From NCBI RefSeq assembly GCF_002056295.1, contig NZ_CP020100.1:504001-568000 (forward strand): DNA of 64,000 bases. Reading direction: 5' to 3'. How positions within the stretch are numbered: position 1 is the first letter of the stretch; each line of letters begins with the position of its first letter. The notes beneath the pieces were generated by a model. The model was not told where the DNA came from, made no database searches, and saw only the letters and a program-made list of their open reading frames with translations. The position numbers and the translations under genes were made by a program. Of the stretch, positions 1 through 64,000 are shown piece after piece. Origin of the DNA: Halopseudomonas phragmitis. GTDB lineage: Bacteria; Pseudomonadota; Gammaproteobacteria; Pseudomonadales; Pseudomonadaceae.

Positions 1-1115
1 TCAGCTTGAGCGGCCCTTGGGCGACCTTCGCCCTCAACGCCCTGTCGTTCTTCGCGGTCATGGTGGTGCTGCTGACCTGGAAGCGCGAGCGCCAGGTCGC
101 CACCTTCCCGGCCGAACGCCTGCTTGGCGCCATCCGCGCTGGCTGGCGCTACAGCCGGGCCTCAAAACCGCTGCAGGCGGTACTGGTGCGTGCCGCGGTA
201 TTCTTCGTCGGTGCCAGCGCCGGCATGTCGCTACTGCCTTTGATCGTGCGCGGCGAGTTGCAGGGCAGCGCCAGCGACTTCGGCCTGATGCTCGGCAGTG
301 TCGGCGTCGGTGCAGTACTTGGCGCCACCTTGCTGCCGCGCGTTCGCGAGCGCATCAGCAGTGACCGCCTGGTGTTGCTGGCCAGCCTGCTCTACGCCCT
401 GGTGCTGGTGGCTCTGGCCAGCCTGCGCCACTTTGCCGCCTTGCTGCCGGTGATGCTGCTCAGTGGTGCGGCGTGGATCGCCGTACTGTCCAGCCTGCAG
501 GTCGCCGCGCAAACCTCGGTGCCGGACTGGGTCAGGGCGCGGGCTCTTTCCGTCTATATCCTGGTGTTCTTCGGCAGCATGGCCGCCGGCGGCGCGCTCT
601 GGGGGTTCGTCGCCAGTCATGCCTCCATCCCGCTCGCCCTGCTCGCCGCAGCCGGATGCCTGGCGCTGGGCGTGCTACTGACTCCCCGTTTCCCGTTGCC
701 GGTTACCGAAGCCGAGGACCTAGCGCCATCGCTGCACTGGCCAGTGCCGATTCTGGCCAACGAGTCCGACCGCGAACGCGGTCCGGTGATGGTCACGCTG
801 CAATATGACGTCGCGCCGGAGCATGCCATGGCCTTCTGCCAGGCGATGAATGAAGTGGCACGAATGCGCAGACGCAACGGCGCGTTCTCCTGGGGGCTGG
901 TGCAGAACAGCGAGAATCCTCGGCATTGGCAGGAGTTCTTCTTCGACGAGTCCTGGCTCGAACATCTGCGCCATCACGGCCGGGTCACCCGCGCCGAGCA
1001 GCGCATCGAGGCTGCTGCCAGACGATTCCAGAGCCCTGGAGTACCAATTCTCATCGAGCACTTCCTGGTGCCCGCCAAGGACACCCCCCAGCCAGCGGAA
1101 TCAGCGCATGCCTAA
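1..1115 (+). CDS. MFS_3 (EntS-like) exporter, 5' end cut by window
   Basis: The reading frame is open from the first base, so the real start lies outside the window; about 370 residues are visible. Hydrophobic segments in the first ~225 visible residues correspond to the later transmembrane helices of a 12-helix major facilitator. A soluble tail of ~130 residues follows, with a ferredoxin-like fold signature (QYDVAPEHAMAFCQAMNEVA, then WQEFFFDESWLEH). That tail is typical of the MFS_3 family (EntS-type and related effluxers, usually ~520-540 residues), so roughly 150 N-terminal residues are missing. The substrate cannot be deduced. The gene ends 50 bp before the likely hydrolase start and may be co-transcribed with it. 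Confidence 0.85.
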   Translation, partial: SLSGPWATFALNALSFFAVMVVLLTWKRERQVATFPAERLLGAIRAGWRYSRASKPLQAVLVRAAVFFVGASAGMSLLPLIVRGELQGSASDFGLMLGSVGVGAVLGATLLPRVRERISSDRLVLLASLLYALVLVALASLRHFAALLPVMLLSGAAWIAVLSSLQVAAQTSVPDWVRARALSVYILVFFGSMAAGGALWGFVASHASIPLALLAAAGCLALGVLLTPRFPLPVTEAEDLAPSLHWPVPILANESDRERGPVMVTLQYDVAPEHAMAFCQAMNEVARMRRRNGAFSWGLVQNSENPRHWQEFFFDESWLEHLRHHGRVTRAEQRIEAAARRFQSPGVPILIEHFLVPAKDTPQPAESAHA

Positions 1116-1165
1116 CCCTAGCTACAGTGACTGCCCCAGGCAGAGCACGACATACTGAATCGGAC

Positions 1166-1930
1166 ATGCATAGGCACGCTCTGTTCATCCATGGCTGCTG
1201 GCTCACTCCTGCAATTTGGGATTCGTTCCAGCGGCGCTTCAGAGCATGTGGCTATAGCTGCAGCGCACCGTCCTGGCCACAAGACCCGAAAGATCAGCCC
1301 GGAGAGCCCAAACAGCAAATGGCGCAATTGAGTATCCGCTCACTCCTCGCTTACTACGAAGAACACATTCGCACTTTAGACCAACCTCCAGTTTTGATCG
1401 GTCACGACCTCGGCGGCCTGCTGGTGCAATTACTACTCGACCGTGGCCTGGGTCAGGCGGGCATAGCAATCAGCCCGCTACCGCCTCGCGCAAGCCTGCT
1501 AGATTTGTACCGTAGCCGTCACTGGTTGCTACAGTGGGCAGGCTGGCGCAACATGCTGTACATGAGACATGAGTATTTCGCGCACAATATGGCGCAAAAC
1601 CTGACACCGGAGCAGCAATACGCTGCCTATGCGCGACACATCGTACCGGCACCGGGCAGAGTGTTCTTCGAGGCCACGCTTGGGATAGGCAGTCGCCTTG
1701 ATTTCTCCAATGCCGACCGTGCGCCTCTACTACTGGTCGCAGGAGGCCAGGCCCGGACCGTTCGCGCCAACATGGTTGCCGCCACTTATCGTCGCTATCG
1801 ACGCTCGGCAGCCGTAACCAGCTTCAAGCAGTTCCCCGGCTACAGCCACTGGCTGATCGCCGAGCCCGGATGGGAAACAATCGCCGACTACAGCATTGAA
1901 TGGGCGCAGAACCAACTTGGACGCTTCTAG
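1166..1930 (+). CDS. alpha/beta hydrolase fold protein with Asp-type nucleophile elbow
   Basis: This 254-residue cytoplasmic protein has an alpha/beta hydrolase pattern: an HGCW oxyanion-type motif near residue 9, a nucleophile elbow IGHDLGG near residue 75 and a C-terminal catalytic-His candidate (GYSHW). The elbow carries Asp where most esterases have Ser, as in haloalkane dehalogenases and epoxide hydrolases (known for those families). A longer open frame reaches back to 926, but ATG 1166 directly precedes the conserved beta-strand/HG motif, so it is preferred; no strong SD is visible. The 3' end overlaps the kinase gene by 35 bp, which suggests co-transcription with the two-component pair. 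The substrate is unknown. Confidence 0.75.
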   Translation: MHRHALFIHGCWLTPAIWDSFQRRFRACGYSCSAPSWPQDPKDQPGEPKQQMAQLSIRSLLAYYEEHIRTLDQPPVLIGHDLGGLLVQLLLDRGLGQAGIAISPLPPRASLLDLYRSRHWLLQWAGWRNMLYMRHEYFAHNMAQNLTPEQQYAAYARHIVPAPGRVFFEATLGIGSRLDFSNADRAPLLLVAGGQARTVRANMVAATYRRYRRSAAVTSFKQFPGYSHWLIAEPGWETIADYSIEWAQNQLGRF

Positions 1931-4900
1931 ACAACCGCTGGCCTCACTACCCTGCCTCGGCATTGTACTTGGCCTGTTTTGCCTGTTGCTTTTCAGCCCC
2001 GCGGCCCAGGCAGACAGAAGTGTACTGACACAGCAGCTGGAGCATCGCCGCTGGGCACACAACGACGACAGTCCCAGCCAGATCGGGGCTCTGGCCGAAA
2101 CCCGCGATGGCTATCTATGGCTGGGTACCCATGACTCCCTATACCGCTTCGACGGCTTCAAATTCACTGGTTACCACACACCGAACGGTCGTGATTTGGG
2201 CATCGTCTCCAGTCTGCTGACCAGCCACGTCGGGCTATGGGTAGGCCAGCGCAATGGTCGCATTCGCCTGATCACTTCAGAGGAAGAACCGCCGGTCACC
2301 TTCGACCTAGGCCGCGGCGTGATCTACGCCCTGGCGCAAACAGCGGATGGTCGAGTTTGGGCGGCCGCCAACGACGGCCTGATGCGGTTCGACGGTAAGC
2401 ATTGGGAACAACTGGGTAGTGTTGACGGTTTTCTTGGCAGTAATGCCTACAGCCTCTTTGTCGATAGCAGTGACAGACTTTGGGTTGCCGACGAACAACG
2501 CCTCTATTACTTGCAGCCCGGCACAAAGATGCTGCGCGACAGTGGCATTCGAAGCAATCGCACCCGACAAATGTCACAGGCGCCTGACGGGGCGCTGTGG
2601 CTGATCGAAGGCGATCACGAAATCTTGCTTCGGATTGAAACAGACAACCCCCAACAGCAGGCGACTCGCATCCCTGTTGGCGAGCCGGTCAACGCGATGC
2701 TCTTCGACCAATATGGCTACCTGTGGCTGAGTACGGCTGGCGGCGGTCTGCTGCGCGTGACCAACCCCAACGACTATGGCAGTGAAGGTTTCAACTCCAG
2801 CGAGCGGTTTTCCTCACGCGACGGTCTTAGCTCCGACTTCACCAGGTCGTTGTTCGAAGACAGCGAAGGCAGTCTCTGGATCGGCACACACAACGGTCTG
2901 GACCGTCTACGCGAGCGCTTCTTACTGCCTGCTGGCTTTCCAGCCAACGCGCAGAATCTGGCACTTGCTGCCGATGACCAAGGTAATCTCTGGGCGGGTA
3001 GCAGCAACCTACCCGTCATGCGCCTGAACGAAGATGGTCTGCATTACCTGGCCCTGCGCACACCCGTCAGCGCGATCAGCAAAGCCCCTAACGGTTCGGT
3101 CTGGCTGGCCGGCCCCGAAGGCATCTGGCGCAGCATTGACGATCAGATGCAGAAAATCTCTGCCCTCCCCGTCGAGCGCGAACTGGACTCGTCGGTTCGT
3201 ACTCTATTAATTGATCACCAAGATACGCTTTGGCTGTCATTGAATCGCCAGGGCCTCTACGTTCTGCGTCAGGGGCAGTGGCAAAGGTTGCCCGCGCCAA
3301 CTAACAATCCGGCACAACTGATGCCGGTAAGCTCAGGTCTTGCACCTGACGGCCGACGCTGGTTCGGCTACCGCGACAACCTGCTCGTCAGCCACGATGA
3401 TCAGGGCGAACACCACTGGAGCGACACCGACGGGCTTGATATCGGCCATGTAACCGCGATGGCCCATCTATCAAGTCACAGTTGGTTCGGTGGTCAGCGA
3501 GGGTTGGCTCGTTTCGACGGTACGCGGTTCACTACCCTGCCGCTCCCTGATAACGGCCTGTTCGACAATATTTACGCCATCATTCCCGTCGCCAGCGAAC
3601 ATGGCGAAGATCTCTGGGTGCAAGGCAAAGGTGGTATTTTCCAGTTACCGGCCGAGGAAATCGAGCAAGCACTGAAGACCTCCCAACACCATATCATCTA
3701 CCGTACCTATGACCTGCAAGGCGGGCTGGCCAATGACCCGCAGCAGGTGCTCGCCTTGCCCACAGCCGCACTTACCACCCAAGGAAAGTTGTGGTTCGTG
3801 ACCCGCCAGGGCGTTGTCGGGCTGGATCCAGATCGTGCAATACAGAAAAGCACACCGCCCAAGGTGCGCATCGAGTCGATGGTCGTTGACGGCGAAGCAA
3901 TATCACTAAAAACACCGCCAACGTTATCTGCCAGCAGTAAACGCCTGGCTATCGGCTACGGCGCCTTGAGTCTATCCACCCCCGAAGGCCTGCATTTTCT
4001 CTATCGCCTCGATGGTTTCGATAACGACTGGCACTCCGCCGGACGACAACGCGAAGCGACCTATACTGGCCTGCCCGCCGGCGACTACCGCTTTCGCGTG
4101 CGAGCCCTCAACCAGAGGGGGATAGCCAGTGAGCAGGATGCAGAGTTGAGCTTCAGCATCGACCAAGTGTTCTACCGCCATCCTCTGTTCATCCTGGCTG
4201 TAGTTCTGGTCATGCTGGTTATGCTACACCTGCTCTACCGAAGCAATATGCAACGAGCCTCTGAACGTCTGCGTACTCGCCTGGAAGAGCGCCACGACGA
4301 GCGTGAACGAATAGCTCGCGAATTGCACGACACGCTGCTGCAGGGAGTACAGGGACTGATGCTGCATGTACAGGCCGCCGCGGACAGCCTCCCAGCCGAT
4401 CAGCCAGCACGGAGCAAACTGGAAAACGCCTTGGATCGCGCCGATCAGGTGATCGCCGAAGGGCGCGACCGGGTACGCAATCTGCGTCACATTCAAGATG
4501 CTTCGGCCGATCTGCCAAAGACCCTGCGCGAGCTCAAACACCTGCACGGACACACCGACATCGGTTACCACGTCGATATCGAAGGCATACCCTGCCCATT
4601 GCACCCAGTGGTACATGATGAACTCTGCCAGCTTGCCCGTGAAGCCGTCAGCAATGCCTTTCGCCATGCTATGGCCAGCAGTGTGCACGTACAGCTGGAC
4701 TACAACCCTAGACAGTTTTCACTACGGATCAGCGATGACGGGCAAGGTATACCGACCAAGCACCAGCAGAGTGATGAATCCGTTGATCATTGGGGCTTGA
4801 GGGGAATGTACGAACGCGCCGCCAAAATTGGTGCTATCTTGAACATTGAGAGTACACCCGGGCATGGCAGCCAGGTGCAGTTATCCCTTGCCGGTTCACT

Positions 4901-4976
4901 GGCCTACCATCAACCGCAGCCTCGCGCAAAGCGCTGGCTGCAGTGGAAACGATTCGCCAAGAGCTCGCCCCCATGA
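1896..4976 (+). CDS. beta-propeller (Reg_prop) / Y_Y_Y sensor histidine kinase
   Basis: About 1026 residues. A signal-like hydrophobic stretch lies at ~20-40. Repeats of the type DGYLWLGT, DGRVWAA, EGSLWIGTHNGLDRL follow to ~650 and mark two-component-regulator (Reg_prop) propeller blades. A Y_Y_Y domain spans ~657-758 (LYRLDGFDNDW), one transmembrane helix ~763-783, HisKA_3 with phospho-acceptor His811 (RELHDTLLQG), and a HATPase_c domain from ~905 (DDGQGIP, GLRGMYERA). The sensor part is therefore periplasmic and the kinase cytoplasmic. Such propeller sensors are best known for carbohydrate sensing, but the ligand here is unknown. The start is uncertain: TTG 1896 or TTG 1917, since no ATG precedes the first blade. 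It overlaps the regulator gene by ATGA. Confidence 0.85.
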   Translation: MNGRRTNLDASRQPLASLPCLGIVLGLFCLLLFSPAAQADRSVLTQQLEHRRWAHNDDSPSQIGALAETRDGYLWLGTHDSLYRFDGFKFTGYHTPNGRDLGIVSSLLTSHVGLWVGQRNGRIRLITSEEEPPVTFDLGRGVIYALAQTADGRVWAAANDGLMRFDGKHWEQLGSVDGFLGSNAYSLFVDSSDRLWVADEQRLYYLQPGTKMLRDSGIRSNRTRQMSQAPDGALWLIEGDHEILLRIETDNPQQQATRIPVGEPVNAMLFDQYGYLWLSTAGGGLLRVTNPNDYGSEGFNSSERFSSRDGLSSDFTRSLFEDSEGSLWIGTHNGLDRLRERFLLPAGFPANAQNLALAADDQGNLWAGSSNLPVMRLNEDGLHYLALRTPVSAISKAPNGSVWLAGPEGIWRSIDDQMQKISALPVERELDSSVRTLLIDHQDTLWLSLNRQGLYVLRQGQWQRLPAPTNNPAQLMPVSSGLAPDGRRWFGYRDNLLVSHDDQGEHHWSDTDGLDIGHVTAMAHLSSHSWFGGQRGLARFDGTRFTTLPLPDNGLFDNIYAIIPVASEHGEDLWVQGKGGIFQLPAEEIEQALKTSQHHIIYRTYDLQGGLANDPQQVLALPTAALTTQGKLWFVTRQGVVGLDPDRAIQKSTPPKVRIESMVVDGEAISLKTPPTLSASSKRLAIGYGALSLSTPEGLHFLYRLDGFDNDWHSAGRQREATYTGLPAGDYRFRVRALNQRGIASEQDAELSFSIDQVFYRHPLFILAVVLVMLVMLHLLYRSNMQRASERLRTRLEERHDERERIARELHDTLLQGVQGLMLHVQAAADSLPADQPARSKLENALDRADQVIAEGRDRVRNLRHIQDASADLPKTLRELKHLHGHTDIGYHVDIEGIPCPLHPVVHDELCQLAREAVSNAFRHAMASSVHVQLDYNPRQFSLRISDDGQGIPTKHQQSDESVDHWGLRGMYERAAKIGAILNIESTPGHGSQVQLSLAGSLAYHQPQPRAKRWLQWKRFAKSSPP

Positions 4977-5614
4977 CAACCGTCACCCCTATTCGTGTCC
5001 TGGTCGCCGATGATCATCCCCTGCTACGTGAAGGGATCGCTGCGGTACTCGCTGGGCAGTTAGACATTGATCTAGTCGGTGAAGCCAGTGATGGTCGTGA
5101 AGCATTGGACTGCTTTCGGCGCCTGCGCCCGGACGTCACCCTGATGGATCTACAGATGCCATGTATGAACGGCATTGATAGCATTCTGGCGATTCGCGAT
5201 GAATGCCCAGATGCGCGCATCGCTATCCTCACCACCTACCGTGGTGACGTGCGAGCCCTGCATGCCATTCAGGCAGGCGCACAGGCTTATCTGCTCAAGA
5301 GCAGCCTGCGCAAGGAACTGGTCGGAACCATTCGCACACTGGCCGCTGGCAAGCGCCACATTCCCCCAGAGATCGCCACCGATCTAGCCGAGCACTTAGG
5401 CCAGCAGTGTTTGAGTCCACGCGAGATCAGTGTGCTAGAGGCCGCGTCCATAGGCCGCTCAAACAGAGATATTGCACAACAGCTATGCATCAGCGAAGAC
5501 ACGGTCAAGGGCCACATGCGCCTGATCATGGACAAGCTAGGCGCCAAAAACCGCACCCATGCTGTCGTCATTGGAGTTCAGCGCGGCATTCTCGACATCT
5601 TGCCCACACTTTAG
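4973..5614 (+). CDS. NarL/LuxR-family response regulator
   Basis: 213 residues. The receiver domain has acidic residues Asp13/Asp14, phospho-acceptor Asp59 (TLMDLQMP) and a conserved Lys (YLLKSS). A LuxR-type helix-turn-helix fills the C-terminus (LSPREISVLEAASIGRSNRD, then SEDTVKGHM). ATG 4973 forms an ATGA overlap with the kinase stop and starts just before the receiver, so it is preferred over the upstream in-frame ATG at 4943. HisKA_3 kinases pair with NarL-type regulators, so this is the cognate partner. Targets are unknown; the AraC gene just downstream is an obvious candidate. Confidence 0.92.
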   Translation: MTTVTPIRVLVADDHPLLREGIAAVLAGQLDIDLVGEASDGREALDCFRRLRPDVTLMDLQMPCMNGIDSILAIRDECPDARIAILTTYRGDVRALHAIQAGAQAYLLKSSLRKELVGTIRTLAAGKRHIPPEIATDLAEHLGQQCLSPREISVLEAASIGRSNRDIAQQLCISEDTVKGHMRLIMDKLGAKNRTHAVVIGVQRGILDILPTL

Positions 5615-5699
5615 TGTTGATAATGCCCCCTTCCTTGTGAGCTGTGCACTGACGTCAAAGCAGCACATGCTCTGACTGTACTCATAAGGAGGGACTCAA

Positions 5700-6278
5700 A
5701 TGGGTTCATTCGCGGAAATTAAAAGTACTGCGCCACCCCGTTCGCACTCGGAGTGTTGCAATATGCAAACTCTCTCACAGGTCGCCCGCCTGTTAAGAGA
5801 AGCCAAGACCGTGCTTTACGAGGACACCAAGTGCGCATATTGCTACCTGGATCAGGCCGAGGCACTACTAAGTCAACAGGATGTTTACAGTCACTTCAAG
5901 CCCAGTCAGCCGGGCGAACTCAGCCTATGGCAGATGCGACGCGTGGGCGAATACATCAGTCAGAATTGTGATGCCCCCATCCGTACCAGCAGCCTAGCCG
6001 CCCTGATCGGACTTAGTGCCAGCCATTTTTCTCACCTGTTCAGAAAAACCTTCGGTATGACACCTCACGCCTACGCAACACGGATGCGAATAGAGGCTGC
6101 GTGCAAGACGATGCTTGACACTGAGGAGCCGCTGACACATATCGCACATGCTTATGGTTTCTGCGACCAATCACACTTCAGTCGCACCTTCCGCCGCGTG
6201 ATAGGCACAAACCCGCAGGCCTGGAGGCAGAGATACAGTCATGAAGAGCTGCCTCTTCGGGAAATACCTCGTAGGTAG
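5700..6278 (+). CDS. AraC/XylS-family transcriptional regulator
   Basis: 192 residues. A strong SD (AGGAGGG, 5687-5693) sits 6 bp before ATG 5700; a second in-frame ATG at 5763 is less well placed. The C-terminal ~105 residues form the two-helix-turn-helix AraC domain (SLAALIGLSASHFSHLFRKT, then ITHIA-type and GFCDQSHFSRTFRR segments). The N-terminal ~80 residues match no cupin sensor pattern and contain three Cys, so this is a short AraC member without a recognisable ligand pocket. It lies 85 bp after the response regulator in the same direction and may belong to the same signalling unit. Confidence 0.85.
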   Translation: MGSFAEIKSTAPPRSHSECCNMQTLSQVARLLREAKTVLYEDTKCAYCYLDQAEALLSQQDVYSHFKPSQPGELSLWQMRRVGEYISQNCDAPIRTSSLAALIGLSASHFSHLFRKTFGMTPHAYATRMRIEAACKTMLDTEEPLTHIAHAYGFCDQSHFSRTFRRVIGTNPQAWRQRYSHEELPLREIPRR

Positions 6279-6327
6279 AGGCCTTATCCATTACGCCAAT
6301 AACCTGAGCCTGCCCCAGGCTCCGATC

Positions 6328-7080
6328 TCACCTGAGCATCCTGCGCGCCAACGGCAGCCAAAACAAATAGGGCAGACTCCTCACCCCCTTCATCAGCCAG
6401 CCAAATCCCCTGGGCACAAGAATCTCAAAGCGCCGCCCATCCACCTCACGCAGCACGGCGGCGGCGACCTGAGCCGGTTCGGTCAGCCCAGGCATCGGGA
6501 AGTCATTCTTGTCGGTTAGCGGGGTGCGCACAAAGCCCGGGCAGATGAGCCGCAGGCGCACTCCATCGCGGGCGAATTCGGGCTGCAAGGATTCAGCCAG
6601 GCTGATCAGCGCGGCCTTGGTCGCCCCATAGGGAGCGGCATAGGGTAACCCGCGATAACCCGCAACACTGGCGGTTATCATGATCTGCCCTCGCTTGCGC
6701 TCACGCATGCACCGCTGCAGCGCATCCAACCCATGAACCACGCCGATGTAGTTAACCTGCATCAGACGGACAAAGAGCGCCGCACTAAAGTCATCCAGCG
6801 CCATCGGCTCATAATCTCCGGCATTGAGAATCGCCGTGTCGATTTCCCCCCAACGGGCCTCAATCGCCGCCACAGCCCGGTGCATGGCATCCAGATCGGT
6901 TACATCAACCGGAACGGCAAACAGCCGCTCTGGGTCCTGCGCTGCCTGCTGATGCAACAGCTCTGCCCGCCGGGCCGACAGGGCCACTCGCCAGCCGGCC
7001 CGGTGAAAAACATCAACCAGCGCGGCGCCAATGCCGGTACTGGCTCCGACCACCCACAGCGTACGTTGTACCTGTGACAT
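6328..7080 (-). CDS. short-chain dehydrogenase/reductase
   Basis: 250-residue classical SDR. The NAD(P) loop GASTGIG is at 12-18, NAG at 86-88, a catalytic Ser at 138 (ITASVAG) and YxxxK at Tyr151/Lys155. It uses a nicotinamide cofactor to reduce or oxidise an unidentified alcohol or ketone in the cytoplasm. It is divergent from the MFS / chalcone-isomerase-like / photolyase run and its promoter lies in the shared intergenic region. In pseudomonads SDRs of this type occur in photolyase-linked light-response clusters (family knowledge); the role here is inferred from that. Confidence 0.88.
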   Translation of the reverse strand: MSQVQRTLWVVGASTGIGAALVDVFHRAGWRVALSARRAELLHQQAAQDPERLFAVPVDVTDLDAMHRAVAAIEARWGEIDTAILNAGDYEPMALDDFSAALFVRLMQVNYIGVVHGLDALQRCMRERKRGQIMITASVAGYRGLPYAAPYGATKAALISLAESLQPEFARDGVRLRLICPGFVRTPLTDKNDFPMPGLTEPAQVAAAVLREVDGRRFEILVPRGFGWLMKGVRSLPYLFWLPLARRMLR

Positions 7081-7178
7081 GACAAAAACCTATACAAGTG
7101 AATGCCGATATATCCAAGAGCCGCCTGCTCAAAGGACCAATGACTCAGTAAATCATCACACAGCAACATTAGACAAAT

Positions 7179-7209
7179 ATTATACAAAAGAAATAATATA
7201 CCTATACAA
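7179..7209 (-). promoter_or_regulatory. candidate MerR-type promoter of the SDR gene
   Basis: On the minus strand a -35 TTGTAT (7209-7204) is separated by exactly 19 bp from a perfect -10 TATAAT (7184-7179). A 19-bp spacer is the hallmark of promoters activated by MerR-family regulators. The heptamer TATACAA (plus strand) occurs at 7203-7209 and 7181-7187, 22 bp apart, and again at 7091-7097 closer to the SDR start. For the divergent MFS gene, TAGACA (7170-7175), 18 bp and TAATAT (7194-7199) could serve as promoter with the same heptamer in its spacer. Confidence 0.55.
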
Positions 7210-7224
7210 AATAGAGCCAAAGCC

Positions 7225-8559
7225 ATGACCAATGTGACCTGCACCGCACCTGCTGCGAACGACCCGGCCAACCGGATCGGTACTCGGCTGGCCTATGGCT
7301 TGCCGGGGCTACCCCTGGCCATGCTTGGCGTTCCGCTGTACGTCTATTTGCCGCCCTTTTATGCAGCCCAGGTGGGGCTGGGGCTGGCGGCTGTCGGTAC
7401 CGCGTTGATGCTGACCCGGCTGTTCGATGTGTTGAGCGATCCGCTCATCGGTTACCTGGCCGATCGCCTGCCAGCCGCCTATCGACGGCGCCTGATGATG
7501 CTGATCGGCACTCCGCTATTGCTGTTTGCCCTCCATCGCCTGTTACTGCCACCACCCGCCATCGGCCTGGCCTATCTCTATGGCTGGGCGCTACTGGCCT
7601 ATCTGGGCTGGACCATGGTTACCCTGCCCTATCAGGCCTGGGGGGCGGAAGCGACTTTGAACTCGCATGGCCGCACCCGGCTGGCCACCAGCCGCGAAGG
7701 GTTCGCCATTGTCGGTATCGTGCTGGCGGCTGCCTTGCCGCTATTGATCGGCAGCGAAGACCCGGCGCGGGTTCTGGCTGCGGTCGCCATGCTGGTTCTG
7801 GTGCTGCTCCCGCTAGCGGTACTGCTGCTGTTTTGGCGCGTGCCGGAAACCGGCAAGCCCCAACCAGCCCAGTCCTGGCGGACCGGCCTGCGGCTGATTC
7901 GTAGCCAGCTGGCACTGCGTACCTTGCTGGGCGCCCACTTTCTCAACAGCCTGGCCAACGGCCTGCCGGCAGCGCTGTTTATCCTGTTCGTCAGCCACCG
8001 GCTGCAGGTTGAGTCCGCCTTGGGGCCGCTGCTGTTGCTGTACTTCGGCGCCGGAGTTATCGCACTGCCCGGCTGGAGCCTGCTTGCCCGCCATCTGGGC
8101 AAGCGTCTGGCCTGGCTGGCGTCGGTTTTGCTGGCGGCCAGCGCCTTCGTCGTAGTGCCATGGCTCGGACCCGGCGATCTGCTGGCCTTTGCTCTGGTGT
8201 GCCTGATTTCCGGGCTGTCGCTGGGCGCCGACCTGGCCTTGCCAGCCTCCATTCTCGGCGATCTGGCCGACGAGCAAAGCCACACCGGACTGCTGTTTGG
8301 CTTGCTGGGGCTGGTTGGCAAGCTGGCTCTGGCCATAGCGGTTGGCCTGGGCTTCGGCCTGCTGGAGTTGAGCGGCTTCCAGGGCGCGGACACAGACTCC
8401 ACCGGCATGCTGGCCCTGCTCTACGGCGGAGTGCCGGTAGCCCTGAAACTGCTCGGCGGCTGGCTGATCTGGTCGCCGCTTGGGCGTCATTACCGGCCAG
8501 CGGCGCTGACCAGCGCGGCCGCAGAGCCCCTGCCGCAGTCACGCCAGCCACTCCCTTAG
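7225..8559 (+). CDS. MFS transporter, glycoside-pentoside-hexuronide (MFS_2)-like
   Basis: 444 residues with about 12 hydrophobic helices. The N-terminal half has the GPH/MFS_2 pattern: LTRLFDVLSDPLIGYLADR, a cytoplasmic Arg-rich loop (YRRRLMM), then GWTMVTLPYQAWGAEAT. The product is an inner-membrane secondary transporter of unknown substrate. It is followed after 13 bp by the chalcone-isomerase-like gene and then the photolyase gene. A GPH-type carrier in this neighbourhood is a recurring arrangement in pseudomonads. No good SD is visible before ATG 7225. Confidence 0.85.
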   Translation: MTNVTCTAPAANDPANRIGTRLAYGLPGLPLAMLGVPLYVYLPPFYAAQVGLGLAAVGTALMLTRLFDVLSDPLIGYLADRLPAAYRRRLMMLIGTPLLLFALHRLLLPPPAIGLAYLYGWALLAYLGWTMVTLPYQAWGAEATLNSHGRTRLATSREGFAIVGIVLAAALPLLIGSEDPARVLAAVAMLVLVLLPLAVLLLFWRVPETGKPQPAQSWRTGLRLIRSQLALRTLLGAHFLNSLANGLPAALFILFVSHRLQVESALGPLLLLYFGAGVIALPGWSLLARHLGKRLAWLASVLLAASAFVVVPWLGPGDLLAFALVCLISGLSLGADLALPASILGDLADEQSHTGLLFGLLGLVGKLALAIAVGLGFGLLELSGFQGADTDSTGMLALLYGGVPVALKLLGGWLIWSPLGRHYRPAALTSAAAEPLPQSRQPLP

Positions 8560-8572
8560 CGAGGTCGCCACA

Positions 8573-9082
8573 ATGAAACCGCTTGCTCTGTTCATGACAC
8601 TGATCCTGGCACTGCCGGCCACCGCCAGCCCGTCCAGCCTGACCCTGTTCGGTGAAGGCACCGCCAGCTACCTGCTGGTACGGGTCTACGACGCTCGACT
8701 TTATGCCCCAGCGCAAACACCCGTTGACCGCCTGCTGGATCAACACACGCCACGCCGGCTGAGCCTGGAATACCGCGTGGCCATCGACCGCGCGGATATC
8801 GAAACTGCCGCCTGGCGCACGCTTGAGCGCCAGCACGACAGTACCCGGCTGGCCGCACTGCGCCCCGCCATTGATCAACTCCATGGCGCCATGCAGTCGG
8901 TCCAGCCCGGCGACCGCTACCTGCTGGAATACCAGGGCGACGGTACTCTGGAACTGTACTTCAACGAACAACCGGTGATCCGTCTCCAGAACCCGGAATT
9001 GGCCGAGGTATATTTCGGCATCTGGTTGGGCGAGCCGCCGCTCTCACCCCGGCTCCGCGCCCAACTGATCGGCCGGCGCTGA
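8573..9082 (+). CDS. chalcone isomerase-like periplasmic protein
   Basis: 169 residues. An N-terminal signal peptide (MKPLALFMTLILALPATAS) is followed by LTLFGEGTASYLLVRVYDAR and a C-terminal YFGIWLGEPPLSPRLRAQL segment, the pattern of bacterial chalcone-isomerase-like (Chalcone_3) proteins. These are exported and, unlike plant enzymes, have no established flavonoid role. The gene sits 13 bp after the MFS gene with an SD-like GCGAGG upstream and 34 bp before the photolyase, so co-transcription is likely. Confidence 0.8.
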   Translation: MKPLALFMTLILALPATASPSSLTLFGEGTASYLLVRVYDARLYAPAQTPVDRLLDQHTPRRLSLEYRVAIDRADIETAAWRTLERQHDSTRLAALRPAIDQLHGAMQSVQPGDRYLLEYQGDGTLELYFNEQPVIRLQNPELAEVYFGIWLGEPPLSPRLRAQLIGRR

Positions 9083-9116
9083 GCGTGCTGCCTGCCAGCC
9101 GCTGGGCAAGAACCCA

Positions 9117-10646
9117 ATGCGCAACCTGATTGTGGTACTTGGCGATCAACTGGATCGCCACAGTGCGGCGCTGGATGATTTCGACCCCGACCAGGATCTT
9201 GTCTGGATGGCGGAAGTCCAGACAGAAAGCCGTCACGTCTGGTCTCACAAGGCACGCATTGCCCTGTTTCTTGCCGCCATGCGCCATTTCGCCGAAGACA
9301 TCCGTGCCAGAACCTGGCCGATCGAATACCTGTATCTGGATCAGCACCCGCATCCTGACCTGGCCAGTGCCCTGGCCGATACGCTGGCACGTCGACGCCC
9401 ACGCCAACTGGTCATGGTCCCGGCAGGCGACTGGCGGGTACAAACGCAAATCGAAGCCGTCTGCACCCAGGCTGCCATCCCGCTGACAGTACACCCCGAC
9501 CGCCACTTCATCGCCCAGCCCGAGGAATTCAGCCGCTGGGCCCATGGCCGCCAGCTGTTTCGTCTGGAGCACTGGTATCGCCGGTTGCGTCAACGCACCG
9601 GGCTGTTGATGGATGGCCGGCAACCGCTGGGCGGACAATGGAACTTCGATGCCGCCAACCGCAATGCCTTCGATGCCCGTGGCCCAGGCCTGCTGTGGCA
9701 ACCCCAACGTTTCGCGCCGGACGCCCTGACTGGCGAGGTACTGAGCTTGGTCGCGCGGCTGTTCCCGGATCATCCGGGTAGCCTGGCGGCATTCGACTGG
9801 CCAGTGACCCCGACACAGGCGCATCAGGCGCTGGAGGATTTCATTACCCACCGCCTACCGCTGTTCGGTCGCTATCAGGATGCGATGTGGCACTCAGAGC
9901 CCTGGCTGTACCACAGCCGCCTGTCCGCGGCCTTGAATCTCAAGTTGATCGACCCACTGACGGTCTGCCAGCGGGCGGAGGCAGCCCTGCACGCCAGGCA
10001 GGCGCCAATCGAGGCCGTGGAAGGTTTCATCCGCCAGATCCTCGGCTGGCGCGAATACGTCCACGGGTTGTACCGTTTGTGGATGCCGCAATGGCTGGAG
10101 TGGAATGCCTTGTCAGCCCATGAGCCGCTGCCAGCCTGGTTCTGGACCAGCGAGACCGACATGGCCTGTCTGCACCAGGTTATCAACCAGACCCTGCAAA
10201 CCGGCTACGCTCACCATATCCAGCGACTGATGGTGACCGGCCTGTTCTGCCTGCTGCTTGGGGTCGAACCACGCCAGGTCCATGAGTGGTATCTGGCCGT
10301 TTATGTCGATGCCGTTGAGTGGGTCGAGCTGCCCAATGTGTTGGGCATGAGCCAGCATGCCGATGGTGGGCGCATGGCCTCCAAACCCTACATCGCCAGC
10401 GGTCGCTACATTCAGCGCATGAGCAACTACTGCAGTGGCTGCCGCTTTCGCCCCGACCAGGCCAGCGGCGCCAATGCCTGCCCTTTCACCACCCTGTACT
10501 GGGACTTTCTCGACCGCCACCAGTCTGAGCTGGCCAGCAATCCGCGCATAACACCACAACTGCGCAACCTTGAACGCCTCGATCCCAGCAGCCGGCAGAA
10601 CATCCGTCAGCAGGCCAAGCAGTTGCGCAAACAACTACGCGCCTGA
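9117..10646 (+). CDS. phrB: iron-sulfur cryptochrome/(6-4) photolyase (PhrB type)
   Basis: 509 residues, starting MRNLIVVLGDQLDRHSAAL as in the DPRP (photolyase-related) family. This family uses FAD, a lumazine-type antenna and a [4Fe-4S] cluster for light-driven repair of (6-4) photoproducts. Four Cys are placed as in Agrobacterium PhrB: Cys351, Cys439, Cys442 and Cys455 (C-x2-C-x12-C at the end), each one position beyond the PhrB ligands 350/438/441/454. The length also matches. Its position in an operon with an MFS and a CHI-like gene, opposite an SDR, resembles light-inducible pseudomonad loci. Confidence 0.92.
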   Translation: MRNLIVVLGDQLDRHSAALDDFDPDQDLVWMAEVQTESRHVWSHKARIALFLAAMRHFAEDIRARTWPIEYLYLDQHPHPDLASALADTLARRRPRQLVMVPAGDWRVQTQIEAVCTQAAIPLTVHPDRHFIAQPEEFSRWAHGRQLFRLEHWYRRLRQRTGLLMDGRQPLGGQWNFDAANRNAFDARGPGLLWQPQRFAPDALTGEVLSLVARLFPDHPGSLAAFDWPVTPTQAHQALEDFITHRLPLFGRYQDAMWHSEPWLYHSRLSAALNLKLIDPLTVCQRAEAALHARQAPIEAVEGFIRQILGWREYVHGLYRLWMPQWLEWNALSAHEPLPAWFWTSETDMACLHQVINQTLQTGYAHHIQRLMVTGLFCLLLGVEPRQVHEWYLAVYVDAVEWVELPNVLGMSQHADGGRMASKPYIASGRYIQRMSNYCSGCRFRPDQASGANACPFTTLYWDFLDRHQSELASNPRITPQLRNLERLDPSSRQNIRQQAKQLRKQLRA

Positions 10647-10722
10647 CAACAGCGCCAGCAGCATTGCATCCCGGCGCCAGTGCGCGACAATGAGCGAACA
10701 GCCTTATGCTCCGGAGCCGCCC

Positions 10723-12183
10723 ATGTGGAATTTCGACAACAGTTACGCCCGCCTGCCCGACAGCCTGCATGCCCGCCAGGCCCCCACGCCCGTGGCGCAG
10801 CCACAGTGGGTGGTGCTGAACCGCGCGCTGGCTACTGAACTGGGCTTGTCGATAGCCGCGCTGGAAAGTGCCGAGGGGCTGGCGGTGCTGGCTGGCAATA
10901 CCTTACCGGCAGGCGCGCAGCCGCTGGCCCAGGCCTATGCCGGGCATCAGTTCGGCAACTTCACCATGCTGGGTGACGGCCGTGCGGTACTGCTCGGTGA
11001 GCACATCAGCCCGGATGGACAGCGCGTCGACATCCAGCTCAAGGGCTCGGGACCAACCCCGTTTTCCCGCCGGGGCGATGGCCGGGCGGTGCTGGGGCCG
11101 ATGTTGCGCGAGTACATCATCAGCGAGGCGCTGCACGGGCTGGGTATTCCCACCACCCGCAGCCTGGCGGTGGTGAGCAGCGGCGAAGCGGTCATGCGCC
11201 AGATGCGCGAACCCGGAGCGGTACTGACCCGCATCGCCAGCAGTCACCTGCGGGTCGGCACCTTCGAGTATGCGATCCGCAAGGGCGGGGTCGAACTGGT
11301 CCGGGAACTGGCCGATTACACTATTGAGCGTCATTACCCGCACTGCCGCACCAGCGACAATATCTATCTGGCCTTGCTGGAAGCCGTGATGGAACGTCAG
11401 GCGACGCTGATCGCCAGTTGGATGCAGGTCGGCTTTATCCATGGTGTGATGAATACCGACAACATGAGTCTGTGCGGCGAAAGTATCGACTTTGGCCCGT
11501 GCGCCTTCATGGACAGCTACAAACCAATGACGGTGTTCAGCTCGATCGACCATCAGGGCCGCTATGCCTACGGCAACCAGCCGGCGATTGGCCAGTGGAA
11601 CCTGGCGCGGCTGGCCGAGACCCTGCTACCGCTGCTGTCCGACGAGCAGGAACAGGCCGTTGAACTGGCCCAGCAGACCCTCGGCCGCTATGTCGAGCGC
11701 TATCAGCAGGCCTGGCTGCAGGGCATGGGGGCCAAGCTTGGCTTGTTCCAGGCCGGCAGCAACGACCGGCAACTGATTGAGGACTGGCTGCAGTTGCTCG
11801 ATGAGCAGCAGGCCGACTTCACCAACAGTTTCCGCGCACTGGCCGGTGATCCGGCCTCACTGGCCGAACTGCCCCCCCAGCCACTGTTCGACAGCCCGGC
11901 ATTCGCCGCCTGGCGCCAGCGCTGGGAAGCCCGGCTGGCGCAGCAAAGCGAATCCGCCGAACAGGCCAAGGCCCTGATGCAACGCCACAACCCGCAACTG
12001 ATTGCCCGCAACCATCAGGTCGAAAAGGCCCTGCAGGCTGCCAGCGAGTCCGGCGACCTGCAACCTGTGCTGCGCCTGGTCGCGTTGCTCCAGACGCCGT
12101 ATCAGGTCCAGCCCGGCTGCGCCGACTATTGCCAGCTGCCGGAGCCGACCGAGCGGGTATTCCAGACCTTCTGTGGTACCTGA
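10723..12183 (+). CDS. selO: protein adenylyltransferase SelO (YdiU)
   Basis: 486 residues from ATG 10723, which has GGAG six bases upstream and gives the usual family length (~480). In-frame ATGs at 10570 and 10690 would add residues before the conserved MWNFDNSYARLPDSL start. The pseudokinase-fold motifs are present: YAGHQFGNF, LKGSGPTPFSRRGDGRAVLG, GVMNTDNMS and DFGPCAFMD. SelO transfers AMP from ATP to Ser/Thr/Tyr of substrate proteins in redox stress responses (established for E. coli and human). Bacterial SelO can end in a Cys motif; here the tail is VFQTFCGT with one Cys near the end. Confidence 0.95.
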   Translation: MWNFDNSYARLPDSLHARQAPTPVAQPQWVVLNRALATELGLSIAALESAEGLAVLAGNTLPAGAQPLAQAYAGHQFGNFTMLGDGRAVLLGEHISPDGQRVDIQLKGSGPTPFSRRGDGRAVLGPMLREYIISEALHGLGIPTTRSLAVVSSGEAVMRQMREPGAVLTRIASSHLRVGTFEYAIRKGGVELVRELADYTIERHYPHCRTSDNIYLALLEAVMERQATLIASWMQVGFIHGVMNTDNMSLCGESIDFGPCAFMDSYKPMTVFSSIDHQGRYAYGNQPAIGQWNLARLAETLLPLLSDEQEQAVELAQQTLGRYVERYQQAWLQGMGAKLGLFQAGSNDRQLIEDWLQLLDEQQADFTNSFRALAGDPASLAELPPQPLFDSPAFAAWRQRWEARLAQQSESAEQAKALMQRHNPQLIARNHQVEKALQAASESGDLQPVLRLVALLQTPYQVQPGCADYCQLPEPTERVFQTFCGT

Positions 12184-12281
12184 ACTCTGGGCACGGCAAT
12201 AACTGCGCAAGCGAATTACTCCAGCTGGCTGGCCAATCCGGCTGCACGGGTATAGGCTCTTTTACGTTACCCAACATGAAC

Positions 12282-12320
12282 ATGACCGATGTCAATCAAG
12301 GTTGAAGTGTCATCGGTCAT
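12282..12320. repeat. inverted repeat upstream of the HlyD gene
   Basis: ATGACCGATG (12282-12291) and CATCGGTCAT (12311-12320) are perfect 10-bp inverted arms with a 19-bp loop, and a smaller TCAA/TTGA pair lies inside. It is in the 204-bp gap between selO and the exporter operon. No U-run follows, so an operator is as likely as a terminator. No local regulator gene is adjacent. Confidence 0.45.
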
Positions 12321-12387
12321 CATGCCTGTCATACCAGCCTCTGTTGTTTGGTAACTACTCAACTCTGTCATCAAAAGGATATTAGGC

Positions 12388-13464
12388 ATGACGTTGAAAC
12401 TCTCCCGTACCGCCTCCCGAGCCCTGATTGCCCTGGCTGTGTTGCTGGTCATTGGCCTGCTGGTCTGGCTGGAAATGCGCCCCAGCGGCTATGGCGAGGC
12501 CTTCGTCAGCGGCAACGGGCGCATCGAGGCGACTGAAATCGACGTAGCCACCAAGTTGGCCGGGCGGATTCAGACCATCCATGTCGATGAGGGCGATTTC
12601 GTTCAGCCCGGCCAACTGCTGGCGGAAATGGATATCAGCTCGCTGCAGGCTCAGCTTAACCAGGCCGAAGCCCAGACCCGCCAGGCCGCCAACGCGATTG
12701 AAACCGCCCAGACCCTGGTGGCCCAGCGCGAAAGCGAAAAGGCCACCGCCGAAGCAGTGGTACTGCAACGCCAGGCGGAAGTGACCGCGGCTGACAAGCG
12801 CAACAACCGGGTCCGGGTGCTGGTACAGCGCAACGCCATGTCCCAACAGGATGCCGACGATAGCCTGACTGCGCTGCAGAGTGCCCAGGCCGCGCTGGCC
12901 GCGGCTCGCGCCCAAGTCCATTCCGCCGAGGCCGGCATTGCCGCCGCACGCTCCCAGGTCATCGGCGCCGAATCGGCACTGGAAGCCAATCAGGCTGCGG
13001 TGGAGCGAATCAAGGCTGATATCAGTGACAGTCGCCTGAGCACCGATCGTCAGGCCCGGGTACAGTTTCGCACCGCCCAGCCCGGCGAAGTACTGGGCGC
13101 TGGCGGGCGGGTACTCAATCTGGTTGACCTGTCCGATGTGTATATGACCTTTTTCGTTCCCGAGCGTCTGGCCGGCCGCATCCCGCTCGGCTCTGAGGTG
13201 CGGATCATCCTCGATGCCGCACCCGAGTACGTGATCCCGGCCAACGTCAGTTTTGTCGCCAGCGTGGCCCAGTTCACCCCCAAAAGCGTCGAGACCGAAA
13301 GCGAACGGGAAAAGATGATGTTCCGGGTCAGGGCCAGGATCGCCCCTGAATTGCTGCAACGCCATCTGGAGCAGGTCAAGACCGGCCTGCCCGGAGTCGC
13401 CTGGCTGAAGCTCGACGGCGAGGCTGACTGGCCCAACGCCCTGCGTGTGAATGTTGGCCAATGA
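12388..13464 (+). CDS. HlyD/YhiI-type membrane fusion (periplasmic adaptor) protein
   Basis: 358 residues. One N-terminal transmembrane helix (~10-30), a biotinyl-lipoyl-like hairpin ([21 protein letters not shown], then [16 protein letters not shown]), a long Ala/Gln-rich coiled coil (~80-220) and a beta-barrel region. It would bridge the inner-membrane ABC exporter encoded next to it to an outer-membrane channel. AAAAGGA lies ~8 bp before ATG. It overlaps the ABC gene by ATGA. The three-gene order equals E. coli yhiI-rbbA-yhhJ. Confidence 0.9.
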
Positions 13465-16208
13465 CTGCGGCCAGCCCGCCAGTCGCCCTGGTGCGGGACG
13501 TCAGCCTGCGCTATGGCAAGACCCTGGCTTTAGCCAACCTGACGCTGGAGCTGCCGGCCAACTGCATGGTCGGGCTGATCGGCCCTGACGGGGTTGGCAA
13601 ATCCAGCCTGCTGGCCCTGATCTCCGGCGCGCGCCAGCTGCAAACCGGCGATTTGCAAGTACTGGGTGGCGATATGCGCGATGTCCGCCACCGCCGCCGG
13701 GTCTGCCCACGGATCGCCTACATGCCCCAGGGCCTGGGCAAGAACCTCTATCCGACGCTCAGCGTCTTCGAAAACCTCGACTTCTTTGGCCGGTTGTTCA
13801 ATCAGGAACCAGCCGAGCGCCAACGACGCATTCACGACCTGCTGGCCAGCACCGGTATGAGTCCATTCATCGACCGGCCGGCCGGCAAGCTGTCTGGCGG
13901 CATGAAGCAGAAACTCGGGCTGTGCTGCGCACTGATCCACGACCCGGACCTGCTGATTCTCGATGAGCCAACCACCGGCGTTGACCCGCTGTCGCGCAAC
14001 CAGTTCTGGGAGCTGATTGCCCGGATTCGTCAGCAACGTCCAAACATGAGCGTGCTGGTCGCCACCGCCTACATGGACGAAGCTCAACGCTTCGACTGGC
14101 TGGTGGCGATGGACGAAGGCCAGGTCCTGGATACCGGCAGCCCCGCCGAGCTGCTACAACGTACCGCCAGCCACAACCTGGAACAGGCCTTCGTTGCTCT
14201 GCTACCAGAGGCCAAGCGCAGCCAGCACCGGCAGTTGCAGATCCCCCCGCGCCAACCCAGTGATGAGGTGGCGATTGAGGCCCACGACCTGACCTGCCGG
14301 TTCGGCGATTTCACTGCGGTGAACAAGGTCAACTTCCGGATTGAGCGCGGAGAAATCTTTGGCTTTCTCGGCTCCAACGGCTGCGGCAAGTCGACCACCA
14401 TGAAAATGCTCACCGGCCTGCTGCCGTTCAGCGAAGGCGAGGCCTGGCTGTTCGGCAAACCGGTCGACCCGCACGACATGCAAACCCGCCAGCGGGTCGG
14501 CTACATGTCCCAGGCCTTCTCGCTCTACAGCGAGCTGACGGTGCGCCAGAATCTGGAATTGCACGCCCGGCTGTTCCATATCCCGGCCGAACGCCGCAGC
14601 GCCCGGATCGAGGAAATGCTGACCCGTTTCAGTCTGCACGAGCAGGCCGACAGTTTGCCGATGAGCCTGCCATTGGGGATCCGTCAGCGCCTGTCGCTGG
14701 CCGTAGCGGTAATCCACGCCCCGGAAATCCTGATCCTCGACGAGCCCACCTCCGGGGTCGACCCGGTAGCCCGTGACGGGTTCTGGGAATTGCTGGTGCA
14801 GATGTCACGTGAGGAAGGGGTAACGATCTTCATTTCTACCCACTTCATGAACGAGGCCGAGCGCTGCGATCGCATGTCGCTGATGCATGCCGGCCGGGTG
14901 CTGGACAGCGACACCCCGCAGGCGCTGATGGACAAGCGCGGCATGGACAACCTCGAAGAGGCCTTTATCGCCTACCTGCGTGAAGCCAGCGAGCAGAACC
15001 AGCCGGCTGACAGCAGCCCCGAGCAGCAACCGACCGAACCGGCTCCCGAACCTGCCGCCCATACAGCTTCCAGCCGTCTGCCTCGCTTCAGCCTGCGCCG
15101 GCTGTTCAGCTATGCCCAACGCGAAGGCATGGAGCTGCGCCGCGACCCGGTACGCCTGGTGCTGGCGCTGTTCGGCACAGTGTTTCTGATGCTGATCATG
15201 GGTTACGGCATCACCATGGATGTGGAAGACCTGAACTTCGCTGTGCTGGATAACGACCAGACCACCCAGAGCCAGGCCTATACCCTGAACCTGGCCGGTT
15301 CGCGCTATTTTATCGAACAGCCGCCGCTACGCAGCCAGGACGAAATGCGCCAGCGCATGCGCGAAGGCAAGATCAGCCTGGCAGTGGAAATCCCGCCCGG
15401 GTTTGGCCGCGACCTGCTGCGCGGCGCCAACCCCCAAGTGGCGTTCTGGATCGATGGTGCCATGCCCATGCGCGCCGACACCATTCGCGGCTATGTGCAG
15501 GGCATCCACCTGAGCTACCTGCAGCAACTGGCCCGCCAGGCGCCAGCCAGCTACAACGCCACCCTGGTCGATATCGCCGTACGTTATCGCTACAACCCGG
15601 ACGTGCAGAGCCTGCCGGCCATGGTTCCGGCGGTCATCCCGATGTTGCTGCTGATGATTCCGGCGATGCTCACGGCTCTGGGCGTGGTGCGGGAAAAGGA
15701 GCTGGGCTCGATCACCAACTTCTATGTCACCCCGGTCACCCGGCTGGAGTTTCTGCTTGGCAAGCAGTTGCCCTATGTCGCGCTGGGCATGGTCAACTTC
15801 GTCACTCTGATTCTGCTGTCGGTGCTGCTGTTCAAGGTGCCGATTACCGGCAGTCTGCTGACCCTGACGCTGGCGGCGCTGGTCTATCTGATCTGCGCCA
15901 CCGCTATCGGCCTGATGATGTCGACCATCCTCAGCAGCCAGATCGCAGCGATCTTTGCCACGGCAATCGTCACCCTGATCCCGGCGGTACAGTTCTCCGG
16001 CCTGACCCATCCGGTGTCGGCGCTGGAAGGCGCCGGAGCGCTGATCGGCCAGCTGTACCCGACCAGCCATTTTCTGGTGATCAGCCGCGGGGTGTTTTCC
16101 AAGGCGCTCACCCTGATCGAACTGTGGCCCTACTTCGTGCCCATGCTGATCGCCATTCCGGTGCTGACGATCTTCAGCGTCGCCGGCCTGAAAAAGCAGG
16201 AAAAATGA
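13461..16208 (+). CDS. RbbA-like ABC transporter: two ATPase domains fused to a permease
   Basis: 915 residues. ABC domain 1 (~9-225) has Walker [10 protein letters not shown], signature LSGGMKQK and Walker [17 protein letters not shown] domain 2 (~271-490) has [12 protein letters not shown] and [12 protein letters not shown], but its signature reads LPLGIRQR rather than LSGGQ. An ABC2-type membrane part follows from ~546 (one helix, a large periplasmic loop, then a helix bundle). E. coli RbbA/YhiH shares this architecture and was described as ribosome-associated; the genetic context instead points to an exporter with the HlyD partner and second permease. The substrate is unknown. Confidence 0.9.
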
Positions 16209-16209
16209 C

Positions 16210-17325
16210 ATGCGCAGCCTGAGCAACATTCTCCAGCTTGGTATCAAGGAACTGCGCAGCCTGTACCGCGACCCGGCCCTGCTGTTGCTGATTCTCTACG
16301 CCTTCACCCTGAGCATCTACACCAGCGCCACAGCCACCCCGGAGTCGCCGCACCGGGCCACCATCGCCGTGGTCGATGAAGACCAGTCGCCGGTTTCTCA
16401 ACGGATCACCGACGCCTTTCAACTGCCCTACTTCATGCCACCGCAACTGATCGATCACGGCGCCATGGACCTGGGCATGGACCGCGGGCTGTATACCTTC
16501 ACCCTGAATATTCCGCCGAATTATCAGCGTGACCTGCTGGCCGGGCGCAACCCGACCATTCAGCTCAACGTCGATGCCACTCAGGTCAGCCAGGCCTTCA
16601 CCGGGGCCGGGCATATCCAGCAGATTATCCAGGCCGAGGTCACCGCCTTCGTCCAGCGTTATCGCAGCGAAACCGCGCTGCCGATCGACGCGGTGGTACG
16701 CACCGCCTACAACCCCAACCTTGAACGCTCCTGGTTCGGTGCCATCACCTCGGTGATCGACCAGATCACCATGCTGTCGATCATCCTGACCGGCGCGGCC
16801 CTGATCCGCGAACGCGAGCACGGCACCATTGAGCACCTGCTGGTGATGCCGGTCACCCCGTTCGAGATCATGCTGGCCAAGGTCTGGGCCATGGGTCTGG
16901 TGGTACTGCTGGCCTCCAGCCTGGCCTTGCGGGTAGTGGTCCAGCAGGCGCTGGGGGTACCGATCCAGGGCTCGGTGTCGCTGTTCATGCTGGGCACCGC
17001 CCTGCACCTGTTCGCCACCACCTCGATCGGGATTTTCTTCGGCACGGTGGCCCGCTCCATGCCCCAGCTCGGGCTGCTGGTGATCATCAGCCTGATTCCT
17101 TTGATGATTCTGTCCGGCGCCCTGACCCCGCGAGAAAGCATGCCCGAGATTCTGCAGCAGATCATGCTGGCCGCGCCGACTACCCACTTCGTGGAACTGG
17201 CCCAGGGTATTCTGCTGCGTGGCGCCGGACTGGCAATCGTCTGGCCCCAACTGCTGGCCCTGACAGTGATCGGCAGCCTGTTCTTCGTCGGTTCGCTGGC
17301 GCGGCTGCGCAAGTCGTTGCAGTAG
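16210..17325 (+). CDS. ABC-2 family permease (YhhJ-like)
   Basis: 371 residues. An N-terminal anchor helix (LLLLILYAFTLSIYTSAT) is followed by a ~150-residue periplasmic domain and a C-terminal bundle of about five helices with the ABC-2 signature IREREHGTIEHLLVMPVTP. It starts 2 bp after the RbbA-like stop, so it is the last gene of the exporter operon. It probably pairs with the membrane half of the fused ATPase gene to form the channel. Confidence 0.9.
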   Translation: MRSLSNILQLGIKELRSLYRDPALLLLILYAFTLSIYTSATATPESPHRATIAVVDEDQSPVSQRITDAFQLPYFMPPQLIDHGAMDLGMDRGLYTFTLNIPPNYQRDLLAGRNPTIQLNVDATQVSQAFTGAGHIQQIIQAEVTAFVQRYRSETALPIDAVVRTAYNPNLERSWFGAITSVIDQITMLSIILTGAALIREREHGTIEHLLVMPVTPFEIMLAKVWAMGLVVLLASSLALRVVVQQALGVPIQGSVSLFMLGTALHLFATTSIGIFFGTVARSMPQLGLLVIISLIPLMILSGALTPRESMPEILQQIMLAAPTTHFVELAQGILLRGAGLAIVWPQLLALTVIGSLFFVGSLARLRKSLQ

Positions 17326-17333
17326 TAGTGCGC

Positions 17334-17813
17334 TTACTTGAGCGCCAGCAGTTCGCCAACCAGAATTCCCAACTGCAGGTCATCCACCCCACCAGTGGCC
17401 TGCAGGCGAATGTGCCCGGTTCGGTCGATCAGTACCAGAGTTGGGGTACCCTCCATGGCATAGGCGCGCATAGTCGCGGGAATCGCCGTGCCAGCCAGCG
17501 GCTGATCAACAGCGACCGGGTGGGTGATCCGGTATTCCTTGAGAAACACTTCCAGTGCACTCGGCGCCATCGCCAGATGGTGTTCAAACACCGTATGCAG
17601 GCCCACCACCACCAGTTCGGCGCTGGCAAAACGCCGATGCAGGCGTTCGGCTTGCGGCACGGCATGACTAACACAGCCGGGGCAAAGCATCTGAAAGGCG
17701 TGCAGCACCACCACCCGGCCGCGCAAGGCGGCCAGGCTCAGTGGAGCGCTGTTGAACCACTGGCAGACCTGCCATTCAGGTGCGCGAACCTGCGTATCCA
17801 TAGTCAGACTCAC
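17334..17813 (-). CDS. redoxin-domain (AhpC/TSA-like) protein with CPGC motif
   Basis: 159 residues with a thioredoxin fold. The active site QMLCPGCVSH has Cys44 and Cys47, and a cis-Pro-type segment MEGTPTLVLIDRTG follows. No signal peptide is seen, so it is cytoplasmic. CPGC is unusual among thioredoxin-like active sites. ATG 17813 overlaps the stop of the cytochrome P460 gene by ATGA, which implies translational coupling. A thiol-disulfide or peroxide-linked role is inferred from the fold only. Confidence 0.8.
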   Translation of the reverse strand: MSLTMDTQVRAPEWQVCQWFNSAPLSLAALRGRVVVLHAFQMLCPGCVSHAVPQAERLHRRFASAELVVVGLHTVFEHHLAMAPSALEVFLKEYRITHPVAVDQPLAGTAIPATMRAYAMEGTPTLVLIDRTGHIRLQATGGVDDLQLGILVGELLALK

Positions 17814-18286
17814 TCACGCAGACGGCTGAACACATAGTCGTATTCGCGTTCCGAGGTATGGCAAGCGAAGCAGGCATCATAGGCATTGGCACCCACCACC
17901 CGGGCCGCCGGATCGCCAGCGGCAAACCCCTCGAAGCCCCAGCCGGCGGTTTCCGGATAGGCTGCCTGATCCTTATGCATGACGCCTAGCACCTTGCGCA
18001 CCCCTTCGACCACCGCATGATCGGCGCGCTCGGCTTCCAGCAGATCGAAGGCTATCACCGCACCATCAGGGAACTGCCCGCTACGATAGCCTTCCATTGC
18101 CAGCGGATTGGCGTAGATATGATGAATACCGCCGAAGGCCTCATAGAGCGGATGCCCCTGTTCGATCAGCATGCTTTTGACATGCTGCCACTGACGGTAT
18201 TCGGTTGGATAAGGCACCTCGGTTTGCGCCTGGGCGCTCAGCCCCAGCGCCGGCAGTACTACCAAAGCGAGAGCAAAACGGTTCAT
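17810..18286 (-). CDS. periplasmic cytochrome P460-family c-type heme protein
   Basis: 158 residues. It has a signal peptide (MNRFALALVVLPALGLSAQAQ) and a C-terminal heme motif CFACH, followed by EREYDYVFSR. The overall pattern (WQHVKSMLIEQGHPLYEAFGG, GAVIAFDLLEAE) is that of the cytochrome P460 / cytochrome c'-beta family. Members handle hydroxylamine, nitric oxide or other small ligands. ATG 18286 is preferred over TTG 18292 because GAGGAG sits ~7 bp upstream. The promoter region is shared with the divergent MarR gene. Confidence 0.85.
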   Translation of the reverse strand: MNRFALALVVLPALGLSAQAQTEVPYPTEYRQWQHVKSMLIEQGHPLYEAFGGIHHIYANPLAMEGYRSGQFPDGAVIAFDLLEAERADHAVVEGVRKVLGVMHKDQAAYPETAGWGFEGFAAGDPAARVVGANAYDACFACHTSEREYDYVFSRLRE

Positions 18287-18308
18287 GACCAACTCCTCGC
18301 AAGACGTT

Positions 18309-18327
18309 ATGTATTGACTCGATACAT
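18309..18327. promoter_or_regulatory. operator 1 for the MarR regulator (19-bp inverted repeat)
   Basis: The sequence ATGTATTGACTCGATACAT has inverted ATGTAT/ATACAT ends. It matches operator 2 at 18367-18385 in length and in both ends, and shares the right-hand CGATACAT. On the minus strand a perfect -35 TTGACA (18363-18358) with a 16-bp spacer leads to TAAGCT, a candidate promoter for the P460-redoxin operon just upstream of this site. Confidence 0.7.
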
Positions 18328-18366
18328 CACTATTTAGCTTAGAGCCGGACCCGAGCTTGTCAAATT

Positions 18367-18385
18367 ATGTAGCGAGGCGATACAT
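18367..18385. promoter_or_regulatory. operator 2 for the MarR regulator, overlapping its own promoter
   Basis: ATGTAGCGAGGCGATACAT is 19 bp with inverted ATGTA/TACAT ends, 58 bp from operator 1. A -35 TTGTCA (18357-18362) and 17-bp spacer place a -10 ATACAT at 18380-18385 inside it, so binding would block transcription of the MarR gene itself. Initiation would then fall at or very near ATG 18393. Confidence 0.65.
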
Positions 18386-18392
18386 TGCAGCC

Positions 18393-18956
18393 ATGAGCAC
18401 CTCATCTCTGCTTCTTGAGCGCCTGAGCGCACTGATCCAGCAAGCCGTGCGCGACGACGCTGCCCGCCATGGCCTGCTGCCGATCCAGTTACAGGTGCTG
18501 CATTATTTGGTCCAAGCCAACCGCTACAGTGACTTGCCGATTGCGATTGCCGAATATTTCGGCATCACCCGCGGTACCGTCTCCCAGACCCTGGCAGTTC
18601 TGGAGCGCCGCGGCCTGCTGGTCAAACAGACTGATCCCCGGCACGGCAAACGCATCCACCTGCAGTTGACCGACAATGCCCGGCAGATTCTCGAACACAG
18701 CTGGGTCCAGCGGCTGGACAGCGCCCTGCACAGCCTGCCTGCAGCCGAACACACAGAGGCCGGCCTGCGTGAACTGCTGAGCGCTCTGCAACGACTCAAC
18801 GGCCAGCAGGCGTTCGGCATTTGCCAGCACTGTGTCCATTTCTGCCCGGACTCGCACGGCCACCACTGCGGCCTGACCAGTGAGCCGCTAGAATCTGAGC
18901 AAAGCCAGTTGATCTGCCGGGAGTGGCAGGCGCCAGCACAGTCGAGGGAGACCTGA
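18393..18956 (+). CDS. MarR-family regulator with Cys/His-rich C-terminal tail
   Basis: 187 residues. A winged helix spans ~30-110 (YFGITRGTVSQTLAVLERRG, then DPRHGKRIHLQLT). The tail beyond residue 140 holds Cys144, Cys147, Cys151, Cys159 and Cys175 with His146, 149, 157 and 158 (GICQHCVHFC, GHHCGL, ICREW), a likely metal or Fe-S site absent from ordinary MarR proteins. The start at ATG 18393 is preferred; an upstream TTG at 18357 would add residues covering the promoter. It is divergent from the P460-redoxin operon and flanked by two matching operators, so autoregulation and control of that operon are inferred. Confidence 0.88.
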   Translation: MSTSSLLLERLSALIQQAVRDDAARHGLLPIQLQVLHYLVQANRYSDLPIAIAEYFGITRGTVSQTLAVLERRGLLVKQTDPRHGKRIHLQLTDNARQILEHSWVQRLDSALHSLPAAEHTEAGLRELLSALQRLNGQQAFGICQHCVHFCPDSHGHHCGLTSEPLESEQSQLICREWQAPAQSRET

Positions 18957-18960
18957 AGCC

Positions 18961-19956
18961 CTAGCGGCGTTGCTCTATTGCCGCCACGCCCTGCCCGCGC
19001 TTGTAAGCCGCCAGCATTTCCTGAATCTTCAACGTCGCCTCACGGGTTCGCCCCGACAGCTGTTTGACTTCATCGGCGACCACCGAGAAACCCCGCCCAG
19101 CCTCGCCGGCCCGCGCCGCTTCAATCGCCGCGTTGAGTGCCAGCAGGTTGGTCTGATCAGCGATGCCACGAATCACTTCAACCACCTGGGCAATCTGGGC
19201 ATAGGTGGCTTCGGTCGCAGCCTGCTCACGCTGACGCAGGCTTTCGGCATGTTTTTCATCGGAAATATCGCGCATCGCGCCAACCACTCGGGTCAGGCGT
19301 CCACGGGCATCGCGCAGCCCGCGCCCACGCTCGCGGAACCAGGTTTCGCCCCTGGTCTTGTGGGTCATCCGGTACTCGACCACGTAGCAGGCCTCCGGAT
19401 CCTTCGACTGAGCGAACTCGGCGAACACCGCCATCATGCGCTTGAAGTCCTCGGGATGAGTAATCCGTTCATAGCTGTCCCAGCCATCGGCAAACTCCTC
19501 GGCGCTGTAGCCGATCAGTGCGCGGAACTGTGGGGACCAGCGCAGCACGTTGGCCGGGTGATCGACATCACCATCGACCACTCTCAGATCCCAGCTACCC
19601 TCGGTCAGGGTCTGGCGGGTCAGTTCCCAGACCGCCTGTTCTTCTCGATAACGCTCCAGGGCCGCCAGGCTTTCGCCCAGCTCAGCCTGGGCCTGCTGAT
19701 ACTGCTGTTGATAAAGCTGCGCCTGGGACTCGGCCGCAGCCAGTTGCTGCTGCAACCCGGACGACGGCTCAAGCTGAGGTTGACGCTGATCCTGTAGGCT
19801 GGGCCGGGTCAGCTCCAGCCAGTCGCTAGCCAGTCGCCCCAGTGCCTGTTCAAGCTCAGGGTAGCCGCCCATCTCTGGCTGCCCTCGGCCATCGAGTACC
19901 TGGTGGATAGCGGCGGCGGCCCGCTCTGACAATGCACGCCGTTTGGCACCGAACAT
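18961..19956 (-). CDS. soluble PAS-containing methyl-accepting chemotaxis-type protein
   Basis: 331 residues without transmembrane helices. An N-terminal Gln-rich coiled coil (~65-110) precedes a PAS domain (~122-230, [20 protein letters not shown], then the PAC segment [14 protein letters not shown]). A short MCP signalling hairpin follows, with the tip [20 protein letters not shown] near residue 265 and [10 protein letters not shown]. The signalling domain is much shorter than in classical chemoreceptors. Its ATG overlaps the transaminase stop (TAATG), so it is the last, coupled gene of the amine-catabolic operon and may sense a redox or energy state arising from that metabolism. Confidence 0.85.
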
Positions 19957-21338
19957 TACTGCTGCTCCCGGAACCAGCGTTCGGTATCATCCAACGCCCG
20001 GGCAAAACGCTCGAGGATCATATCGATTTCAGCGGCTTGCACGATCAGTGGCGGGCAGAAGGCCAAGGCATCACCCATATTGCGGTTGATCATGCCGTAC
20101 TGCTGAGTCCGTCCGGCCAGGTATCGTCCCAGACGCCCCACCGCCTCAAACGGGGCCTTGCTGGCCTTGTCGGCGACCAGTTCCACCGCCCCGATCAACC
20201 CGCACCCACGCACCTCCCCGACCAGCGGATGATCACTGAAGCCGGCCAGCCCGGCATGCAGGCGCTGGCCCATAAGCGCCGCCTGCTCAACCAGATGCTG
20301 CTCTTCAATGATCCGCAGATTCTCCAGCGCCACCGCCGTGGCGACCGGGTGACCGCCGCCGGTAAAGCCGTGGCCCAACGCCCCGAAGCTGTGGCTCTGG
20401 TCGGCAATCGGCTGGTAAATGCTGTCGTTGATTAGCAGCGCGGCGATCGGCTGGTAGGATGAAGACAGTTGCTTGGACAGCACCATGACATCCGGCTCAA
20501 TGGCAAAGGTCTGGCTACCGAACATCTGCCCGGTGCGGCCAAAGCCGCAGATCACCTCGTCAACCACCACCAGCACATCATGCTTGCGGCACACCGCCTG
20601 GACCCTTTCCCAGTACCCCCTGGGCGGCACTATCACCCCGCCGGCGCCCATCAACGGCTCGGCATAGAAGGCCGCCACGGTCTCCGGGCCCTCACGCAGG
20701 ATGGTCTGTTCCAGCTCATCGGCCAGCCGCCCGGCAAACTGCTCCTCGGTTTCACCGGGCAGGGCATGGCGATAGTGGTGTGGACAGCCAACATGCACAA
20801 ACCCCGGCAATGGCACATCGAAGCCGCGCTGGTTGGCCGGCAGTCCGGTCAGGCTGGCACTGGCCAGGGTAATGCCGTGATAGCCATTGAGACGACTGAT
20901 GAATTTCTTTTTCTGGTTAAGCCCCAGGGCATTGTTGCGATACCAGATCAGCTTGATCACAGTGTCGTTGGCCTCGGAACCGGAGTTGGTGAAGAACACC
21001 TTGCTCATCGGTACTGGCGCCATCTCGATCAGTTTTTCCGCCAGTTCGATGCTCGGGGCATGGGCCTTGTGACTGAACAGATGATAGAACGGCAGGCTGC
21101 GCAACTGACGCTCGGCGGCCTGGATCAGGCGCTGATTGTTGAACCCCAGCGCCACACTCCAGAGCCCGGACATAGCCTCGATGTACTCGTTGCCCTGATC
21201 ATCGTAGACATAAATTCCTGCACCCCGCTCGATCACCAAAGGCCCCTGCTGTTCATGCAGGCGTGCGTCGGTATAAGGGTGCAGATGGTGGCGGATATCT
21301 TTTTGCGCCAGGCTCGACAGCGATGCGAGTTGGTTCAT
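19956..21338 (-). CDS. class III omega-aminotransferase (SpuC/GabT-like)
   Basis: 460 residues. Fold-type I PLP enzyme with [16 protein letters not shown], the PLP-phosphate segment [12 protein letters not shown], the Asp in [13 protein letters not shown] and catalytic Lys289 ([12 protein letters not shown]). Closest in pattern to pyruvate-dependent omega-amine/omega-amino acid aminotransferases such as SpuC. It would transfer the amino group of GABA or a related omega-amino compound or diamine and give a semialdehyde for the GabD-like enzyme encoded immediately upstream in the operon (51 bp gap). Cytoplasmic. Substrate assignment is by context. Confidence 0.9.
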
Positions 21339-21389
21339 GAGCTGATCTCCAAAATCGTGGGCATATATCTCAAGGCTAGTCGACCGGGC

Positions 21390-22844
21390 TCAGTGGATGC
21401 CGCCCAGACACAGGTATTTGATTTCCAGGTAATCGTCGATGCCGTACTTCGAGCCTTCACGGCCCAGTCCGGAGGACTTGACCCCGCCAAACGGTGCCAG
21501 CTCGGTGGAGATCAGTCCGGTATTGATACCGACCATGCCGTACTCCAGCGCCTCGGCTACCCGAAATACCCGCCCCAGATCCCGGGCATAGAAATACGAG
21601 GCCAGACCATATTCAGTGGCATTGGCCAATGCGATCACCTCGGCCTCATCCCGAAACCGGAACAGCGGTGCCAGCGGGCCAAAGGTTTCCTCTCGGGCGA
21701 CCAGGGCATCAGCCGGCACATCGACCAGAATGGTCGGCTCGAAGAACCCGCCCCCCAAGGCATGCGGCTGCCCCCCACAAACCAACTGCGCGCCCCGCGT
21801 CAGGGCATCATCAATATGCTGCTGAACCTTGGCCAGCGCCTGGGCATCAATCAACGGGCCGGTGGTCACCCCGGGCTCCAGACCATTACCAATCTTCAGG
21901 CCGGCCACCGCGACCCGCAATTTGTCGACGAACGCGTCATAGACCTGATCATGGATATACAGGCGATTGGCACAGACACAGGTCTGCCCGTTATTGCGGA
22001 ACTTGGAGATCAGCGCTCCCTCTACCGCAGCATCCAGGTCGGCATCCTCGAACACGATAAAGGGCGCATTGCCACCCAGTTCCAGTGACACCTTCTTGAT
22101 ATCGGCGGCGCACTCGGCCAGCAGTTGCCGGCCAATTTCGGTCGAACCGGTGAAGCTCAGCTTGCGCACGCTGGGATTACTGGTCAGTTCGGCACCGACG
22201 TCTGCGGCACTGCCGGTGACCACACTGAACACCCCCGGCGGAATCCCGGCCTGCTCGGCCAGCTCGGCCAGCGCCAGGGCCGAGAACGGAGTTTGCGACG
22301 CCGGTTTCAGCACCATGGTGCAACCGGCCGCCAGCGCTGGCCCGACCTTGCGGGTAATCATGGCACTGGGGAAGTTCCACGGCGTGATCGCCGCCGTCAC
22401 CCCGATCGGTTGCTTGAGCACTAAAATCCGCTTGTCGTGCTGGTGCCCGGGAATGGTATCGCCGTAGACCCGCTTGGCTTCCTCGGCAAACCATTCGAGG
22501 AAGGAGGCCGCATAACCGACTTCGCCCCTGGCCTCAGCCAGCGGCTTACCCTGCTCCAGGGTCATCAGCCGGGCCAGGTCATCCTGGTTGGCCAGCATCA
22601 GTTCATACCAGCGCCGCAGCCGGGAGGCCCTCTCCTTGGCCGTCAACGCACGCCAGCCCGGCAGCGCCCGCTCAGCGGCGGCAATGGCCCGCCGGGTCTC
22701 CGCGCGACCCATCCGCGGCACCTGGCCCAGCAGCTCGGCGTTAGCTGGGTTACGTACGGCGAGCAGCTGACCATTGTCGGCCTCACTCCATTGCCCATCG
22801 ATGTAGGCCAACTGACGAAACAGACGCGGATTGTTCAATTGCAT
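21390..22844 (-). CDS. gabD: NAD(P)-dependent succinate-semialdehyde dehydrogenase
   Basis: 484 residues from ATG 22844, which has GAGG six bases upstream; a GTG at 22856 would overlap the preceding stop by 4 bp. Motifs: WNFPSAMITRKVGPALAAGC, catalytic Glu in LELGGNAPF and nucleophile Cys289 (NNGQTCVCANR), with the GabD-specific C-terminal GINTGLISTELAPFGGVKSS. Length equals E. coli GabD (482). It oxidises succinate semialdehyde to succinate; GabD enzymes may also take glutarate semialdehyde. Third gene of the leftward amine operon. Confidence 0.93.
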   Translation of the reverse strand: MQLNNPRLFRQLAYIDGQWSEADNGQLLAVRNPANAELLGQVPRMGRAETRRAIAAAERALPGWRALTAKERASRLRRWYELMLANQDDLARLMTLEQGKPLAEARGEVGYAASFLEWFAEEAKRVYGDTIPGHQHDKRILVLKQPIGVTAAITPWNFPSAMITRKVGPALAAGCTMVLKPASQTPFSALALAELAEQAGIPPGVFSVVTGSAADVGAELTSNPSVRKLSFTGSTEIGRQLLAECAADIKKVSLELGGNAPFIVFEDADLDAAVEGALISKFRNNGQTCVCANRLYIHDQVYDAFVDKLRVAVAGLKIGNGLEPGVTTGPLIDAQALAKVQQHIDDALTRGAQLVCGGQPHALGGGFFEPTILVDVPADALVAREETFGPLAPLFRFRDEAEVIALANATEYGLASYFYARDLGRVFRVAEALEYGMVGINTGLISTELAPFGGVKSSGLGREGSKYGIDDYLEIKYLCLGGIH

Positions 22845-22852
22845 GGCAAACC

Positions 22853-24349
22853 TCACAACTTGATCCAGGTGGCCTTGAGTTCGGTGTACTTGTCGAACGC
22901 ATGCAGCGACTTGTCACGGCCGTTGCCCGACTGCTTGAAGCCGCCGAACGGCGCGGTCATGTCACCACCGTCGTACTGGTTGACCCAGACACTGCCGGCC
23001 CGCAGCGCCTTGGCTGCCCGGTGGGCCTTGGACAGGTCGCGGGTCCAGACCGCCGCCGCCAGCCCGTAGATGGTGTCGTTGGCAATCGCAATGGCTTCAT
23101 CGAAGTCCTTGAAGCTGAGCACCGACAGCACCGGGCCAAAGATTTCCTCGCGGGCGATACGCATGTCATTGCGCACCCCGTCGAACAGGGTCGGCTCGAC
23201 ATAGAATCCGCCGGTTTCCTCCAGCACCCGCTGACCGCCACTGACCAGCCGTGCACCATCCTCATGCCCGGCCTCGATATAACGCAGCACGGTGTCAATC
23301 TGGCTGGTGTCGACCAGCGCGCCGACCGTGGTGTTCGGGTCCAGCGGGTTGCCCGGCTGCCAGTGGGCCTTGAGCGCCGCGGCGACCTTCTCGACAAAGG
23401 CGTCCTTGATTGAGGCTTCGACCAGCAGCCGCGAGCCGGCAGTGCAGACCTCGCCCTGGTTGAAGGCGATGGCACCGGCAGCGGCCTGGGCCGCGGCGTC
23501 CAGATCCGGGGCATCGGCGAAGACGATGTTCGGGCTCTTGCCACCCGCTTCCAGCCAGACCCGCTTCATGTTCGACTCGCCGGCATAGATCATCAGTTGC
23601 TTGGCCACCCGGGTTGAGCCGGTGAACACCAGAGTATCGACATCCATATGCAGGGCCAGAGCCTTGCCGACGGTATGACCGAAACCCGGCAGCACATTCA
23701 GCACCCCGGCCGGCAGGCCGGCCTCAAGGGCGATCTGGGCCAGGCGGATGGCAGTCAGCGGCGATTTCTCCGAGGGTTTGAGCACCACCGAGTTGCCGGT
23801 AGCCAGGGCCGGGCCGAGTTTCCAGCAGGCCATCAGCAGCGGGAAGTTCCACGGCACGATGGCGGCGACCACGCCGACCGGCTCGCGGGTGACCAGCCCG
23901 AGTTCATCGTGGGCGGTGGCCGCCACTTCGTCGTAGATCTTGTCGATCGCCTCGCCACTCCAGCGGATCGCCCGCGCCGCACCGGGGATGTCCACTGCCA
24001 GGGCGTCGCTGATCGGCTTGCCCATGTCCAGGGTTTCCAGCAGGGCCAGCTCTTCACCATGCTGTTCGATCAGCTCGGCAAAGCGGATCAGCACCTGCTT
24101 GCGCTGGGTCGGCGCCAGGCGTGACCAGACCCCGGAATCAAAGGTGGCGCGGGCATTGGCCACCGCCAGATCGGCATCGCTCTGACCACAGCTGGCGATC
24201 TGCGCCAGCACCCGGCCGTCGATCGGGCTGAGGCAGTCGAAGGTTTCGCCACCGACGGCGTTCTGATACTGACCATTGATAAAGGCCTGACCTTGAATCT
24301 GCCAGGCACGGGCCCGTTGTTCCCAGGTTTCACGAGTAATGCCGGTCAT
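22853..24349 (-). CDS. puuC: gamma-glutamyl-gamma-aminobutyraldehyde dehydrogenase
   Basis: 498 residues, with very close resemblance to E. coli PuuC (495): ALLETLDMGKPISDAL, WKLGPALATGNSVVLKPSEK, Glu in VWLEAGGKSPNIVFAD, nucleophile Cys302 (NQGEVCTAGSR) and the C-terminal DGGDMTAPFGGFKQSGNGRD. PuuC oxidises gamma-glutamylated or free aminoaldehydes with NAD(P). Its stop overlaps the alternative GTG start of gabD by four bases. It supports an aminoaldehyde intermediate in this operon's pathway. Confidence 0.93.
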   Translation of the reverse strand: MTGITRETWEQRARAWQIQGQAFINGQYQNAVGGETFDCLSPIDGRVLAQIASCGQSDADLAVANARATFDSGVWSRLAPTQRKQVLIRFAELIEQHGEELALLETLDMGKPISDALAVDIPGAARAIRWSGEAIDKIYDEVAATAHDELGLVTREPVGVVAAIVPWNFPLLMACWKLGPALATGNSVVLKPSEKSPLTAIRLAQIALEAGLPAGVLNVLPGFGHTVGKALALHMDVDTLVFTGSTRVAKQLMIYAGESNMKRVWLEAGGKSPNIVFADAPDLDAAAQAAAGAIAFNQGEVCTAGSRLLVEASIKDAFVEKVAAALKAHWQPGNPLDPNTTVGALVDTSQIDTVLRYIEAGHEDGARLVSGGQRVLEETGGFYVEPTLFDGVRNDMRIAREEIFGPVLSVLSFKDFDEAIAIANDTIYGLAAAVWTRDLSKAHRAAKALRAGSVWVNQYDGGDMTAPFGGFKQSGNGRDKSLHAFDKYTELKATWIKL

Positions 24350-24379
24350 GCAGTTAACCTCTGAGGAGTGGTTAAGGCG

Positions 24380-25063
24380 TTAGAAACGCTCAAGAAAGTC
24401 CGCCAGCAGGCGCCGGCAGTTGTCCTTATTGTCCGCCGCACGTAGACCAATTTCGGCCCGCATGCGCTCGGGCAGATCACCGGCGGTGGCGAGAAACTGC
24501 TGGCCTTGCGGACTACTTCGCCAGTAATTGGTCCAGGTATCGAACATCGACACAGTGATTTCCGGGTGGAACTGCACACCCAGCGCCCGTCCCTGGCGGA
24601 ACGCCTGCGGGGCCAGATCAGTTTCAGCCAGCAAGCTGGCGGTCGCCGGCAGCCGGAAGGTATCGAAGTGAAAATTCAGCCATGGTCCAGGATGTTGCCA
24701 CTCGTCGCGGACCAGACACTGCAAAGGAGTCCAGCCGATCTCAGCTTGGCGATTGCGCACAGCTTGCCCGCCCAGAGCCCGGGCCAGGATCTGACTACCA
24801 AAACAAATCCCTAGGGTAGGCACTCCGTATCCCTGGACCCGTTTCAACCAGGCCAGCTCTGCAGCAAGCCAAGGCAAACTCTGATCGTAAGCCGACTCAG
24901 GACTGCCCAGCACCAGCAGCAGATCGAGGGTTTCCGGGGCCGGCAATGGATCAGTGACCTGGAGCAGTTCCAGATCAATTCCCTGCTCAGCCAACAGCTC
25001 GGGAAGCGTCCCGGCAACGTCACCGGGGGCGTGGAGAATGGCTACAGCACGAGAAGTTTTCAT
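24380..25063 (-). CDS. class I glutamine amidotransferase-like (candidate gamma-glutamyl amide hydrolase) 1
   Basis: 227 residues. GATase1 fold with nucleophile Cys87 (LGICFGSQILARALGG) and a His-x-Glu pair in VQFHPEIT, so the triad is complete. It resembles GMP-synthase-type GATases rather than PuuD (peptidase C26). First gene of the leftward operon, followed by puuC after 30 bp. In gamma-glutamyl amine pathways such a protein can remove the glutamyl group; that role is inferred. A paralogue with the same fold lies in the divergent operon (28338-29066). Confidence 0.85.
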   Translation of the reverse strand: MKTSRAVAILHAPGDVAGTLPELLAEQGIDLELLQVTDPLPAPETLDLLLVLGSPESAYDQSLPWLAAELAWLKRVQGYGVPTLGICFGSQILARALGGQAVRNRQAEIGWTPLQCLVRDEWQHPGPWLNFHFDTFRLPATASLLAETDLAPQAFRQGRALGVQFHPEITVSMFDTWTNYWRSSPQGQQFLATAGDLPERMRAEIGLRAADNKDNCRRLLADFLERF

Positions 25064-25086
25064 GGAACGGCTCCGGCATCGAATAA

Positions 25087-25115
25087 AACTTATGAAACCA
25101 TATCTTATATTTCAA
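25087..25115 (-). promoter_or_regulatory. promoter/operator of the leftward amine operon (shared element, copy 1)
   Basis: Minus strand: -35 TTGAAA (25115-25110), 17-bp spacer, -10-like TAAGTT (25092-25087). The spacer contains the operator core seen on the plus strand as TATGAAACCATATCTTATATT. It aligns with copies 2 and 3, TATAAAACCATATTTTAAATT, over the whole core. The leader to ATG 25063 is short, ~15-20 nt. Confidence 0.65.
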
Positions 25116-25215
25116 ACCATGCCAATAGCGATGCGCATTTCTTAACAGACTCCAGCCGGTCGCTGCCTCTATCTTGGTAAAAAGCCGCAAAAATCCATGT
25201 AAAAAGCAAAACAGC

Positions 25216-25250
25216 TATTGAAAGATATAAAACCATATTTTAAATTGAAA
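25216..25250 (+). promoter_or_regulatory. promoter/operator of the P450 operon (shared element, copy 2)
   Basis: -35 TTGAAA (25218-25223), 17-bp spacer, -10-like TAAATT (25241-25246). The spacer carries TAAAACCATATTTTA, an inverted repeat with TAAAA/TTTTA arms. This 35-bp segment is 32/35 identical to 29241-29275 before the glutamine-synthetase-like gene. A 7-bp hairpin TGGTGCC/GGCACCA (25259-25284) lies at the predicted 5' end of the transcript. Confidence 0.75.
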
Positions 25251-25346
25251 TCACTTTCTGGTGCCTGAACCAGCCTCGGCACCACCCCTAAACCTACGGT
25301 CAGCCATACCAAACAACCAGGCTGAACCCGTTAACGGAGGTGTTGA

Positions 25347-26567
25347 ATGTCTACCGCTATCCCGTCGTCAACCGATGATGCACCCTATCTGGATGTGGCC
25401 AACCCGGCATTCTCTATGCGTTCGCCTGAGGTGCTGGCCGCTCGGGAAAAGAGCTGGTACGCCCGCACACCCTACGGCATTGCAGTACTGCGCTATGACG
25501 AGGTTAACAAGCTGCTACGCGACCAACGTCTGCGCCAGGGCAGTTATGCTTGGCCTGCTCACAATAACGCCACCGGCAGCTTTTCCGACTGGTGGATGCG
25601 CATGCTGTTGAGCAAGGAAGGTGCCGATCATTCGCGCCTGCGGCGTCTGGCCAACCCGGCCTTTTCTCCAAAACTGGTCAAGGCCCTGACCCCAGCATTT
25701 CAGGAAATCGCCAACGAGCTGATCGGCGATTTCATAGCCGACGGTCAATGTGAGTTCGTTTCACAGTTCTCAGAGCCCTACGCCACCCAGGTCATCTGCA
25801 CCCTGCTCGGACTACCACGTAGTGAATGGAAGGCTCTGGCCAAGCTTGCCTCGGATATGGGCCTGGCGCTGGGAGTGACCTTCAAGCGTGACGAAGCCAT
25901 TATCAACGCCGCCACTGACCGCCTGTTTGGTTATGCCGAACAGGCGGTAGCCAACCTCAAGCGCCAAGGCCTGGGCGAGGACTTTCTCAGCAGCCTGGTA
26001 CGTGCCAATGAGGAAGACAAAAATGCGCTCAGCGATCAGGAGCTGTACGACATGATCGTGTTGGCTATCTTCGGCGGCATCGATACCACCCGCAACCAGA
26101 TTGCACTGGCCATGGATACCTTCATCCAGCACCCCGAACAATGGCGTTTGCTAGGCGATGATCCCGAACTGGCCCGGGCGGCGGTCGAAGAAGTCATGCG
26201 GATACGCCCGACCGTAACCTGGGTAACCCGAGAGGCTCTGGAGGATTTCAGTTATCAGGGCCTGGAAATCAAACAGGGTACCACCGTGCATCTGTTCAGC
26301 CAGGCCGCAGGCACCGACCCACGAGCATTCAATAATCCCGAGTTCGACATCACTGCCAAGCGTTGCCCGCACTTCGGTTTTGGTGCCGGCGCTCACCATT
26401 GCATCGGCCACTTCATCGCCCGCGGCGACATGACCGTGGCCCTGGCGCTGCTGGCGCAACGGATGAAGAATCCTCGCTACAAGGGAACCCCCGAATGGTT
26501 GCCGGACAGCGGCAACACCGGCCCAATCAGCCTGCCGATTCAGTTTGATCCGGTATCGCAGCCATGA
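25347..26567 (+). CDS. cytochrome P450 monooxygenase
   Basis: 406 residues, soluble bacterial type. I-helix IFGGIDTTRNQ near 235, ExxR in EEVMRIRP, and heme-binding FGFGAGAHHCIG with axial Cys352. GGAGGTG sits ~6 bp before ATG 25347. The next two genes encode an FprA-type reductase (ATGA overlap) and a flavodoxin, forming a complete three-component system. With glutamine-synthetase-like and PuuC/GabD genes nearby, the best guess is alpha-hydroxylation of a cyclic or secondary amine, as shown for the mycobacterial piperidine/pyrrolidine P450 PipA. The substrate is not provable from sequence. Confidence 0.93.
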   Translation: MSTAIPSSTDDAPYLDVANPAFSMRSPEVLAAREKSWYARTPYGIAVLRYDEVNKLLRDQRLRQGSYAWPAHNNATGSFSDWWMRMLLSKEGADHSRLRRLANPAFSPKLVKALTPAFQEIANELIGDFIADGQCEFVSQFSEPYATQVICTLLGLPRSEWKALAKLASDMGLALGVTFKRDEAIINAATDRLFGYAEQAVANLKRQGLGEDFLSSLVRANEEDKNALSDQELYDMIVLAIFGGIDTTRNQIALAMDTFIQHPEQWRLLGDDPELARAAVEEVMRIRPTVTWVTREALEDFSYQGLEIKQGTTVHLFSQAAGTDPRAFNNPEFDITAKRCPHFGFGAGAHHCIGHFIARGDMTVALALLAQRMKNPRYKGTPEWLPDSGNTGPISLPIQFDPVSQP

Positions 26568-27853
26568 ACTCGCCCAGCATTGCCATTGTGGGCAGTGGCC
26601 CCTCTGGCTGCTATCTGGCTCAGGCGCTGCGCAAGCACTGGCCAGCCAGCCAGGTATGTCTGCTCGACCGCCTGCCCGTCCCCTACGGTCTGGTACGCTA
26701 TGGGGTGGCGCCTGACCACCCCGGCACTAAAGCAGTAACTCGCCAGTTCGACCGGCTGTTCGAGCGTGAAGGAGTTCACTTTATTGGCAACCTCGAGGTT
26801 GGCCAGCATCTGCCGCTCGCCTCACTGCGCGCCGCCTTCGATATCGTAGTCTTGGCAACGGGCCTGTATGCCGACCGCCAGTTGGGGATTCCCGGTGAGC
26901 AACTGCCCGGTGTCTACGGTGCCGGACGCCTGACCCGACGCTTCAACGACCACCCGGATGAAGTCGGCTTCCAACCCGAACTGGGCCAGCGCTGCCTGAT
27001 CATCGGTAACGGCAATGTCGCCATCGACGTCCTGCGTCTGCTCAGCAAAACGGCAGAGGAATTCGGCGGCTCTGAGGTTTCTGCCCGCACGCTGGCCCAC
27101 TTTCAGCGCCAACCGCTGGCGCGGATCGATATCGTTGGCCGCTCCGCGCCTGATCAGGCCAAGTTCGATCCGGTCATGCTGCGTGAACTCGCTCAGTTAC
27201 AGCAGGTACGTTTTGAAATTCAGGCCAAGGATCTGCACTGCGACAGTGACGACAGGCTGGCCCAGGCCAAGATCGAAGCCTTGCGTTTGCTGGCTGAGCA
27301 CACCCCCAGCCAGCCACCGCGCCGCACAATCGCCTTTCACTTCGGCTGGAGTCCTGAGCAGATCGACGGTGAGCGACGGGTTCAAGGTATGCGCTTTCGG
27401 GCCAGCGCCAGCCGTGACGAGACCCTGCAGCTAGCCGCCGACAGCATCATCACTGCAATCGGATTTGCCGAACATGATGGTCAAGCCTTGAGTCAACACC
27501 ACCTGGCTGGCCAGCATGCTAATCCAGCTCACGGCCGGCTTGAACCTGGACTGTATTGCGCCGGCTGGTTCAAGCGTGGGCCACACGGCACCATTCCGGA
27601 CAATCGGCTCGACTCCCGGCGAGTTGCCGACACCATCATCAGTGACGCTGAACAACTACCACTGGGCAAACCCGGGCTTGATGCCCTACCCAGAGGACTG
27701 TTGCAGCACTGTACCGATTACGCTGGTTGGAAACGCCTGGATGCCGAGGAGACCTCCCAGGCTCCGGCCAACCGCCTGCGTCAAAAAATCAGCGACCTGG
27801 CACTCATGCTGGAGATTGCCCGCCCCACAATGACTGGAGAACAGCAGCCATGA
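26564..27853 (+). CDS. ferredoxin/adrenodoxin reductase-like FAD flavoprotein (FprA type)
   Basis: 429 residues. FAD-binding GSGPSGCYLAQAL at the N-terminus, the adrenodoxin-reductase segment LVRYGVAPDHPGTKAV, an NADP-binding GNGNVAIDVLRLL near 145, and the C-terminal GWFKRGPHGTIPDN. It would move electrons from NADPH to the flavodoxin encoded next and so to the P450. It overlaps both neighbours by ATGA. FprA-type reductases normally serve [2Fe-2S] or related ferredoxins, so pairing with an FMN flavodoxin is notable. Confidence 0.92.
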   Translation: MNSPSIAIVGSGPSGCYLAQALRKHWPASQVCLLDRLPVPYGLVRYGVAPDHPGTKAVTRQFDRLFEREGVHFIGNLEVGQHLPLASLRAAFDIVVLATGLYADRQLGIPGEQLPGVYGAGRLTRRFNDHPDEVGFQPELGQRCLIIGNGNVAIDVLRLLSKTAEEFGGSEVSARTLAHFQRQPLARIDIVGRSAPDQAKFDPVMLRELAQLQQVRFEIQAKDLHCDSDDRLAQAKIEALRLLAEHTPSQPPRRTIAFHFGWSPEQIDGERRVQGMRFRASASRDETLQLAADSIITAIGFAEHDGQALSQHHLAGQHANPAHGRLEPGLYCAGWFKRGPHGTIPDNRLDSRRVADTIISDAEQLPLGKPGLDALPRGLLQHCTDYAGWKRLDAEETSQAPANRLRQKISDLALMLEIARPTMTGEQQP

Positions 27854-28290
27854 AGATACTGGTGATTTACGGAACCGAAACCGGCAACGCAGAAATGGTC
27901 GCCGATGATCTGGTCGATGCCCTGAGCCAGGACTTTGAATCCAGCGGCCATGACATGGCGCACTTTGATCCGGCTACAATAGCCACCGATGACGTGCTAA
28001 TCGTGGTCTGCTCAACCTACGGCGATGGCGAATTGCCCAATTCTGCCCAACCCTTTTTCCAGCATCTGGACAGCCAGGCTCCGGACTTGACTGGAGTGCG
28101 TTTTGCTACGTTCGGGCTGGGCGACAGTTTCTATGAAACCTTCAATCGGGGAAGTCAGATCATTGCCGACAAGCTGGCCACATTGGGTGCCTGCGAATTC
28201 GGTCAACGAGGTGTGCATGATGCCTCCAGCGGTGAGTTGCCCGGCGAGATAGCCCTGAGCTGGCTCAAGCAGACGCTGGCGGAACTCTGA
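27850..28290 (+). CDS. short-chain flavodoxin (MioC-like)
   Basis: 146 residues from ATG 27850, which overlaps the reductase stop by ATGA. The FMN-phosphate loop is IYGTETGNAEMVAD, with further flavin contacts in STYGDGELPNSAQPFF and FGLGDSFYETFN. The start at 27727 in the same frame lies inside the reductase gene and is rejected. Predicted cytoplasmic electron carrier between the FprA-type reductase and the P450, an arrangement known from P450cin/cindoxin. Confidence 0.93.
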   Translation: MKILVIYGTETGNAEMVADDLVDALSQDFESSGHDMAHFDPATIATDDVLIVVCSTYGDGELPNSAQPFFQHLDSQAPDLTGVRFATFGLGDSFYETFNRGSQIIADKLATLGACEFGQRGVHDASSGELPGEIALSWLKQTLAEL

Positions 28291-28337
28291 CCACGTAAAG
28301 CCGCGTCCGTCTTTTTCTACCAGAGGCTTGAGCTACT

Positions 28338-29066
28338 ATGAGTCACACCGAAAATCGCCCCTTGCAGCTATGCATTATCGAAAACGGCTTGGTACCGGAG
28401 GAATTGCAAACCCGCTTTGCTTCCTACCCAACCATGATCGAGCAGTGGTTGTCCCCGGCCCTGCCCGAGGCCCGTTTCAGCCAGGTATCGGTAGTGCGTG
28501 GAGAGCCGCTGCCAGCTCCCGAGGCCTTCGATGGCTATCTGCTGACCGGTTCCAAACACAGTGTTTACGAGCAAGCTAACTGGATGCAGCGACTGATCAC
28601 CTTCCTGCAACAGCTGAAAACCCTACGTAAACCAGTGTTCGGTATCTGCTTTGGTCACCAGATAATGGCCGACGCCTTCGGCGGTCGCACCCGCAAGGCC
28701 GAACAGGGCTGGGGGGTCGGAGCTCAAGCATACCGGGACAATGGGCACGGGCCAGGAGCTGGTGCCAACCTGATCTTCCATCAGGACCAGGTTGTCGAAC
28801 TGCCTCCCGCTGCCCAGGTGCTGGGCGGCTCAGATCATTGCCCAAACGGCGTATTAGGTTACTGTTTTCCAGCGTTATCGGTGCAATACCATCCCGAATT
28901 CAACCCGGACTATGTCAGCGCTCTAGCCGAGCGCTATAGCGGCAATCTGATCAGTGCCGAGGTTGCCGATCATGCTTTGACGTCTTTGCAACAACTGTGC
29001 ATCGACAACCAGCGCGTTGCTCGCTGGGCCGCGCAGTTCTTCCGCCAGCATGCACCTCAACCCTAG
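28338..29066 (+). CDS. class I glutamine amidotransferase-like (candidate gamma-glutamyl amide hydrolase) 2
   Basis: 242 residues. GATase1 fold with Cys104 (FGICFGHQIMADAFGG) and His/Glu in VQYHPEFN. Last gene of the P450 operon, 47 bp after flavodoxin, and followed by a strong terminator. It is only distantly similar to the GATase at 24380-25063; having one in each divergent operon suggests different amide substrates or steps. No synthase domain is attached, so a free-standing hydrolase is likely. Confidence 0.85.
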   Translation: MSHTENRPLQLCIIENGLVPEELQTRFASYPTMIEQWLSPALPEARFSQVSVVRGEPLPAPEAFDGYLLTGSKHSVYEQANWMQRLITFLQQLKTLRKPVFGICFGHQIMADAFGGRTRKAEQGWGVGAQAYRDNGHGPGAGANLIFHQDQVVELPPAAQVLGGSDHCPNGVLGYCFPALSVQYHPEFNPDYVSALAERYSGNLISAEVADHALTSLQQLCIDNQRVARWAAQFFRQHAPQP

Positions 29067-29114
29067 ATTAAACCTATTAGACAGAATCTTTAAATAGCTC
29101 AAATTATTCTCCTT

Positions 29115-29150
29115 GGCCGGCCTCCCGCTTCATCGGGGCCGGCTTTTTTA
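29115..29150 (+). terminator. Rho-independent terminator of the P450 operon
   Basis: GCCGGCC (29116-29122) pairs with GGCCGGC (29137-29143) around a 14-nt loop, and six T follow directly (29144-29149). It lies 49 bp after the amidotransferase stop. The rest of the 306-bp gap (29067-29372) holds the promoter/operator at 29241-29275 and no gene that I can see. Confidence 0.88.
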
Positions 29151-29240
29151 TCTCTGCTGCGCACCCACCTCTTTTAGATCCCATATAAATCAATCCATTC
29201 TGCGGACATCCAGAAGAAAATCGACAAAACCCGAAATTTA

Positions 29241-29275
29241 TATTGAAAACTATAAAACCATATTTTAAATTTAAA
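29241..29275 (+). promoter_or_regulatory. promoter/operator of the glutamine-synthetase-like operon (shared element, copy 3)
   Basis: -35 TTGAAA (29243-29248), 17-bp spacer, -10-like TAAATT (29266-29271), with TAAAACCATATTTTA in the spacer. It differs from copy 2 (25216-25250) at only 3 of 35 positions although the flanks are unrelated. A leader of ~95 nt leads to ATG 29373, which has AAAGGAGAG upstream. Confidence 0.75.
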
Positions 29276-29372
29276 CTGTTCCTGCCGCACATCACTGCTC
29301 ACAGCCGCGCAGGACCCACAACATGATTCGCCGCATTCGCCTTGCCCATGCCGGCGTCAAAGGAGAGTTCAC

Positions 29373-30749
29373 ATGACAGCGTTAGATCTGCATCGAGAAC
29401 ACAACACCAGCTCGGGAGTTGCCGAAGACCTGGCCGCGCGTATTCGTGATGCTGGTGTCGAGTATCTGTACTATCAGGTGGTCACACTGACCGGCCGGGT
29501 CATCGCCAAAGTAGTTCCAGCCAAGCATCTGCTGCGCAATCTGGACAAAGGTGTCCAGTTCCACCGCACCGCGATCTCCGACCTGCAAAGTACCCGTGAA
29601 GGGGTCCTGCTCGGCGGCGGCGCCCAGGCGGCCGAATTCACCGCCATGCCCGACGCAGGCAGCTTCAATGTACTGCCCTGGGATCGTTCACTCGGCGCGT
29701 TCTTCTGCCGCCTGTACGAACCGGAGCACCGCCCGGAGATCGGCGGCCAGACCCTGGCCACCGACCCGCGGAGCCTGCTGATCGACAGCCATCGGCGCTT
29801 TACCCAGGATACCGGACTGACCCTGAAAACCGGGTTGGAGCCGGAAATGTCCTGGCTGGGCAAGGATCTGGAAGTACACGTCCGCCCAGGTGCAAGCCCG
29901 GCCTACCATCTGGGCAACCTGGAACTGATGCGACCAATCTTCAAGAAGGTCATGGAATACGCCAGCGCCATGGGGCTGGACATGATCGAAGGTGATTACG
30001 AGGATCCCGGGCAACTGGAATTGAACTGGATGTTCGATGACTGCGAACTGACCGCCGACCGAATGATGACCTATCGTCTGATCTGCCGTCAGGTCGCTCG
30101 CGAGATGGGCGTTCAGGCCAGCTTCATGCCCAAGCCGACCACTGGCAGCATGGGTAACGGCTGTCACCACAACTTCAGCCTCTGGCGCGGTAACCAGAAC
30201 GTGCTGGCTGAGTCTGGCCGGCGCGACCTGCACCTGACCGATACCGGCCTGCATGCACTCGGTGGCGTACTCAAGCACGCCCCCGGCTCGATGATGATCA
30301 TGGCCTCGACGGTCAACTCCTACAAACGCTACTGGGATGCCGGGCTGTTCGCCCCCAATTGCGTCAACTGGGGTATGGACAACAAGACCTGCACCGTTCG
30401 GCTGTCGGCCAACGGCCGACTGGAATACAAGATCCCCGACGCCAGTGTAAACCCCTATCTGTCGCATGCCCTGTTGCTGGCCGCCATGCGCGATGGCCTG
30501 GAAAACCGAATCGAGCCCGGCGCTCCAGACAACAGCAACAGCATCCCCAGCGCCCCTGACCCTGCACGGATCCTGCCGAAAACCCTGGGTGACGCAATTC
30601 AGGCCTTCGACCAGGACCCAGTGATCCGCACTGCCCTGCCCGCCGATATGGCTCAGCTCTATCGTGACCTCAAGGCTGATGAGTGGGCCCGGTTCTGTTC
30701 CTATGTCACCGACTGGGAACGCAAGATGTATGTGGAGTACCTGCCATGA
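29373..30749 (+). CDS. glutamine synthetase-like gamma-glutamyl-amine ligase
   Basis: 458 residues. Glutamine synthetase fold: beta-grasp N-terminus, then TGLEPEMSW, MIEGDYEDPGQLELNW, PKPTTGSMGNGCHHNFSLW and an Arg-containing KTCTVRLS segment. It lacks the adenylylation-loop pattern of true GlnA. Size and context place it with PuuA/IpuC/GlnT-type enzymes that join glutamate to amines using ATP. In this island it would protect the amine released by P450 ring opening. A strong SD precedes ATG, and the stop overlaps the binding-protein gene by ATGA. Confidence 0.9.
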   Translation: MTALDLHREHNTSSGVAEDLAARIRDAGVEYLYYQVVTLTGRVIAKVVPAKHLLRNLDKGVQFHRTAISDLQSTREGVLLGGGAQAAEFTAMPDAGSFNVLPWDRSLGAFFCRLYEPEHRPEIGGQTLATDPRSLLIDSHRRFTQDTGLTLKTGLEPEMSWLGKDLEVHVRPGASPAYHLGNLELMRPIFKKVMEYASAMGLDMIEGDYEDPGQLELNWMFDDCELTADRMMTYRLICRQVAREMGVQASFMPKPTTGSMGNGCHHNFSLWRGNQNVLAESGRRDLHLTDTGLHALGGVLKHAPGSMMIMASTVNSYKRYWDAGLFAPNCVNWGMDNKTCTVRLSANGRLEYKIPDASVNPYLSHALLLAAMRDGLENRIEPGAPDNSNSIPSAPDPARILPKTLGDAIQAFDQDPVIRTALPADMAQLYRDLKADEWARFCSYVTDWERKMYVEYLP

Positions 30750-31438
30750 GCCCTCCCTTCCGTGTGATTTGCGCCGACCTGCCCGCTCCGCCGCTGTTCT
30801 GGAAGGACGCCGACGGCTACCGGCATGGCTACGAGTCCGATGTCGCCCGCTTGCTGGGCACCAAGCTCGGCCAGGAAACCCGCTTTGTCTACCAGAACTG
30901 GGCCGATTTCTATCCGGCCCTGGAAGCCGAGACCGGCGACATTCTGCTCTGCGGTCAGGGAATCTCCGAGTACCGCAAAAGCCTGGCCGATTTCAGCGAG
31001 CCCTACGCTGTTTTTGATGAAGCCGTCATGGTGCTGCGCGGCAGCCCGATCAGCAGTCCCACGGATCTGATCGGCAAGCGCGTCGGAGCCATCGCCAACA
31101 GCCTCAATATGGCGCTGGCAGAAACCTTCAACGGCTGCATTACGGTGCCGTTCGCCGGTGACTCCGAGGACGTCTTGGGCGATATGGTCAAGGCTCTGCG
31201 GGCCGGCAGCATCGATGCCTTCGTCGATGATGACGTCGCGCTAGTGCCACTGGCCGAAGAGGTCGATCTGGCCATTGCATTCACCGTGCCCAGCAACAAC
31301 GCCTGGGGCATTGCGGTCCGCAAGGGGGCCCCCGAGCGCTTGACGGCGGTCAACCAGGCCCTGGCCGAGGTCAAGCGCAGCGGTGAGCTGCAGGCCCTCT
31401 GGCACAAATGGATGCCCAGCCTGAGTTATCCGTTCTGA
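30746..31438 (+). CDS. periplasmic-binding-protein-fold (SBP_bac_3) protein without signal peptide
   Basis: 230 residues from ATG 30746, overlapping the synthetase stop. The fold signature is clear: LFWKDADGYRHGYESDVARL, GISEYRKSLADFSEPY, LIGKRVGAIANS and a C-terminal VNQALAEVKRSGELQALWHKW. The N-terminus MSPPFRVICADLPAPP has no signal sequence or lipobox, and no ABC permease or ATPase gene is nearby. It is therefore predicted to be cytoplasmic. Some proteins of this fold have become enzymes (cyclohexadienyl dehydratase); a metabolic or sensor role is possible. In-frame ORF extension to 30683 is rejected. Confidence 0.82.
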   Translation: MSPPFRVICADLPAPPLFWKDADGYRHGYESDVARLLGTKLGQETRFVYQNWADFYPALEAETGDILLCGQGISEYRKSLADFSEPYAVFDEAVMVLRGSPISSPTDLIGKRVGAIANSLNMALAETFNGCITVPFAGDSEDVLGDMVKALRAGSIDAFVDDDVALVPLAEEVDLAIAFTVPSNNAWGIAVRKGAPERLTAVNQALAEVKRSGELQALWHKWMPSLSYPF

Positions 31439-31448
31439 TGCTCATTCC

Positions 31449-31498
31449 GGCCTGCCGCCCGGCAGGCCTTACTGTCACGCGCCGGGCCTGACCGGCGC
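31449..31498 (+). terminator. two tandem GC hairpins after the ligase operon
   Basis: GGCCTGCC/GGCAGGCC (31449-31456 / 31461-31468, 4-nt loop) is followed by GCGCCGG/CCGGCGC (31479-31485 / 31492-31498, 6-nt loop). Neither has a long U-run, so they may slow or end transcription, or protect the 3' end, before the porin gene. Confidence 0.5.
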
Positions 31499-31519
31499 GC
31501 CCACCCGCGAGGAGAGACC

Positions 31520-32245
31520 ATGAAAAAAACAACAACCTGCCTGTGCTCCGCCTTCATCTTCGGCACCGCTCTCACGGCTAGTGCAGAGTCCTTTGACACC
31601 CCACTTGGCAGCATTGATGCCAGCATGAGTGTTACCCTGGCCAGCGACTATATCTGGCGCGGCCAGTCACAGACCGCCGGAGCTGGCGCGATTCAGGGCA
31701 GCCTCGACTTTGCCCATGAGTCAGGGCTCTACATCGGGGCCTGGGCCTCGAATGTCGATGCCGACACCTTCGGCGCCAGCATCGAGATCGACTACTACCT
31801 GGGTTTCGCCGGCCAGCTCAGCGACAACCTCAGCTATGACCTGGCCTGGGCGACCTATACCTATCCCAAGGCTGGCGGTGCCGCCAGTGTCGATGAGATT
31901 CTGGCCAGCTTCAGCTTTCATGGCCTGACCATCGGCAGCAAGTACGCTTATGAGCCCCAGAGCGCTCTGTATACCTATGTCAGCTATGCCTTCGAGCTGC
32001 CCTATGATCTAGGCCTTGAGCTGCATATGGGACACACAGACACCAAGGATCCGCTCAATCCGCCGGCCGACAATGGCAAAACCTACCGTGACTGGGCCGT
32101 AACCCTGGGCAAAACCCTGCTGGGACTGGAGTGGGCTCTGATGTACTCGGACACCAATCTCAAAGGTTCGACCTGTGCCGCCTGGTACGGCAAGAGCCGC
32201 TATTGCAACGGCAATCTGACCTTGTCGGTATCCAAGGGCCTCTAA
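31520..32245 (+). CDS. TorF-family putative outer-membrane porin
   Basis: 241 residues. It has a signal peptide ending near TASAE, then SMSVTLASDYIWRGQSQT and alternating beta strands with aromatic girdle residues (ISYDLAWATYTY-like), ending SVSKGL. The pattern is the TorF / gcw_chp family of small outer-membrane barrels often linked to amine or nitrogen-compound uptake genes. GAGGAGAG precedes ATG 31520. Position after the gamma-glutamyl ligase operon fits entry of the substrate through the outer membrane. Confidence 0.82.
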   Translation: MKKTTTCLCSAFIFGTALTASAESFDTPLGSIDASMSVTLASDYIWRGQSQTAGAGAIQGSLDFAHESGLYIGAWASNVDADTFGASIEIDYYLGFAGQLSDNLSYDLAWATYTYPKAGGAASVDEILASFSFHGLTIGSKYAYEPQSALYTYVSYAFELPYDLGLELHMGHTDTKDPLNPPADNGKTYRDWAVTLGKTLLGLEWALMYSDTNLKGSTCAAWYGKSRYCNGNLTLSVSKGL

Positions 32246-32259
32246 ACCAGCAGTGCCTG

Positions 32260-32307
32260 TGGTCCGCCGCACCAGGGCGGACCATAAGCGTGCAGCCCTG
32301 GTGCGGC
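32260..32307 (+). promoter_or_regulatory. mutually exclusive hairpins between porin and GntR genes
   Basis: Stem A pairs TGGTCCGCC (32260-32268) with GGCGGACCA (32276-32284). Stem B pairs GCCGCACCAGGGC (32266-32278) with GCCCTGGTGCGGC (32295-32307), a perfect 13 bp. The two stems share bases and cannot form together, as in attenuators. No U-run follows stem B. The GntR start is 89 bp downstream. Confidence 0.5.
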
Positions 32308-32395
32308 AACTCTGATAGACTGCATTCCATCCGAAGACACAGATGGATCTGTCTGAGCCCTTCGGGCAGGATGATCACACAAGGCTGCACGCACC

Positions 32396-33145
32396 ATGAA
32401 CGGAAAATCCACTCCCAACGCTGGTTCCTTCATGCGCCTTCGTCAGGAAGGTCGAACTGAAGAGGTTGTTCGACGCCTGATGGAAGCCATTGATCTGGGC
32501 CTGTATTCCGAAGGCCAGCAACTGCCCAGCGAAAGCGAGCTGGCCATGCAGTTCGGCGTCGCCACAGTCACCCTGCGCGAGGCCTTAGCCTATCTGCGGC
32601 AACGCGGTGTGATAGAAACCCGACGCGGCCGCAACGGCGGCAGCTTCGTCTGTAATTCGGTAGAAATTCCCGCCGACATACTGCTCGACCAACTCAACGA
32701 ACTCAGCACCATCGAACTGCGCGACCTCGGTGATGAACACGTTGCCATCGCCGGTACCGCCGCACGCCTGGCAGCCAAACGCGGCACCGAAGAGCACCAC
32801 CAACACCTGGCTCACTACATCGCGGCCTTGGGCGAAGCCCAAAGCCGGCGCGAGCGGCGCCGGGCCGATGCTCGCTTTCATATTGAGGTGGCTGCAGCCT
32901 CGCAATCGGTGCGCCTGACCCATGCGGAAATTCGCCTACAGGCGGAAGTCGGTGAGCTTCTGTGGCTGCCATCAGCTTCAACACCAAACCCCGAAACAGT
33001 GCAACAGGAACATCAGGCCATTCTGGATGCCATCATCAGCGGCGATTCAACGCTGGCTGGAGCCTTGGCTGAAGCACACGTCAACCGGGGCATCAAGCGC
33101 CTGATCAGCCTCAAACTGGAGCTTTTATCCTCTGAGACTGAATGA
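32396..33145 (+). CDS. GntR/FadR (FCD)-family transcriptional regulator
   Basis: 249 residues. An N-terminal winged helix (LPSESELAMQFGVATVTLRE, then RRGRNGGSFV) is followed by an all-helical FCD effector domain (~90-235) with acidic/His residues (ADARFHIEVAAAS, EHQAILDAIISGD) that usually bind a metal. It is the only DNA-binding regulator in the amine island, so it is the leading candidate to bind the three shared promoter/operator elements. A GntR regulator (PipR) likewise accompanies the mycobacterial pipA P450. An inducer amine or acid is expected. Confidence 0.9.
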   Translation: MNGKSTPNAGSFMRLRQEGRTEEVVRRLMEAIDLGLYSEGQQLPSESELAMQFGVATVTLREALAYLRQRGVIETRRGRNGGSFVCNSVEIPADILLDQLNELSTIELRDLGDEHVAIAGTAARLAAKRGTEEHHQHLAHYIAALGEAQSRRERRRADARFHIEVAAASQSVRLTHAEIRLQAEVGELLWLPSASTPNPETVQQEHQAILDAIISGDSTLAGALAEAHVNRGIKRLISLKLELLSSETE

Positions 33146-33146
33146 T

Positions 33147-33162
33147 TGGCATAACCCTTGCC
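33147..33162 (+). promoter_or_regulatory. candidate sigma-54 promoter of the cache-domain gene
   Basis: TGGCATAACCCTTGCC has GG at 33148-33149 and GC at 33160-33161 with exactly 10 bp between, and matches 9 of 11 fixed positions of TGGCACG-N4-TTGCW. It lies just after the GntR stop and ~95 bp before ATG 33256, which favours that start over ATG 33142. Confidence 0.6.
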
Positions 33163-33255
33163 TGCTATTTTTTGACCAACATCAAAAATCTCCCGCCTGA
33201 TCCCGTTATTTCCTCGGGAAACCTCACTAGGTCAGGCACAGCGAGGGTTAAGGCC

Positions 33256-34014
33256 ATGGCCGAAGACGCACTCAACCGCGAACTGCAGGACTGCATCTCA
33301 CGGATCGACGTTTCCATCAGTAACATCTTCGCCCAGATCGACATCCTGGCCCGAGAAGTCTGTGCCATCTGGCAGCAGCAAGGCTCACCCGGCAAGGCAC
33401 CTGCAGCACGCGACCTGAAGTCCCTGCGACCACTGATCGATAGCCATCTGGCAGCCCCCAGAAGTTGCCTGCAAGGTACAGGAGTGGTGCTTGAACCTAA
33501 CGTGCTACAGGATCGGGAGATGTACTGCGAGTGGCGACACCTGACCACCAACGGTCGCATCGCCCCACTGGATCTGAACTTCAACCGCAGCAGTGACAGC
33601 TACTACAATTACCGCGACATGCCCTGGTTCACCCGCCCGCGCAGTACTGGCCAGCGGGTTGTCATCGGCCCCTATATCGACCTCTACGGGCAGGACACCT
33701 ATATTCTTACCTTCGCCCAGCCGCTGAATGTCGACGGGCGCTTCATCGGCATTGCCGGGGCCGATATCGCCCTCGGTCGCTTCGAGCGCATTCTGGTCTC
33801 TGGGCTGCTGAAAATGAGCCATGAAGCCTTCATTGTCACCGATGAAGGCCGGGTAGTAGCAGCCAACACTGCAAACTGGACTGCCGGCGAGCTGGCCCGG
33901 CATGCCATGTCGCGTAGCGAAAATCACTGCACGGTCGTTGACCTGGGTGAGCAGGCTTCACACTGGGCACTGGTCCAGCGTCCCTGTATCCGTCAGTTAG
34001 CGGGCGCCGCCTGA
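33256..34014 (+). CDS. soluble cache (PDC)-domain protein without output domain
   Basis: 252 residues from ATG 33256 (AAGG upstream, and the frame follows a sigma-54-type promoter). An in-frame ATG at 33142 overlapping the GntR stop would add 38 residues with no clear signal or membrane helix. The core has the cache/PDC sensor pattern: YYNYRDMPWF, a QRVVIGPYIDLYGQDTYIL-type strand and LNVDGRFIGIAGADIAL. No kinase, MCP or GGDEF module follows. Such stand-alone sensors often sit beside FCD regulators; a ligand-binding partner role is inferred. Confidence 0.75.
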   Translation: MAEDALNRELQDCISRIDVSISNIFAQIDILAREVCAIWQQQGSPGKAPAARDLKSLRPLIDSHLAAPRSCLQGTGVVLEPNVLQDREMYCEWRHLTTNGRIAPLDLNFNRSSDSYYNYRDMPWFTRPRSTGQRVVIGPYIDLYGQDTYILTFAQPLNVDGRFIGIAGADIALGRFERILVSGLLKMSHEAFIVTDEGRVVAANTANWTAGELARHAMSRSENHCTVVDLGEQASHWALVQRPCIRQLAGAA

Positions 34015-34031
34015 GTTCCTCACCGGCCAAT

Positions 34032-34060
34032 CAACGGTAGCTTAGTGCTACCGTTGTTAC
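34032..34060 (+). terminator. hairpin terminator candidate after the cache gene
   Basis: CAACGGTAGC (34032-34041), loop TTAGT, GCTACCGTTG (34047-34056), followed by TTAC. The stem is a perfect 10 bp but the U-tract is weak. It starts 17 bp after the stop codon. Confidence 0.5.
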
Positions 34061-34244
34061 CATAAAGTATTACATCAGCTTATTAAGGTTACACTCTGTA
34101 ACAACCGCTTCTGCCGCCTCTGACCCCATCGTGGGGCAAATCCATACCATCACGCACAAACCCGGGGCAGTATCTCCCCACGCCAGAGGGCTTAGAAGCG
34201 CATTAGAGTCACAAAAACAAATACATTTAAACTCATATGAAATA

Positions 34245-34260
34245 TGGCACGAGCCGTGCT
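34245..34260 (+). promoter_or_regulatory. sigma-54 (-24/-12) promoter of the MFS gene
   Basis: TGGCACGAGCCGTGCT matches TGGCACG-N4-TTGCW at every fixed position but one. GG is at 34246-34247 and GC at 34258-34259, 10 bp apart. Transcription would start near 34271. No enhancer-binding protein gene is in the window, so an NtrC-like activator elsewhere is expected. Confidence 0.75.
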
Positions 34261-34452
34261 TGTAATAAAGCAGACCCACGCGGACCGCCTCAGGCCGGCA
34301 CGGGTTCACACCACCGATAGGCCAGACCACAGAAGACAAAACCGCCTATGGAGCGCGCCAACAGGCGCAGGAAAACCGGTACCGCCGCTCGGATCGAGTA
34401 CTGGTTATGCCTGCCCAGCGCCCTTCAGGACCATTGCTTGAGAGGACTTCCC

Positions 34453-35646
34453 ATGAAAAATCTGCGTCACTTTATGCCAGAAAGCTGGAGCCTGGTGTTT
34501 TCCGCCTTCGCCGCCGCTTACGGGGTCGGCCTGCTGGCCTTGCTAGCCTTGCCGTTTCTGATCAGCGCCGTGATGAGCGACCTGGGTCTGGATGAAGCCC
34601 AGGCAGGCTTTCTATTGTCGGCCGAATTCATCTTCACCATGCTCGCCTCACTATTCATAGCCCCAATCATGGGTCGAGCACCACGCAAGACCATTGCCCT
34701 GATTGGCGCCAGCATTGCTATTACCGCCAATCTGATCTCGGCAAGCATCACCGATGCCTATCTGCTCACCGCTTTGCGTTGCGTTGCCGGTATTGGCGCC
34801 GGCTTGGCACTAGCCTGCGGCAACGCTTGCGTCTCCAGCGCCCGCGACCCGGACAACGTTGCAGGCTACATGAACGTTCTGTTCGTTGCTTTGATGATCG
34901 TAGTAATGCTGGCCTTTGCCAGCGCTATGGCCAGCAGCGGTCTGGCTGGACTGTACTACGCAATGGCCATAACCCAGGGAGTGATGGCTGTGCTGATCCT
35001 GAAGATGCCGCAACGGGCCAGTGTCGAGCATCACACTCATCACCATCACGCCCCCAACAGCAAGCTGCTGTCCACCGTAGCAATCTGCATGATGGCCGCC
35101 ATGTTTTTGTTCTCAACCCGTGACACCATGGGCTGGGCGTTCGTCGAGCAGGTCGGTGTACGGGTCGGCTACGACGGTGAAACCCTAGGCATGCTGTTCT
35201 CGCTGCAGGCCTTTGTCGGCCTGATCGGGCCGCTGCTGGCGGCAATCATCGGCAAGCGCTTCGGCATGAGTACCCCGGTGATCATCGGTATCCTGCTGTG
35301 TGGCGCATCGAGTCTCGGGTATGTTTTGGGTGAAGCCTCGAAAACCATGTACACCATCGCGGTGATGATGATTGCAGCCACCTATTTCTACACCCTGGCC
35401 TACCTGACTGCACTGGCCGCCTCGCTCGATCGAGAAGGCCGGGTGGTCGCCGCCTGCGGCAGCTTCCTAACCCTGGGTATCGCGGTAGGCCCGGCTATCT
35501 CCGGCATGCTGATCTCGATTGGAGGCTATACCCTGACCGGTTGGGCTATTGCTGTTACGGTCATCCTTACTCTGCTGGCTGTCTCGGTGCCACTGGCCCG
35601 TGCCAAGGAGCGCCACAGCGCGGCTCTGGCCGCTGCAGCAGGCTGA
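34453..35646 (+). CDS. MFS transporter of the amine island
   Basis: 397 residues with about 12 helices. The start at ATG 34453 has GAGAGGA upstream and begins just before helix 1 (SLVFSAFAAAYGVGLLALLA); a longer frame from 34348 lacks an SD. The central cytoplasmic loop after helix 6 is His-rich (EHHTHHHHAPNSK). It is likely a proton-linked importer or exporter for the island's amine or acid. The own sigma-54-type promoter suggests nitrogen-responsive expression. The substrate is not determinable. Confidence 0.85.
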   Translation: MKNLRHFMPESWSLVFSAFAAAYGVGLLALLALPFLISAVMSDLGLDEAQAGFLLSAEFIFTMLASLFIAPIMGRAPRKTIALIGASIAITANLISASITDAYLLTALRCVAGIGAGLALACGNACVSSARDPDNVAGYMNVLFVALMIVVMLAFASAMASSGLAGLYYAMAITQGVMAVLILKMPQRASVEHHTHHHHAPNSKLLSTVAICMMAAMFLFSTRDTMGWAFVEQVGVRVGYDGETLGMLFSLQAFVGLIGPLLAAIIGKRFGMSTPVIIGILLCGASSLGYVLGEASKTMYTIAVMMIAATYFYTLAYLTALAASLDREGRVVAACGSFLTLGIAVGPAISGMLISIGGYTLTGWAIAVTVILTLLAVSVPLARAKERHSAALAAAAG

Positions 35647-35655
35647 GCCAACAAA

Positions 35656-35685
35656 GAGCTCGGTGTCTTCCCCGGCACCGAGCTA
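35656..35685. terminator. bidirectional hairpin between convergent MFS and EamA genes
   Basis: AGCTCGGTG (35657-35665) pairs perfectly with CACCGAGCT (35676-35684), loop 10 nt, in the 43-bp gap between two convergent stop codons. There is no long T-run on either strand. Confidence 0.55.
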
Positions 35686-35689
35686 CCGG

Positions 35690-36541
35690 CTAATAGCGCC
35701 GGGCCTGTCCCCACAACACCAAACCAATCCCGCCCAGAGTCATGGCCGATACCAGCAGCAAACGCAAGCTGAGGCTTTCCGCCAGCAGCAGACTGCCAAG
35801 CAATGCGGCGATGACCGGTACGCTGAGCTGCACACTGGCACCCTGGATGGCACTCAGGCCCTTGAGCGCGGCATACCACAGCGCATAACCCAGCCCCGAG
35901 GTCAGCGCCCCTGACAACAGCGCGTACAACAGCCCCAGCCCATCGACCTGCCAACTCCCGGCAAAGGCCAACAGCATCAACACCCCTAACGGAGTGGCGC
36001 GGAGAAAGTTACCGGCGGTGCTCGCCAGCGGATCGCCAGCGCGCCGACCAATCAATGAGTAGCAAGCCCAGGCCAGCCCGGCCAGTACCATCAGCAGGGT
36101 GCCCGACAACGCTGGCGCACTGCTGCCGGGCAACAGCCACAGCCCTAGTCCCAGCGCCGCCAACGTCAATCCCGCAGCCTGCAATCGGGTCAGCCGCTCG
36201 CCCTTGAGCAGCCCCCAGCCACTCATGCCAAGCTGTACCGAACCGAACAGAATCAGCGCACCGACCCCGGCATCCAGATGCAGATAGGCCAACGAGAACG
36301 CCCCAGCATAGACGAACAAGGCCAAGGCCCCAGACCAGTTGCCCTGGAGCGCCATCCGGCCGCTGCCAAAACGCAGCAACAGCAGCAAAATCACGGCCCC
36401 GGAAGCCAGTCGCAGGGCGGTAAAACTGGCGGGGTCGATGGCCGTATCACGTAGTGCCAGGCGGCACAGCAGCGAGTTGCCGGCAAACGCCAGCATGGCC
36501 AGGGCGGTCAACAGCAGGGTGCGATAGGACAAGACAGGCAT
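35690..36541 (-). CDS. EamA/DMT-family transporter
   Basis: 283 residues with 10 hydrophobic segments in two EamA repeats (AMLAFAGNSLLCRLALRDT at the start; GTLLMVLAGLAWACYSLIGR at the second repeat). It is an inner-membrane drug/metabolite exporter or importer of unknown substrate. It lies 67 bp downstream of the permuted amine oxidase on the same strand and may be the last gene of the Sir2-GNAT-oxidase run. Confidence 0.87.
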   Translation of the reverse strand: MPVLSYRTLLLTALAMLAFAGNSLLCRLALRDTAIDPASFTALRLASGAVILLLLLRFGSGRMALQGNWSGALALFVYAGAFSLAYLHLDAGVGALILFGSVQLGMSGWGLLKGERLTRLQAAGLTLAALGLGLWLLPGSSAPALSGTLLMVLAGLAWACYSLIGRRAGDPLASTAGNFLRATPLGVLMLLAFAGSWQVDGLGLLYALLSGALTSGLGYALWYAALKGLSAIQGASVQLSVPVIAALLGSLLLAESLSLRLLLVSAMTLGGIGLVLWGQARRY

Positions 36542-36608
36542 TGGCTACTCCGGCCAGCAAAGCCCCGACCCTAACCAGTCGGTCAGCAGCGCTCAATCCC
36601 TCTTTAGG

Positions 36609-37898
36609 CTAAGACCAGATGCCCGCCTCAGTCATGAGTTGCTCCAACGCCTGACAGCGCTCTGCATCGGACATAACTTCCACCCGTAGCGCCTGCTCGC
36701 CACTGGCAAAGCCGCACAACATAGGGGCACCAGCTACATCACTGACATCCACCAGCGAGTCAAACACTGGCGGCTCTTCGGCAGCCAGCATGAACCCCCG
36801 TCCTGCCGGCCAGGCTTGACGTTCGCAATGAAAGAAGGTCTTACTGACACAGCCCGAACCGATCCGCCTCAGCGCCTGGCGTACCGGGGCCGGCAACTCC
36901 GGCTGAATGCGCAGGCGCTGGTCCCGCACCGGGCCCACTGCCGTGGCGACAATCACCGCATCGGCCGACCAAACCTCACCCTGCTCGCAATGGACCAGCC
37001 ATTGCCGCTGAGCCGACTCCAACTGCAGTGCCCGCTGGCCGAAGCGAATATCCAGCCCTGCGGCCAGCTCGCTGACAAACTCGGACAGCCCACCGGTAAT
37101 CAGTTGGTTGCTCCCCGCCAAATGGAAATCCTCGGCCCGGTGCCGGGTACTCAGATCAGCCAAGGGGGCCGAAACCAGGCTGGCATATTCCAGACGCAAC
37201 CAACTGTTCAACACCAGCCGCTCGACCCGATCACAATCGGCCAGATCAATGGCCGTCAGACTGTCTCGCAAACAGGTATCAGCCGCTGACGGCTGTTGAT
37301 CCAGTTGCTGCTCAATGCCAGCCAACCGTGCCTGCAAGCGCTCGTACAGGAGAGGCTCCAGCCGGCCCTGGCCCAGGATATAGGTATTGGCATAATCCCA
37401 GGATCCAGAAGCGATATAGCTCACCCGCTCTGCCAGGGGGTGACCCTGCTCGCCATGCAACCAGGCGCCGCCCAACGGCAGCGGCATGCCCAGACGGCTA
37501 TCACAGCGGGCCCGCCCTCCGGCGTGCGGGCCAGCCTCCAGCAGGCGAACCGCCACACCAGCCCGGTGCAAGCTGCGCGCCGCCGCCAGCCCAGCCAGAC
37601 CGGCACCGATAACCAGCACCGAAGCAGGCCCGGCCAGACCACTGGCAAGCACCTGCCGGGCCGCCCGCTCGCCACTGAAGAAAGCGCCATGCAAGGTGCC
37701 CGGCCCGGCCGCCCATGTGTATTCACCGGCCAGCCAGAGCCGCGGCGCGATCTCGCCAGCCAGCCGCTCCCGATCAGCCGGCGTGCCGCCGGGACGCAGG
37801 TACGAATACACCCCGGCAAAATCCGGGTTACGGTTCCAATCGGTACTCAGCACCCCGAGAATCCGTGGTCGAGGGAACCTGGGCTCAGAATAATTCAC
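36609..37898 (-). CDS. FAD-dependent amine oxidase-like protein with circularly permuted domain order
   Basis: 429 residues from GTG 37898 (no ATG available). The first ~85 residues carry what is normally the C-terminal end of flavin monoamine oxidases: GVYSYLRPGG, then LWLAGEYTW (AGE at 57-59) and GTLHGAFFSGERAARQVL. The dinucleotide fold normally at the N-terminus comes next (VLVIGAGLAGLAAARSL, GAGLAG at 98-103, Glu121, GGRA), then the substrate domain, ending after ERCQALEQLMTEAGIWS where the oxidase tail would continue. The order is therefore a circular permutation of the family. It overlaps the GNAT gene by 14 bp. Confidence 0.82.
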   Translation of the reverse strand: MNYSEPRFPRPRILGVLSTDWNRNPDFAGVYSYLRPGGTPADRERLAGEIAPRLWLAGEYTWAAGPGTLHGAFFSGERAARQVLASGLAGPASVLVIGAGLAGLAAARSLHRAGVAVRLLEAGPHAGGRARCDSRLGMPLPLGGAWLHGEQGHPLAERVSYIASGSWDYANTYILGQGRLEPLLYERLQARLAGIEQQLDQQPSAADTCLRDSLTAIDLADCDRVERLVLNSWLRLEYASLVSAPLADLSTRHRAEDFHLAGSNQLITGGLSEFVSELAAGLDIRFGQRALQLESAQRQWLVHCEQGEVWSADAVIVATAVGPVRDQRLRIQPELPAPVRQALRRIGSGCVSKTFFHCERQAWPAGRGFMLAAEEPPVFDSLVDVSDVAGAPMLCGFASGEQALRVEVMSDAERCQALEQLMTEAGIWS

Positions 37899-38346
37899 GT
37901 TGCATCAACCAGTTATCGCCCCGCCAGGCCTGAAATTGCTCCATAACCTGCCAGCCGCGCCGGACGTAATAGTCGCGCCGGTCATGGGTGTGCAGGTAAA
38001 TCCGTTGATAGCCCTGGCGGCGTGCCTCGGCCATGATCGCCTCGATCAGCCGTTCGGCCAGGCCCTGACCTCGAACCTGAGGCTGCACATAGACGCATGC
38101 CAACCAGGGCCCCAGCTCTGGCCGCTCGGGCAGATCATCCCGCGCCAAGGCCGCGCCACCCAGCAACCGCTCGCCCTCAAGCGCCACCAGTGCTGGCCAG
38201 TCACCGTTGAGCTGGCCGGCGGCGAACTCCTGCTGCCAGTCCGTCAGGCTCTGGCTGGCAAACTCATAATCAAACTGTGCATGCAGCCAGGCGGCCAGCG
38301 TCGGGCAGTGCTGCATATGCTCGCGCAACCAGTGCAGTTCAATCAT
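37885..38346 (-). CDS. GNAT-family N-acetyltransferase
   Basis: 153 residues from ATG 38346; a TTG at 38358 is less likely. The acetyl-CoA motif is QVRGQGLAERLIEAIMAEAR, followed by YQRIYLHTHDRRDYYVRRGW. Substrate unknown. It overlaps the Sir2 gene by 8 bp upstream and the amine oxidase by 14 bp downstream, so all three are probably co-translated. Pairing an acetyltransferase with a Sir2 deacylase is suggestive but not proof of opposing action. Confidence 0.85.
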   Translation of the reverse strand: MIELHWLREHMQHCPTLAAWLHAQFDYEFASQSLTDWQQEFAAGQLNGDWPALVALEGERLLGGAALARDDLPERPELGPWLACVYVQPQVRGQGLAERLIEAIMAEARRQGYQRIYLHTHDRRDYYVRRGWQVMEQFQAWRGDNWLMQRELF

Positions 38347-39115
38347 CGACACCCCCAATCAGTTCCAGCAACTGCGGCAGCCAGTGCCCCGCCGGTCCCT
38401 GCAGTGACCGCTCGCGCTCGGCCCGCGGCGCGATTGAGTCAGGGTTAACGTGCACCAGCCAGGCACCGGAGGCCAGGGCGTGCTGGGGAATATGAGCTGC
38501 CGGATAGACCTGCCCGGAAGTGCCGACCGCCAGCAGCAGGTCGCATTTGCCAGCAGCATCCAGCGCCTGCTCGAAGGCGCCGTCCGGCAGCATCTCGCCA
38601 AACCACACCACCCCGGGACGAATCCAGCCCCCACAGAACCCGCACTGTGGCGGACTGATCCGCTGCCCTTCCACCACCTCGGCCAGCACGTCATTCGACA
38701 ACGGATGAGGCCGGGCACAGTCGAAGCAGCGGGTAGCACTGAGGCTGCCATGCAGATGAATAACATCGCGGCTGCCGGCCCGTTCATGCAGATCATCGAC
38801 ATTCTGGGTCACCACAGTCAACTGCTCGACCCGCGTCGCCAGTGCTGCAATCGCCCGATGGGCCGGGTTGGGCTGGGCCTCGGCGACCTGTCGCAGGCGC
38901 CACTGGTACCAGCCCCAGACCAGATCCGGCTCAGCGGCAAAGGCCTCGGCCGTAGCCATGCTGGCTGGATCGTAACGCGCCCACAGTCCGCTCAGCGCAT
39001 CTCGAAAGGTTGCGATCCCACTTTCAGCCGAAACCCCTGCTCCAGTGAACACCACCGCTCGACGCACCCGACGCATGGCCGCCAGCCAATCCGGGTCCAT
39101 TGCCTGCCCCATCAT
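38339..39115 (-). CDS. Sir2-type NAD-dependent protein deacylase (CobB-like)
   Basis: 258 residues. Sirtuin motifs: VFTGAGVSAESGIATFRD, TQNVDDLHERAG, catalytic HLHGS, two zinc Cys pairs (CFDC and CGFC) and VGTSGQVYPAA, VHVNPD. A YxxR pattern (WYQWR) resembles the Tyr/Arg pair that lets class III sirtuins take succinyl or malonyl lysine. Start at ATG 39115; MDP at 39100 is an alternative. Divergent from the DUF294 gene with 87 bp between. Confidence 0.92.
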   Translation of the reverse strand: MMGQAMDPDWLAAMRRVRRAVVFTGAGVSAESGIATFRDALSGLWARYDPASMATAEAFAAEPDLVWGWYQWRLRQVAEAQPNPAHRAIAALATRVEQLTVVTQNVDDLHERAGSRDVIHLHGSLSATRCFDCARPHPLSNDVLAEVVEGQRISPPQCGFCGGWIRPGVVWFGEMLPDGAFEQALDAAGKCDLLLAVGTSGQVYPAAHIPQHALASGAWLVHVNPDSIAPRAERERSLQGPAGHWLPQLLELIGGVDD

Positions 39116-39202
39116 CCGTTCACCTCGCTGCTGGCCGGTTTAAGCCGACGACCAATAACCATTACACTGTACGAGCATACCGCAGAGCCGCCGGGAGAAC
39201 CC

Positions 39203-41119
39203 ATGCAGGTTGAACTGATCGAGATCCGCGACCACATCAGCCGTTTCCCTCCGTTCGATGAACTGCCATCCGACACCCTTGACGAAATCGCGCGTCAGGT
39301 CGAGATCGGCTACTTCAAGGCTGATAGCGATATTCTGGTCTACGACCAGAGCATTCACGACCTGTACTTCATCCGCAGCGGCGCCGTCGAAGTGCACCGA
39401 CGTAACGGTGAACTCTACAACCGCCTGGGTGAGGGTGACTTCTTCGGCCACTTCGGCCTGCTGCGTGGCCACCGGGTCCGTTACCCGGTACGCGCGATCG
39501 AGGATACCCTGATTTATTTCATCCCCGACCGGCTGTTCCGTGAACTGTGCGAGCAGTTCGACAATTTCTCCGACTTTGTCGAACTGGAGGGCGAGTCACG
39601 GCTTAAGTCGGCGGTGGCGCTGCAGGGCAAGGCCAGCGAACTGATGAAGGTCAAGGTTCGCAAGCTGATCAACCGGCTACCGGTTACCCTGTCGCGCAAT
39701 GCCAGCATCCGCCAGGCCGCGCAACTTATGAGCGAACAATCCGTTTCTTCACTGGTAGTGATCGACCCGGATGCCGGCTGGCCCGATCCAGAGCGGGTGC
39801 CAGTGGCTGATCAGCAGCATCAGGTGATGGTCGGCATTCTCACCGACCGCGACTTTCGTACCCGGGTAGTTGCCCAAGCCCTGCCACCTGAAACCCCGCT
39901 GAGTGCGGTCATGTCACCCAACCCGATCACCGTACAAGCCGACGATTCAGTGTTCGAGGCCATGCTGTGCATGCTGCGCAACAACATCCACCACCTGCCG
40001 ATCCTGCATCGGCGTCGGCCGATCGGAGTGATCAATCTATCAGACATCATCCGCTACGAATCGCAGAGTAGCCTGTATCTGGTCAGCAACATCTTCAACA
40101 AGCAATCAGTCGACGAACTGCAAAACCTATTGCCGGATGTGCGCGCCACCTTCGTGCGAATGGTCGGTGACGAGGCCAACGCCCACATGATCGGCTGCGC
40201 GATGTCGAGCATCGGCCGCGGCTTCATTCAGCGCCTGGTTGAGTTGGCCGAGGACCAGCTTGGCCCGCCGCCAGTGCCTTACTGCTTCCTCGCTCTCGGC
40301 TCGATGGCCCGCGACGAGCAACTGATAGTCACCGACCAGGACAACGCCCTGATCCTTGACGACAGTTTCGACCCGGTCGAACATGACGCCTACTTTTTCA
40401 AGCTCGCCAGTTTCGTCAGCGATGGTCTGGCCGCCTGCGGTTACAGCTACTGCAAGGGCGGCATCATGGCCACCAACCCCAAATGGCGCCAACCGCTGGC
40501 AGTGTGGAAACAGTATTTCAGCGACTGGATCGAGCGGCCGAACCCGCAGACCCTGCTCAACAGCAACATCTTCTTTGACTTGGACAGCGTCTGGGGCGAG
40601 GCAGAACTGGCCGAACAGCTCAAGGACCTGATCGCGGAAAAGGCCAGTCGCAACGAACCGTTCATTGCCCTGATGGCACGCAATGCCCTGAACCGGACCC
40701 CACCGTTGGGTCTGTTCCGAACCTTCGTGATGGAAAAGGATGGCGAACAAAACAACATCATCAACCTCAAGCGTCGCGGCACCGCCCCCTTGACCGACCT
40801 GATCCGGGTCCATGCACTGGCCTGCGGCTCCAAGGCGCAGAACTCGTTCGAGCGTTTAGACGCCATCGCCGCCACCAAACTGATGCCGCCCGAGGCCCTC
40901 GATAAACTGCGCTATGCCCTGGAGTTTCTGTCGATCGTGCGCATCCGCCATCAGGCCATGGATATCGAAGCCGGGCGCGAGCCAGACAACAACATCGAAC
41001 CGGAGAAAGTCTCCACCGCCGAACGTCACAGCCTCAAGGAAGCCTTCCAGGTGCTGAGCAACGCCCAGAAATTCCTTCGCTTCCGCTACCCGGCTCTGCA
41101 GGCGACCCGACCGTTATGA
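39203..41119 (+). CDS. cyclic-nucleotide-binding / CBS / DUF294 nucleotidyltransferase-like protein
   Basis: 638 residues from ATG 39203 (GGGAG upstream). An N-terminal cNMP-binding domain (~15-130, GEGDFFGHFGLLRGHRV), a CBS pair (~158-290, LMSEQSVSSLVVIDPD; NNIHHLPILHRRRPIGVINL), a DUF294 nucleotidyltransferase fold from ~363 (LGSMARDEQLIVTDQDNALI) and the DUF294_C helical end. Cytoplasmic and probably regulated by nucleotide binding. It is fused by ATGA overlap to a DEDDh exonuclease gene, a conserved gene pair whose function is unknown. The 250-residue upstream extension of the frame is antisense to sir2. Confidence 0.9.
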   Translation: MQVELIEIRDHISRFPPFDELPSDTLDEIARQVEIGYFKADSDILVYDQSIHDLYFIRSGAVEVHRRNGELYNRLGEGDFFGHFGLLRGHRVRYPVRAIEDTLIYFIPDRLFRELCEQFDNFSDFVELEGESRLKSAVALQGKASELMKVKVRKLINRLPVTLSRNASIRQAAQLMSEQSVSSLVVIDPDAGWPDPERVPVADQQHQVMVGILTDRDFRTRVVAQALPPETPLSAVMSPNPITVQADDSVFEAMLCMLRNNIHHLPILHRRRPIGVINLSDIIRYESQSSLYLVSNIFNKQSVDELQNLLPDVRATFVRMVGDEANAHMIGCAMSSIGRGFIQRLVELAEDQLGPPPVPYCFLALGSMARDEQLIVTDQDNALILDDSFDPVEHDAYFFKLASFVSDGLAACGYSYCKGGIMATNPKWRQPLAVWKQYFSDWIERPNPQTLLNSNIFFDLDSVWGEAELAEQLKDLIAEKASRNEPFIALMARNALNRTPPLGLFRTFVMEKDGEQNNIINLKRRGTAPLTDLIRVHALACGSKAQNSFERLDAIAATKLMPPEALDKLRYALEFLSIVRIRHQAMDIEAGREPDNNIEPEKVSTAERHSLKEAFQVLSNAQKFLRFRYPALQATRPL

Positions 41120-41829
41120 GCGCCCAGCCAGAGCAACTGCTCGATTGGCCCAGGCGCCTGGCCAACCTGGCCGCCAGCAGCCGCGATCCACGCCTGGCCT
41201 CCTTCTATCGAGCCGGCTGCCCGGCCGCCGACTGCCCACTGGAGCAGCTACCGATGGTCGCCCTGGACATCGAAACCACTGGCCTGGACCCCAAGCGCCA
41301 CGCCATTGTCAGCCTGGGCCTGGTGCCCTTCGACCTGCAGCGCATCCGTTGCAGTCAGAGCTGGTATCAGGTGGTGCGCCCCAGCACTTCGCTACATCCC
41401 GAATCGATTGCCTTCCATCGCATCACCCACTCGGAAATCGAGCAGGCACCGCCACTAAAGGCGGTACTGAGCGAGTTACTGGAACGCCTGGCTGGCAAGC
41501 TGGTAGTAGTGCACTACCGCCCTATAGAGCGCGGTTTTCTCGATCAAGCCCTGCGCCGCGAACTGGGCGAAGGCTGGCAGTTTCCGCTGATTGACACTAT
41601 GGCTATCGAGGCTGAACTGCACCCGCAGCGCCAACCCGGCTGGCTGCTGCGCCTGCTGGGCAAGCAGCCGATCTCGATCCGCCTGGCAGACAGCCGCAGC
41701 CGTTATGCCCTGCCGCTATATCAGTCCCACCATGCCCTGACCGACGCTATCGCTACCGCCGAACTGTTTCAGGCGCAGATAGCCACCCATTTCGACCCGC
41801 AGCTGCCCGTCAGCCGGCTTTGGTGCTAA
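41116..41829 (+). CDS. DnaQ-like 3'-5' exonuclease (DEDDh)
   Basis: 237 residues. ExoI MVALDIETTGLD (Asp, Glu), ExoII around VVVHYRPIERGFLDQAL (Asp) and ExoIII HHALTDAIATAELF (His, Asp) complete the DEDDh set. It is not the polymerase epsilon subunit in context, but a stand-alone exonuclease coupled to the DUF294 gene. Its stop is followed by a strong hairpin. Confidence 0.9.
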   Translation: MSAQPEQLLDWPRRLANLAASSRDPRLASFYRAGCPAADCPLEQLPMVALDIETTGLDPKRHAIVSLGLVPFDLQRIRCSQSWYQVVRPSTSLHPESIAFHRITHSEIEQAPPLKAVLSELLERLAGKLVVVHYRPIERGFLDQALRRELGEGWQFPLIDTMAIEAELHPQRQPGWLLRLLGKQPISIRLADSRSRYALPLYQSHHALTDAIATAELFQAQIATHFDPQLPVSRLWC

Positions 41830-41830
41830 C

Positions 41831-41855
41831 CCACGCCCTGTCCAGCAGGGCGTGG
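41831..41855. terminator. bidirectional hairpin after exonuclease and BCCT genes
   Basis: CCACGCCCTG (41831-41840), loop TCCAG, CAGGGCGTGG (41846-41855): a perfect 10-bp stem in the 33-bp gap between convergent genes. No T-run is present. Confidence 0.65.
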
Positions 41856-41862
41856 GGATCCT

Positions 41863-43533
41863 TCAGCGCCTTGGCTCACTCAATAGTCCCTTGATAATGG
41901 CAATACAGCCAACCAGCAGCACCAGAGTAAACGGCAAACCAGTAGATACCGCCATCGCCTGCAATGCCACCAGGCCGCCGCCCAGCAGCAGGGCAATGGC
42001 CAGCACCCCCTCGATCACAACCCAGAATACCCGTTGCGGCACCGGCGCATTGACCTTGCCACCAGCCGTGATGGTGTCGATCACCAATGAGCCGGAATCA
42101 GACGAAGTGATGAAGAATACGATGACCAGCACGATACCGATAAACGAGGTCAATTCGGTCAGCGGCAGTTGACTAAGCATGGCGAACAACTGCAACTCCA
42201 GCGCTGCCTCCTGCACACCAGTGAAGCCATCGCCCAGCAACTGACTGATCGCCGTGCCGCCAAAGGCGGTCATCCACAGTACCGACACCAGCGACGGCAC
42301 AAGCAGTACGGCAATCAGAAACTCACGCACGGTCCGGCCACGGCTGACCCGCGCGATGAACATGCCGACAAACGGTGACCAACTGATCCACCAAGCCCAG
42401 TAGAAGGCGGTCCAGCCCTGACTGAAGTTGGCATCTTCGCGTCCAATCGGATTGGACAGCGCCGGCAGGTTGACCAGATAGGCCCCAAGGTTGCTGAAGA
42501 ACCCGCTCAAAATCGCCAGTGTCGGCCCCACCACAATCACGAACAGCAGCAACAACACCGCCAGTCCCATATTGATTTTCGACAGCCGCTGCACGCCCTT
42601 TTCCAGGCCTGCCAATACTGAGAGCAATGCTATCGCTGTGATGCCGATGATCAGCAACACCATGGTCAGATCACCGCTCGGAATACCGAACAGATGACTC
42701 AGACCCGCCGCCGCCTGCTGGGCACCCAATCCCAGCGAGGTGACCAGGCCAAACAGAGTGGCAAATACCGCAAGAATATCTACCACATGACCAGGCCAGC
42801 CCCAGACCCGCTCACCCAGCACCGGGTAAAAGATCGAGCGCACGCTCAACGGCAAACCCTTGTTGAACGAAAACAACGCCAGCGCCAGCGCCACCACCGC
42901 ATAAATTGCCCAGGGGTGCAGGCCCCAGTGGAAGATAGTCGCCGCCATACCAAGCCTTAGGGCCTCTTCACTATCGCCGGCCGCAGCGGCCAGTGGTGCC
43001 CAGTCGCTACGCAGTCCATCAGCGCCAACCGACACTCCACCGACGGCAGCGGAGTAATGCGACATCGGCTCGGATACGCCATAGAACATCAGGCCAATGC
43101 CCATACCGGCAGCAAACAGCATCGAGAACCAGCCCAGATAAGAGTAATCCGGCCGTGCATCCAGCCCGCCCAGACGCACCTTGCCTAGCGGTGAAACAAT
43201 CAACGCCAGACACAGAATCACGAAAATGTTCGCCGCCCCCAGGAAAAACCAGGCCAGCTTGCTGGTCAGCCAGCCACGCAGGCTGGTAAACAATTCTGCC
43301 GCTTCGCTTTGCAAAGCCAGCGTCAAAACCACGAACAGCAGCACCGTCAGGGCCGAGATCAGAAAGACCTTGCCGTGGATATCGAGCGCAATGGTGATCT
43401 TGCCGGAGAAGTTGTCCTGACCCACCACATAGTCGGTGTCGATCAGATTGGCATCCCCGCTCGGGGCCGGAATGCCATCGAGACTGGGCGTCTCGTTCAC
43501 AGCGGCGGTTTCATTCAAGGGTTGGCTTCCCAT
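41863..43533 (-). CDS. BCCT-family betaine/choline/carnitine-type transporter
   Basis: 556 residues from ATG 43533 (GGAG 8 bp upstream); the frame to 43626 is an unsupported extension. About 12 helices with the BCCT signatures AAGMGIGLMFYGVSEPMSHY and WTAFYWAWWISWSPFVGMFI. It imports quaternary ammonium solutes driven by sodium or protons. The soluble N-terminus is ~50 residues and there is no long C-terminal osmosensing tail, so it is not a BetT-like long form. The substrate is not fixed by sequence. Confidence 0.92.
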   Translation of the reverse strand: MGSQPLNETAAVNETPSLDGIPAPSGDANLIDTDYVVGQDNFSGKITIALDIHGKVFLISALTVLLFVVLTLALQSEAAELFTSLRGWLTSKLAWFFLGAANIFVILCLALIVSPLGKVRLGGLDARPDYSYLGWFSMLFAAGMGIGLMFYGVSEPMSHYSAAVGGVSVGADGLRSDWAPLAAAAGDSEEALRLGMAATIFHWGLHPWAIYAVVALALALFSFNKGLPLSVRSIFYPVLGERVWGWPGHVVDILAVFATLFGLVTSLGLGAQQAAAGLSHLFGIPSGDLTMVLLIIGITAIALLSVLAGLEKGVQRLSKINMGLAVLLLLFVIVVGPTLAILSGFFSNLGAYLVNLPALSNPIGREDANFSQGWTAFYWAWWISWSPFVGMFIARVSRGRTVREFLIAVLLVPSLVSVLWMTAFGGTAISQLLGDGFTGVQEAALELQLFAMLSQLPLTELTSFIGIVLVIVFFITSSDSGSLVIDTITAGGKVNAPVPQRVFWVVIEGVLAIALLLGGGLVALQAMAVSTGLPFTLVLLVGCIAIIKGLLSEPRR

Positions 43534-43916
43534 CTGAATTACTCCATTGAGGTCCGTGGCCACACAGGCACACACAAACAACGCGGCATCGCCTGACGGC
43601 GGCGCCCTGAGCGCCCATATGGGCATTGAGGTGCAGACTTCGGGATACCCAGGCCAAAGCCATGGTGTTTTCCTAGCGTCGCATTTTGATAATATTTTTC
43701 AATCAACGTGCAATGATAACCCGAAAAACGTAATCAAGGGAAATCAAGGCCTTGTTGATAATCAAGCAGAGCGCCGAAATTCAAAGCCAATCGACGCTGT
43801 TGATATCCAGTATAGCCAAATTCATTCACGGCTCTGGCACAAGACATAGCTACGCCGTCCTGCCTTAACAACACAACAGGTTGGTTTGCCGATAAAACAG
43901 ATAAAGCTATCGCAGA
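43534..43916. other. 383-bp AT-rich intergenic region upstream of BCCT and after the MvaT-like gene
   Basis: It contains a 12-bp palindrome GCCCATATGGGC (43613-43624) within the probable BCCT leader and an AT-rich segment (43680-43740) with several TTGAT/ATCAA inverted motifs, the likely BCCT promoter zone. A possible 100-residue frame at 43547-43849 looks non-coding. Nothing else is recognised. Confidence 0.6.
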
Positions 43917-44102
43917 TCAGGACGTGCGCAGAATCTCCAGCACGTCGCGCGCGGACATGCCATAGGCTTTCATCAGAGCCTTGAGTTCATCATTAAAGGC
44001 CAGTTCCTGCTTCAAACCCGCATCCTGCTTCATGGCTTCAAGCTGGGCCAGTTGCTGGGCCAGCTTGCGCTCTGCCGCACGGAATTCCGAGAGCTTGCTC
44101 AT
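43917..44102 (-). CDS. MvaT/H-NS-family N-terminal (oligomerisation) domain only, 61 residues
   Basis: The protein begins MSKLSEFRAAERKLAQQLAQ and continues with a Lys/Glu-rich coiled coil and ALMKAYGMSARDVLEIL, the dimerisation/oligomerisation half of Pseudomonas MvaT/MvaU (normally ~120 residues). It stops with LRTS* just where the linker to the DNA-binding domain should begin. The 150 bp after the stop do not encode the missing half in any frame I checked. It is either a decayed copy or a small protein that joins and poisons or modulates MvaT filaments, as truncated H-NS forms do. Confidence 0.8.
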   Translation of the reverse strand: MSKLSEFRAAERKLAQQLAQLEAMKQDAGLKQELAFNDELKALMKAYGMSARDVLEILRTS

Positions 44103-44220
44103 GGTTGTAAATCACCCCGACATGGACGTGAAAAGAGAATCAAATAGGGAGAAAGCCCAAGATTCTACACCAACTCGCAGGCATTGGACCTGTTCGTTAT
44201 TGACGGCTAGCCTATCAGCC

Positions 44221-45942
44221 ATGAGTCGAGCGTTTTTAACCGGACTGGCCCTGCTACTGATCCTGGGCGGCTGCGGCCCCGTCGACCCGGTCAGTCCTCA
44301 GCCATCAAGACAAACCGAGAGCGAGCGCAGCGCCAAGCGCTTTATGGTCTCAGCCGCCCACCCGTTGGCGGTCGAGGCCGGACTTGAGGTTCTGCGCCGC
44401 GGCGGTCATGCGGTCGATGCCGCGGTGGCGGTCAACATGGTACTCGGCTTTATCGAAGCTCCAGAAACCGGCATCGGCGGCGGCGGCTTTCTGCTGCTGC
44501 ACGAGCCTGCCAGCGCCACCACCCGGTTCTATGATGGCCGAGAAACCGCACCGCTGACCGCAACCCCGGAACGCTTTCAGCGCCTGGGCATACCATTGCC
44601 ACTGGCTCTTGCGATACCCAGCCCTGAAGCCGTTGGCGTACCCGGACTAGTCGCCCTGCTGGGCGAGGCACATGCCCGCCATGGCCGGCTACCCTGGGCT
44701 GAACTGCTGCAGCCGGCTATCGAGCTGGCCGAGACCGGTGTGCCGATGCCTCCACGCCTGCGCCAGCAGATCAACGACGACTGGTCATTACGGCTGTTTG
44801 CCGATACCCGCCACCATTTTCGCGCCCAGGCCCAGAGCGATCCCCCGCATCTGCGCAACCCGGAACTGGCGGCCACACTGCGCCAGTTGGCCAAACACGG
44901 ACCGCACGCTTTCTATCAGGGGGCCATCGCCGAGCAGATCGTCGAGCGGCTTGAGCACCGGGCCTGGGGGCGCACCGACCTGACCCTGCAGGATCTGGCC
45001 AGCTACCAGGTGGTCGAGCGCGCGCCACTCTGCGGTCGTTATCGGCAATGGACCCTGTGTGGTGCACCACCACCCTCCTCCGGCGGCCTGACCGTGCTAC
45101 AGGCGCTGGGGATACTCGAGCACTTCCCGCTGCCCGACATGCCTGCGGATACGGCCGAAACCCTGCATCTGATCGCCGAAGCCAGCCGCCTGGCCTTCGC
45201 CGACCGCAACCACTATGTCGGCGACCCGGCCTTCGTCAGCGTTCCAGTCCAGGCACTGCTGGATGCCGACTACCTGCGCCAGCGCGCCGACCTGATCGAT
45301 CCACAGCGCGCCCTGGCCGAGGTCAAACCAGGAGCCCCCGGCGTCCAGCCCTGGCTTGAACATGCCCAGGCCCGAGCCGAGCCCGGCGGTTCCGGCACCT
45401 CGCATATCAGCATTGTCGACGGCGAGGGCAACTTGCTGGCCCTGACCAGCTCCATCGAGGCACCATTCGGCGCACGCATGCTCAGTCAGGGCTTCGTCCT
45501 CAACAACCAGTTGACCGACTTCAGCTTCAACCCCGAACAGGATGGCCAGCCACACCCCAACGCCGTCGGCCCCGGCAAGCGCCCCCGCAGCTCCATGGCC
45601 CCATTCATTGTCTTCGACGCCAGCGGCGCACCGCGCCTGGTGATCGGCTCACGCGGTGGCAGCCGGATTATTGGCCATGTACTCAAGACCCTGATCGGCG
45701 TGCTGGACTGGGACATGGATATTCAGCAAGCAATTGCCTTACCAGCCATGGTCGAGCGCGGGCGCGGTATCGAGTTGGAGGCCGGCACCGCACTGGAGCA
45801 ACTGCAACGCCCTCTGGAAGAACTTGGCCATCGGGTGCGGGTCGAAACCATGACCAGTGGCCTGCATGGCATAGAGTGGCTGGACAGTCGCTGGCGTGGA
45901 GGCGCCGACCCTCGACTGGACGGTCTGGCCAGCGGCGATTGA
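44221..45942 (+). CDS. ggt: gamma-glutamyltransferase, lipoprotein form
   Basis: 573 residues from ATG 44221. A lipobox LGGC at Cys18 predicts lipid anchoring in the periplasm instead of the usual soluble form. The Ntn-hydrolase signature is present: AAVAVNMVLGFIEAPETGIGG, and the autocleavage/catalytic Thr393 in GSGTSHISIVDGEGN, then RSSMAPFIV and GSRGGSRI. It cleaves gamma-glutamyl bonds of glutathione and related compounds. Followed by amidoligase and gamma-glutamyl hydrolase genes, so three consecutive genes act on amide or isopeptide bonds. Weak SD. Confidence 0.9.
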   Translation: MSRAFLTGLALLLILGGCGPVDPVSPQPSRQTESERSAKRFMVSAAHPLAVEAGLEVLRRGGHAVDAAVAVNMVLGFIEAPETGIGGGGFLLLHEPASATTRFYDGRETAPLTATPERFQRLGIPLPLALAIPSPEAVGVPGLVALLGEAHARHGRLPWAELLQPAIELAETGVPMPPRLRQQINDDWSLRLFADTRHHFRAQAQSDPPHLRNPELAATLRQLAKHGPHAFYQGAIAEQIVERLEHRAWGRTDLTLQDLASYQVVERAPLCGRYRQWTLCGAPPPSSGGLTVLQALGILEHFPLPDMPADTAETLHLIAEASRLAFADRNHYVGDPAFVSVPVQALLDADYLRQRADLIDPQRALAEVKPGAPGVQPWLEHAQARAEPGGSGTSHISIVDGEGNLLALTSSIEAPFGARMLSQGFVLNNQLTDFSFNPEQDGQPHPNAVGPGKRPRSSMAPFIVFDASGAPRLVIGSRGGSRIIGHVLKTLIGVLDWDMDIQQAIALPAMVERGRGIELEAGTALEQLQRPLEELGHRVRVETMTSGLHGIEWLDSRWRGGADPRLDGLASGD

Positions 45943-46004
45943 TACATACTAGGTACGTGCCATGCTCAAGGACAAACAGCAACATTTCCCGGAGGAACAC
46001 CTCA

Positions 46005-47009
46005 ATGGCCACAGCACCACCAGCATTCCCCTGGCCACCACGTAGCCAGCGACTTGACGGGGCACTGCGGCGGGTCGGTGTAGAGCTTGAGATGAACGGT
46101 CTGAGCCTTGATCACTTGACCCATCTGAGCGCCGAATTTCTCGGTTGCGAGATACAGAGCAGCAGCCGCTATGAGCGCATCCTGCACGGTGATCCGGCTG
46201 GCGATTGGGTGGTGGAGCTGGACTTCAGCCTGTTGAAAAAGCTCGGCCGCGAGCAACGCCGGGCCAATGATCTGGGCGATGAACTGATGAACTCAGCCGA
46301 AGAAGCCCTCAAATGGCTCTCTGAAGCCCTGGTCCCTCTCGAGCTGGTCAGCCCTCCGCTGCCGCTGGATCGCCTGCACAACGTCGACGCTTTGATCGAG
46401 CACCTGCGCCGAGCTGGCGCCAAGGGTACTGGTGATCGCCTGACCAACGCCTTTGGCATGCAGTTCAACCCCGAAGTGCCGGACACTGAACCCGCCACCC
46501 TGCTCGCCTATCTGCAAGCCTTCCTGTGCCTGCACGACTGGCTGCGTGAGCGGGCCAACATCAACTTTACCCGACGCCTGACCAGTTACGTCGACCCGTT
46601 CCCGCTGGACTATGTGCGCCAGGTCATCGCTGCCGACTACCAGCCCGGGCTCACGAGCCTGATCGACGATTACCTGACCGCCAATCCAACCCGTAACCGC
46701 GCCCTGGACCTGTTACCGCTGTTCAAGCATCTGGATCCACAACGGGTTCTGGCCCGTGCGGGTGACGAACTGATCAAGCCCCGACCAACCTTTCATTACC
46801 GCCTGCCCGACTGCCTTATCGACCAGCCCGGCTGGGGCCTGCACCTGGCCTGGGGCGACTGGCTGGAAGTCGAACGCCTGGCCTGCGACCCGGCGCGCCT
46901 GAAGGCCTGCTGCCGGGCTTATGCCCGCCATCTGGATCAGGGCCTGGCGCGCCTGCTCGACAACTGGCCCGAGCAGATCAGCCACCACTGGCTGAGTGAT
47001 ACGCAATGA
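46005..47009 (+). CDS. amidoligase (COOH-NH2 ligase, Amidoligase_2) family protein
   Basis: 334 residues from ATG 46005 with GGAGG 9 bp upstream. The region RRVGVELEMNGLSLDHL near residue 20 and WVVELDFSLL near 65 match the glutamine-synthetase-like amidoligase superfamily, followed by GDRLTNAFGMQFNPEVP and RANINFTRRLT. Family members are predicted ATP-dependent ligases forming amide or isopeptide bonds in unknown metabolites or proteins. The next gene, a gamma-glutamyl hydrolase, overlaps by ATGA; this ligase-hydrolase pairing is typical of the family's gene neighbourhoods. Confidence 0.82.
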   Translation: MATAPPAFPWPPRSQRLDGALRRVGVELEMNGLSLDHLTHLSAEFLGCEIQSSSRYERILHGDPAGDWVVELDFSLLKKLGREQRRANDLGDELMNSAEEALKWLSEALVPLELVSPPLPLDRLHNVDALIEHLRRAGAKGTGDRLTNAFGMQFNPEVPDTEPATLLAYLQAFLCLHDWLRERANINFTRRLTSYVDPFPLDYVRQVIAADYQPGLTSLIDDYLTANPTRNRALDLLPLFKHLDPQRVLARAGDELIKPRPTFHYRLPDCLIDQPGWGLHLAWGDWLEVERLACDPARLKACCRAYARHLDQGLARLLDNWPEQISHHWLSDTQ

Positions 47010-47692
47010 ATCGGCCAATAGTTGTCATTACCGGCCCACGGCGCGGTGCGTTCGGCCCACGCGTATTGGTCGCCGCGGCTATCCGCCTATATGGCGGCCA
47101 GCCCGTACAAGTACGTCCCGGAGATGCCTGGGAACAACTCAGCTATCAGGCCGTGGTGATCACTGGCGGCCACGACATCGACCCGGTACTGTATGCCGCC
47201 GAGCCCGAAGTCCACCCCAAGTACGACCCCGAACGTGACGCGCTGGAAGCAGCGGTGATCGATGACGCCCTGAATCGCGGTTTGCCGCTGCTGGGGATCT
47301 GTCGTGGCGCGCAGTTGCTCAATGCCAGGCTGGGCGGCAACCTGTTCCAGGAGCTGAAATCCCATCGCAAGATGACTTCAAACCGCTGGACCGTGCTGCC
47401 GCTGAAAACCCTGCAGGTTCAGGAAGGCTCGGGGCTGGCCGAACACCTGGGCACCCAGCGCTGCCGGATCAACAGCCTGCATAATCAGGCCATTGATCGC
47501 GTTGGGGCGGGTCTACAGGTAGTAGGTCGGGATCTGGACGGTATTGTCCAGGCGGTCGAGGACCCGCGCGAGGATTTTCTCATCGGGGTACAATGGCACC
47601 CGGAATTTCTGCTGTTCAGTACCCGTCAGCGACGGCTGTTTGCCGAGCTATTGCGTGTCGCACGCACCCGAACAGTCTGCCAACAAGATTAA
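47006..47692 (+). CDS. gamma-glutamyl-gamma-aminobutyrate hydrolase family (peptidase C26) protein
   Basis: 228 residues. VVITGGHDIDPVLY, nucleophile Cys99 (LLGICRGAQLLNARLGG), SLHNQAI and VQWHPEF define the PuuD/peptidase C26 class. It would hydrolyse gamma-glutamyl amides in the cytoplasm. It is translationally coupled to the amidoligase, so the pair may make and break the same bond. It is separate from the two GMP-synthase-type GATases of the amine island. Confidence 0.88.
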   Translation: MNRPIVVITGPRRGAFGPRVLVAAAIRLYGGQPVQVRPGDAWEQLSYQAVVITGGHDIDPVLYAAEPEVHPKYDPERDALEAAVIDDALNRGLPLLGICRGAQLLNARLGGNLFQELKSHRKMTSNRWTVLPLKTLQVQEGSGLAEHLGTQRCRINSLHNQAIDRVGAGLQVVGRDLDGIVQAVEDPREDFLIGVQWHPEFLLFSTRQRRLFAELLRVARTRTVCQQD

Positions 47693-47701
47693 GGACATCC
47701 T

Positions 47702-47995
47702 ATGCAACAGATCAGCCAGGAACGCTTCACCCAGCATCAGGGCAGCCAGTTCGAAGTCCTTGCTGCTCCTGACTACCCGCTTCAGCTCGAGGCGGTGAAT
47801 AGCTCTACGCCCCCCAGCCCGGAGTTCGAGGCCTTTTCACTGAATTTCAGCGGACCACGGCCACACCTGCCGCAGGCCACCTATGTCCTGCAGCATGCCG
47901 AACTGGGTGAGCTGGCCCTTTTCATCACCCCGGTAGCCGAGCGCGGTGGCCGTATCGAGTACGAGTCGGTGTTCGTGCGCCAGCGGGTGGCGTAA
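47702..47995 (+). CDS. small DUF6916-like protein
   Basis: 97 residues with an SD-like AAGGA 5 bp before ATG. MQQISQERFTQHQGSQFEVL, then FSLNFSGPRPHLPQATYVLQ and a C-terminal YESVFVRQRVA. The pattern fits small proteins (DUF6916) that I associate with bacterial tail-collar protein genes. It starts 10 bp after the hydrolase gene and converges on the collar operon, ending 3 bp from the GNAT stop. The function is unknown; the fold may be a small all-beta partner of the collar proteins. Confidence 0.65.
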   Translation: MQQISQERFTQHQGSQFEVLAAPDYPLQLEAVNSSTPPSPEFEAFSLNFSGPRPHLPQATYVLQHAELGELALFITPVAERGGRIEYESVFVRQRVA

Positions 47996-47998
47996 GAG

Positions 47999-48475
47999 TC
48001 AACCGCGCGGCTGGCGCTCCAGCATCAGATAGATACCCTTGTCTTCGCACAGTTGAAACCCCAGGCGCTGATATAGACGCAGCGCCGGGTTATGACGCTC
48101 GACATGAATACTTGTCACCTGCGCGCGGCTGTCAGCCTCGGCCAGTAGCTGAGCCAGCAACTGCCCACCGATGCCGCGTCCGCGCCAGTCCGGCAACAGA
48201 CTGATGTCGATGACATGAAGACGCTGCGATGTGCGCTCGACATACAATCGCCCAATCACCGCTTGCTCGAGCAGAAGCAGATCGTGCCGGGCATCGGGAT
48301 AGTACGTGCGATAGTGACGTTGCTGGGCGGTAAACTGCTGACGCAAAAAAACATCGATCTGCGCCTGCGGCCAGCCAGTCACCGCCAGCTCCTGCTGGCG
48401 GGTACTGGCATAGATCTGCGCCAACTGTTCCTCATCGTCCGGCTGTACCGGACGAAGTTGCACGGACAGGCTCAT
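47999..48475 (-). CDS. GNAT-family N-acetyltransferase, last gene of the collar operon
   Basis: 158 residues. LLPDWRGRGIGGQLLAQLL is the acetyl-CoA loop, followed by VTSIHVERHNPALRLYQRLGF. Substrate unknown. Its ATG overlaps the stop of the first collar gene (ATGA at 48472-48475), so it belongs to the giant adhesin/collar operon. Confidence 0.87.
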   Translation of the reverse strand: MSLSVQLRPVQPDDEEQLAQIYASTRQQELAVTGWPQAQIDVFLRQQFTAQQRHYRTYYPDARHDLLLLEQAVIGRLYVERTSQRLHVIDISLLPDWRGRGIGGQLLAQLLAEADSRAQVTSIHVERHNPALRLYQRLGFQLCEDKGIYLMLERQPRG

Positions 48476-48993
48476 GAGCGTGGCGGGAAAATCCCCTGCA
48501 GGGCAATACAGAAGATCATTCCCAAGTATGGCTGCATGTTGTTGTGCGGCAGACTGCCGCCGCTGGGGCCAATCGCCTCGGGAGCCATCATCACATTGGC
48601 GCCGCTGGCGTTCATGATCAACTGGCTTTGCGATGCCGAGGCCAGAAACACGTCGCCCGATGGCGTGCCGTTGTTGGCCGGACGAATCGAAGCCTGCCAG
48701 GCATGACTATGGCTGGGTATTTCGCTCTCCAGCAAGGTCACCGTCTGGCTCCCGCCCACCTCACCTTGGTCGCGATGAGTAAGTCCCGGCCCCTGACCAC
48801 ATTGCAGCGGCGCAGAACCCTGCAGATCCGGCAGGGCAAAGGTCGATTTGCCGTCACCACCGTACATGGTACCCAGCAGTGAAAACAGTGCCGTATTCTG
48901 TGAAATCGGCATCAACTGGCCGTTGCACAGCGCCCAACCCTTGGGGGCGAAGTTAAAACCGAAAATGCGGATCTCGCCTACAAAAGGATCCAT
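48472..48993 (-). CDS. phage tail-collar-domain protein 1 (microcystin-dependent-protein type)
   Basis: 173 residues. MDPFVGEIRIFGFNFAPKGW, then CNGQLMPISQNTALFSLLGT, YGGDGKSTFALPDLQG and a His-rich HSHAW segment, ending NNMQPYLGMIFCIALQGIFP. This is the tail-collar domain found in phage fibres and in chromosomal Mdp-type proteins. No signal peptide. An SD (GAGGAG) precedes ATG 48993. One of three paralogues in tandem, with no other phage gene nearby. Confidence 0.88.
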   Translation of the reverse strand: MDPFVGEIRIFGFNFAPKGWALCNGQLMPISQNTALFSLLGTMYGGDGKSTFALPDLQGSAPLQCGQGPGLTHRDQGEVGGSQTVTLLESEIPSHSHAWQASIRPANNGTPSGDVFLASASQSQLIMNASGANVMMAPEAIGPSGGSLPHNNMQPYLGMIFCIALQGIFPPRS

Positions 48994-49002
48994 AGGTGCT
49001 CC

Positions 49003-49509
49003 TCAGGTCTGGCTCGGGAAAATCCCGAACAGCGAAATAATGAAGTTGACGGCCAGAAACGGCATCATGTTCTCATGCGGCTGACTACCGCCGACACTGC
49101 TCACGGTTGACTGCGCCAACGTCTGATAGGGGCCGGACGATCGATAAATGTCTATATCCGCAGCGGTACGCGCCAAAACGTTGCCCTGTGGATTGGTGCC
49201 AGTTGCCAGACTGCCCGAGGCCAGCAGACTATGGCTGTGACTCGGCATCTGCGCAGCAGTCAGGGTGACCGTTTCACTGCCCAGCATCTGGCCAAGAACC
49301 TTGCCATTGCCCATATGCACGGGTATCCGCCCGCGCAAATCCGGCAGGGCAAAGGTGTTCTGCCTGTCACCGCCATAGGTCGTGCCAATCAGCGTGAACA
49401 GGGCGTCATACTCGCTGATCGGCAATAGCGAGCCATCGCACAGGTGCCAACCGGCCGGGGCGAAGTTGCCGCCAAACATGCGGATCTCGCCAATATAGGG
49501 TGTGCTCAT
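49003..49509 (-). CDS. phage tail-collar-domain protein 2
   Basis: 168 residues from ATG 49509 with GAGGAG ~6 bp upstream. MSTPYIGEIRMFGGNFAPAG, CDGSLLPISEYDALFTLIGT, YGGDRQNTFALPDLRGRIPV and PHENMMPFLAVNFIISLFGI show the same collar architecture as its neighbours. The middle region (residues ~75-140) differs most between paralogues, as expected for a surface or ligand-contact part. 9 bp from collar gene 1. Confidence 0.88.
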   Translation of the reverse strand: MSTPYIGEIRMFGGNFAPAGWHLCDGSLLPISEYDALFTLIGTTYGGDRQNTFALPDLRGRIPVHMGNGKVLGQMLGSETVTLTAAQMPSHSHSLLASGSLATGTNPQGNVLARTAADIDIYRSSGPYQTLAQSTVSSVGGSQPHENMMPFLAVNFIISLFGIFPSQT

Positions 49510-49519
49510 CGACTGCTCC

Positions 49520-50029
49520 TCAATTCTGGCTCGGGAAAATGCCCTGCAGGGCAATGCAGAAGTTCAGTACCAGCGACGGCTGCATGTTGTTGTGTGGCTG
49601 GCTACCCCCCTGGGTCATCAGGCTATCGGAACTGAGACTGACCGATTGCCCCGGCTGGGCATAAATCGCAGCACCGCTGATGGCCAGCGACTCGCTGTTG
49701 GCCTGGTTAATGCCTGACAGACTGGCCGGCTGGTTTGAAGCCATCGGCAGGTGTAGATGTTGCGGCATCTGCTGTACGTTCAGAGTCACAGCCTCTTCGC
49801 CGGCCCGCTGACCCTGGGTAATCCCGCTTCCACTATGCACCGGCACCCGGCCACGCAGATCCGGCAGGGCAAACGTGGTCATCCCGTTGCCGCCGTAGGT
49901 GGTACCCAGCAGCGCGAATAGCGCTTGGTTCTGATTAATCGGCAGCAACTGCCCGTCACACAGCGCCCAGCCTTTGGGCGGAAAGTTGAAGCTGACCAGC
50001 TTCACTTCACCAAGAAAAGGCTCACTCAT
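49520..50029 (-). CDS. phage tail-collar-domain protein 3
   Basis: 169 residues from ATG 50029: AGGAG lies 7 bp upstream of it but only 1 bp from the ATG at 50035. MSEPFLGEVKLVSFNFPPKG, CDGQLLPINQNQALFALLGT, YGGNGMTTFALPDLRGRVPV and HNNMQPSLVLNFCIALQGIF. It follows the giant adhesin gene by 27 bp and precedes collar gene 2 by 10 bp, so the whole set should be one transcript. Confidence 0.88.
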   Translation of the reverse strand: MSEPFLGEVKLVSFNFPPKGWALCDGQLLPINQNQALFALLGTTYGGNGMTTFALPDLRGRVPVHSGSGITQGQRAGEEAVTLNVQQMPQHLHLPMASNQPASLSGINQANSESLAISGAAIYAQPGQSVSLSSDSLMTQGGSQPHNNMQPSLVLNFCIALQGIFPSQN

Positions 50030-50056
50030 CGGCATACTCCTTGTGGATTGTTATTC

Positions 50057-53000
50057 TCATGGTGTCAGGCAGACACTGTTGTAAGTGATGCTGCCCTCGC
50101 TATAGACAGTCGCCCCCAGGTTAGCCGCGCTGATAGCCGCATCGCTGCCCTGGGCAATCAAAATCTGGCTGCCACCCTCGGCCAAAATGCCAATATCATC
50201 AAAGAAGGTCGTGGTGTGGTTGATGCTGTTGCCCTGCAGGTTGCCACACAGTGTTGCTCCAGCATTGACCCCGTTGAGCATGATCGACTCTTCATTGTTG
50301 AAGCTGGTGGTGATGTTGTTGTTGAGGATGCTGACATCCAGCCGGCCGCTGCTGGTATTGCGTGACAGGGCCACCACAGCCTGTTCAAGGCCATTGATGG
50401 TGTTGTCACTGATGACAAAGCGCCCGCTGAAGTTGCCGCCCCCCCCCCCATCACCCACCAGGCGAACCGCCACACTGGCGGCCAGGTTAGGGCCGCTGAA
50501 CTGGTTGTTGGTGACACTGCCATTGACCACCGAATTGTCATAGGCCCCAAGCGCCAGACTGCTGGAGTCCAGGTCAATGAACTGGTTGTTGGCAATCAGC
50601 AACTCCATCTGCGCGGTCTGCGTGGCGGTCGCGACGATACCGGTGCCAGAGCCTGCGCGACTGATGTTCTGGAAGGTACTGCCGGCCACATCCAGCCGAT
50701 GGCTGCCACTACCCTGGGCATTCAGGCGAATGCCGCTGCAGCAGATGCTGTCGATGCCGGAACCGAAAGCCGAGCCAAACACCGAATCGCGTACGGTGAT
50801 ATTGAAACCAGCGTTGCCGACCATATTAGCGTTGAACAGCACCGCCTGGTCGTTGCTCAACTGATTGGCGTTGCGGAAGGTCAGACCAGTCAGCTCAATG
50901 ATCGCATTGACGCTGGTATTGTTGAGCCACAGGCCATTTCGCGCATAACCATCGAACAACACATTGGTCAGCGTCAGGCCACCAACCAGGTTGTTGCTGG
51001 TACGGGTCAGAGTGATCGCATCACCGCCGGCGGCACGAATCTCGCCATTGCTGAAGGTCAGCGCATTGCTGGTCGGCGTCAGCCCGCTCAGCACGGTGCC
51101 ATCCAGGCCATGGCTGGCGCTGGCATTGATGATCATGCCGTTGAAACGTGCATCAACACCATTGGTCAACAGGATACCGGCGCCACTACTGTTGCTGATG
51201 GTACCGCCGTCCCCCACACTGTTGCCGTTGCCGGTAACATTGATACCGCCCAGCAGACCAGTATTGTTCAGGCGGATGCCGTTAGTGCCACCATTGGCGC
51301 TGATCGAGCGGAAGTTCAGCCCCGCGGCCGCAATGCTGGTGTTGCTGACATCCAGCGCGCCAGCGCCAGTGGTGCTGAGGGTGTTACTGCTACCCAGTAC
51401 CGCCAGGGTGCCGGCGTTATCGGCGACAAAACCGGTTTGACCGCTGTTGCTCAGGGTCAGGCCGTTGAAGGTGGTGGTGCCGGTATTGTTCTGCAGGAAC
51501 ACCCCGTAGCTTCCCGCACCGCTGCGGCTGATCTGGCTGAAGCCACTGCCGGAAACCGCCGTACCAGTAATACGCACGCCGAAACCGTCGCTGGCACTGA
51601 CCCCGCTGCCGGCATTGTTGACTATCAGGCTGCCAGTATTCTCGGCGCTGAACCCATTGCCGCTAACCCCGATATTCAGTGCGTCAAAACGGTAGCTGCC
51701 GGTATTGCCATTCAGATTGACGCCTGTGCCGCTGCCATTTACCGTCAGCGCACCGACATGCAGTGCGCCGCTGCTGCCACTGACCAGCAGCCCTGCGCCC
51801 CCAAGCGGGTTCTGGGTACTGACGGTGGAAAAGTTGACCCCGCCCCCGCCCATGGCGACGTTCTGCAGTACCAGCGCACGATCCGACTGGGTCTGCAGGC
51901 TACCCCCAGCCACCGCCAGGCCTACACCACTGGCATCCAGGGCCACGCCGTTATTAAGCGCGGCGCTCAGGCTGGTGAAACTGCTACTGCCGCCGGTCCC
52001 ACTCAGGCTGACCGCACCCCCACCAACACTGTTCACGGCACTGATATCGACATCGCCGAACAGCAGGCTGCCACCTGACTGACTGGCACGAATCACGTGC
52101 ATGCCGGCACCGCTCTGTCCGCTACTGACCAGATCGCCAAAGCGCAGGGTGCCACCGCTCTGCCCCTGGATATCGATCAGCCGGTTGCTCTGACTGCCGG
52201 TATTGATATTGAAGCCATCGGCATCGATATCGCGTGCACCGGCACCGATATAGAAGGCGCCGCCGGCGAAGCTGCCGAGCGTGCTGTTGCCTAGGTCGAT
52301 ACTGGCCGTACTGGCGCTGTTGCGATCAATGTCGAACAGGTAATGGGCGGTACTGGCCGCCAGGCTGACATCGCTCAAAGTCACGCCGGCGGCATTGCCA
52401 TCCAGCGTCAGCGCCGCTGCCCCGTTGGCCAGGAGACTGGCCCCACTGATCTGCAACTGGCCTCCTGTGGTGTTGCGCAGACGCATCCCATGCCCACTGA
52501 GAACGCCGCTGCCGGCCTGCAGTAGCAGGTTGGCGTCACCGCCATCCAGATTGAGCAACTGGCCACTGACATTGATGCTGTTGTCACGAATGACCACATT
52601 GCCACCGGCATTGACCAGATTGAACAGGTAGCCGCTACCAGCCAGGAACTCGGCCTGCTCTACGGTCAGGTTGGTGAAGCTGTCGCCATGCAGACCATGC
52701 ACACCGCCACCGATGCGCAGGTGGCTGATGCGGTTGTCGTTTGCCAGGGTGATCACGTTACCTGTGGCCGTGGACAGCAGCGCGGCACCATTGCCGGTGG
52801 GATCCTGGATATCGATGGCGCCGAAGTCGCCAATCAGGTTCGCCGGCGCCTCATAGCCAAAACTGTTGCCGTTGCCAAAACCGCTGACTACCTGGCCGTC
52901 GGAAAGCTTGAAACTGTTGTCGGCCAGACCGAAGAAATCGATTACGCCACCGTCGTTGATGAACACGAACGTGGTCAGCTCGCCGGTATCCGCACGGGCC

Positions 53001-53595
53001 TGCGCTGCAGCCACCGTGGCGCGATTGTTGATGCTGCTGCCATCGCCCAGACCGGTGGCATTGGCAGCGACAAAGAACAGCTCGCCGACCTGCCCTGCCT
53101 TGCCGGGGAAACGGAAGTCACCACTGAAACTGACACCGGTAAAGTCGTAACTACCCAGCGTTGCATTCAGCCCCAGACTATCCATAACCACCGCACCAGG
53201 ATTGGCAACGATGCTGCCGCCACCGAACACAAAACTGGCATTGGCACTGTCATCGGTGTCATCGGTACGGCTGAACTGCACGCCGGTACCGGTAAAGTTC
53301 TCCAGGGTGCCACCATTGGTCACGGTTATGGTGCCACCAGCGTTGGTCAGGTCGATCGCGGTCACACCGCCGCCCACGTTCAGGGTGTCGGCGCTGAAGG
53401 TGCCGCTGAACCCCTCGAAGTCCACCCCGGTGCTGGCAATGGCTTCAATATTCAGACTTCCAAAGCCAATCGCGCCGGTGGCGCCGTTCAGCGTCACCCC
53501 GTGGTTGCCGGTGGTGTCGATGATGGTAGTGCCGAAGTTGAAGTTGCCGTCGGAGTCGCTAACCACAATACCGCTGCCACCGGCATTGGTCACAG
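50057..53595 (-). repeat. adhesin super-repeat C (protein ~2670-3849)
   Basis: The anchor segment GELFFVAANATG begins at residue 2841 (nucleotide 53086) and is preceded by ~170 residues that also match the other copies (VENFTGTGVQFSRTDDT type). It continues as a beta-helix to the C-terminus. Boundaries are approximate. Confidence 0.6.
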
Positions 53596-56500
53596 TGGTG
53601 GCCCCGATCGTGATATCACCCGAGATCTGATCGATCAACAGACCGTGGCCGGCGGCATCGGTGGAGGTAATACTGGCGAAGGTAGAAGCCATGGTCACCG
53701 GGTCGATATCCAGGGCGGTGCCATTGGTGGTGTTGATGCTGCCAGCGGTGTTGCCGAACAGGAATTCCTCGCTGCCGCCCTTGTCCGCATCGCGGATAAA
53801 CAGGCCCGTACCACCATCGTTGCCAATATTGAGTGTGCCGAAGCCGATGCTGCCCAGCACATCATTGAGCCACAAACCGTGACCACTGATATTGCTGGGG
53901 TTGATGAGGTCTCCAATGCTGGTGTTGCCACCGGCCACCTGCTGGATGCCGGCAGCATCGGGATCGGCGTCGAAGATGGCATTGTCGACCAGCAGGCCGC
54001 CTGTGCCGGTATTGATGGCGTTGCCGTCCAGGCTGGTGATGAACAGCGTACCGGCGCCTGCGGTGCCGTTGAGTTCCATACCCGCGCCAGAGCCAGCGTT
54101 GACTGTGTTGCCATCCACCGCCAGACGCAGATCGCCCGCGCCGGTGTTGCGCAGGAAGATGCCCCGGCCCAGGGCATTCACGGTGAGGTTGTTAAGACTG
54201 GCCGTGCGGCTGGTCGCGTCGGTGTTCACCACCTCAATGCCGGTATTGGCCAGGGCGCCGTTGCCGCCCAGAGTCAGGTTATTCAGGGACAGGTTGGCGT
54301 TGTTGACCAGAATACCGCCATCGTTGGTGCCGTCGATGCTGCCACCATTGACAGCGAAGGTGCCGCTGCTGGCGGTCGCACTACCCAGGCGCAGACCGTA
54401 GGCACCGGCACCGTCCACCACCAGTTCGTTGATGGTCACCGCACCGCTGATGTTGTTGGCCAACACGCCCGAGCCACCCGCATTGCTCAGACTGGTCGTG
54501 CCATTGAGGTTCACGGTGCCGGCAATGTTGTTCAGTGTCAGGGCGTTGTTGCTGCTCGTGGTGGTGTTCACAGTCAGACCGTTCAGGTCCACCGCCGCAC
54601 TGGCGTTGATGTTCTGGATAAGACTGCCGGCGCTGTTGCTGTCGCTCAGGGCGCCGGTCAGGGTAATACTGCCGCCAGTGATGGCACTGCTGTTACCGAT
54701 ACTCAGAAAACGGCTGCCGCCGCTGTTGGTGATATCGCCAGTAAACAGAAGCTCGCCACTGGTACCATTGATCATCAGCGCCGCCTGAAGTGACGCCGTG
54801 CCGGTGTGTACCAGGTTGGCGCCGATGTTCATATCGACGCTGCCGCCGGCGAGCACGACAGTGCTCTGGGGCCCCGTGTGGGTCCAGGTGCCGCCGGTGG
54901 CATTGACGCTGCCACTGTTATCGGCCAGATGCAGGGCGGTGCCGTTGTTGGCAATGACGTTGAGGTTATTCAGGTTGAGCGTGCCACTGGCCGCTTGGTT
55001 ATCCATGCGTATGCCGAGACCGGCAAGGGGGGTGGTGTTGCCAAAGTTGCCATTATTGAAGCTGATGGTGCCGTTGTTTTGATCCAGCGTCAGCGCCCGC
55101 AGGCCGCCCTGGATATCCAGATTGTTGAACACCAGATCGTTGGCGGTGTTCTGGGTGTTGATGCCGAAGTTGCCGGCGTTGCTGATCTGCACCTCATTAA
55201 TCTGCAAGGTGCCACCGCTGGTGGCTTGCAGGTGGATACCGTGGTTCAGGTTGCTGCCGCCCGCAGCACTGGTGGAGTGCACCGAACCCAGGGTGATGCC
55301 GTCGCTGTGAATGACCACATCGTTCAGGTTCAGCGCCTGGCCGGCGTCGGCGTGGATGCGGCTGGACTGGTCGATGCCCAGGGTCAGGCCGCCGATGGCG
55401 CTCAGGCCCATGCCCGCACTGGCCTGAATGTCCAGGCCGCCAAAGTGCACCGCGCCACTGCCGGCGAGGGTCACGGCGTTGTTGCCCACACGGTTGAAAG
55501 CATCGATATCCACCGCGCCAAAGTTGAGCGTGCCGCCGCTCTGGCCAGCCATGCGGATCACATGATCTGAACCGGCATGGCCGTCACTGGTGATGTTACC
55601 CAGGCTGATGGTGCCGCCACTCTGGCCGTTGATGTCGATCAGATGTGCGCTCAGATTACCGGCGTTGAGGTTGAAGCCTCCGGCGTTGATATCCCGAGCA
55701 CCGGCGCCGATGTTAAAGGCCCCACCGGCCAACGCACCGCTCTGGGTGACATTGTTCAGGGTAATGGCTCCGGTGCTGGCGCCGCCCTGATCAATGCTGA
55801 ACAGGTAGTGGTTGGTGGCGGAAGACAAGCTGGTGTCGGTGAGCGTGACTGTTGCGACGTTATTGTTCAGCAACACCGCTGAGGCGCCATTGGCCTGCAA
55901 GCTGGCGCCACTGACCTGCACACTGCCGCCAGTGGTGTTGCGCACCTGCAGGAGGCCGCCGCTCAGCACCCCGCTGCCGGCACTGAGCAGCAGATTGGCG
56001 TTGCCGCCGTCAAGGTTGAGCAGCCCACTGCCCGTATTTACATCATTGTGACTGAAGCTCAGCGTGCCACTGGCATTGCGCAGGTCGAAGGTAAAGTCAT
56101 TGCTGCTGCCAAACACGCTGTTGCTGACACTCAGGTCGCTGAAACCATCGCCAAAGATGGCGCTGCTGCCACCGGAGAAGGCAACGTGGCGAATCTGGTT
56201 GCCATTGCCGACGCTGATGATGTGGCCGGTGCTACTGGTCAGTACCGCAGCACCATTGCCGGTCGGGTCTGAGATCGACAACCCGGCTGGCACGCCGATG
56301 ATATTGATCGGAACTTCCAGGCCGAAGCTGTTGCCATTACCGAAGCTGCTGACCACCTGACCGTCCGACAAGGTGAAGCTGCCGCCAGCCAAGGCGCTGA
56401 AATCGACCACATTACCGTCGTTAACGAATACGAAGGTGGTAGCCAGCCCGGTGTCGGCACGCGCTTGCGCGGCGCTGACCGAAGCCAGATTGCTGACACT

Positions 56501-59500
56501 ACTGCCATCGCCAGCCCCACTGGCATTGGCGGCAACAAAATACAGATCCCCCACTTGCCCAGCAGACGGGTTGAAACGGAAATTACCGTTCAGCGCCACG
56601 CCCGTCAGATCGTAGGTACCCCGTGTGCTGTCCAGTCCAATACCGTCGAGTACCACGGCAGCACCGCTGGCGGTGATGCTGCCCCCGCCGAAGATGAACA
56701 GTGCGTCAGCACTGTCAGCCAGATCATCGCTGCGACTGAACTGGATACCAGTTTCGCTGAAGTTTTCCAGCACGCCGCCCTGAGCGATCTGGATAATACC
56801 GGCGGCCCGCGTCAGGTCGATGGCCGTACGTGCGCCATCAACATCCAGTCGGCTGGCGTTGAAACTGCCGGAAAATCCTTCGAAATTGACTCCTGTAGCG
56901 CCGATATCTAGCAGGCTGACGTCGCCGAAACTGAGCTCACCACTGGCGCCGTCCAGGCGAATACCGTCCAGGCCGGTCTTCTCGATCAGGGTCTGGCCAA
57001 AACTGAAGTCGCCGTCGGAATTGATCACCACAATGCCGTCGCCACCAGCATTGATCACCTGGGTAGCGCCAATGACTATCGAGCCTGAGATGGTATCAAT
57101 GAGAATGCCGCTGCCAGCCGCATCGGTTGAACGCACGCTGGCAAACTGCGAGTCCATGGTGACTGGGTCGATGTCGATGGCGCTGCCGCCCTGAGTATCG
57201 ATACTACCGCCGCTGTTAGCGAAGGCGAAGCTGCCGCCTTTGCCTTCGGCATCGCGAATGTACAAACCGGTACCGTTGCTGTTGGCAATATCCAGCGCCG
57301 ACAGCGCAAGATTACCGAGCACATTATTCAGCCACAGGCCATCGCCCTCGATGGCGCCCAGATCAAGTGGATTACCGATTGCGATATCACCACCGGCCAC
57401 CGACTGGTAGCCGGCAGCCAGCGGGTCGGCATCAAAGATCACGCTCTCAAACAGCATCGCACCGCTACCGGCACGGACAATCTGGTTGCCCTGCAAGGCG
57501 GTGACAAACAGTTCGCCACTGCCTGCACTGCCGTCTACCCGCACAGCGCTGCCATCGGCACCGATGCGGCTGTCATTAAGTTCCAGCCACAGATCGCCAC
57601 TACCCTGGTTGTCGACACTCAAACCATGACCGCCGGCATCCACCTCAAGCTGATTGAGGCGATAGCGACGCGTGATGGCATCGTTATTGATCAGCACGAT
57701 GGCATCGTTATTGATCGGGTCATTGCCGCCCACTCGCAGGGCGTTGATCAGTATTTCGGTATTGATCGCCACAATCGCCTGGGCGGCATCATCAATGCTA
57801 CCGTCCTCGATCGTCACCTGCCCATTGTTGGCTGCCAGCGAGCCCATCGTCAGACCCGCGCCTGCGATACCACTGAGCGCCAATTGGTCAAAGCTCAGGG
57901 TGCCGTCGATCCCGTCCAGCACGATGGCATCTCCACCAGCCCCACTGATGCTGGTCACACCGGCAAAACGCAGATCACCCTGCAGACCATTGACCAGTAC
58001 CGCGTTGCCGAGCAGGTTGCCGGCCTCCAGCTGAATCTGCAGGCCACCGACGCTGACGTTTTGCAGGTTGAGCGCCACACCCTGCTGCTGGTCGAGGTGC
58101 ACCGGCTGGCCAGTACTCAGACTGACACCTTCGGCGTGCAGACCGTTACCCGCGCTGACCGTCAGCGACAGGCTGTCAAAGGATACGCTGCCAGCACCAC
58201 TACCCTGCAGACTGATGGCCTGCCCACCGGGGCTGTTGTAGCCGCTGATCTGTACATCAGCGAAGCTCAGGCTGCCGCCGCTCTGGTTAGTGCTGATGAT
58301 CACGTTGGCCGCGCTGGAGCCACTGCTGAGCAGATTGCCCAGCGCGATGCTGCCACCGCTTTGCTGGTCGATGCGTACCAACGGCGCCGTTCCACCAGTG
58401 GCATTGATGGCAATGCCACTGGCCAGAATGTCGCGCGCGCCACGACCGATATCAAAGGCTGTGCCGCTGTTGCTGTCCAGGCTGCCGGACAGACTGATAC
58501 GGCCCGTGCTGTCGCCGCTGAAGGTATCGATCAAGAAGGCGGTATCGCCAGCCTGGCGATTGACCTGCAACTGACTCAGGCTGATGTCGGCAGCATTGTT
58601 GTCGAGCGTTACCGCGGCCCCACCCTGGGTCGCCAACTGCGCCCCTTGGATGCTGATGCTGCCACCCAGAGTATCGCGAATGCTTAGTCCCTGGCCCTGC
58701 AACAATCCGGAGCCGACACTGATGTTTACCTCGGCGTCACCACCGTCGATGCGCAGTAGTTGGCCGGTGCCGACGATATGGTTGTTCAGCAGATTGACAC
58801 TACCGCTCATGCCGACCAGCGCCAGCGCCTGATCATAGACACCACTGATCTGCGTGCCGAGCAGGCTCAGGCCGCTGTGGCCATCGGCGTAGACCGCACT
58901 GTTGCCGTTGCCGAGCAATTCGACGTGGCTGATCAGACTGTTGCCGGCGGTACTGATCACGCTGCCGCTGTTGCTGGTCAATTGGGCCGCGCCGTTGCCG
59001 GTCGGGTCGAGCAGTTGCGCACCAGCGATATCGCCAATGATATTCAGCGGCACATCCAGCCCCAGGCTGTTGCCATTGCCGAAACCGGTAATGGCCTGCC
59101 CGGCCGACAATTGGAAGGTTCCACCAGCCAACCCGGAGACATCGATAACGCTGCCGTCGTTGACGAATACGAAGGTGGTCGCCAGGCCACTGTCGGCGCG
59201 TGTCTGGGCGTCGGCAATACTGGCCAGATTGGCCGTATCACTGCCGCTGCCATTGCCGGTGGCGCTGGCAGCCACGAAGTACAGATCACCGATCACGCCA
59301 GCGTTGGGGCTGAAACGGAAATCACCCTGCAGGTCAACACCGGTGAAATCGTAAAGGCCCGAGAGCGGGTCCAGGCCGATGCCGTCGAGCACGAAACCAC
59401 CCGGACCGGCGACGATGCTGCCACCTCCGAAGCGGAACTGCGCGTTGGCGCTGCGCGCTGTATCATCGGTATTGCTGAACTGCACACCAACGCTGCTGAA

Positions 59501-61606
59501 ACCTGTGATATCACCACCGTCAACGATCTCGATCTGCCCGGTCGCGGCGGTCAAATCGATGGCCGTCACGCCCCCGTCGATATCCAGACGCTGAATCACA
59601 ATATCGGTGCTGCTGTCTTCCAGGTTCAGGCCGACATTGGCGCTGTCACGAATCTGCACCGCGCCCATCTGCAACGATCCATTGCCGCCGCTGATGCGTA
59701 TCCCGTCACTGCCGGCCTGCTCGATCAGCACCTCTGCGAGATTCAGCTCACCGGCAACGTCTTCAAGCTGCACACCATATCCGGCGGCAGCGCGCGAGGT
59801 CAGGCTATCGAGCGCCAAACCGGCACTGCCCACACTCAGCGATTCCAATCGCAGCGCGCTGCCCCCATCGCTGGCCAGGCTGTTGCTGCCGCTCAGCGAC
59901 AGGCTGCCGAGCTGACGCGCCACGAAGGCATCGCCGGCATCGATGGCGATATCCACCCCACCAGCCAGATGCACTTCAGTATTCGGGCTGGCATCCAGAA
60001 AAACACCACCAGACGCGCCAGTAGCGCGCACAGGCGCATCGACCTGCAACGAACCGCCGGTCATGTTGCGCACATCCAGCAGGTTGCCCGCCTGGCTGCG
60101 CTCCAGGCTGCCGGAAGCGAAGTGCACATCGGCATCGCCACCGTCGATTTGCAGTCCCGAGACCTGCATCTGTGTCAGCTGCACGCGACCGCCGACCGCA
60201 TTGAGCTGCAGATCACCTACGCGCCCCTGCGTCAGGCTCAGATCACTGACGCCATTGGCGATCAACCCACCATTGAGATCTACTCCGGAAATGCGCGCAT
60301 CATTACCGCTGACCGTCAGCCCGGTATCCAACTGGGCACGTCCCTCAGGCGCACTGAAGACACCGGTCAGACCTGAGGTGGTCGAACCACGCACAGTGAT
60401 ACCCGCTCCGCCGGACAAGACCCGCAGGCTGTTGGCCGACAGGTTGCCACCCTCAGCAAAGGCTCCGCCGTCGGCACTCAGCACCAACAGCCCGTCATCC
60501 TCGACCAGATTATTCAGCGCCTGGGTCAATCCAGCCGGATTGGCCGCCGTACCGTCACCGCTGGCACCGGCCTGGGCATAAACCACTCGACCGATGGCCT
60601 GACCATCTTCGTAGACCGCCAGCTCGTTGACCGCCGGCAAGGTTACCGAGCCCACTTTGCGCGTGCTGTCGATCGCCACCACGTCAACATCGCGCACCGG
60701 CTGGGCAAGCATGCGATCACGCTGCCAGTCGCTGCCACTGCGCTGCGCACTGCGGCTACCGCCACCGAGCGGAATGTTCAAGCCCACACTGACGTAACTG
60801 TTGGTGCCACGCACTCCATCATTCTGCCACTCAGCACCCAGGCTGAGGCTGGCGCCGGCCTTCAGGCCATCCAGCGGCGCCTGCCATTGGGCGCGCAGAC
60901 GCGGCCCCTCGACAGCACGAGCGCCACTGGCATCAAATTTGTAATAGCCGGCATAGACGGCCACATCATGGGCAATACCGGGTATGTGAAAGCCCAGCTC
61001 CAGATCATGACCACCGAGCGAGCGCTCTTCGCGCTGAAAGGTATTCTGAATCACGCCATCGGCGACGAAGGTCAGTTGCGAGTCGATCACCTGCAACTCA
61101 GCATCACGCACCTCGGTATCGGTGAACTGGCCACCAACAGATGCCGAACGCCGGCCTACGGGAACGTAACGATTGACGCGAGCGCTGTAGAGCGCGCTCT
61201 GCACTTCAAGCCCCAACGTGGCCTGACGAAAACGGTTGCCCTCACGGCTGTGCAGATGATCGTAATAGCCATACAGGCCGAACAGCAGCTCATCATCAGC
61301 CTCCCAGCGGAACCCCAAACCGAGGTTATATTCCTGAGAGGAACGATCATCGGCGCGTCCGCGCAAGTCGGCAAACAGAAGATGGTCGGGGTTTTGAGTC
61401 AGCGGCAGCATCAGCCCGAGGGTGGCGATATTGCGCTGATTACCGAGTTTGATTTCCTGATACAGCTGCGGTGACCAGTAGGCCATGCGCTGTTCGATGT
61501 CGGCCAGGGCATCGGCCATCTCTGTGGCCTGAGCCATCGCTGGACCACAGAGGCCGAGCAACCAGTAGTACTTGAGGGAACTGCCGTGAAATGCCTTGCC
61601 CGCCAT
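50057..61606 (-). CDS. giant inverse autotransporter (intimin-like barrel) with beta-solenoid passenger, 3849 residues
   Basis: A signal peptide ends near residue 26 (GLCGPAMAQA). Residues ~27-300 form an inverse-autotransporter beta-barrel (LGLMLPLTQNPDHLLFADLR, LGLGFRWEADDELLFGLYGY, SYVSVGLNIPLGGGSR). The remaining ~3500 residues are Gly/Asn/Ser/Asp-rich short repeats (GxxLNLxxVxxxGxxGIxL type) of a right-handed beta-helix, with no Ig-like or lectin domain as in intimin or invasin. Helix-start segments recur near residues 341, 773, 1686 and 2841. A few Cys lie near the C-terminus (SICCSG, ATLCGN). Predicted cell-surface fibre or adhesin; it heads the collar-protein operon. Confidence 0.9.
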   Translation of the reverse strand: MAGKAFHGSSLKYYWLLGLCGPAMAQATEMADALADIEQRMAYWSPQLYQEIKLGNQRNIATLGLMLPLTQNPDHLLFADLRGRADDRSSQEYNLGLGFRWEADDELLFGLYGYYDHLHSREGNRFRQATLGLEVQSALYSARVNRYVPVGRRSASVGGQFTDTEVRDAELQVIDSQLTFVADGVIQNTFQREERSLGGHDLELGFHIPGIAHDVAVYAGYYKFDASGARAVEGPRLRAQWQAPLDGLKAGASLSLGAEWQNDGVRGTNSYVSVGLNIPLGGGSRSAQRSGSDWQRDRMLAQPVRDVDVVAIDSTRKVGSVTLPAVNELAVYEDGQAIGRVVYAQAGASGDGTAANPAGLTQALNNLVEDDGLLVLSADGGAFAEGGNLSANSLRVLSGGAGITVRGSTTSGLTGVFSAPEGRAQLDTGLTVSGNDARISGVDLNGGLIANGVSDLSLTQGRVGDLQLNAVGGRVQLTQMQVSGLQIDGGDADVHFASGSLERSQAGNLLDVRNMTGGSLQVDAPVRATGASGGVFLDASPNTEVHLAGGVDIAIDAGDAFVARQLGSLSLSGSNSLASDGGSALRLESLSVGSAGLALDSLTSRAAAGYGVQLEDVAGELNLAEVLIEQAGSDGIRISGGNGSLQMGAVQIRDSANVGLNLEDSSTDIVIQRLDIDGGVTAIDLTAATGQIEIVDGGDITGFSSVGVQFSNTDDTARSANAQFRFGGGSIVAGPGGFVLDGIGLDPLSGLYDFTGVDLQGDFRFSPNAGVIGDLYFVAASATGNGSGSDTANLASIADAQTRADSGLATTFVFVNDGSVIDVSGLAGGTFQLSAGQAITGFGNGNSLGLDVPLNIIGDIAGAQLLDPTGNGAAQLTSNSGSVISTAGNSLISHVELLGNGNSAVYADGHSGLSLLGTQISGVYDQALALVGMSGSVNLLNNHIVGTGQLLRIDGGDAEVNISVGSGLLQGQGLSIRDTLGGSISIQGAQLATQGGAAVTLDNNAADISLSQLQVNRQAGDTAFLIDTFSGDSTGRISLSGSLDSNSGTAFDIGRGARDILASGIAINATGGTAPLVRIDQQSGGSIALGNLLSSGSSAANVIISTNQSGGSLSFADVQISGYNSPGGQAISLQGSGAGSVSFDSLSLTVSAGNGLHAEGVSLSTGQPVHLDQQQGVALNLQNVSVGGLQIQLEAGNLLGNAVLVNGLQGDLRFAGVTSISGAGGDAIVLDGIDGTLSFDQLALSGIAGAGLTMGSLAANNGQVTIEDGSIDDAAQAIVAINTEILINALRVGGNDPINNDAIVLINNDAITRRYRLNQLEVDAGGHGLSVDNQGSGDLWLELNDSRIGADGSAVRVDGSAGSGELFVTALQGNQIVRAGSGAMLFESVIFDADPLAAGYQSVAGGDIAIGNPLDLGAIEGDGLWLNNVLGNLALSALDIANSNGTGLYIRDAEGKGGSFAFANSGGSIDTQGGSAIDIDPVTMDSQFASVRSTDAAGSGILIDTISGSIVIGATQVINAGGDGIVVINSDGDFSFGQTLIEKTGLDGIRLDGASGELSFGDVSLLDIGATGVNFEGFSGSFNASRLDVDGARTAIDLTRAAGIIQIAQGGVLENFSETGIQFSRSDDLADSADALFIFGGGSITASGAAVVLDGIGLDSTRGTYDLTGVALNGNFRFNPSAGQVGDLYFVAANASGAGDGSSVSNLASVSAAQARADTGLATTFVFVNDGNVVDFSALAGGSFTLSDGQVVSSFGNGNSFGLEVPINIIGVPAGLSISDPTGNGAAVLTSSTGHIISVGNGNQIRHVAFSGGSSAIFGDGFSDLSVSNSVFGSSNDFTFDLRNASGTLSFSHNDVNTGSGLLNLDGGNANLLLSAGSGVLSGGLLQVRNTTGGSVQVSGASLQANGASAVLLNNNVATVTLTDTSLSSATNHYLFSIDQGGASTGAITLNNVTQSGALAGGAFNIGAGARDINAGGFNLNAGNLSAHLIDINGQSGGTISLGNITSDGHAGSDHVIRMAGQSGGTLNFGAVDIDAFNRVGNNAVTLAGSGAVHFGGLDIQASAGMGLSAIGGLTLGIDQSSRIHADAGQALNLNDVVIHSDGITLGSVHSTSAAGGSNLNHGIHLQATSGGTLQINEVQISNAGNFGINTQNTANDLVFNNLDIQGGLRALTLDQNNGTISFNNGNFGNTTPLAGLGIRMDNQAASGTLNLNNLNVIANNGTALHLADNSGSVNATGGTWTHTGPQSTVVLAGGSVDMNIGANLVHTGTASLQAALMINGTSGELLFTGDITNSGGSRFLSIGNSSAITGGSITLTGALSDSNSAGSLIQNINASAAVDLNGLTVNTTTSSNNALTLNNIAGTVNLNGTTSLSNAGGSGVLANNISGAVTINELVVDGAGAYGLRLGSATASSGTFAVNGGSIDGTNDGGILVNNANLSLNNLTLGGNGALANTGIEVVNTDATSRTASLNNLTVNALGRGIFLRNTGAGDLRLAVDGNTVNAGSGAGMELNGTAGAGTLFITSLDGNAINTGTGGLLVDNAIFDADPDAAGIQQVAGGNTSIGDLINPSNISGHGLWLNDVLGSIGFGTLNIGNDGGTGLFIRDADKGGSEEFLFGNTAGSINTTNGTALDIDPVTMASTFASITSTDAAGHGLLIDQISGDITIGATTVTNAGGSGIVVSDSDGNFNFGTTIIDTTGNHGVTLNGATGAIGFGSLNIEAIASTGVDFEGFSGTFSADTLNVGGGVTAIDLTNAGGTITVTNGGTLENFTGTGVQFSRTDDTDDSANASFVFGGGSIVANPGAVVMDSLGLNATLGSYDFTGVSFSGDFRFPGKAGQVGELFFVAANATGLGDGSSINNRATVAAAQARADTGELTTFVFINDGGVIDFFGLADNSFKLSDGQVVSGFGNGNSFGYEAPANLIGDFGAIDIQDPTGNGAALLSTATGNVITLANDNRISHLRIGGGVHGLHGDSFTNLTVEQAEFLAGSGYLFNLVNAGGNVVIRDNSINVSGQLLNLDGGDANLLLQAGSGVLSGHGMRLRNTTGGQLQISGASLLANGAAALTLDGNAAGVTLSDVSLAASTAHYLFDIDRNSASTASIDLGNSTLGSFAGGAFYIGAGARDIDADGFNINTGSQSNRLIDIQGQSGGTLRFGDLVSSGQSGAGMHVIRASQSGGSLLFGDVDISAVNSVGGGAVSLSGTGGSSSFTSLSAALNNGVALDASGVGLAVAGGSLQTQSDRALVLQNVAMGGGGVNFSTVSTQNPLGGAGLLVSGSSGALHVGALTVNGSGTGVNLNGNTGSYRFDALNIGVSGNGFSAENTGSLIVNNAGSGVSASDGFGVRITGTAVSGSGFSQISRSGAGSYGVFLQNNTGTTTFNGLTLSNSGQTGFVADNAGTLAVLGSSNTLSTTGAGALDVSNTSIAAAGLNFRSISANGGTNGIRLNNTGLLGGINVTGNGNSVGDGGTISNSSGAGILLTNGVDARFNGMIINASASHGLDGTVLSGLTPTSNALTFSNGEIRAAGGDAITLTRTSNNLVGGLTLTNVLFDGYARNGLWLNNTSVNAIIELTGLTFRNANQLSNDQAVLFNANMVGNAGFNITVRDSVFGSAFGSGIDSICCSGIRLNAQGSGSHRLDVAGSTFQNISRAGSGTGIVATATQTAQMELLIANNQFIDLDSSSLALGAYDNSVVNGSVTNNQFSGPNLAASVAVRLVGDGGGGGNFSGRFVISDNTINGLEQAVVALSRNTSSGRLDVSILNNNITTSFNNEESIMLNGVNAGATLCGNLQGNSINHTTTFFDDIGILAEGGSQILIAQGSDAAISAANLGATVYSEGSITYNSVCLTP
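53596..57060 (-). repeat. adhesin super-repeat B (protein ~1515-2670)
   Basis: The anchor GDLYFVAANASG begins at residue 1686 (nucleotide 56551). Following segments QARADTGLATTFVFVNDG, DGQVVSSFGNGNSFG and DPTGNGAAVLT match copies A and C closely. It is longer than copy A by ~240 residues of extra coils. Boundaries are approximate. Confidence 0.6.
57061..59800 (-). repeat. adhesin super-repeat A (protein ~603-1515)
   Basis: The anchor GDLYFVAASATG begins at residue 773 (nucleotide 59290), followed by QTRADSGLATTFVFVNDG, GQAITGFGNGNSLG and DPTGNGAAQLT. The distance to the anchor of copy B is 913 residues. A weaker anchor (VVYAQAGASGDGT) occurs at residue 341, right after the barrel. Boundaries are approximate. 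Confidence 0.6.
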
Positions 61607-61729
61607 ACCTCATCACTCCCTGACCCACGGATCATCCCTGCCAGCCCTTGTACGTGAATACCGCACACGTGACGGATCTGATCGTTGTTCTTATTACGGC
61701 GCAAACCTGGCGCCCATTCTTGGGGCGAG

Positions 61730-61758
61730 AGTATAGCCTATCAATGTCAGCTTGACAG
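61730..61758 (-). promoter_or_regulatory. candidate sigma-70 promoter of the giant adhesin operon
   Basis: Minus strand -35 CTGTCA (61758-61753), 17-bp spacer, -10 TATACT (61735-61730). It would give a leader of ~115 nt before ATG 61606. The 271-bp gap to the small heat-shock gene also holds a weak 6-bp GC hairpin (61790-61811). Confidence 0.5.
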
Positions 61759-61877
61759 CAATTGGCAGCCTGAGACCTGACTGGAGCGATCCGGGCCCGC
61801 GAAGACCCGGACCACTCCTTGCAAGTCACCCTCGCAGCTGTTCCAGAACCTGGTTCAGAACACGAACGCCCTGGCGT

Positions 61878-62384
61878 TCACTCGACCTTGATGTGCCGGC
61901 CCTGGGCTGCACCGGGATGCCGTTTAGGCAACTCTATTCTCAGCACACCATCGCGATAGCTGGCCTTGGCGGAATCCGCCTCCACCTCGGCCGGCAACGG
62001 CACAACTCGACGGAAACTGCCATAGGCGCACTGCATGACCCGCCAACGTCCCTCACTGGACTCCTGTTCGAAACGCTTTTCGCCCTTGACCACCAGGCTA
62101 TCACCCAGCACCTCGATCACCAGGTCATCCTTGTGCATACCCGGCACTTCCAGGCGCACCACCAAACGCTTCTCGTCCTCGAACAGATCGCCACCGAGCA
62201 TCGACCAGCTCTGGGTTGGCAGGTAGTGTTCATCATCGACCGAGGCGGCGCTGGGCATATCGCTCTTGTCGCCGGGGTGAAACGTGGTCAGGGCGCTGCC
62301 GGCCGAGCGGGTCAGATGGCGCCAACCCTCGGCCACCGAGTCCCACAGTGCCGAAGCGCTGTCTTTGATATATCGCATGTCCAT
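61878..62384 (-). CDS. Hsp20-family small heat-shock protein 3
   Basis: 168 residues from ATG 62384 (GAGGAGGTG upstream). The alpha-crystallin domain is in the C-terminal two-thirds (LFEDEKRLVVRLEVPGMHKD, then SYRDGVLRIELPKRHPG). The N-terminal arm (SASALWDSVAEGWRHL) differs from the other two. An ATP-independent holdase chaperone in the cytoplasm. Last gene of the three-gene heat-shock operon; no C-terminal IxI motif is obvious. Confidence 0.88.
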   Translation of the reverse strand: MDMRYIKDSASALWDSVAEGWRHLTRSAGSALTTFHPGDKSDMPSAASVDDEHYLPTQSWSMLGGDLFEDEKRLVVRLEVPGMHKDDLVIEVLGDSLVVKGEKRFEQESSEGRWRVMQCAYGSFRRVVPLPAEVEADSAKASYRDGVLRIELPKRHPGAAQGRHIKVE

Positions 62385-62395
62385 GGAGCACCTCC

Positions 62396-62776
62396 TCAGA
62401 CCGGTTCGATGACAATTCGGCGTGGCTGGGCCTGGGCCAGCTTGGGAATGCGCAGATGCAAGACCCCCTGTTCCAACCGGGCACTGATAGCGTCACGATC
62501 AAGTTCATGCGACAGGGTGAAAACCCGCCGGTAACGCGGCACCTGCCATTCAACATGGCTGGCTTCCATGGCCTCAGGGGTTTGCAGACTGATTTCGCCA
62601 GCCAATGTCAGGGTGTCACCTTCAACATCGATTTGCAGTTGCTCTCGTCTAACGCCGGGCATATCGGCCAGCAAAGTGATGCCCTCACTGTCCTCAAGCA
62701 CATCAACCGCCGGGCTGATAGCCGGCAAGCGCGCAGTTTCTACCCCTTGCAGCGCCTTATCTTTTGCGGAGTTCAT
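62396..62776 (-). CDS. Hsp20-family small heat-shock protein 2
   Basis: 126 residues from ATG 62776 with AGGAGGTG ~6 bp upstream. Alpha-crystallin domain VLEDSEGITLLADMPGVRRE, LEQGVLHLRIPKLAQAQPRR. It is close to paralogues found in stress-tolerance clusters. Gap of 11 bp to each neighbour. Confidence 0.9.
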   Translation of the reverse strand: MNSAKDKALQGVETARLPAISPAVDVLEDSEGITLLADMPGVRREQLQIDVEGDTLTLAGEISLQTPEAMEASHVEWQVPRYRRVFTLSHELDRDAISARLEQGVLHLRIPKLAQAQPRRIVIEPV

Positions 62777-62787
62777 CACACACCTCC

Positions 62788-63225
62788 TCACTGAATACTG
62801 ATACGCCGGGGCTGAACCTCCACCCGGCGCTGGATGCTGACATGCAGCACACCATCGCGGCAGCGGGCACTAACCCGTTCCGGATCGATATCGTCAGGCA
62901 GGCTGATAACCCGCCGGAAACGTCCGCTGAAGCGCTCATCAAGATGGCTGTTACGTGATGTGTCGGCTGGATCGTGCACGCTGGGCCGCTCGCCGGAGAG
63001 GGTCAGAACTCCCTTTTCCAAGTGCAACTCCAGCGTCTCTGGCGCCAGGCCAGGCACAAAGGCAAAGATTTCTACAGACTGCGGGGTAACCCCGGTATTG
63101 ATAGCGGGAAACCCGCCGCGTCCCACACCGCGAATGGCCGGTGACCGCTCGAAGGCCTCCTGCATACTGCGCTGCAGGCGATCGAATTCGGCAAACAGGT
63201 CACGCGGAAACAGTGTCTTGTTCAT
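62788..63225 (-). CDS. Hsp20-family small heat-shock protein 1
   Basis: 145 residues from ATG 63225 with AGGAGGAG ~6 bp upstream; the longer frame to 63270 is not supported. N-terminal DLFAEFDRLQRSMQEAFE, then VEIFAFVPGLAPETLELHLE and RCRDGVLHVSIQRRVEVQPR. First gene of the operon, directly behind a sigma-32 promoter. Having three divergent Hsp20 genes in one operon suggests hetero-oligomers. Confidence 0.92.
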   Translation of the reverse strand: MNKTLFPRDLFAEFDRLQRSMQEAFERSPAIRGVGRGGFPAINTGVTPQSVEIFAFVPGLAPETLELHLEKGVLTLSGERPSVHDPADTSRNSHLDERFSGRFRRVISLPDDIDPERVSARCRDGVLHVSIQRRVEVQPRRISIQ

Positions 63226-63292
63226 GACGACTCCTCCTGTGGCTGATAACCAAAACGACAGCAATGACATTCTCGGGATTATCGCGACACTC
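63226..63292 (-). promoter_or_regulatory. candidate ROSE-like RNA thermometer in the Hsp20 leader
   Basis: The ~67-nt leader contains UUGCU (63264-63260) upstream of the SD AGGAGGAG (63238-63231). A U(U/C)GCU box pairing with AGGA through a bulged G is the mark of ROSE thermometers in Hsp20 leaders (established). Pairing geometry here is only inspected by eye. Confidence 0.4.
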
Positions 63293-63299
63293 AGTATTG

Positions 63300-63327
63300 A
63301 TCTAGGGCAAAAGCCATGATTTTCAAG
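63300..63327 (-). promoter_or_regulatory. sigma-32 heat-shock promoter of the Hsp20 operon
   Basis: Minus strand -35 CTTGAAA (63327-63321), 13-bp spacer, -10 CCCTAGAT (63307-63300), against the consensus CTTGAAA-N13/15-CCCCATNT. The -35 is perfect. Start would be near 63292. Confidence 0.75.
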
Positions 63328-63393
63328 CCCCCCTCTCGCACAATCACGCCGCGCCGCCTACCATGCGAACAATCTCCGCACACGGGCTCAATC

Positions 63394-64000
63394 ATGCTGT
63401 TCAAGGAAAAGCTGCTGCTTTCCAACTGCGACTCGGTACGCGGGCTGTCCGGCCCCGAGTGGCGCAAGCGTTTTCTCACCGGCCTGGCCTTTGCCGATGG
63501 AGTGGTGTTGTCACCCAACACGCTGATCGACAATGCCGAAGTGGTTCAAGCCCTGAGCCAGCAGAACGTGATCAAGTACCTCAACGAAGAAGGCAGCGGC
63601 AAACTGGTGATCCGTGGTTTCAACCTCAGCCAGTACACCAGCCTGCTCGATTACTACCAGGCACTGCCGGACAACTTCATTATTTCCAGCCTGCCCGGCG
63701 CACCGAGCAAGGGCCAGCTCAGCAGTCAACAGCAGCGCGAGTTGCTGCAGCGCCTGCAGCGCCTGCAGCAGGCCCTGGGCGAAGTAAAACCCCGACTGGA
63801 AACTCTAGTGCTGGCGCGCGAGAGCCTGCGCGATGAGATTTTTCGCCGGCTCGACAGCCCCGACGCGGTCGGCCAGGTCTTCGAGTCCGATGGCGAACGC
63901 ACACTGTTCATGCTGCGCGGCCAGCAATGCATTTCCCGCTCGGACTGGTACAGCCATGCCCAGGCGTTTTTCCATAGTCGCGGCCAGGACGCCTTCGCCC
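63394..64000 (+). CDS. unknown protein, 3' end beyond window
   Basis: An open frame runs from ATG 63394 to the last base with no stop (202 residues visible). It begins MLFKEKLLLSNCDSVRGLSG, continues GLAFADGVVLSPNTLIDNAE and VIKYLNEEGSGKLVIRGFNL, then has a Gln/Leu-rich coiled segment (~110-130, repeated QRL) and ARESLRDEIFRRLDSPDAVG. No signal peptide or membrane helix. I do not recognise the family. Codon use is like its neighbours, so it is a real gene. Divergent from the Hsp20 operon, whose sigma-32 promoter lies in the gap. Confidence 0.75.
   Translation, partial: MLFKEKLLLSNCDSVRGLSGPEWRKRFLTGLAFADGVVLSPNTLIDNAEVVQALSQQNVIKYLNEEGSGKLVIRGFNLSQYTSLLDYYQALPDNFIISSLPGAPSKGQLSSQQQRELLQRLQRLQQALGEVKPRLETLVLARESLRDEIFRRLDSPDAVGQVFESDGERTLFMLRGQQCISRSDWYSHAQAFFHSRGQDAFA

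Follow-up and report, generated by a model that had tools for sequence, protein, structure and literature searches.

Shared operator sequences at three promoters of a Halopseudomonas phragmitis amine island and a GntR protein as candidate regulator

The window, i.e. the whole stretch of DNA that was analysed, comprises 64,000 nucleotides of Halopseudomonas phragmitis (contig NZ_CP020100.1, positions 504,001 to 568,000). It contains an amine island with the following genes:

18357..18956, MarR-type gene, just outside the block
18961..19956, minus strand, PAS-MCP chemoreceptor, leftward operon
19956..21338, minus strand, class-III aminotransferase, leftward operon
21390..22856, minus strand, GabD-type dehydrogenase, leftward operon
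22853..24349, minus strand, PuuC-like aldehyde dehydrogenase, leftward operon (which continues over 18961..24349 after its first gene)
24380..25063, minus strand, class-I glutamine amidotransferase-like protein, first gene of the leftward operon
25347..26567, plus strand, P450, block 25347..29066
26564..27853, plus strand, FAD oxidoreductase, same block
27850..28290, plus strand, flavodoxin (ATG start), same block
28338..29066, plus strand, second class-I amidotransferase, same block
29373..30749, plus strand, glutamine-synthetase-like ligase, block 29373..32245
30683..31438, plus strand, family-3 solute-binding protein, same block
31520..32245, plus strand, TorF porin, same block
32396..33145, plus strand, GntR regulator of the FadR/FCD subfamily (PF00392 and PF07729), proposed reader of the operator
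33142..34014, plus strand, dCache-domain protein, adjoining GntR in the relatives mapped
34348..35646, plus strand, MFS transporter

The gene spacing suggests that the leftward genes form one operon, and the product of its first gene probably has a PuuD-like role. Like Puu-type gamma-glutamylation pathways, the island joins a glutamine-synthetase-like ligase, a PuuC-like dehydrogenase, a class-I amidotransferase, an aminotransferase and a GabD-type dehydrogenase. Unlike these pathways, it has a P450, an FAD oxidoreductase and a flavodoxin in front, which suggests an oxidative first step on an amine, and its regulator is an FCD-GntR; the E. coli PuuR type belongs to a different family. The ligase scored 198.9, below the cut-off of 650 for gamma-glutamylputrescine synthetase, and the PuuC-like protein 719.1, below the PuuC cut-off of 850. 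The nearest solved structure of the P450 was 3p3l, entitled 'Cytochrome P450' with no substrate named. In this pathway a (cyclic) amine may first be oxidised and then gamma-glutamylated. A literature search on the pathway or the regulator, with subscription papers mostly outside its range, found no paper on this island; piperidine, P450 and glutamine synthetase are mentioned in the accessible part of a paper on a molinate degrader (PMC9477822).

The regulator consists of an N-terminal GntR winged helix (PF00392, 57.0 bits, cut-off 27) and a C-terminal FCD effector domain (PF07729, 64.5 bits, cut-off 24.3), as do the FadR/FCD repressors of catabolic operons PdhR, LldR, GlcC and NanR. Its best match among solved structures was a chain entitled 'pyruvate dehydrogenase complex repressor'. 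The scores for the NCBIfam equivalogs LldR (78.5/311 bits), PdhR (69.4/330), NanR (66.4/260) and GlcC (55.3/301) were far below the cut-offs. In an alignment of the window's protein with 29 sequences chosen from 120 listed, D158/H162/H206/H228 were present in all 30 and form a predicted metal site; such an Asp/His tetrad is a feature of many FCD domains. Residue 47 was Ser, Thr, Asn or Ala in 30/30, at the place of the Arg (HTH position 28) that usually contacts G in the FadR subfamily, according to the accessible part of PMC4494728. The original prediction had called this protein the only DNA-binding regulator in the block, which fits the genes scanned, the MarR-type gene lying outside. The latter (18357) had no match in the stretches compared from relatives and was rejected as the regulator.

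Three copies of an operator-like sequence were found at the promoters of the island:

25091..25111, plus strand, operator copy 1, TATGAAACCATATCTTATATT, serving the leftward operon, to which it stands inverted
25226..25246, plus strand, operator copy 2, TATAAAACCATATTTTAAATT (pattern match, genome scan and matrix)
29251..29271, plus strand, operator copy 3, TATAAAACCATATTTTAAATT (pattern match, genome scan and matrix)

The pattern TATRAAACCATATYTTAWATT at ≤3 mismatches gave 3 matches in the window versus 0 in 100 dinucleotide-preserving shuffles. In the genome of 4,035,153 bases it again gave 3 matches, all inside the amine island, and the backwards control gave 0, which rules out a random occurrence of the motif. 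It had been claimed that the segments 25216-25250 and 29241-29275 agree at 32/35 positions while their flanks do not match, and that both contain TTGAAA-N17-TAAATT with TATAAAACCATATTTTA in the spacer region; a recount confirmed this. The proposed operator core is 17 bp long (TATRAAACCATATYTTA). All three copies have this asymmetric core on the plus strand, so that the leftward one stands in inverse orientation to its own gene. Analysis of the core for symmetry revealed no single axis and no clear palindrome. Of the FadR-subfamily motif TKGT-N3-ACMA one half only fits: the TGGT half (the reverse of ACCA) is conserved and the other is not. The A/T-rich operator of the island thereby departs from the FadR/FCD norm, a palindrome with TKGT-N3-ACMA boxes. 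NanR and BioR are described in the accessible part of PMC4494728 as FadR-subfamily members with other motifs, so that the missing palindrome does not exclude GntR from the subfamily.

The copies coincide with predicted sigma70-type promoters, for which a 17-bp spacer is ordinary:

25097..25125, minus strand, leftward promoter TTGGCA (25125-25120)-N17-TATGGT (25102-25097), -10 inside operator 1
25218..25246, plus strand, P450-operon promoter TTGAAA (25218-25223)-N17-TAAATT (25241-25246), with operator 2 occupying the spacer and overlapping the -10
29243..29271, plus strand, promoter of the glutamine-synthetase-like operon TTGAAA (29243-29248)-N17-TAAATT (29266-29271)

For the count of promoter classes in relatives, 5 of 102 sites were dropped (those of L121, which shares a contig with L010, and of L099, nearly the same as L098), 15 further sites outside all classes were listed only and 4 sites at chemoreceptors were treated separately; close relatives were otherwise retained, the distinct 21-mers numbering 12 forward and 27 reverse. 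Among the 45 homologous reverse sites TTGGCA was present in 39, TATGGT in 40 and both in 35. The original prediction had placed the leftward promoter at TTGAAA (25115-25110)-N17-TAAGTT (25092-25087). These hexamers are indeed present, but this TTGAAA occurred in only 2/45 sites (the window and its sister L004), and the comparison replaces the pair by TTGGCA-N17-TATGGT. Forward sites, facing the P450 or glutamine synthetase (GS) genes, had both hexamers of TTGAAA-N17-TAWATT in 30/33. The -35 of the other class was found at the equivalent place in 0/33 forward and 0/45 reverse sites. Because the leftward TTGGCA-N17-TATGGT has its -10 in the motif and the rightward copies keep TTGAAA-N17-TAWATT, one operator appears to serve two sigma70 layouts in opposite orientations. 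A single promoter-operator element, with a repressor in the spacer, is not supported for all three copies, the leftward one being inverted with its conserved -10 within the operator.

On the sequence evidence it is probable that the three elements act as operators within a single local regulon, with the FCD-type GntR as repressor. A GntR dimer would most likely sit on the 17-bp core and block RNA polymerase. The core, inverted, includes the -10 (TATGGT) itself at the leftward promoter, and at those of the P450 and glutamine-synthetase-like operons it takes up the 17-bp spacer together with the first part of the -10; a protein on the spacer or the -10 is expected to block the polymerase. An effector formed from the amine, perhaps a carboxylate-bearing metabolite acting as inducer, may lift the binding and release all operons together. 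Of the earlier proposal that a repressor silences the three operons, the cluster-specific operator at three promoters stands and repression by promoter cover is likely, whereas the spacer position at all three does not hold. Alternatively, GntR bound to the element could activate transcription or play a dual role required for expression. Some FCD proteins are able to activate, and the -35 (TTGAAA, TTGGCA) and -10 hexamers (TAWATT, TATGGT) are imperfect relative to consensus. This is nevertheless unlikely, for the operator overlaps the -10 in both classes, and in one of them the spacer too, positions from which a bound dimer would be expected to obstruct the polymerase, and the spacers are 17 bp versus the 19-20 bp of MerR-type activation.

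The association of the motif with GntR was studied across genomes. In the genus the same 2/37 genomes hold both. In a family sample (n=398) the motif at ≤1 mismatch was present in 30 genomes, GntR (E≤1e-50) in 46 and both in 29 (hypergeometric P 5e-31 with relatedness ignored, the co-occurrence being phylogenetically non-independent); the backwards pattern was found in 1/398. The 352 genomes without GntR gave one motif match in total at ≤1 mismatch. A weight matrix was trained on 25 sites from island-type clusters, with about 10 of the 46 GntR genomes among the contributors. It found a site scoring ≥20 in 46/46 of the GntR genomes, including minimal Cache-GntR/PuuC loci outside the training set; 32 loci (588 kb) gave 49 real hits versus 2 in reversed sequence. 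The minimal locus is present in several genera of the family and keeps GntR, Cache and PuuC, with the site between GntR and the PuuC-like gene. Rearranged operons carry their sites along, with 4 strong sites each in L006 and L117 and one P450-operon site in L008. Carriers of the island include P. oleovorans DSM 1045 and P. citronellolis. In an order sample (n=390) GntR was present in 5 genomes, one of them new (G587, 49%) with one weaker site (score 22.9) between the GS and PuuC homologues. L015, L016, L017 and L019, P450 stretches in which GntR had no match, held no motif at ≤6 mismatches, which is weak support because their source taxa are distant and two of the four are short contigs; the scan left out L020-L024 (P450s of 27-29% identity). 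Exceptions were G094, with a motif match and no GntR, G038, whose GntR stretch lacks a site while its P450 contig L018 has two, and L005, L009 and L012-L014, where the sites at GS or GATa are weak or absent.

Among ORFs of ≥90 aa from 7 representative loci, only GntR and Cache were recovered in 44/44 motif loci, a chosen part of the 58 site-holding loci that leaves out the window, L004, L018, L101 and the off-cluster loci. Opposite-strand frames overlapping GntR also scored high. Because GntR and the Cache gene, which co-occurs equally well, both travel with the motif, linkage alone cannot name the binder. Cache is not a DNA-binding family. Another, unlinked DNA-binding protein might read the motif with GntR as a mere fellow traveller, as the match in G094 would allow. 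Such a reader is slightly less probable still than an activating GntR: it would need the patchy distribution of GntR (46/398 genomes), no further tested ORF was found in 44/44 loci, and GntR, Cache and PuuC stay with the site in the minimal loci. It is hardly credible that no regulator is involved and that the repeats reflect AT-rich promoter DNA or the recent duplication of a single promoter, even though two of three copies are 32/35 identical and the element holds ordinary sigma70 hexamers. The whole-genome and 398-genome scans (one match at ≤1 mismatch in 352 GntR-free genomes) argue against a chance AT-rich match, the core kept in both orientations with different surrounding hexamers, across several genera and gene arrangements, rejects duplication as the sole explanation, and the comparison as a whole largely refutes this origin.

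Repression by GntR is the reading retained here. Co-occurrence, co-localisation and unlinked sites give good support to the gene at 32396 as the candidate regulator, in agreement with the original prediction. In 4 genomes an unlinked site lies 41-180 bp ahead of a chemoreceptor homologue, and in a fifth, G176, 65 bp upstream of a PuuC homologue; the backwards control of the scan for unlinked sites gave 1 hit (G091) in 46 genomes. The four chemoreceptor sites kept TATGGT or TATGAT and none had TTGGCA. No link emerged for three other unlinked matches whose core deviates (one in G170, two in G363), inspection covering all but the one at G363:C17. Neither the chemoreceptor sites of relatives nor the following elements upstream of the MFS gene figured in the earlier account:

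34226..34246, plus strand, weak operator-like element, ranking fourth in the window by matrix score (11.6)
34245..34260, plus strand, putative sigma54-like promoter TGGCACGAGCCGTGCT, abutting the weak element

Counterparts of the 34226 element occur at the same offset in other loci, where sequences like TGGCACGAGCCGTGCT, which has GG-N10-GC, also recur. Sigma54 promoters have GG-N10-GC at -24/-12 within TGGCAY-N5-TTGCW. It is conceivable, although we hold this only tentatively, that a single FCD-GntR repressor runs an entire amine-acquisition programme by way of an atypical A/T-rich operator that is nearly non-palindromic, acting at promoters of three layouts and also at unlinked chemoreceptor genes. 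In two of the layouts the promoter would be of the sigma70 type, the operator lying in the spacer in one and, inverted, over the -10 in the other; in the third the operator would abut the -24 box of a sigma54-type (nitrogen-linked) promoter.

In the accessible part of the survey PMC4494728, FadR/FCD systems form local regulons with sites at divergent operons, as is proposed for the island. The island also resembles the 'separate sites' divergons described there, in which a shared divergent intergenic region holds two sites, each close to the operon it belongs to. It differs from the double-site divergons in that part of the survey, as its two sites have different promoter elements and opposite orientations to their own genes.

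The proposed circuit is solid, fairly ordinary gene control by a regulator of known family. It would assign a regulator and an operator to the P450/gamma-glutamylation amine island and to the minimal GntR-Cache/PuuC locus. The island offers a clean natural comparison of one operator in varied position and orientation relative to sigma70 and, possibly, sigma54 promoters. The conserved 17-bp operator, the promoters and the candidate repressor provide a handle for finding the inducing amine. If the programme with three layouts is real, the sensing of the amine, swimming towards it, its import and its degradation would be switched as one.

A search of the window for the element, which carries an ACCATA-containing core of 17 bp within 21 bp, returned three operator copies at promoters of the amine-degradation island:

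25091-25111, operator copy 1
25226-25246, operator copy 2
29251-29271, operator copy 3

Two 35-bp segments, which the original prediction described as alike in dissimilar surroundings, are indeed identical at 32 of 35 positions with no match between their flanks. Nor is the motif scattered across the genome, an outcome named beforehand as speaking against the proposal: at up to 3 mismatches the 4,035,153 bases contained the three island copies and no others, and the backwards pattern gave 0 matches.

Leftward from 25063 the island encodes an amidotransferase (GATa), a PuuC-like aldehyde dehydrogenase, a GabD-type dehydrogenase, a class-III aminotransferase and a PAS-MCP chemoreceptor. The rightward genes are a P450, an FAD oxidoreductase, a flavodoxin and a second amidotransferase (GATb) from 25347, and a glutamine-synthetase-like ligase (GS), a solute-binding protein, a TorF porin, GntR, a dCache protein and an MFS transporter from 29373. 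GabD scored above its curated cut-off (943.4 versus 828). Scores under the cut-offs of named equivalogs were obtained for both amidotransferases, the ligase and the PuuC-like protein. The pathway looks like amine oxidation, then gamma-glutamylation, with a GABA-shunt-like end, as we infer from these assignments. Just beyond the leftward operon lies a MarR-type regulator gene (18357-18956), for which no match was found in the relatives' stretches fetched by the P450 search. The window also holds an open frame of 3849 codons (50057-61606, minus strand).

The motif was present in 2 of 37 genomes of the genus, and GntR in those very 2. In a family sample of 398 genomes, evenly drawn out of a larger group, GntR (E<=1e-50) was found in 46 and the motif (<=1 mismatch) in 30; both occurred in 29, G094 being the sole motif genome without GntR, and the backwards pattern matched in 1 genome. 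A weight matrix trained on 25 sites of named loci placed a site scoring at least 20 in 46/46 GntR genomes, in 45 of them on the fetched stretch bearing GntR and in G038 on the P450 contig instead. Over 32 loci it gave 49 matches in real sequence versus 2 in reversed sequence. At many loci of GntR genomes (e.g. L089-L097) the P450 cluster is absent and the site lies between Cache (the dCache gene)-GntR and an opposite PuuC-like gene, as in:

L089:8842-12256, Cache-GntR opposite a PuuC-like dehydrogenase

Genes of PotD/PotC-like transporters are located near this locus, as are amidohydrolases. When 44 motif loci were queried with the ORFs of 7 representative loci, only GntR and Cache were recovered in all 44 (besides opposite-strand frames overlapping them), and aldehyde-dehydrogenase frames in 42. 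The co-occurrence and the shared loci uphold the choice of the gene at 32396 as candidate regulator.

Among 21 loci of relatives collected by P450 search the cluster was present in 12 (L004-L014, L018; Pseudomonas, Ventosimonas, Bisbaumannia). In all of these the motif precedes the P450; L010 has one mismatch and the other 11 have none. Neither a GntR match nor the motif at <=6 mismatches was found in L015, L016, L017 and L019 (P450 identity 49-67%), which count for little, as their taxa are distant and two of the contigs, L016 and L019, are short. In rearranged clusters site placement tracks transcription units. L006 has four strong sites, at GabD, P450, GATa/PuuC and GS, and a weaker one further on; L008 has one P450-operon site, with homologues of P450, FAD oxidoreductase, flavodoxin, GATb, GS, solute-binding protein and GATa in the same direction. 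Exceptions are L005, L009 and L012-L014, where sites at GS or GATa are weak or absent.

Promoter layouts were compared at 97 sites (102 scoring at least 20, before exclusion of L121 and L099), of which 33 face P450/GS, 45 GATa/PuuC/GabD, 4 chemoreceptors and 15 none of these. The P450/GS-facing (forward) class showed TTGAAA-N17-TAWATT in 30/33 and TGCCAA at the reverse-class place in 0/33. In the GATa/PuuC/GabD-facing (reverse) class TTGGCA occurred in 39/45 and TTGGCT in 2/45, with a -10 TATGGT, the complement of the ACCATA core, 17 bp from TTGGCA in 40/45 and both hexamers in 35/45; TTGAAA stood at the forward-class place in 0/45. The leftward TTGAAA promoter originally proposed is not supported by this comparison, that hexamer being found in just 2/45 reverse-class sites versus 39/45 for TTGGCA. 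These counts indicate that the predicted leftward operator is inverted and over the -10, which corrects the promoter model for that operon, and that the rightward operators fill the putative spacers.

The 17-mer (<=1 mismatch) also matched eight sites beyond the P450 clusters and GntR loci of the 46 GntR genomes (backwards control, 1). Four precede homologues of the chemoreceptor that closes the leftward operon in the window, at distances of 41, 65, 68 and 180 bp when gene starts are extrapolated from alignments:

L115:9380-9400, site upstream of an unlinked chemoreceptor homologue
L183:4821-4841, likewise
L184:4876-4896, likewise
L185:5096-5116, likewise

All four have TATGGT or TATGAT and lack TTGGCA. 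In G176 one site precedes a PuuC homologue by 65 bp, on the same extrapolation; the fetched G176 cluster lacks this gene. The remaining three (G170, G363:C67 and G363:C17) share a deviating core, and no facing island gene was found at those in G170 and G363:C67. Degenerate operator copies keeping the TTGAAA flank were seen 103 bp upstream of GntR (L108:10132-10152, L109:9583-9603), which suggests that GntR may be weakly autoregulated in some solo loci.

Domain profiles identified the regulator as an FCD-GntR; no curated equivalog close to it was among the best matches listed. In an alignment of 30 sequences mean conservation was 0.90 in the helix-turn-helix (HTH) versus 0.76 in the FCD domain, and the FCD metal tetrad was complete in 30/30. 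Thr57 and Val58 presumably stand at the places of Arg45 and Thr46 in E. coli FadR. In all 30 sequences residue 47 (HTH position 28) is one of Ser, Thr, Asn and Ala; in the alignment with a PdhR-named chain its counterpart is an Arg. A G-contacting Arg is usual at this position in the FadR subfamily, according to PMC4494728. The non-Arg residue fits the G/C-poor putative operator. The adjacent protein (33142-34014) has a dCache domain but no MCP signalling domain was found in it, and it adjoins GntR in mapped relatives. It may serve to sense the island's amine.

A fourth element was found upstream of the MFS gene:

34226-34260, operator-like element and abutting sigma54-like promoter
34245-34260, the sigma54-like promoter, TGGCACGAGCCGTGCT

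Similar patterns in the window and scanned loci numbered 13. An operator-like sequence starts exactly 19 bases upstream in 10, the offset of the window element thus recurring in nine other loci, and 17 bases upstream in 1; 2 were unrelated. At those 11 the operator-like sequences scored 11.6 to 26.6. An MFS homologue follows at no more than about 100 bp in the window, L004, L005 and L008; in four others the distance is about 2.7 kb, and for the last three the fetched stretch showed none. This suggests that nitrogen control may be combined with putative GntR control at the MFS promoter.

Our confidence in the circuit was lowered slightly because the -35 is missing at the chemoreceptor sites and little weight can be placed on the P450 stretches that lack a GntR match. 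Well supported by the comparison of genomes, the island circuit is probably a local repressor-operator system of known kind, with GntR as the putative repressor.
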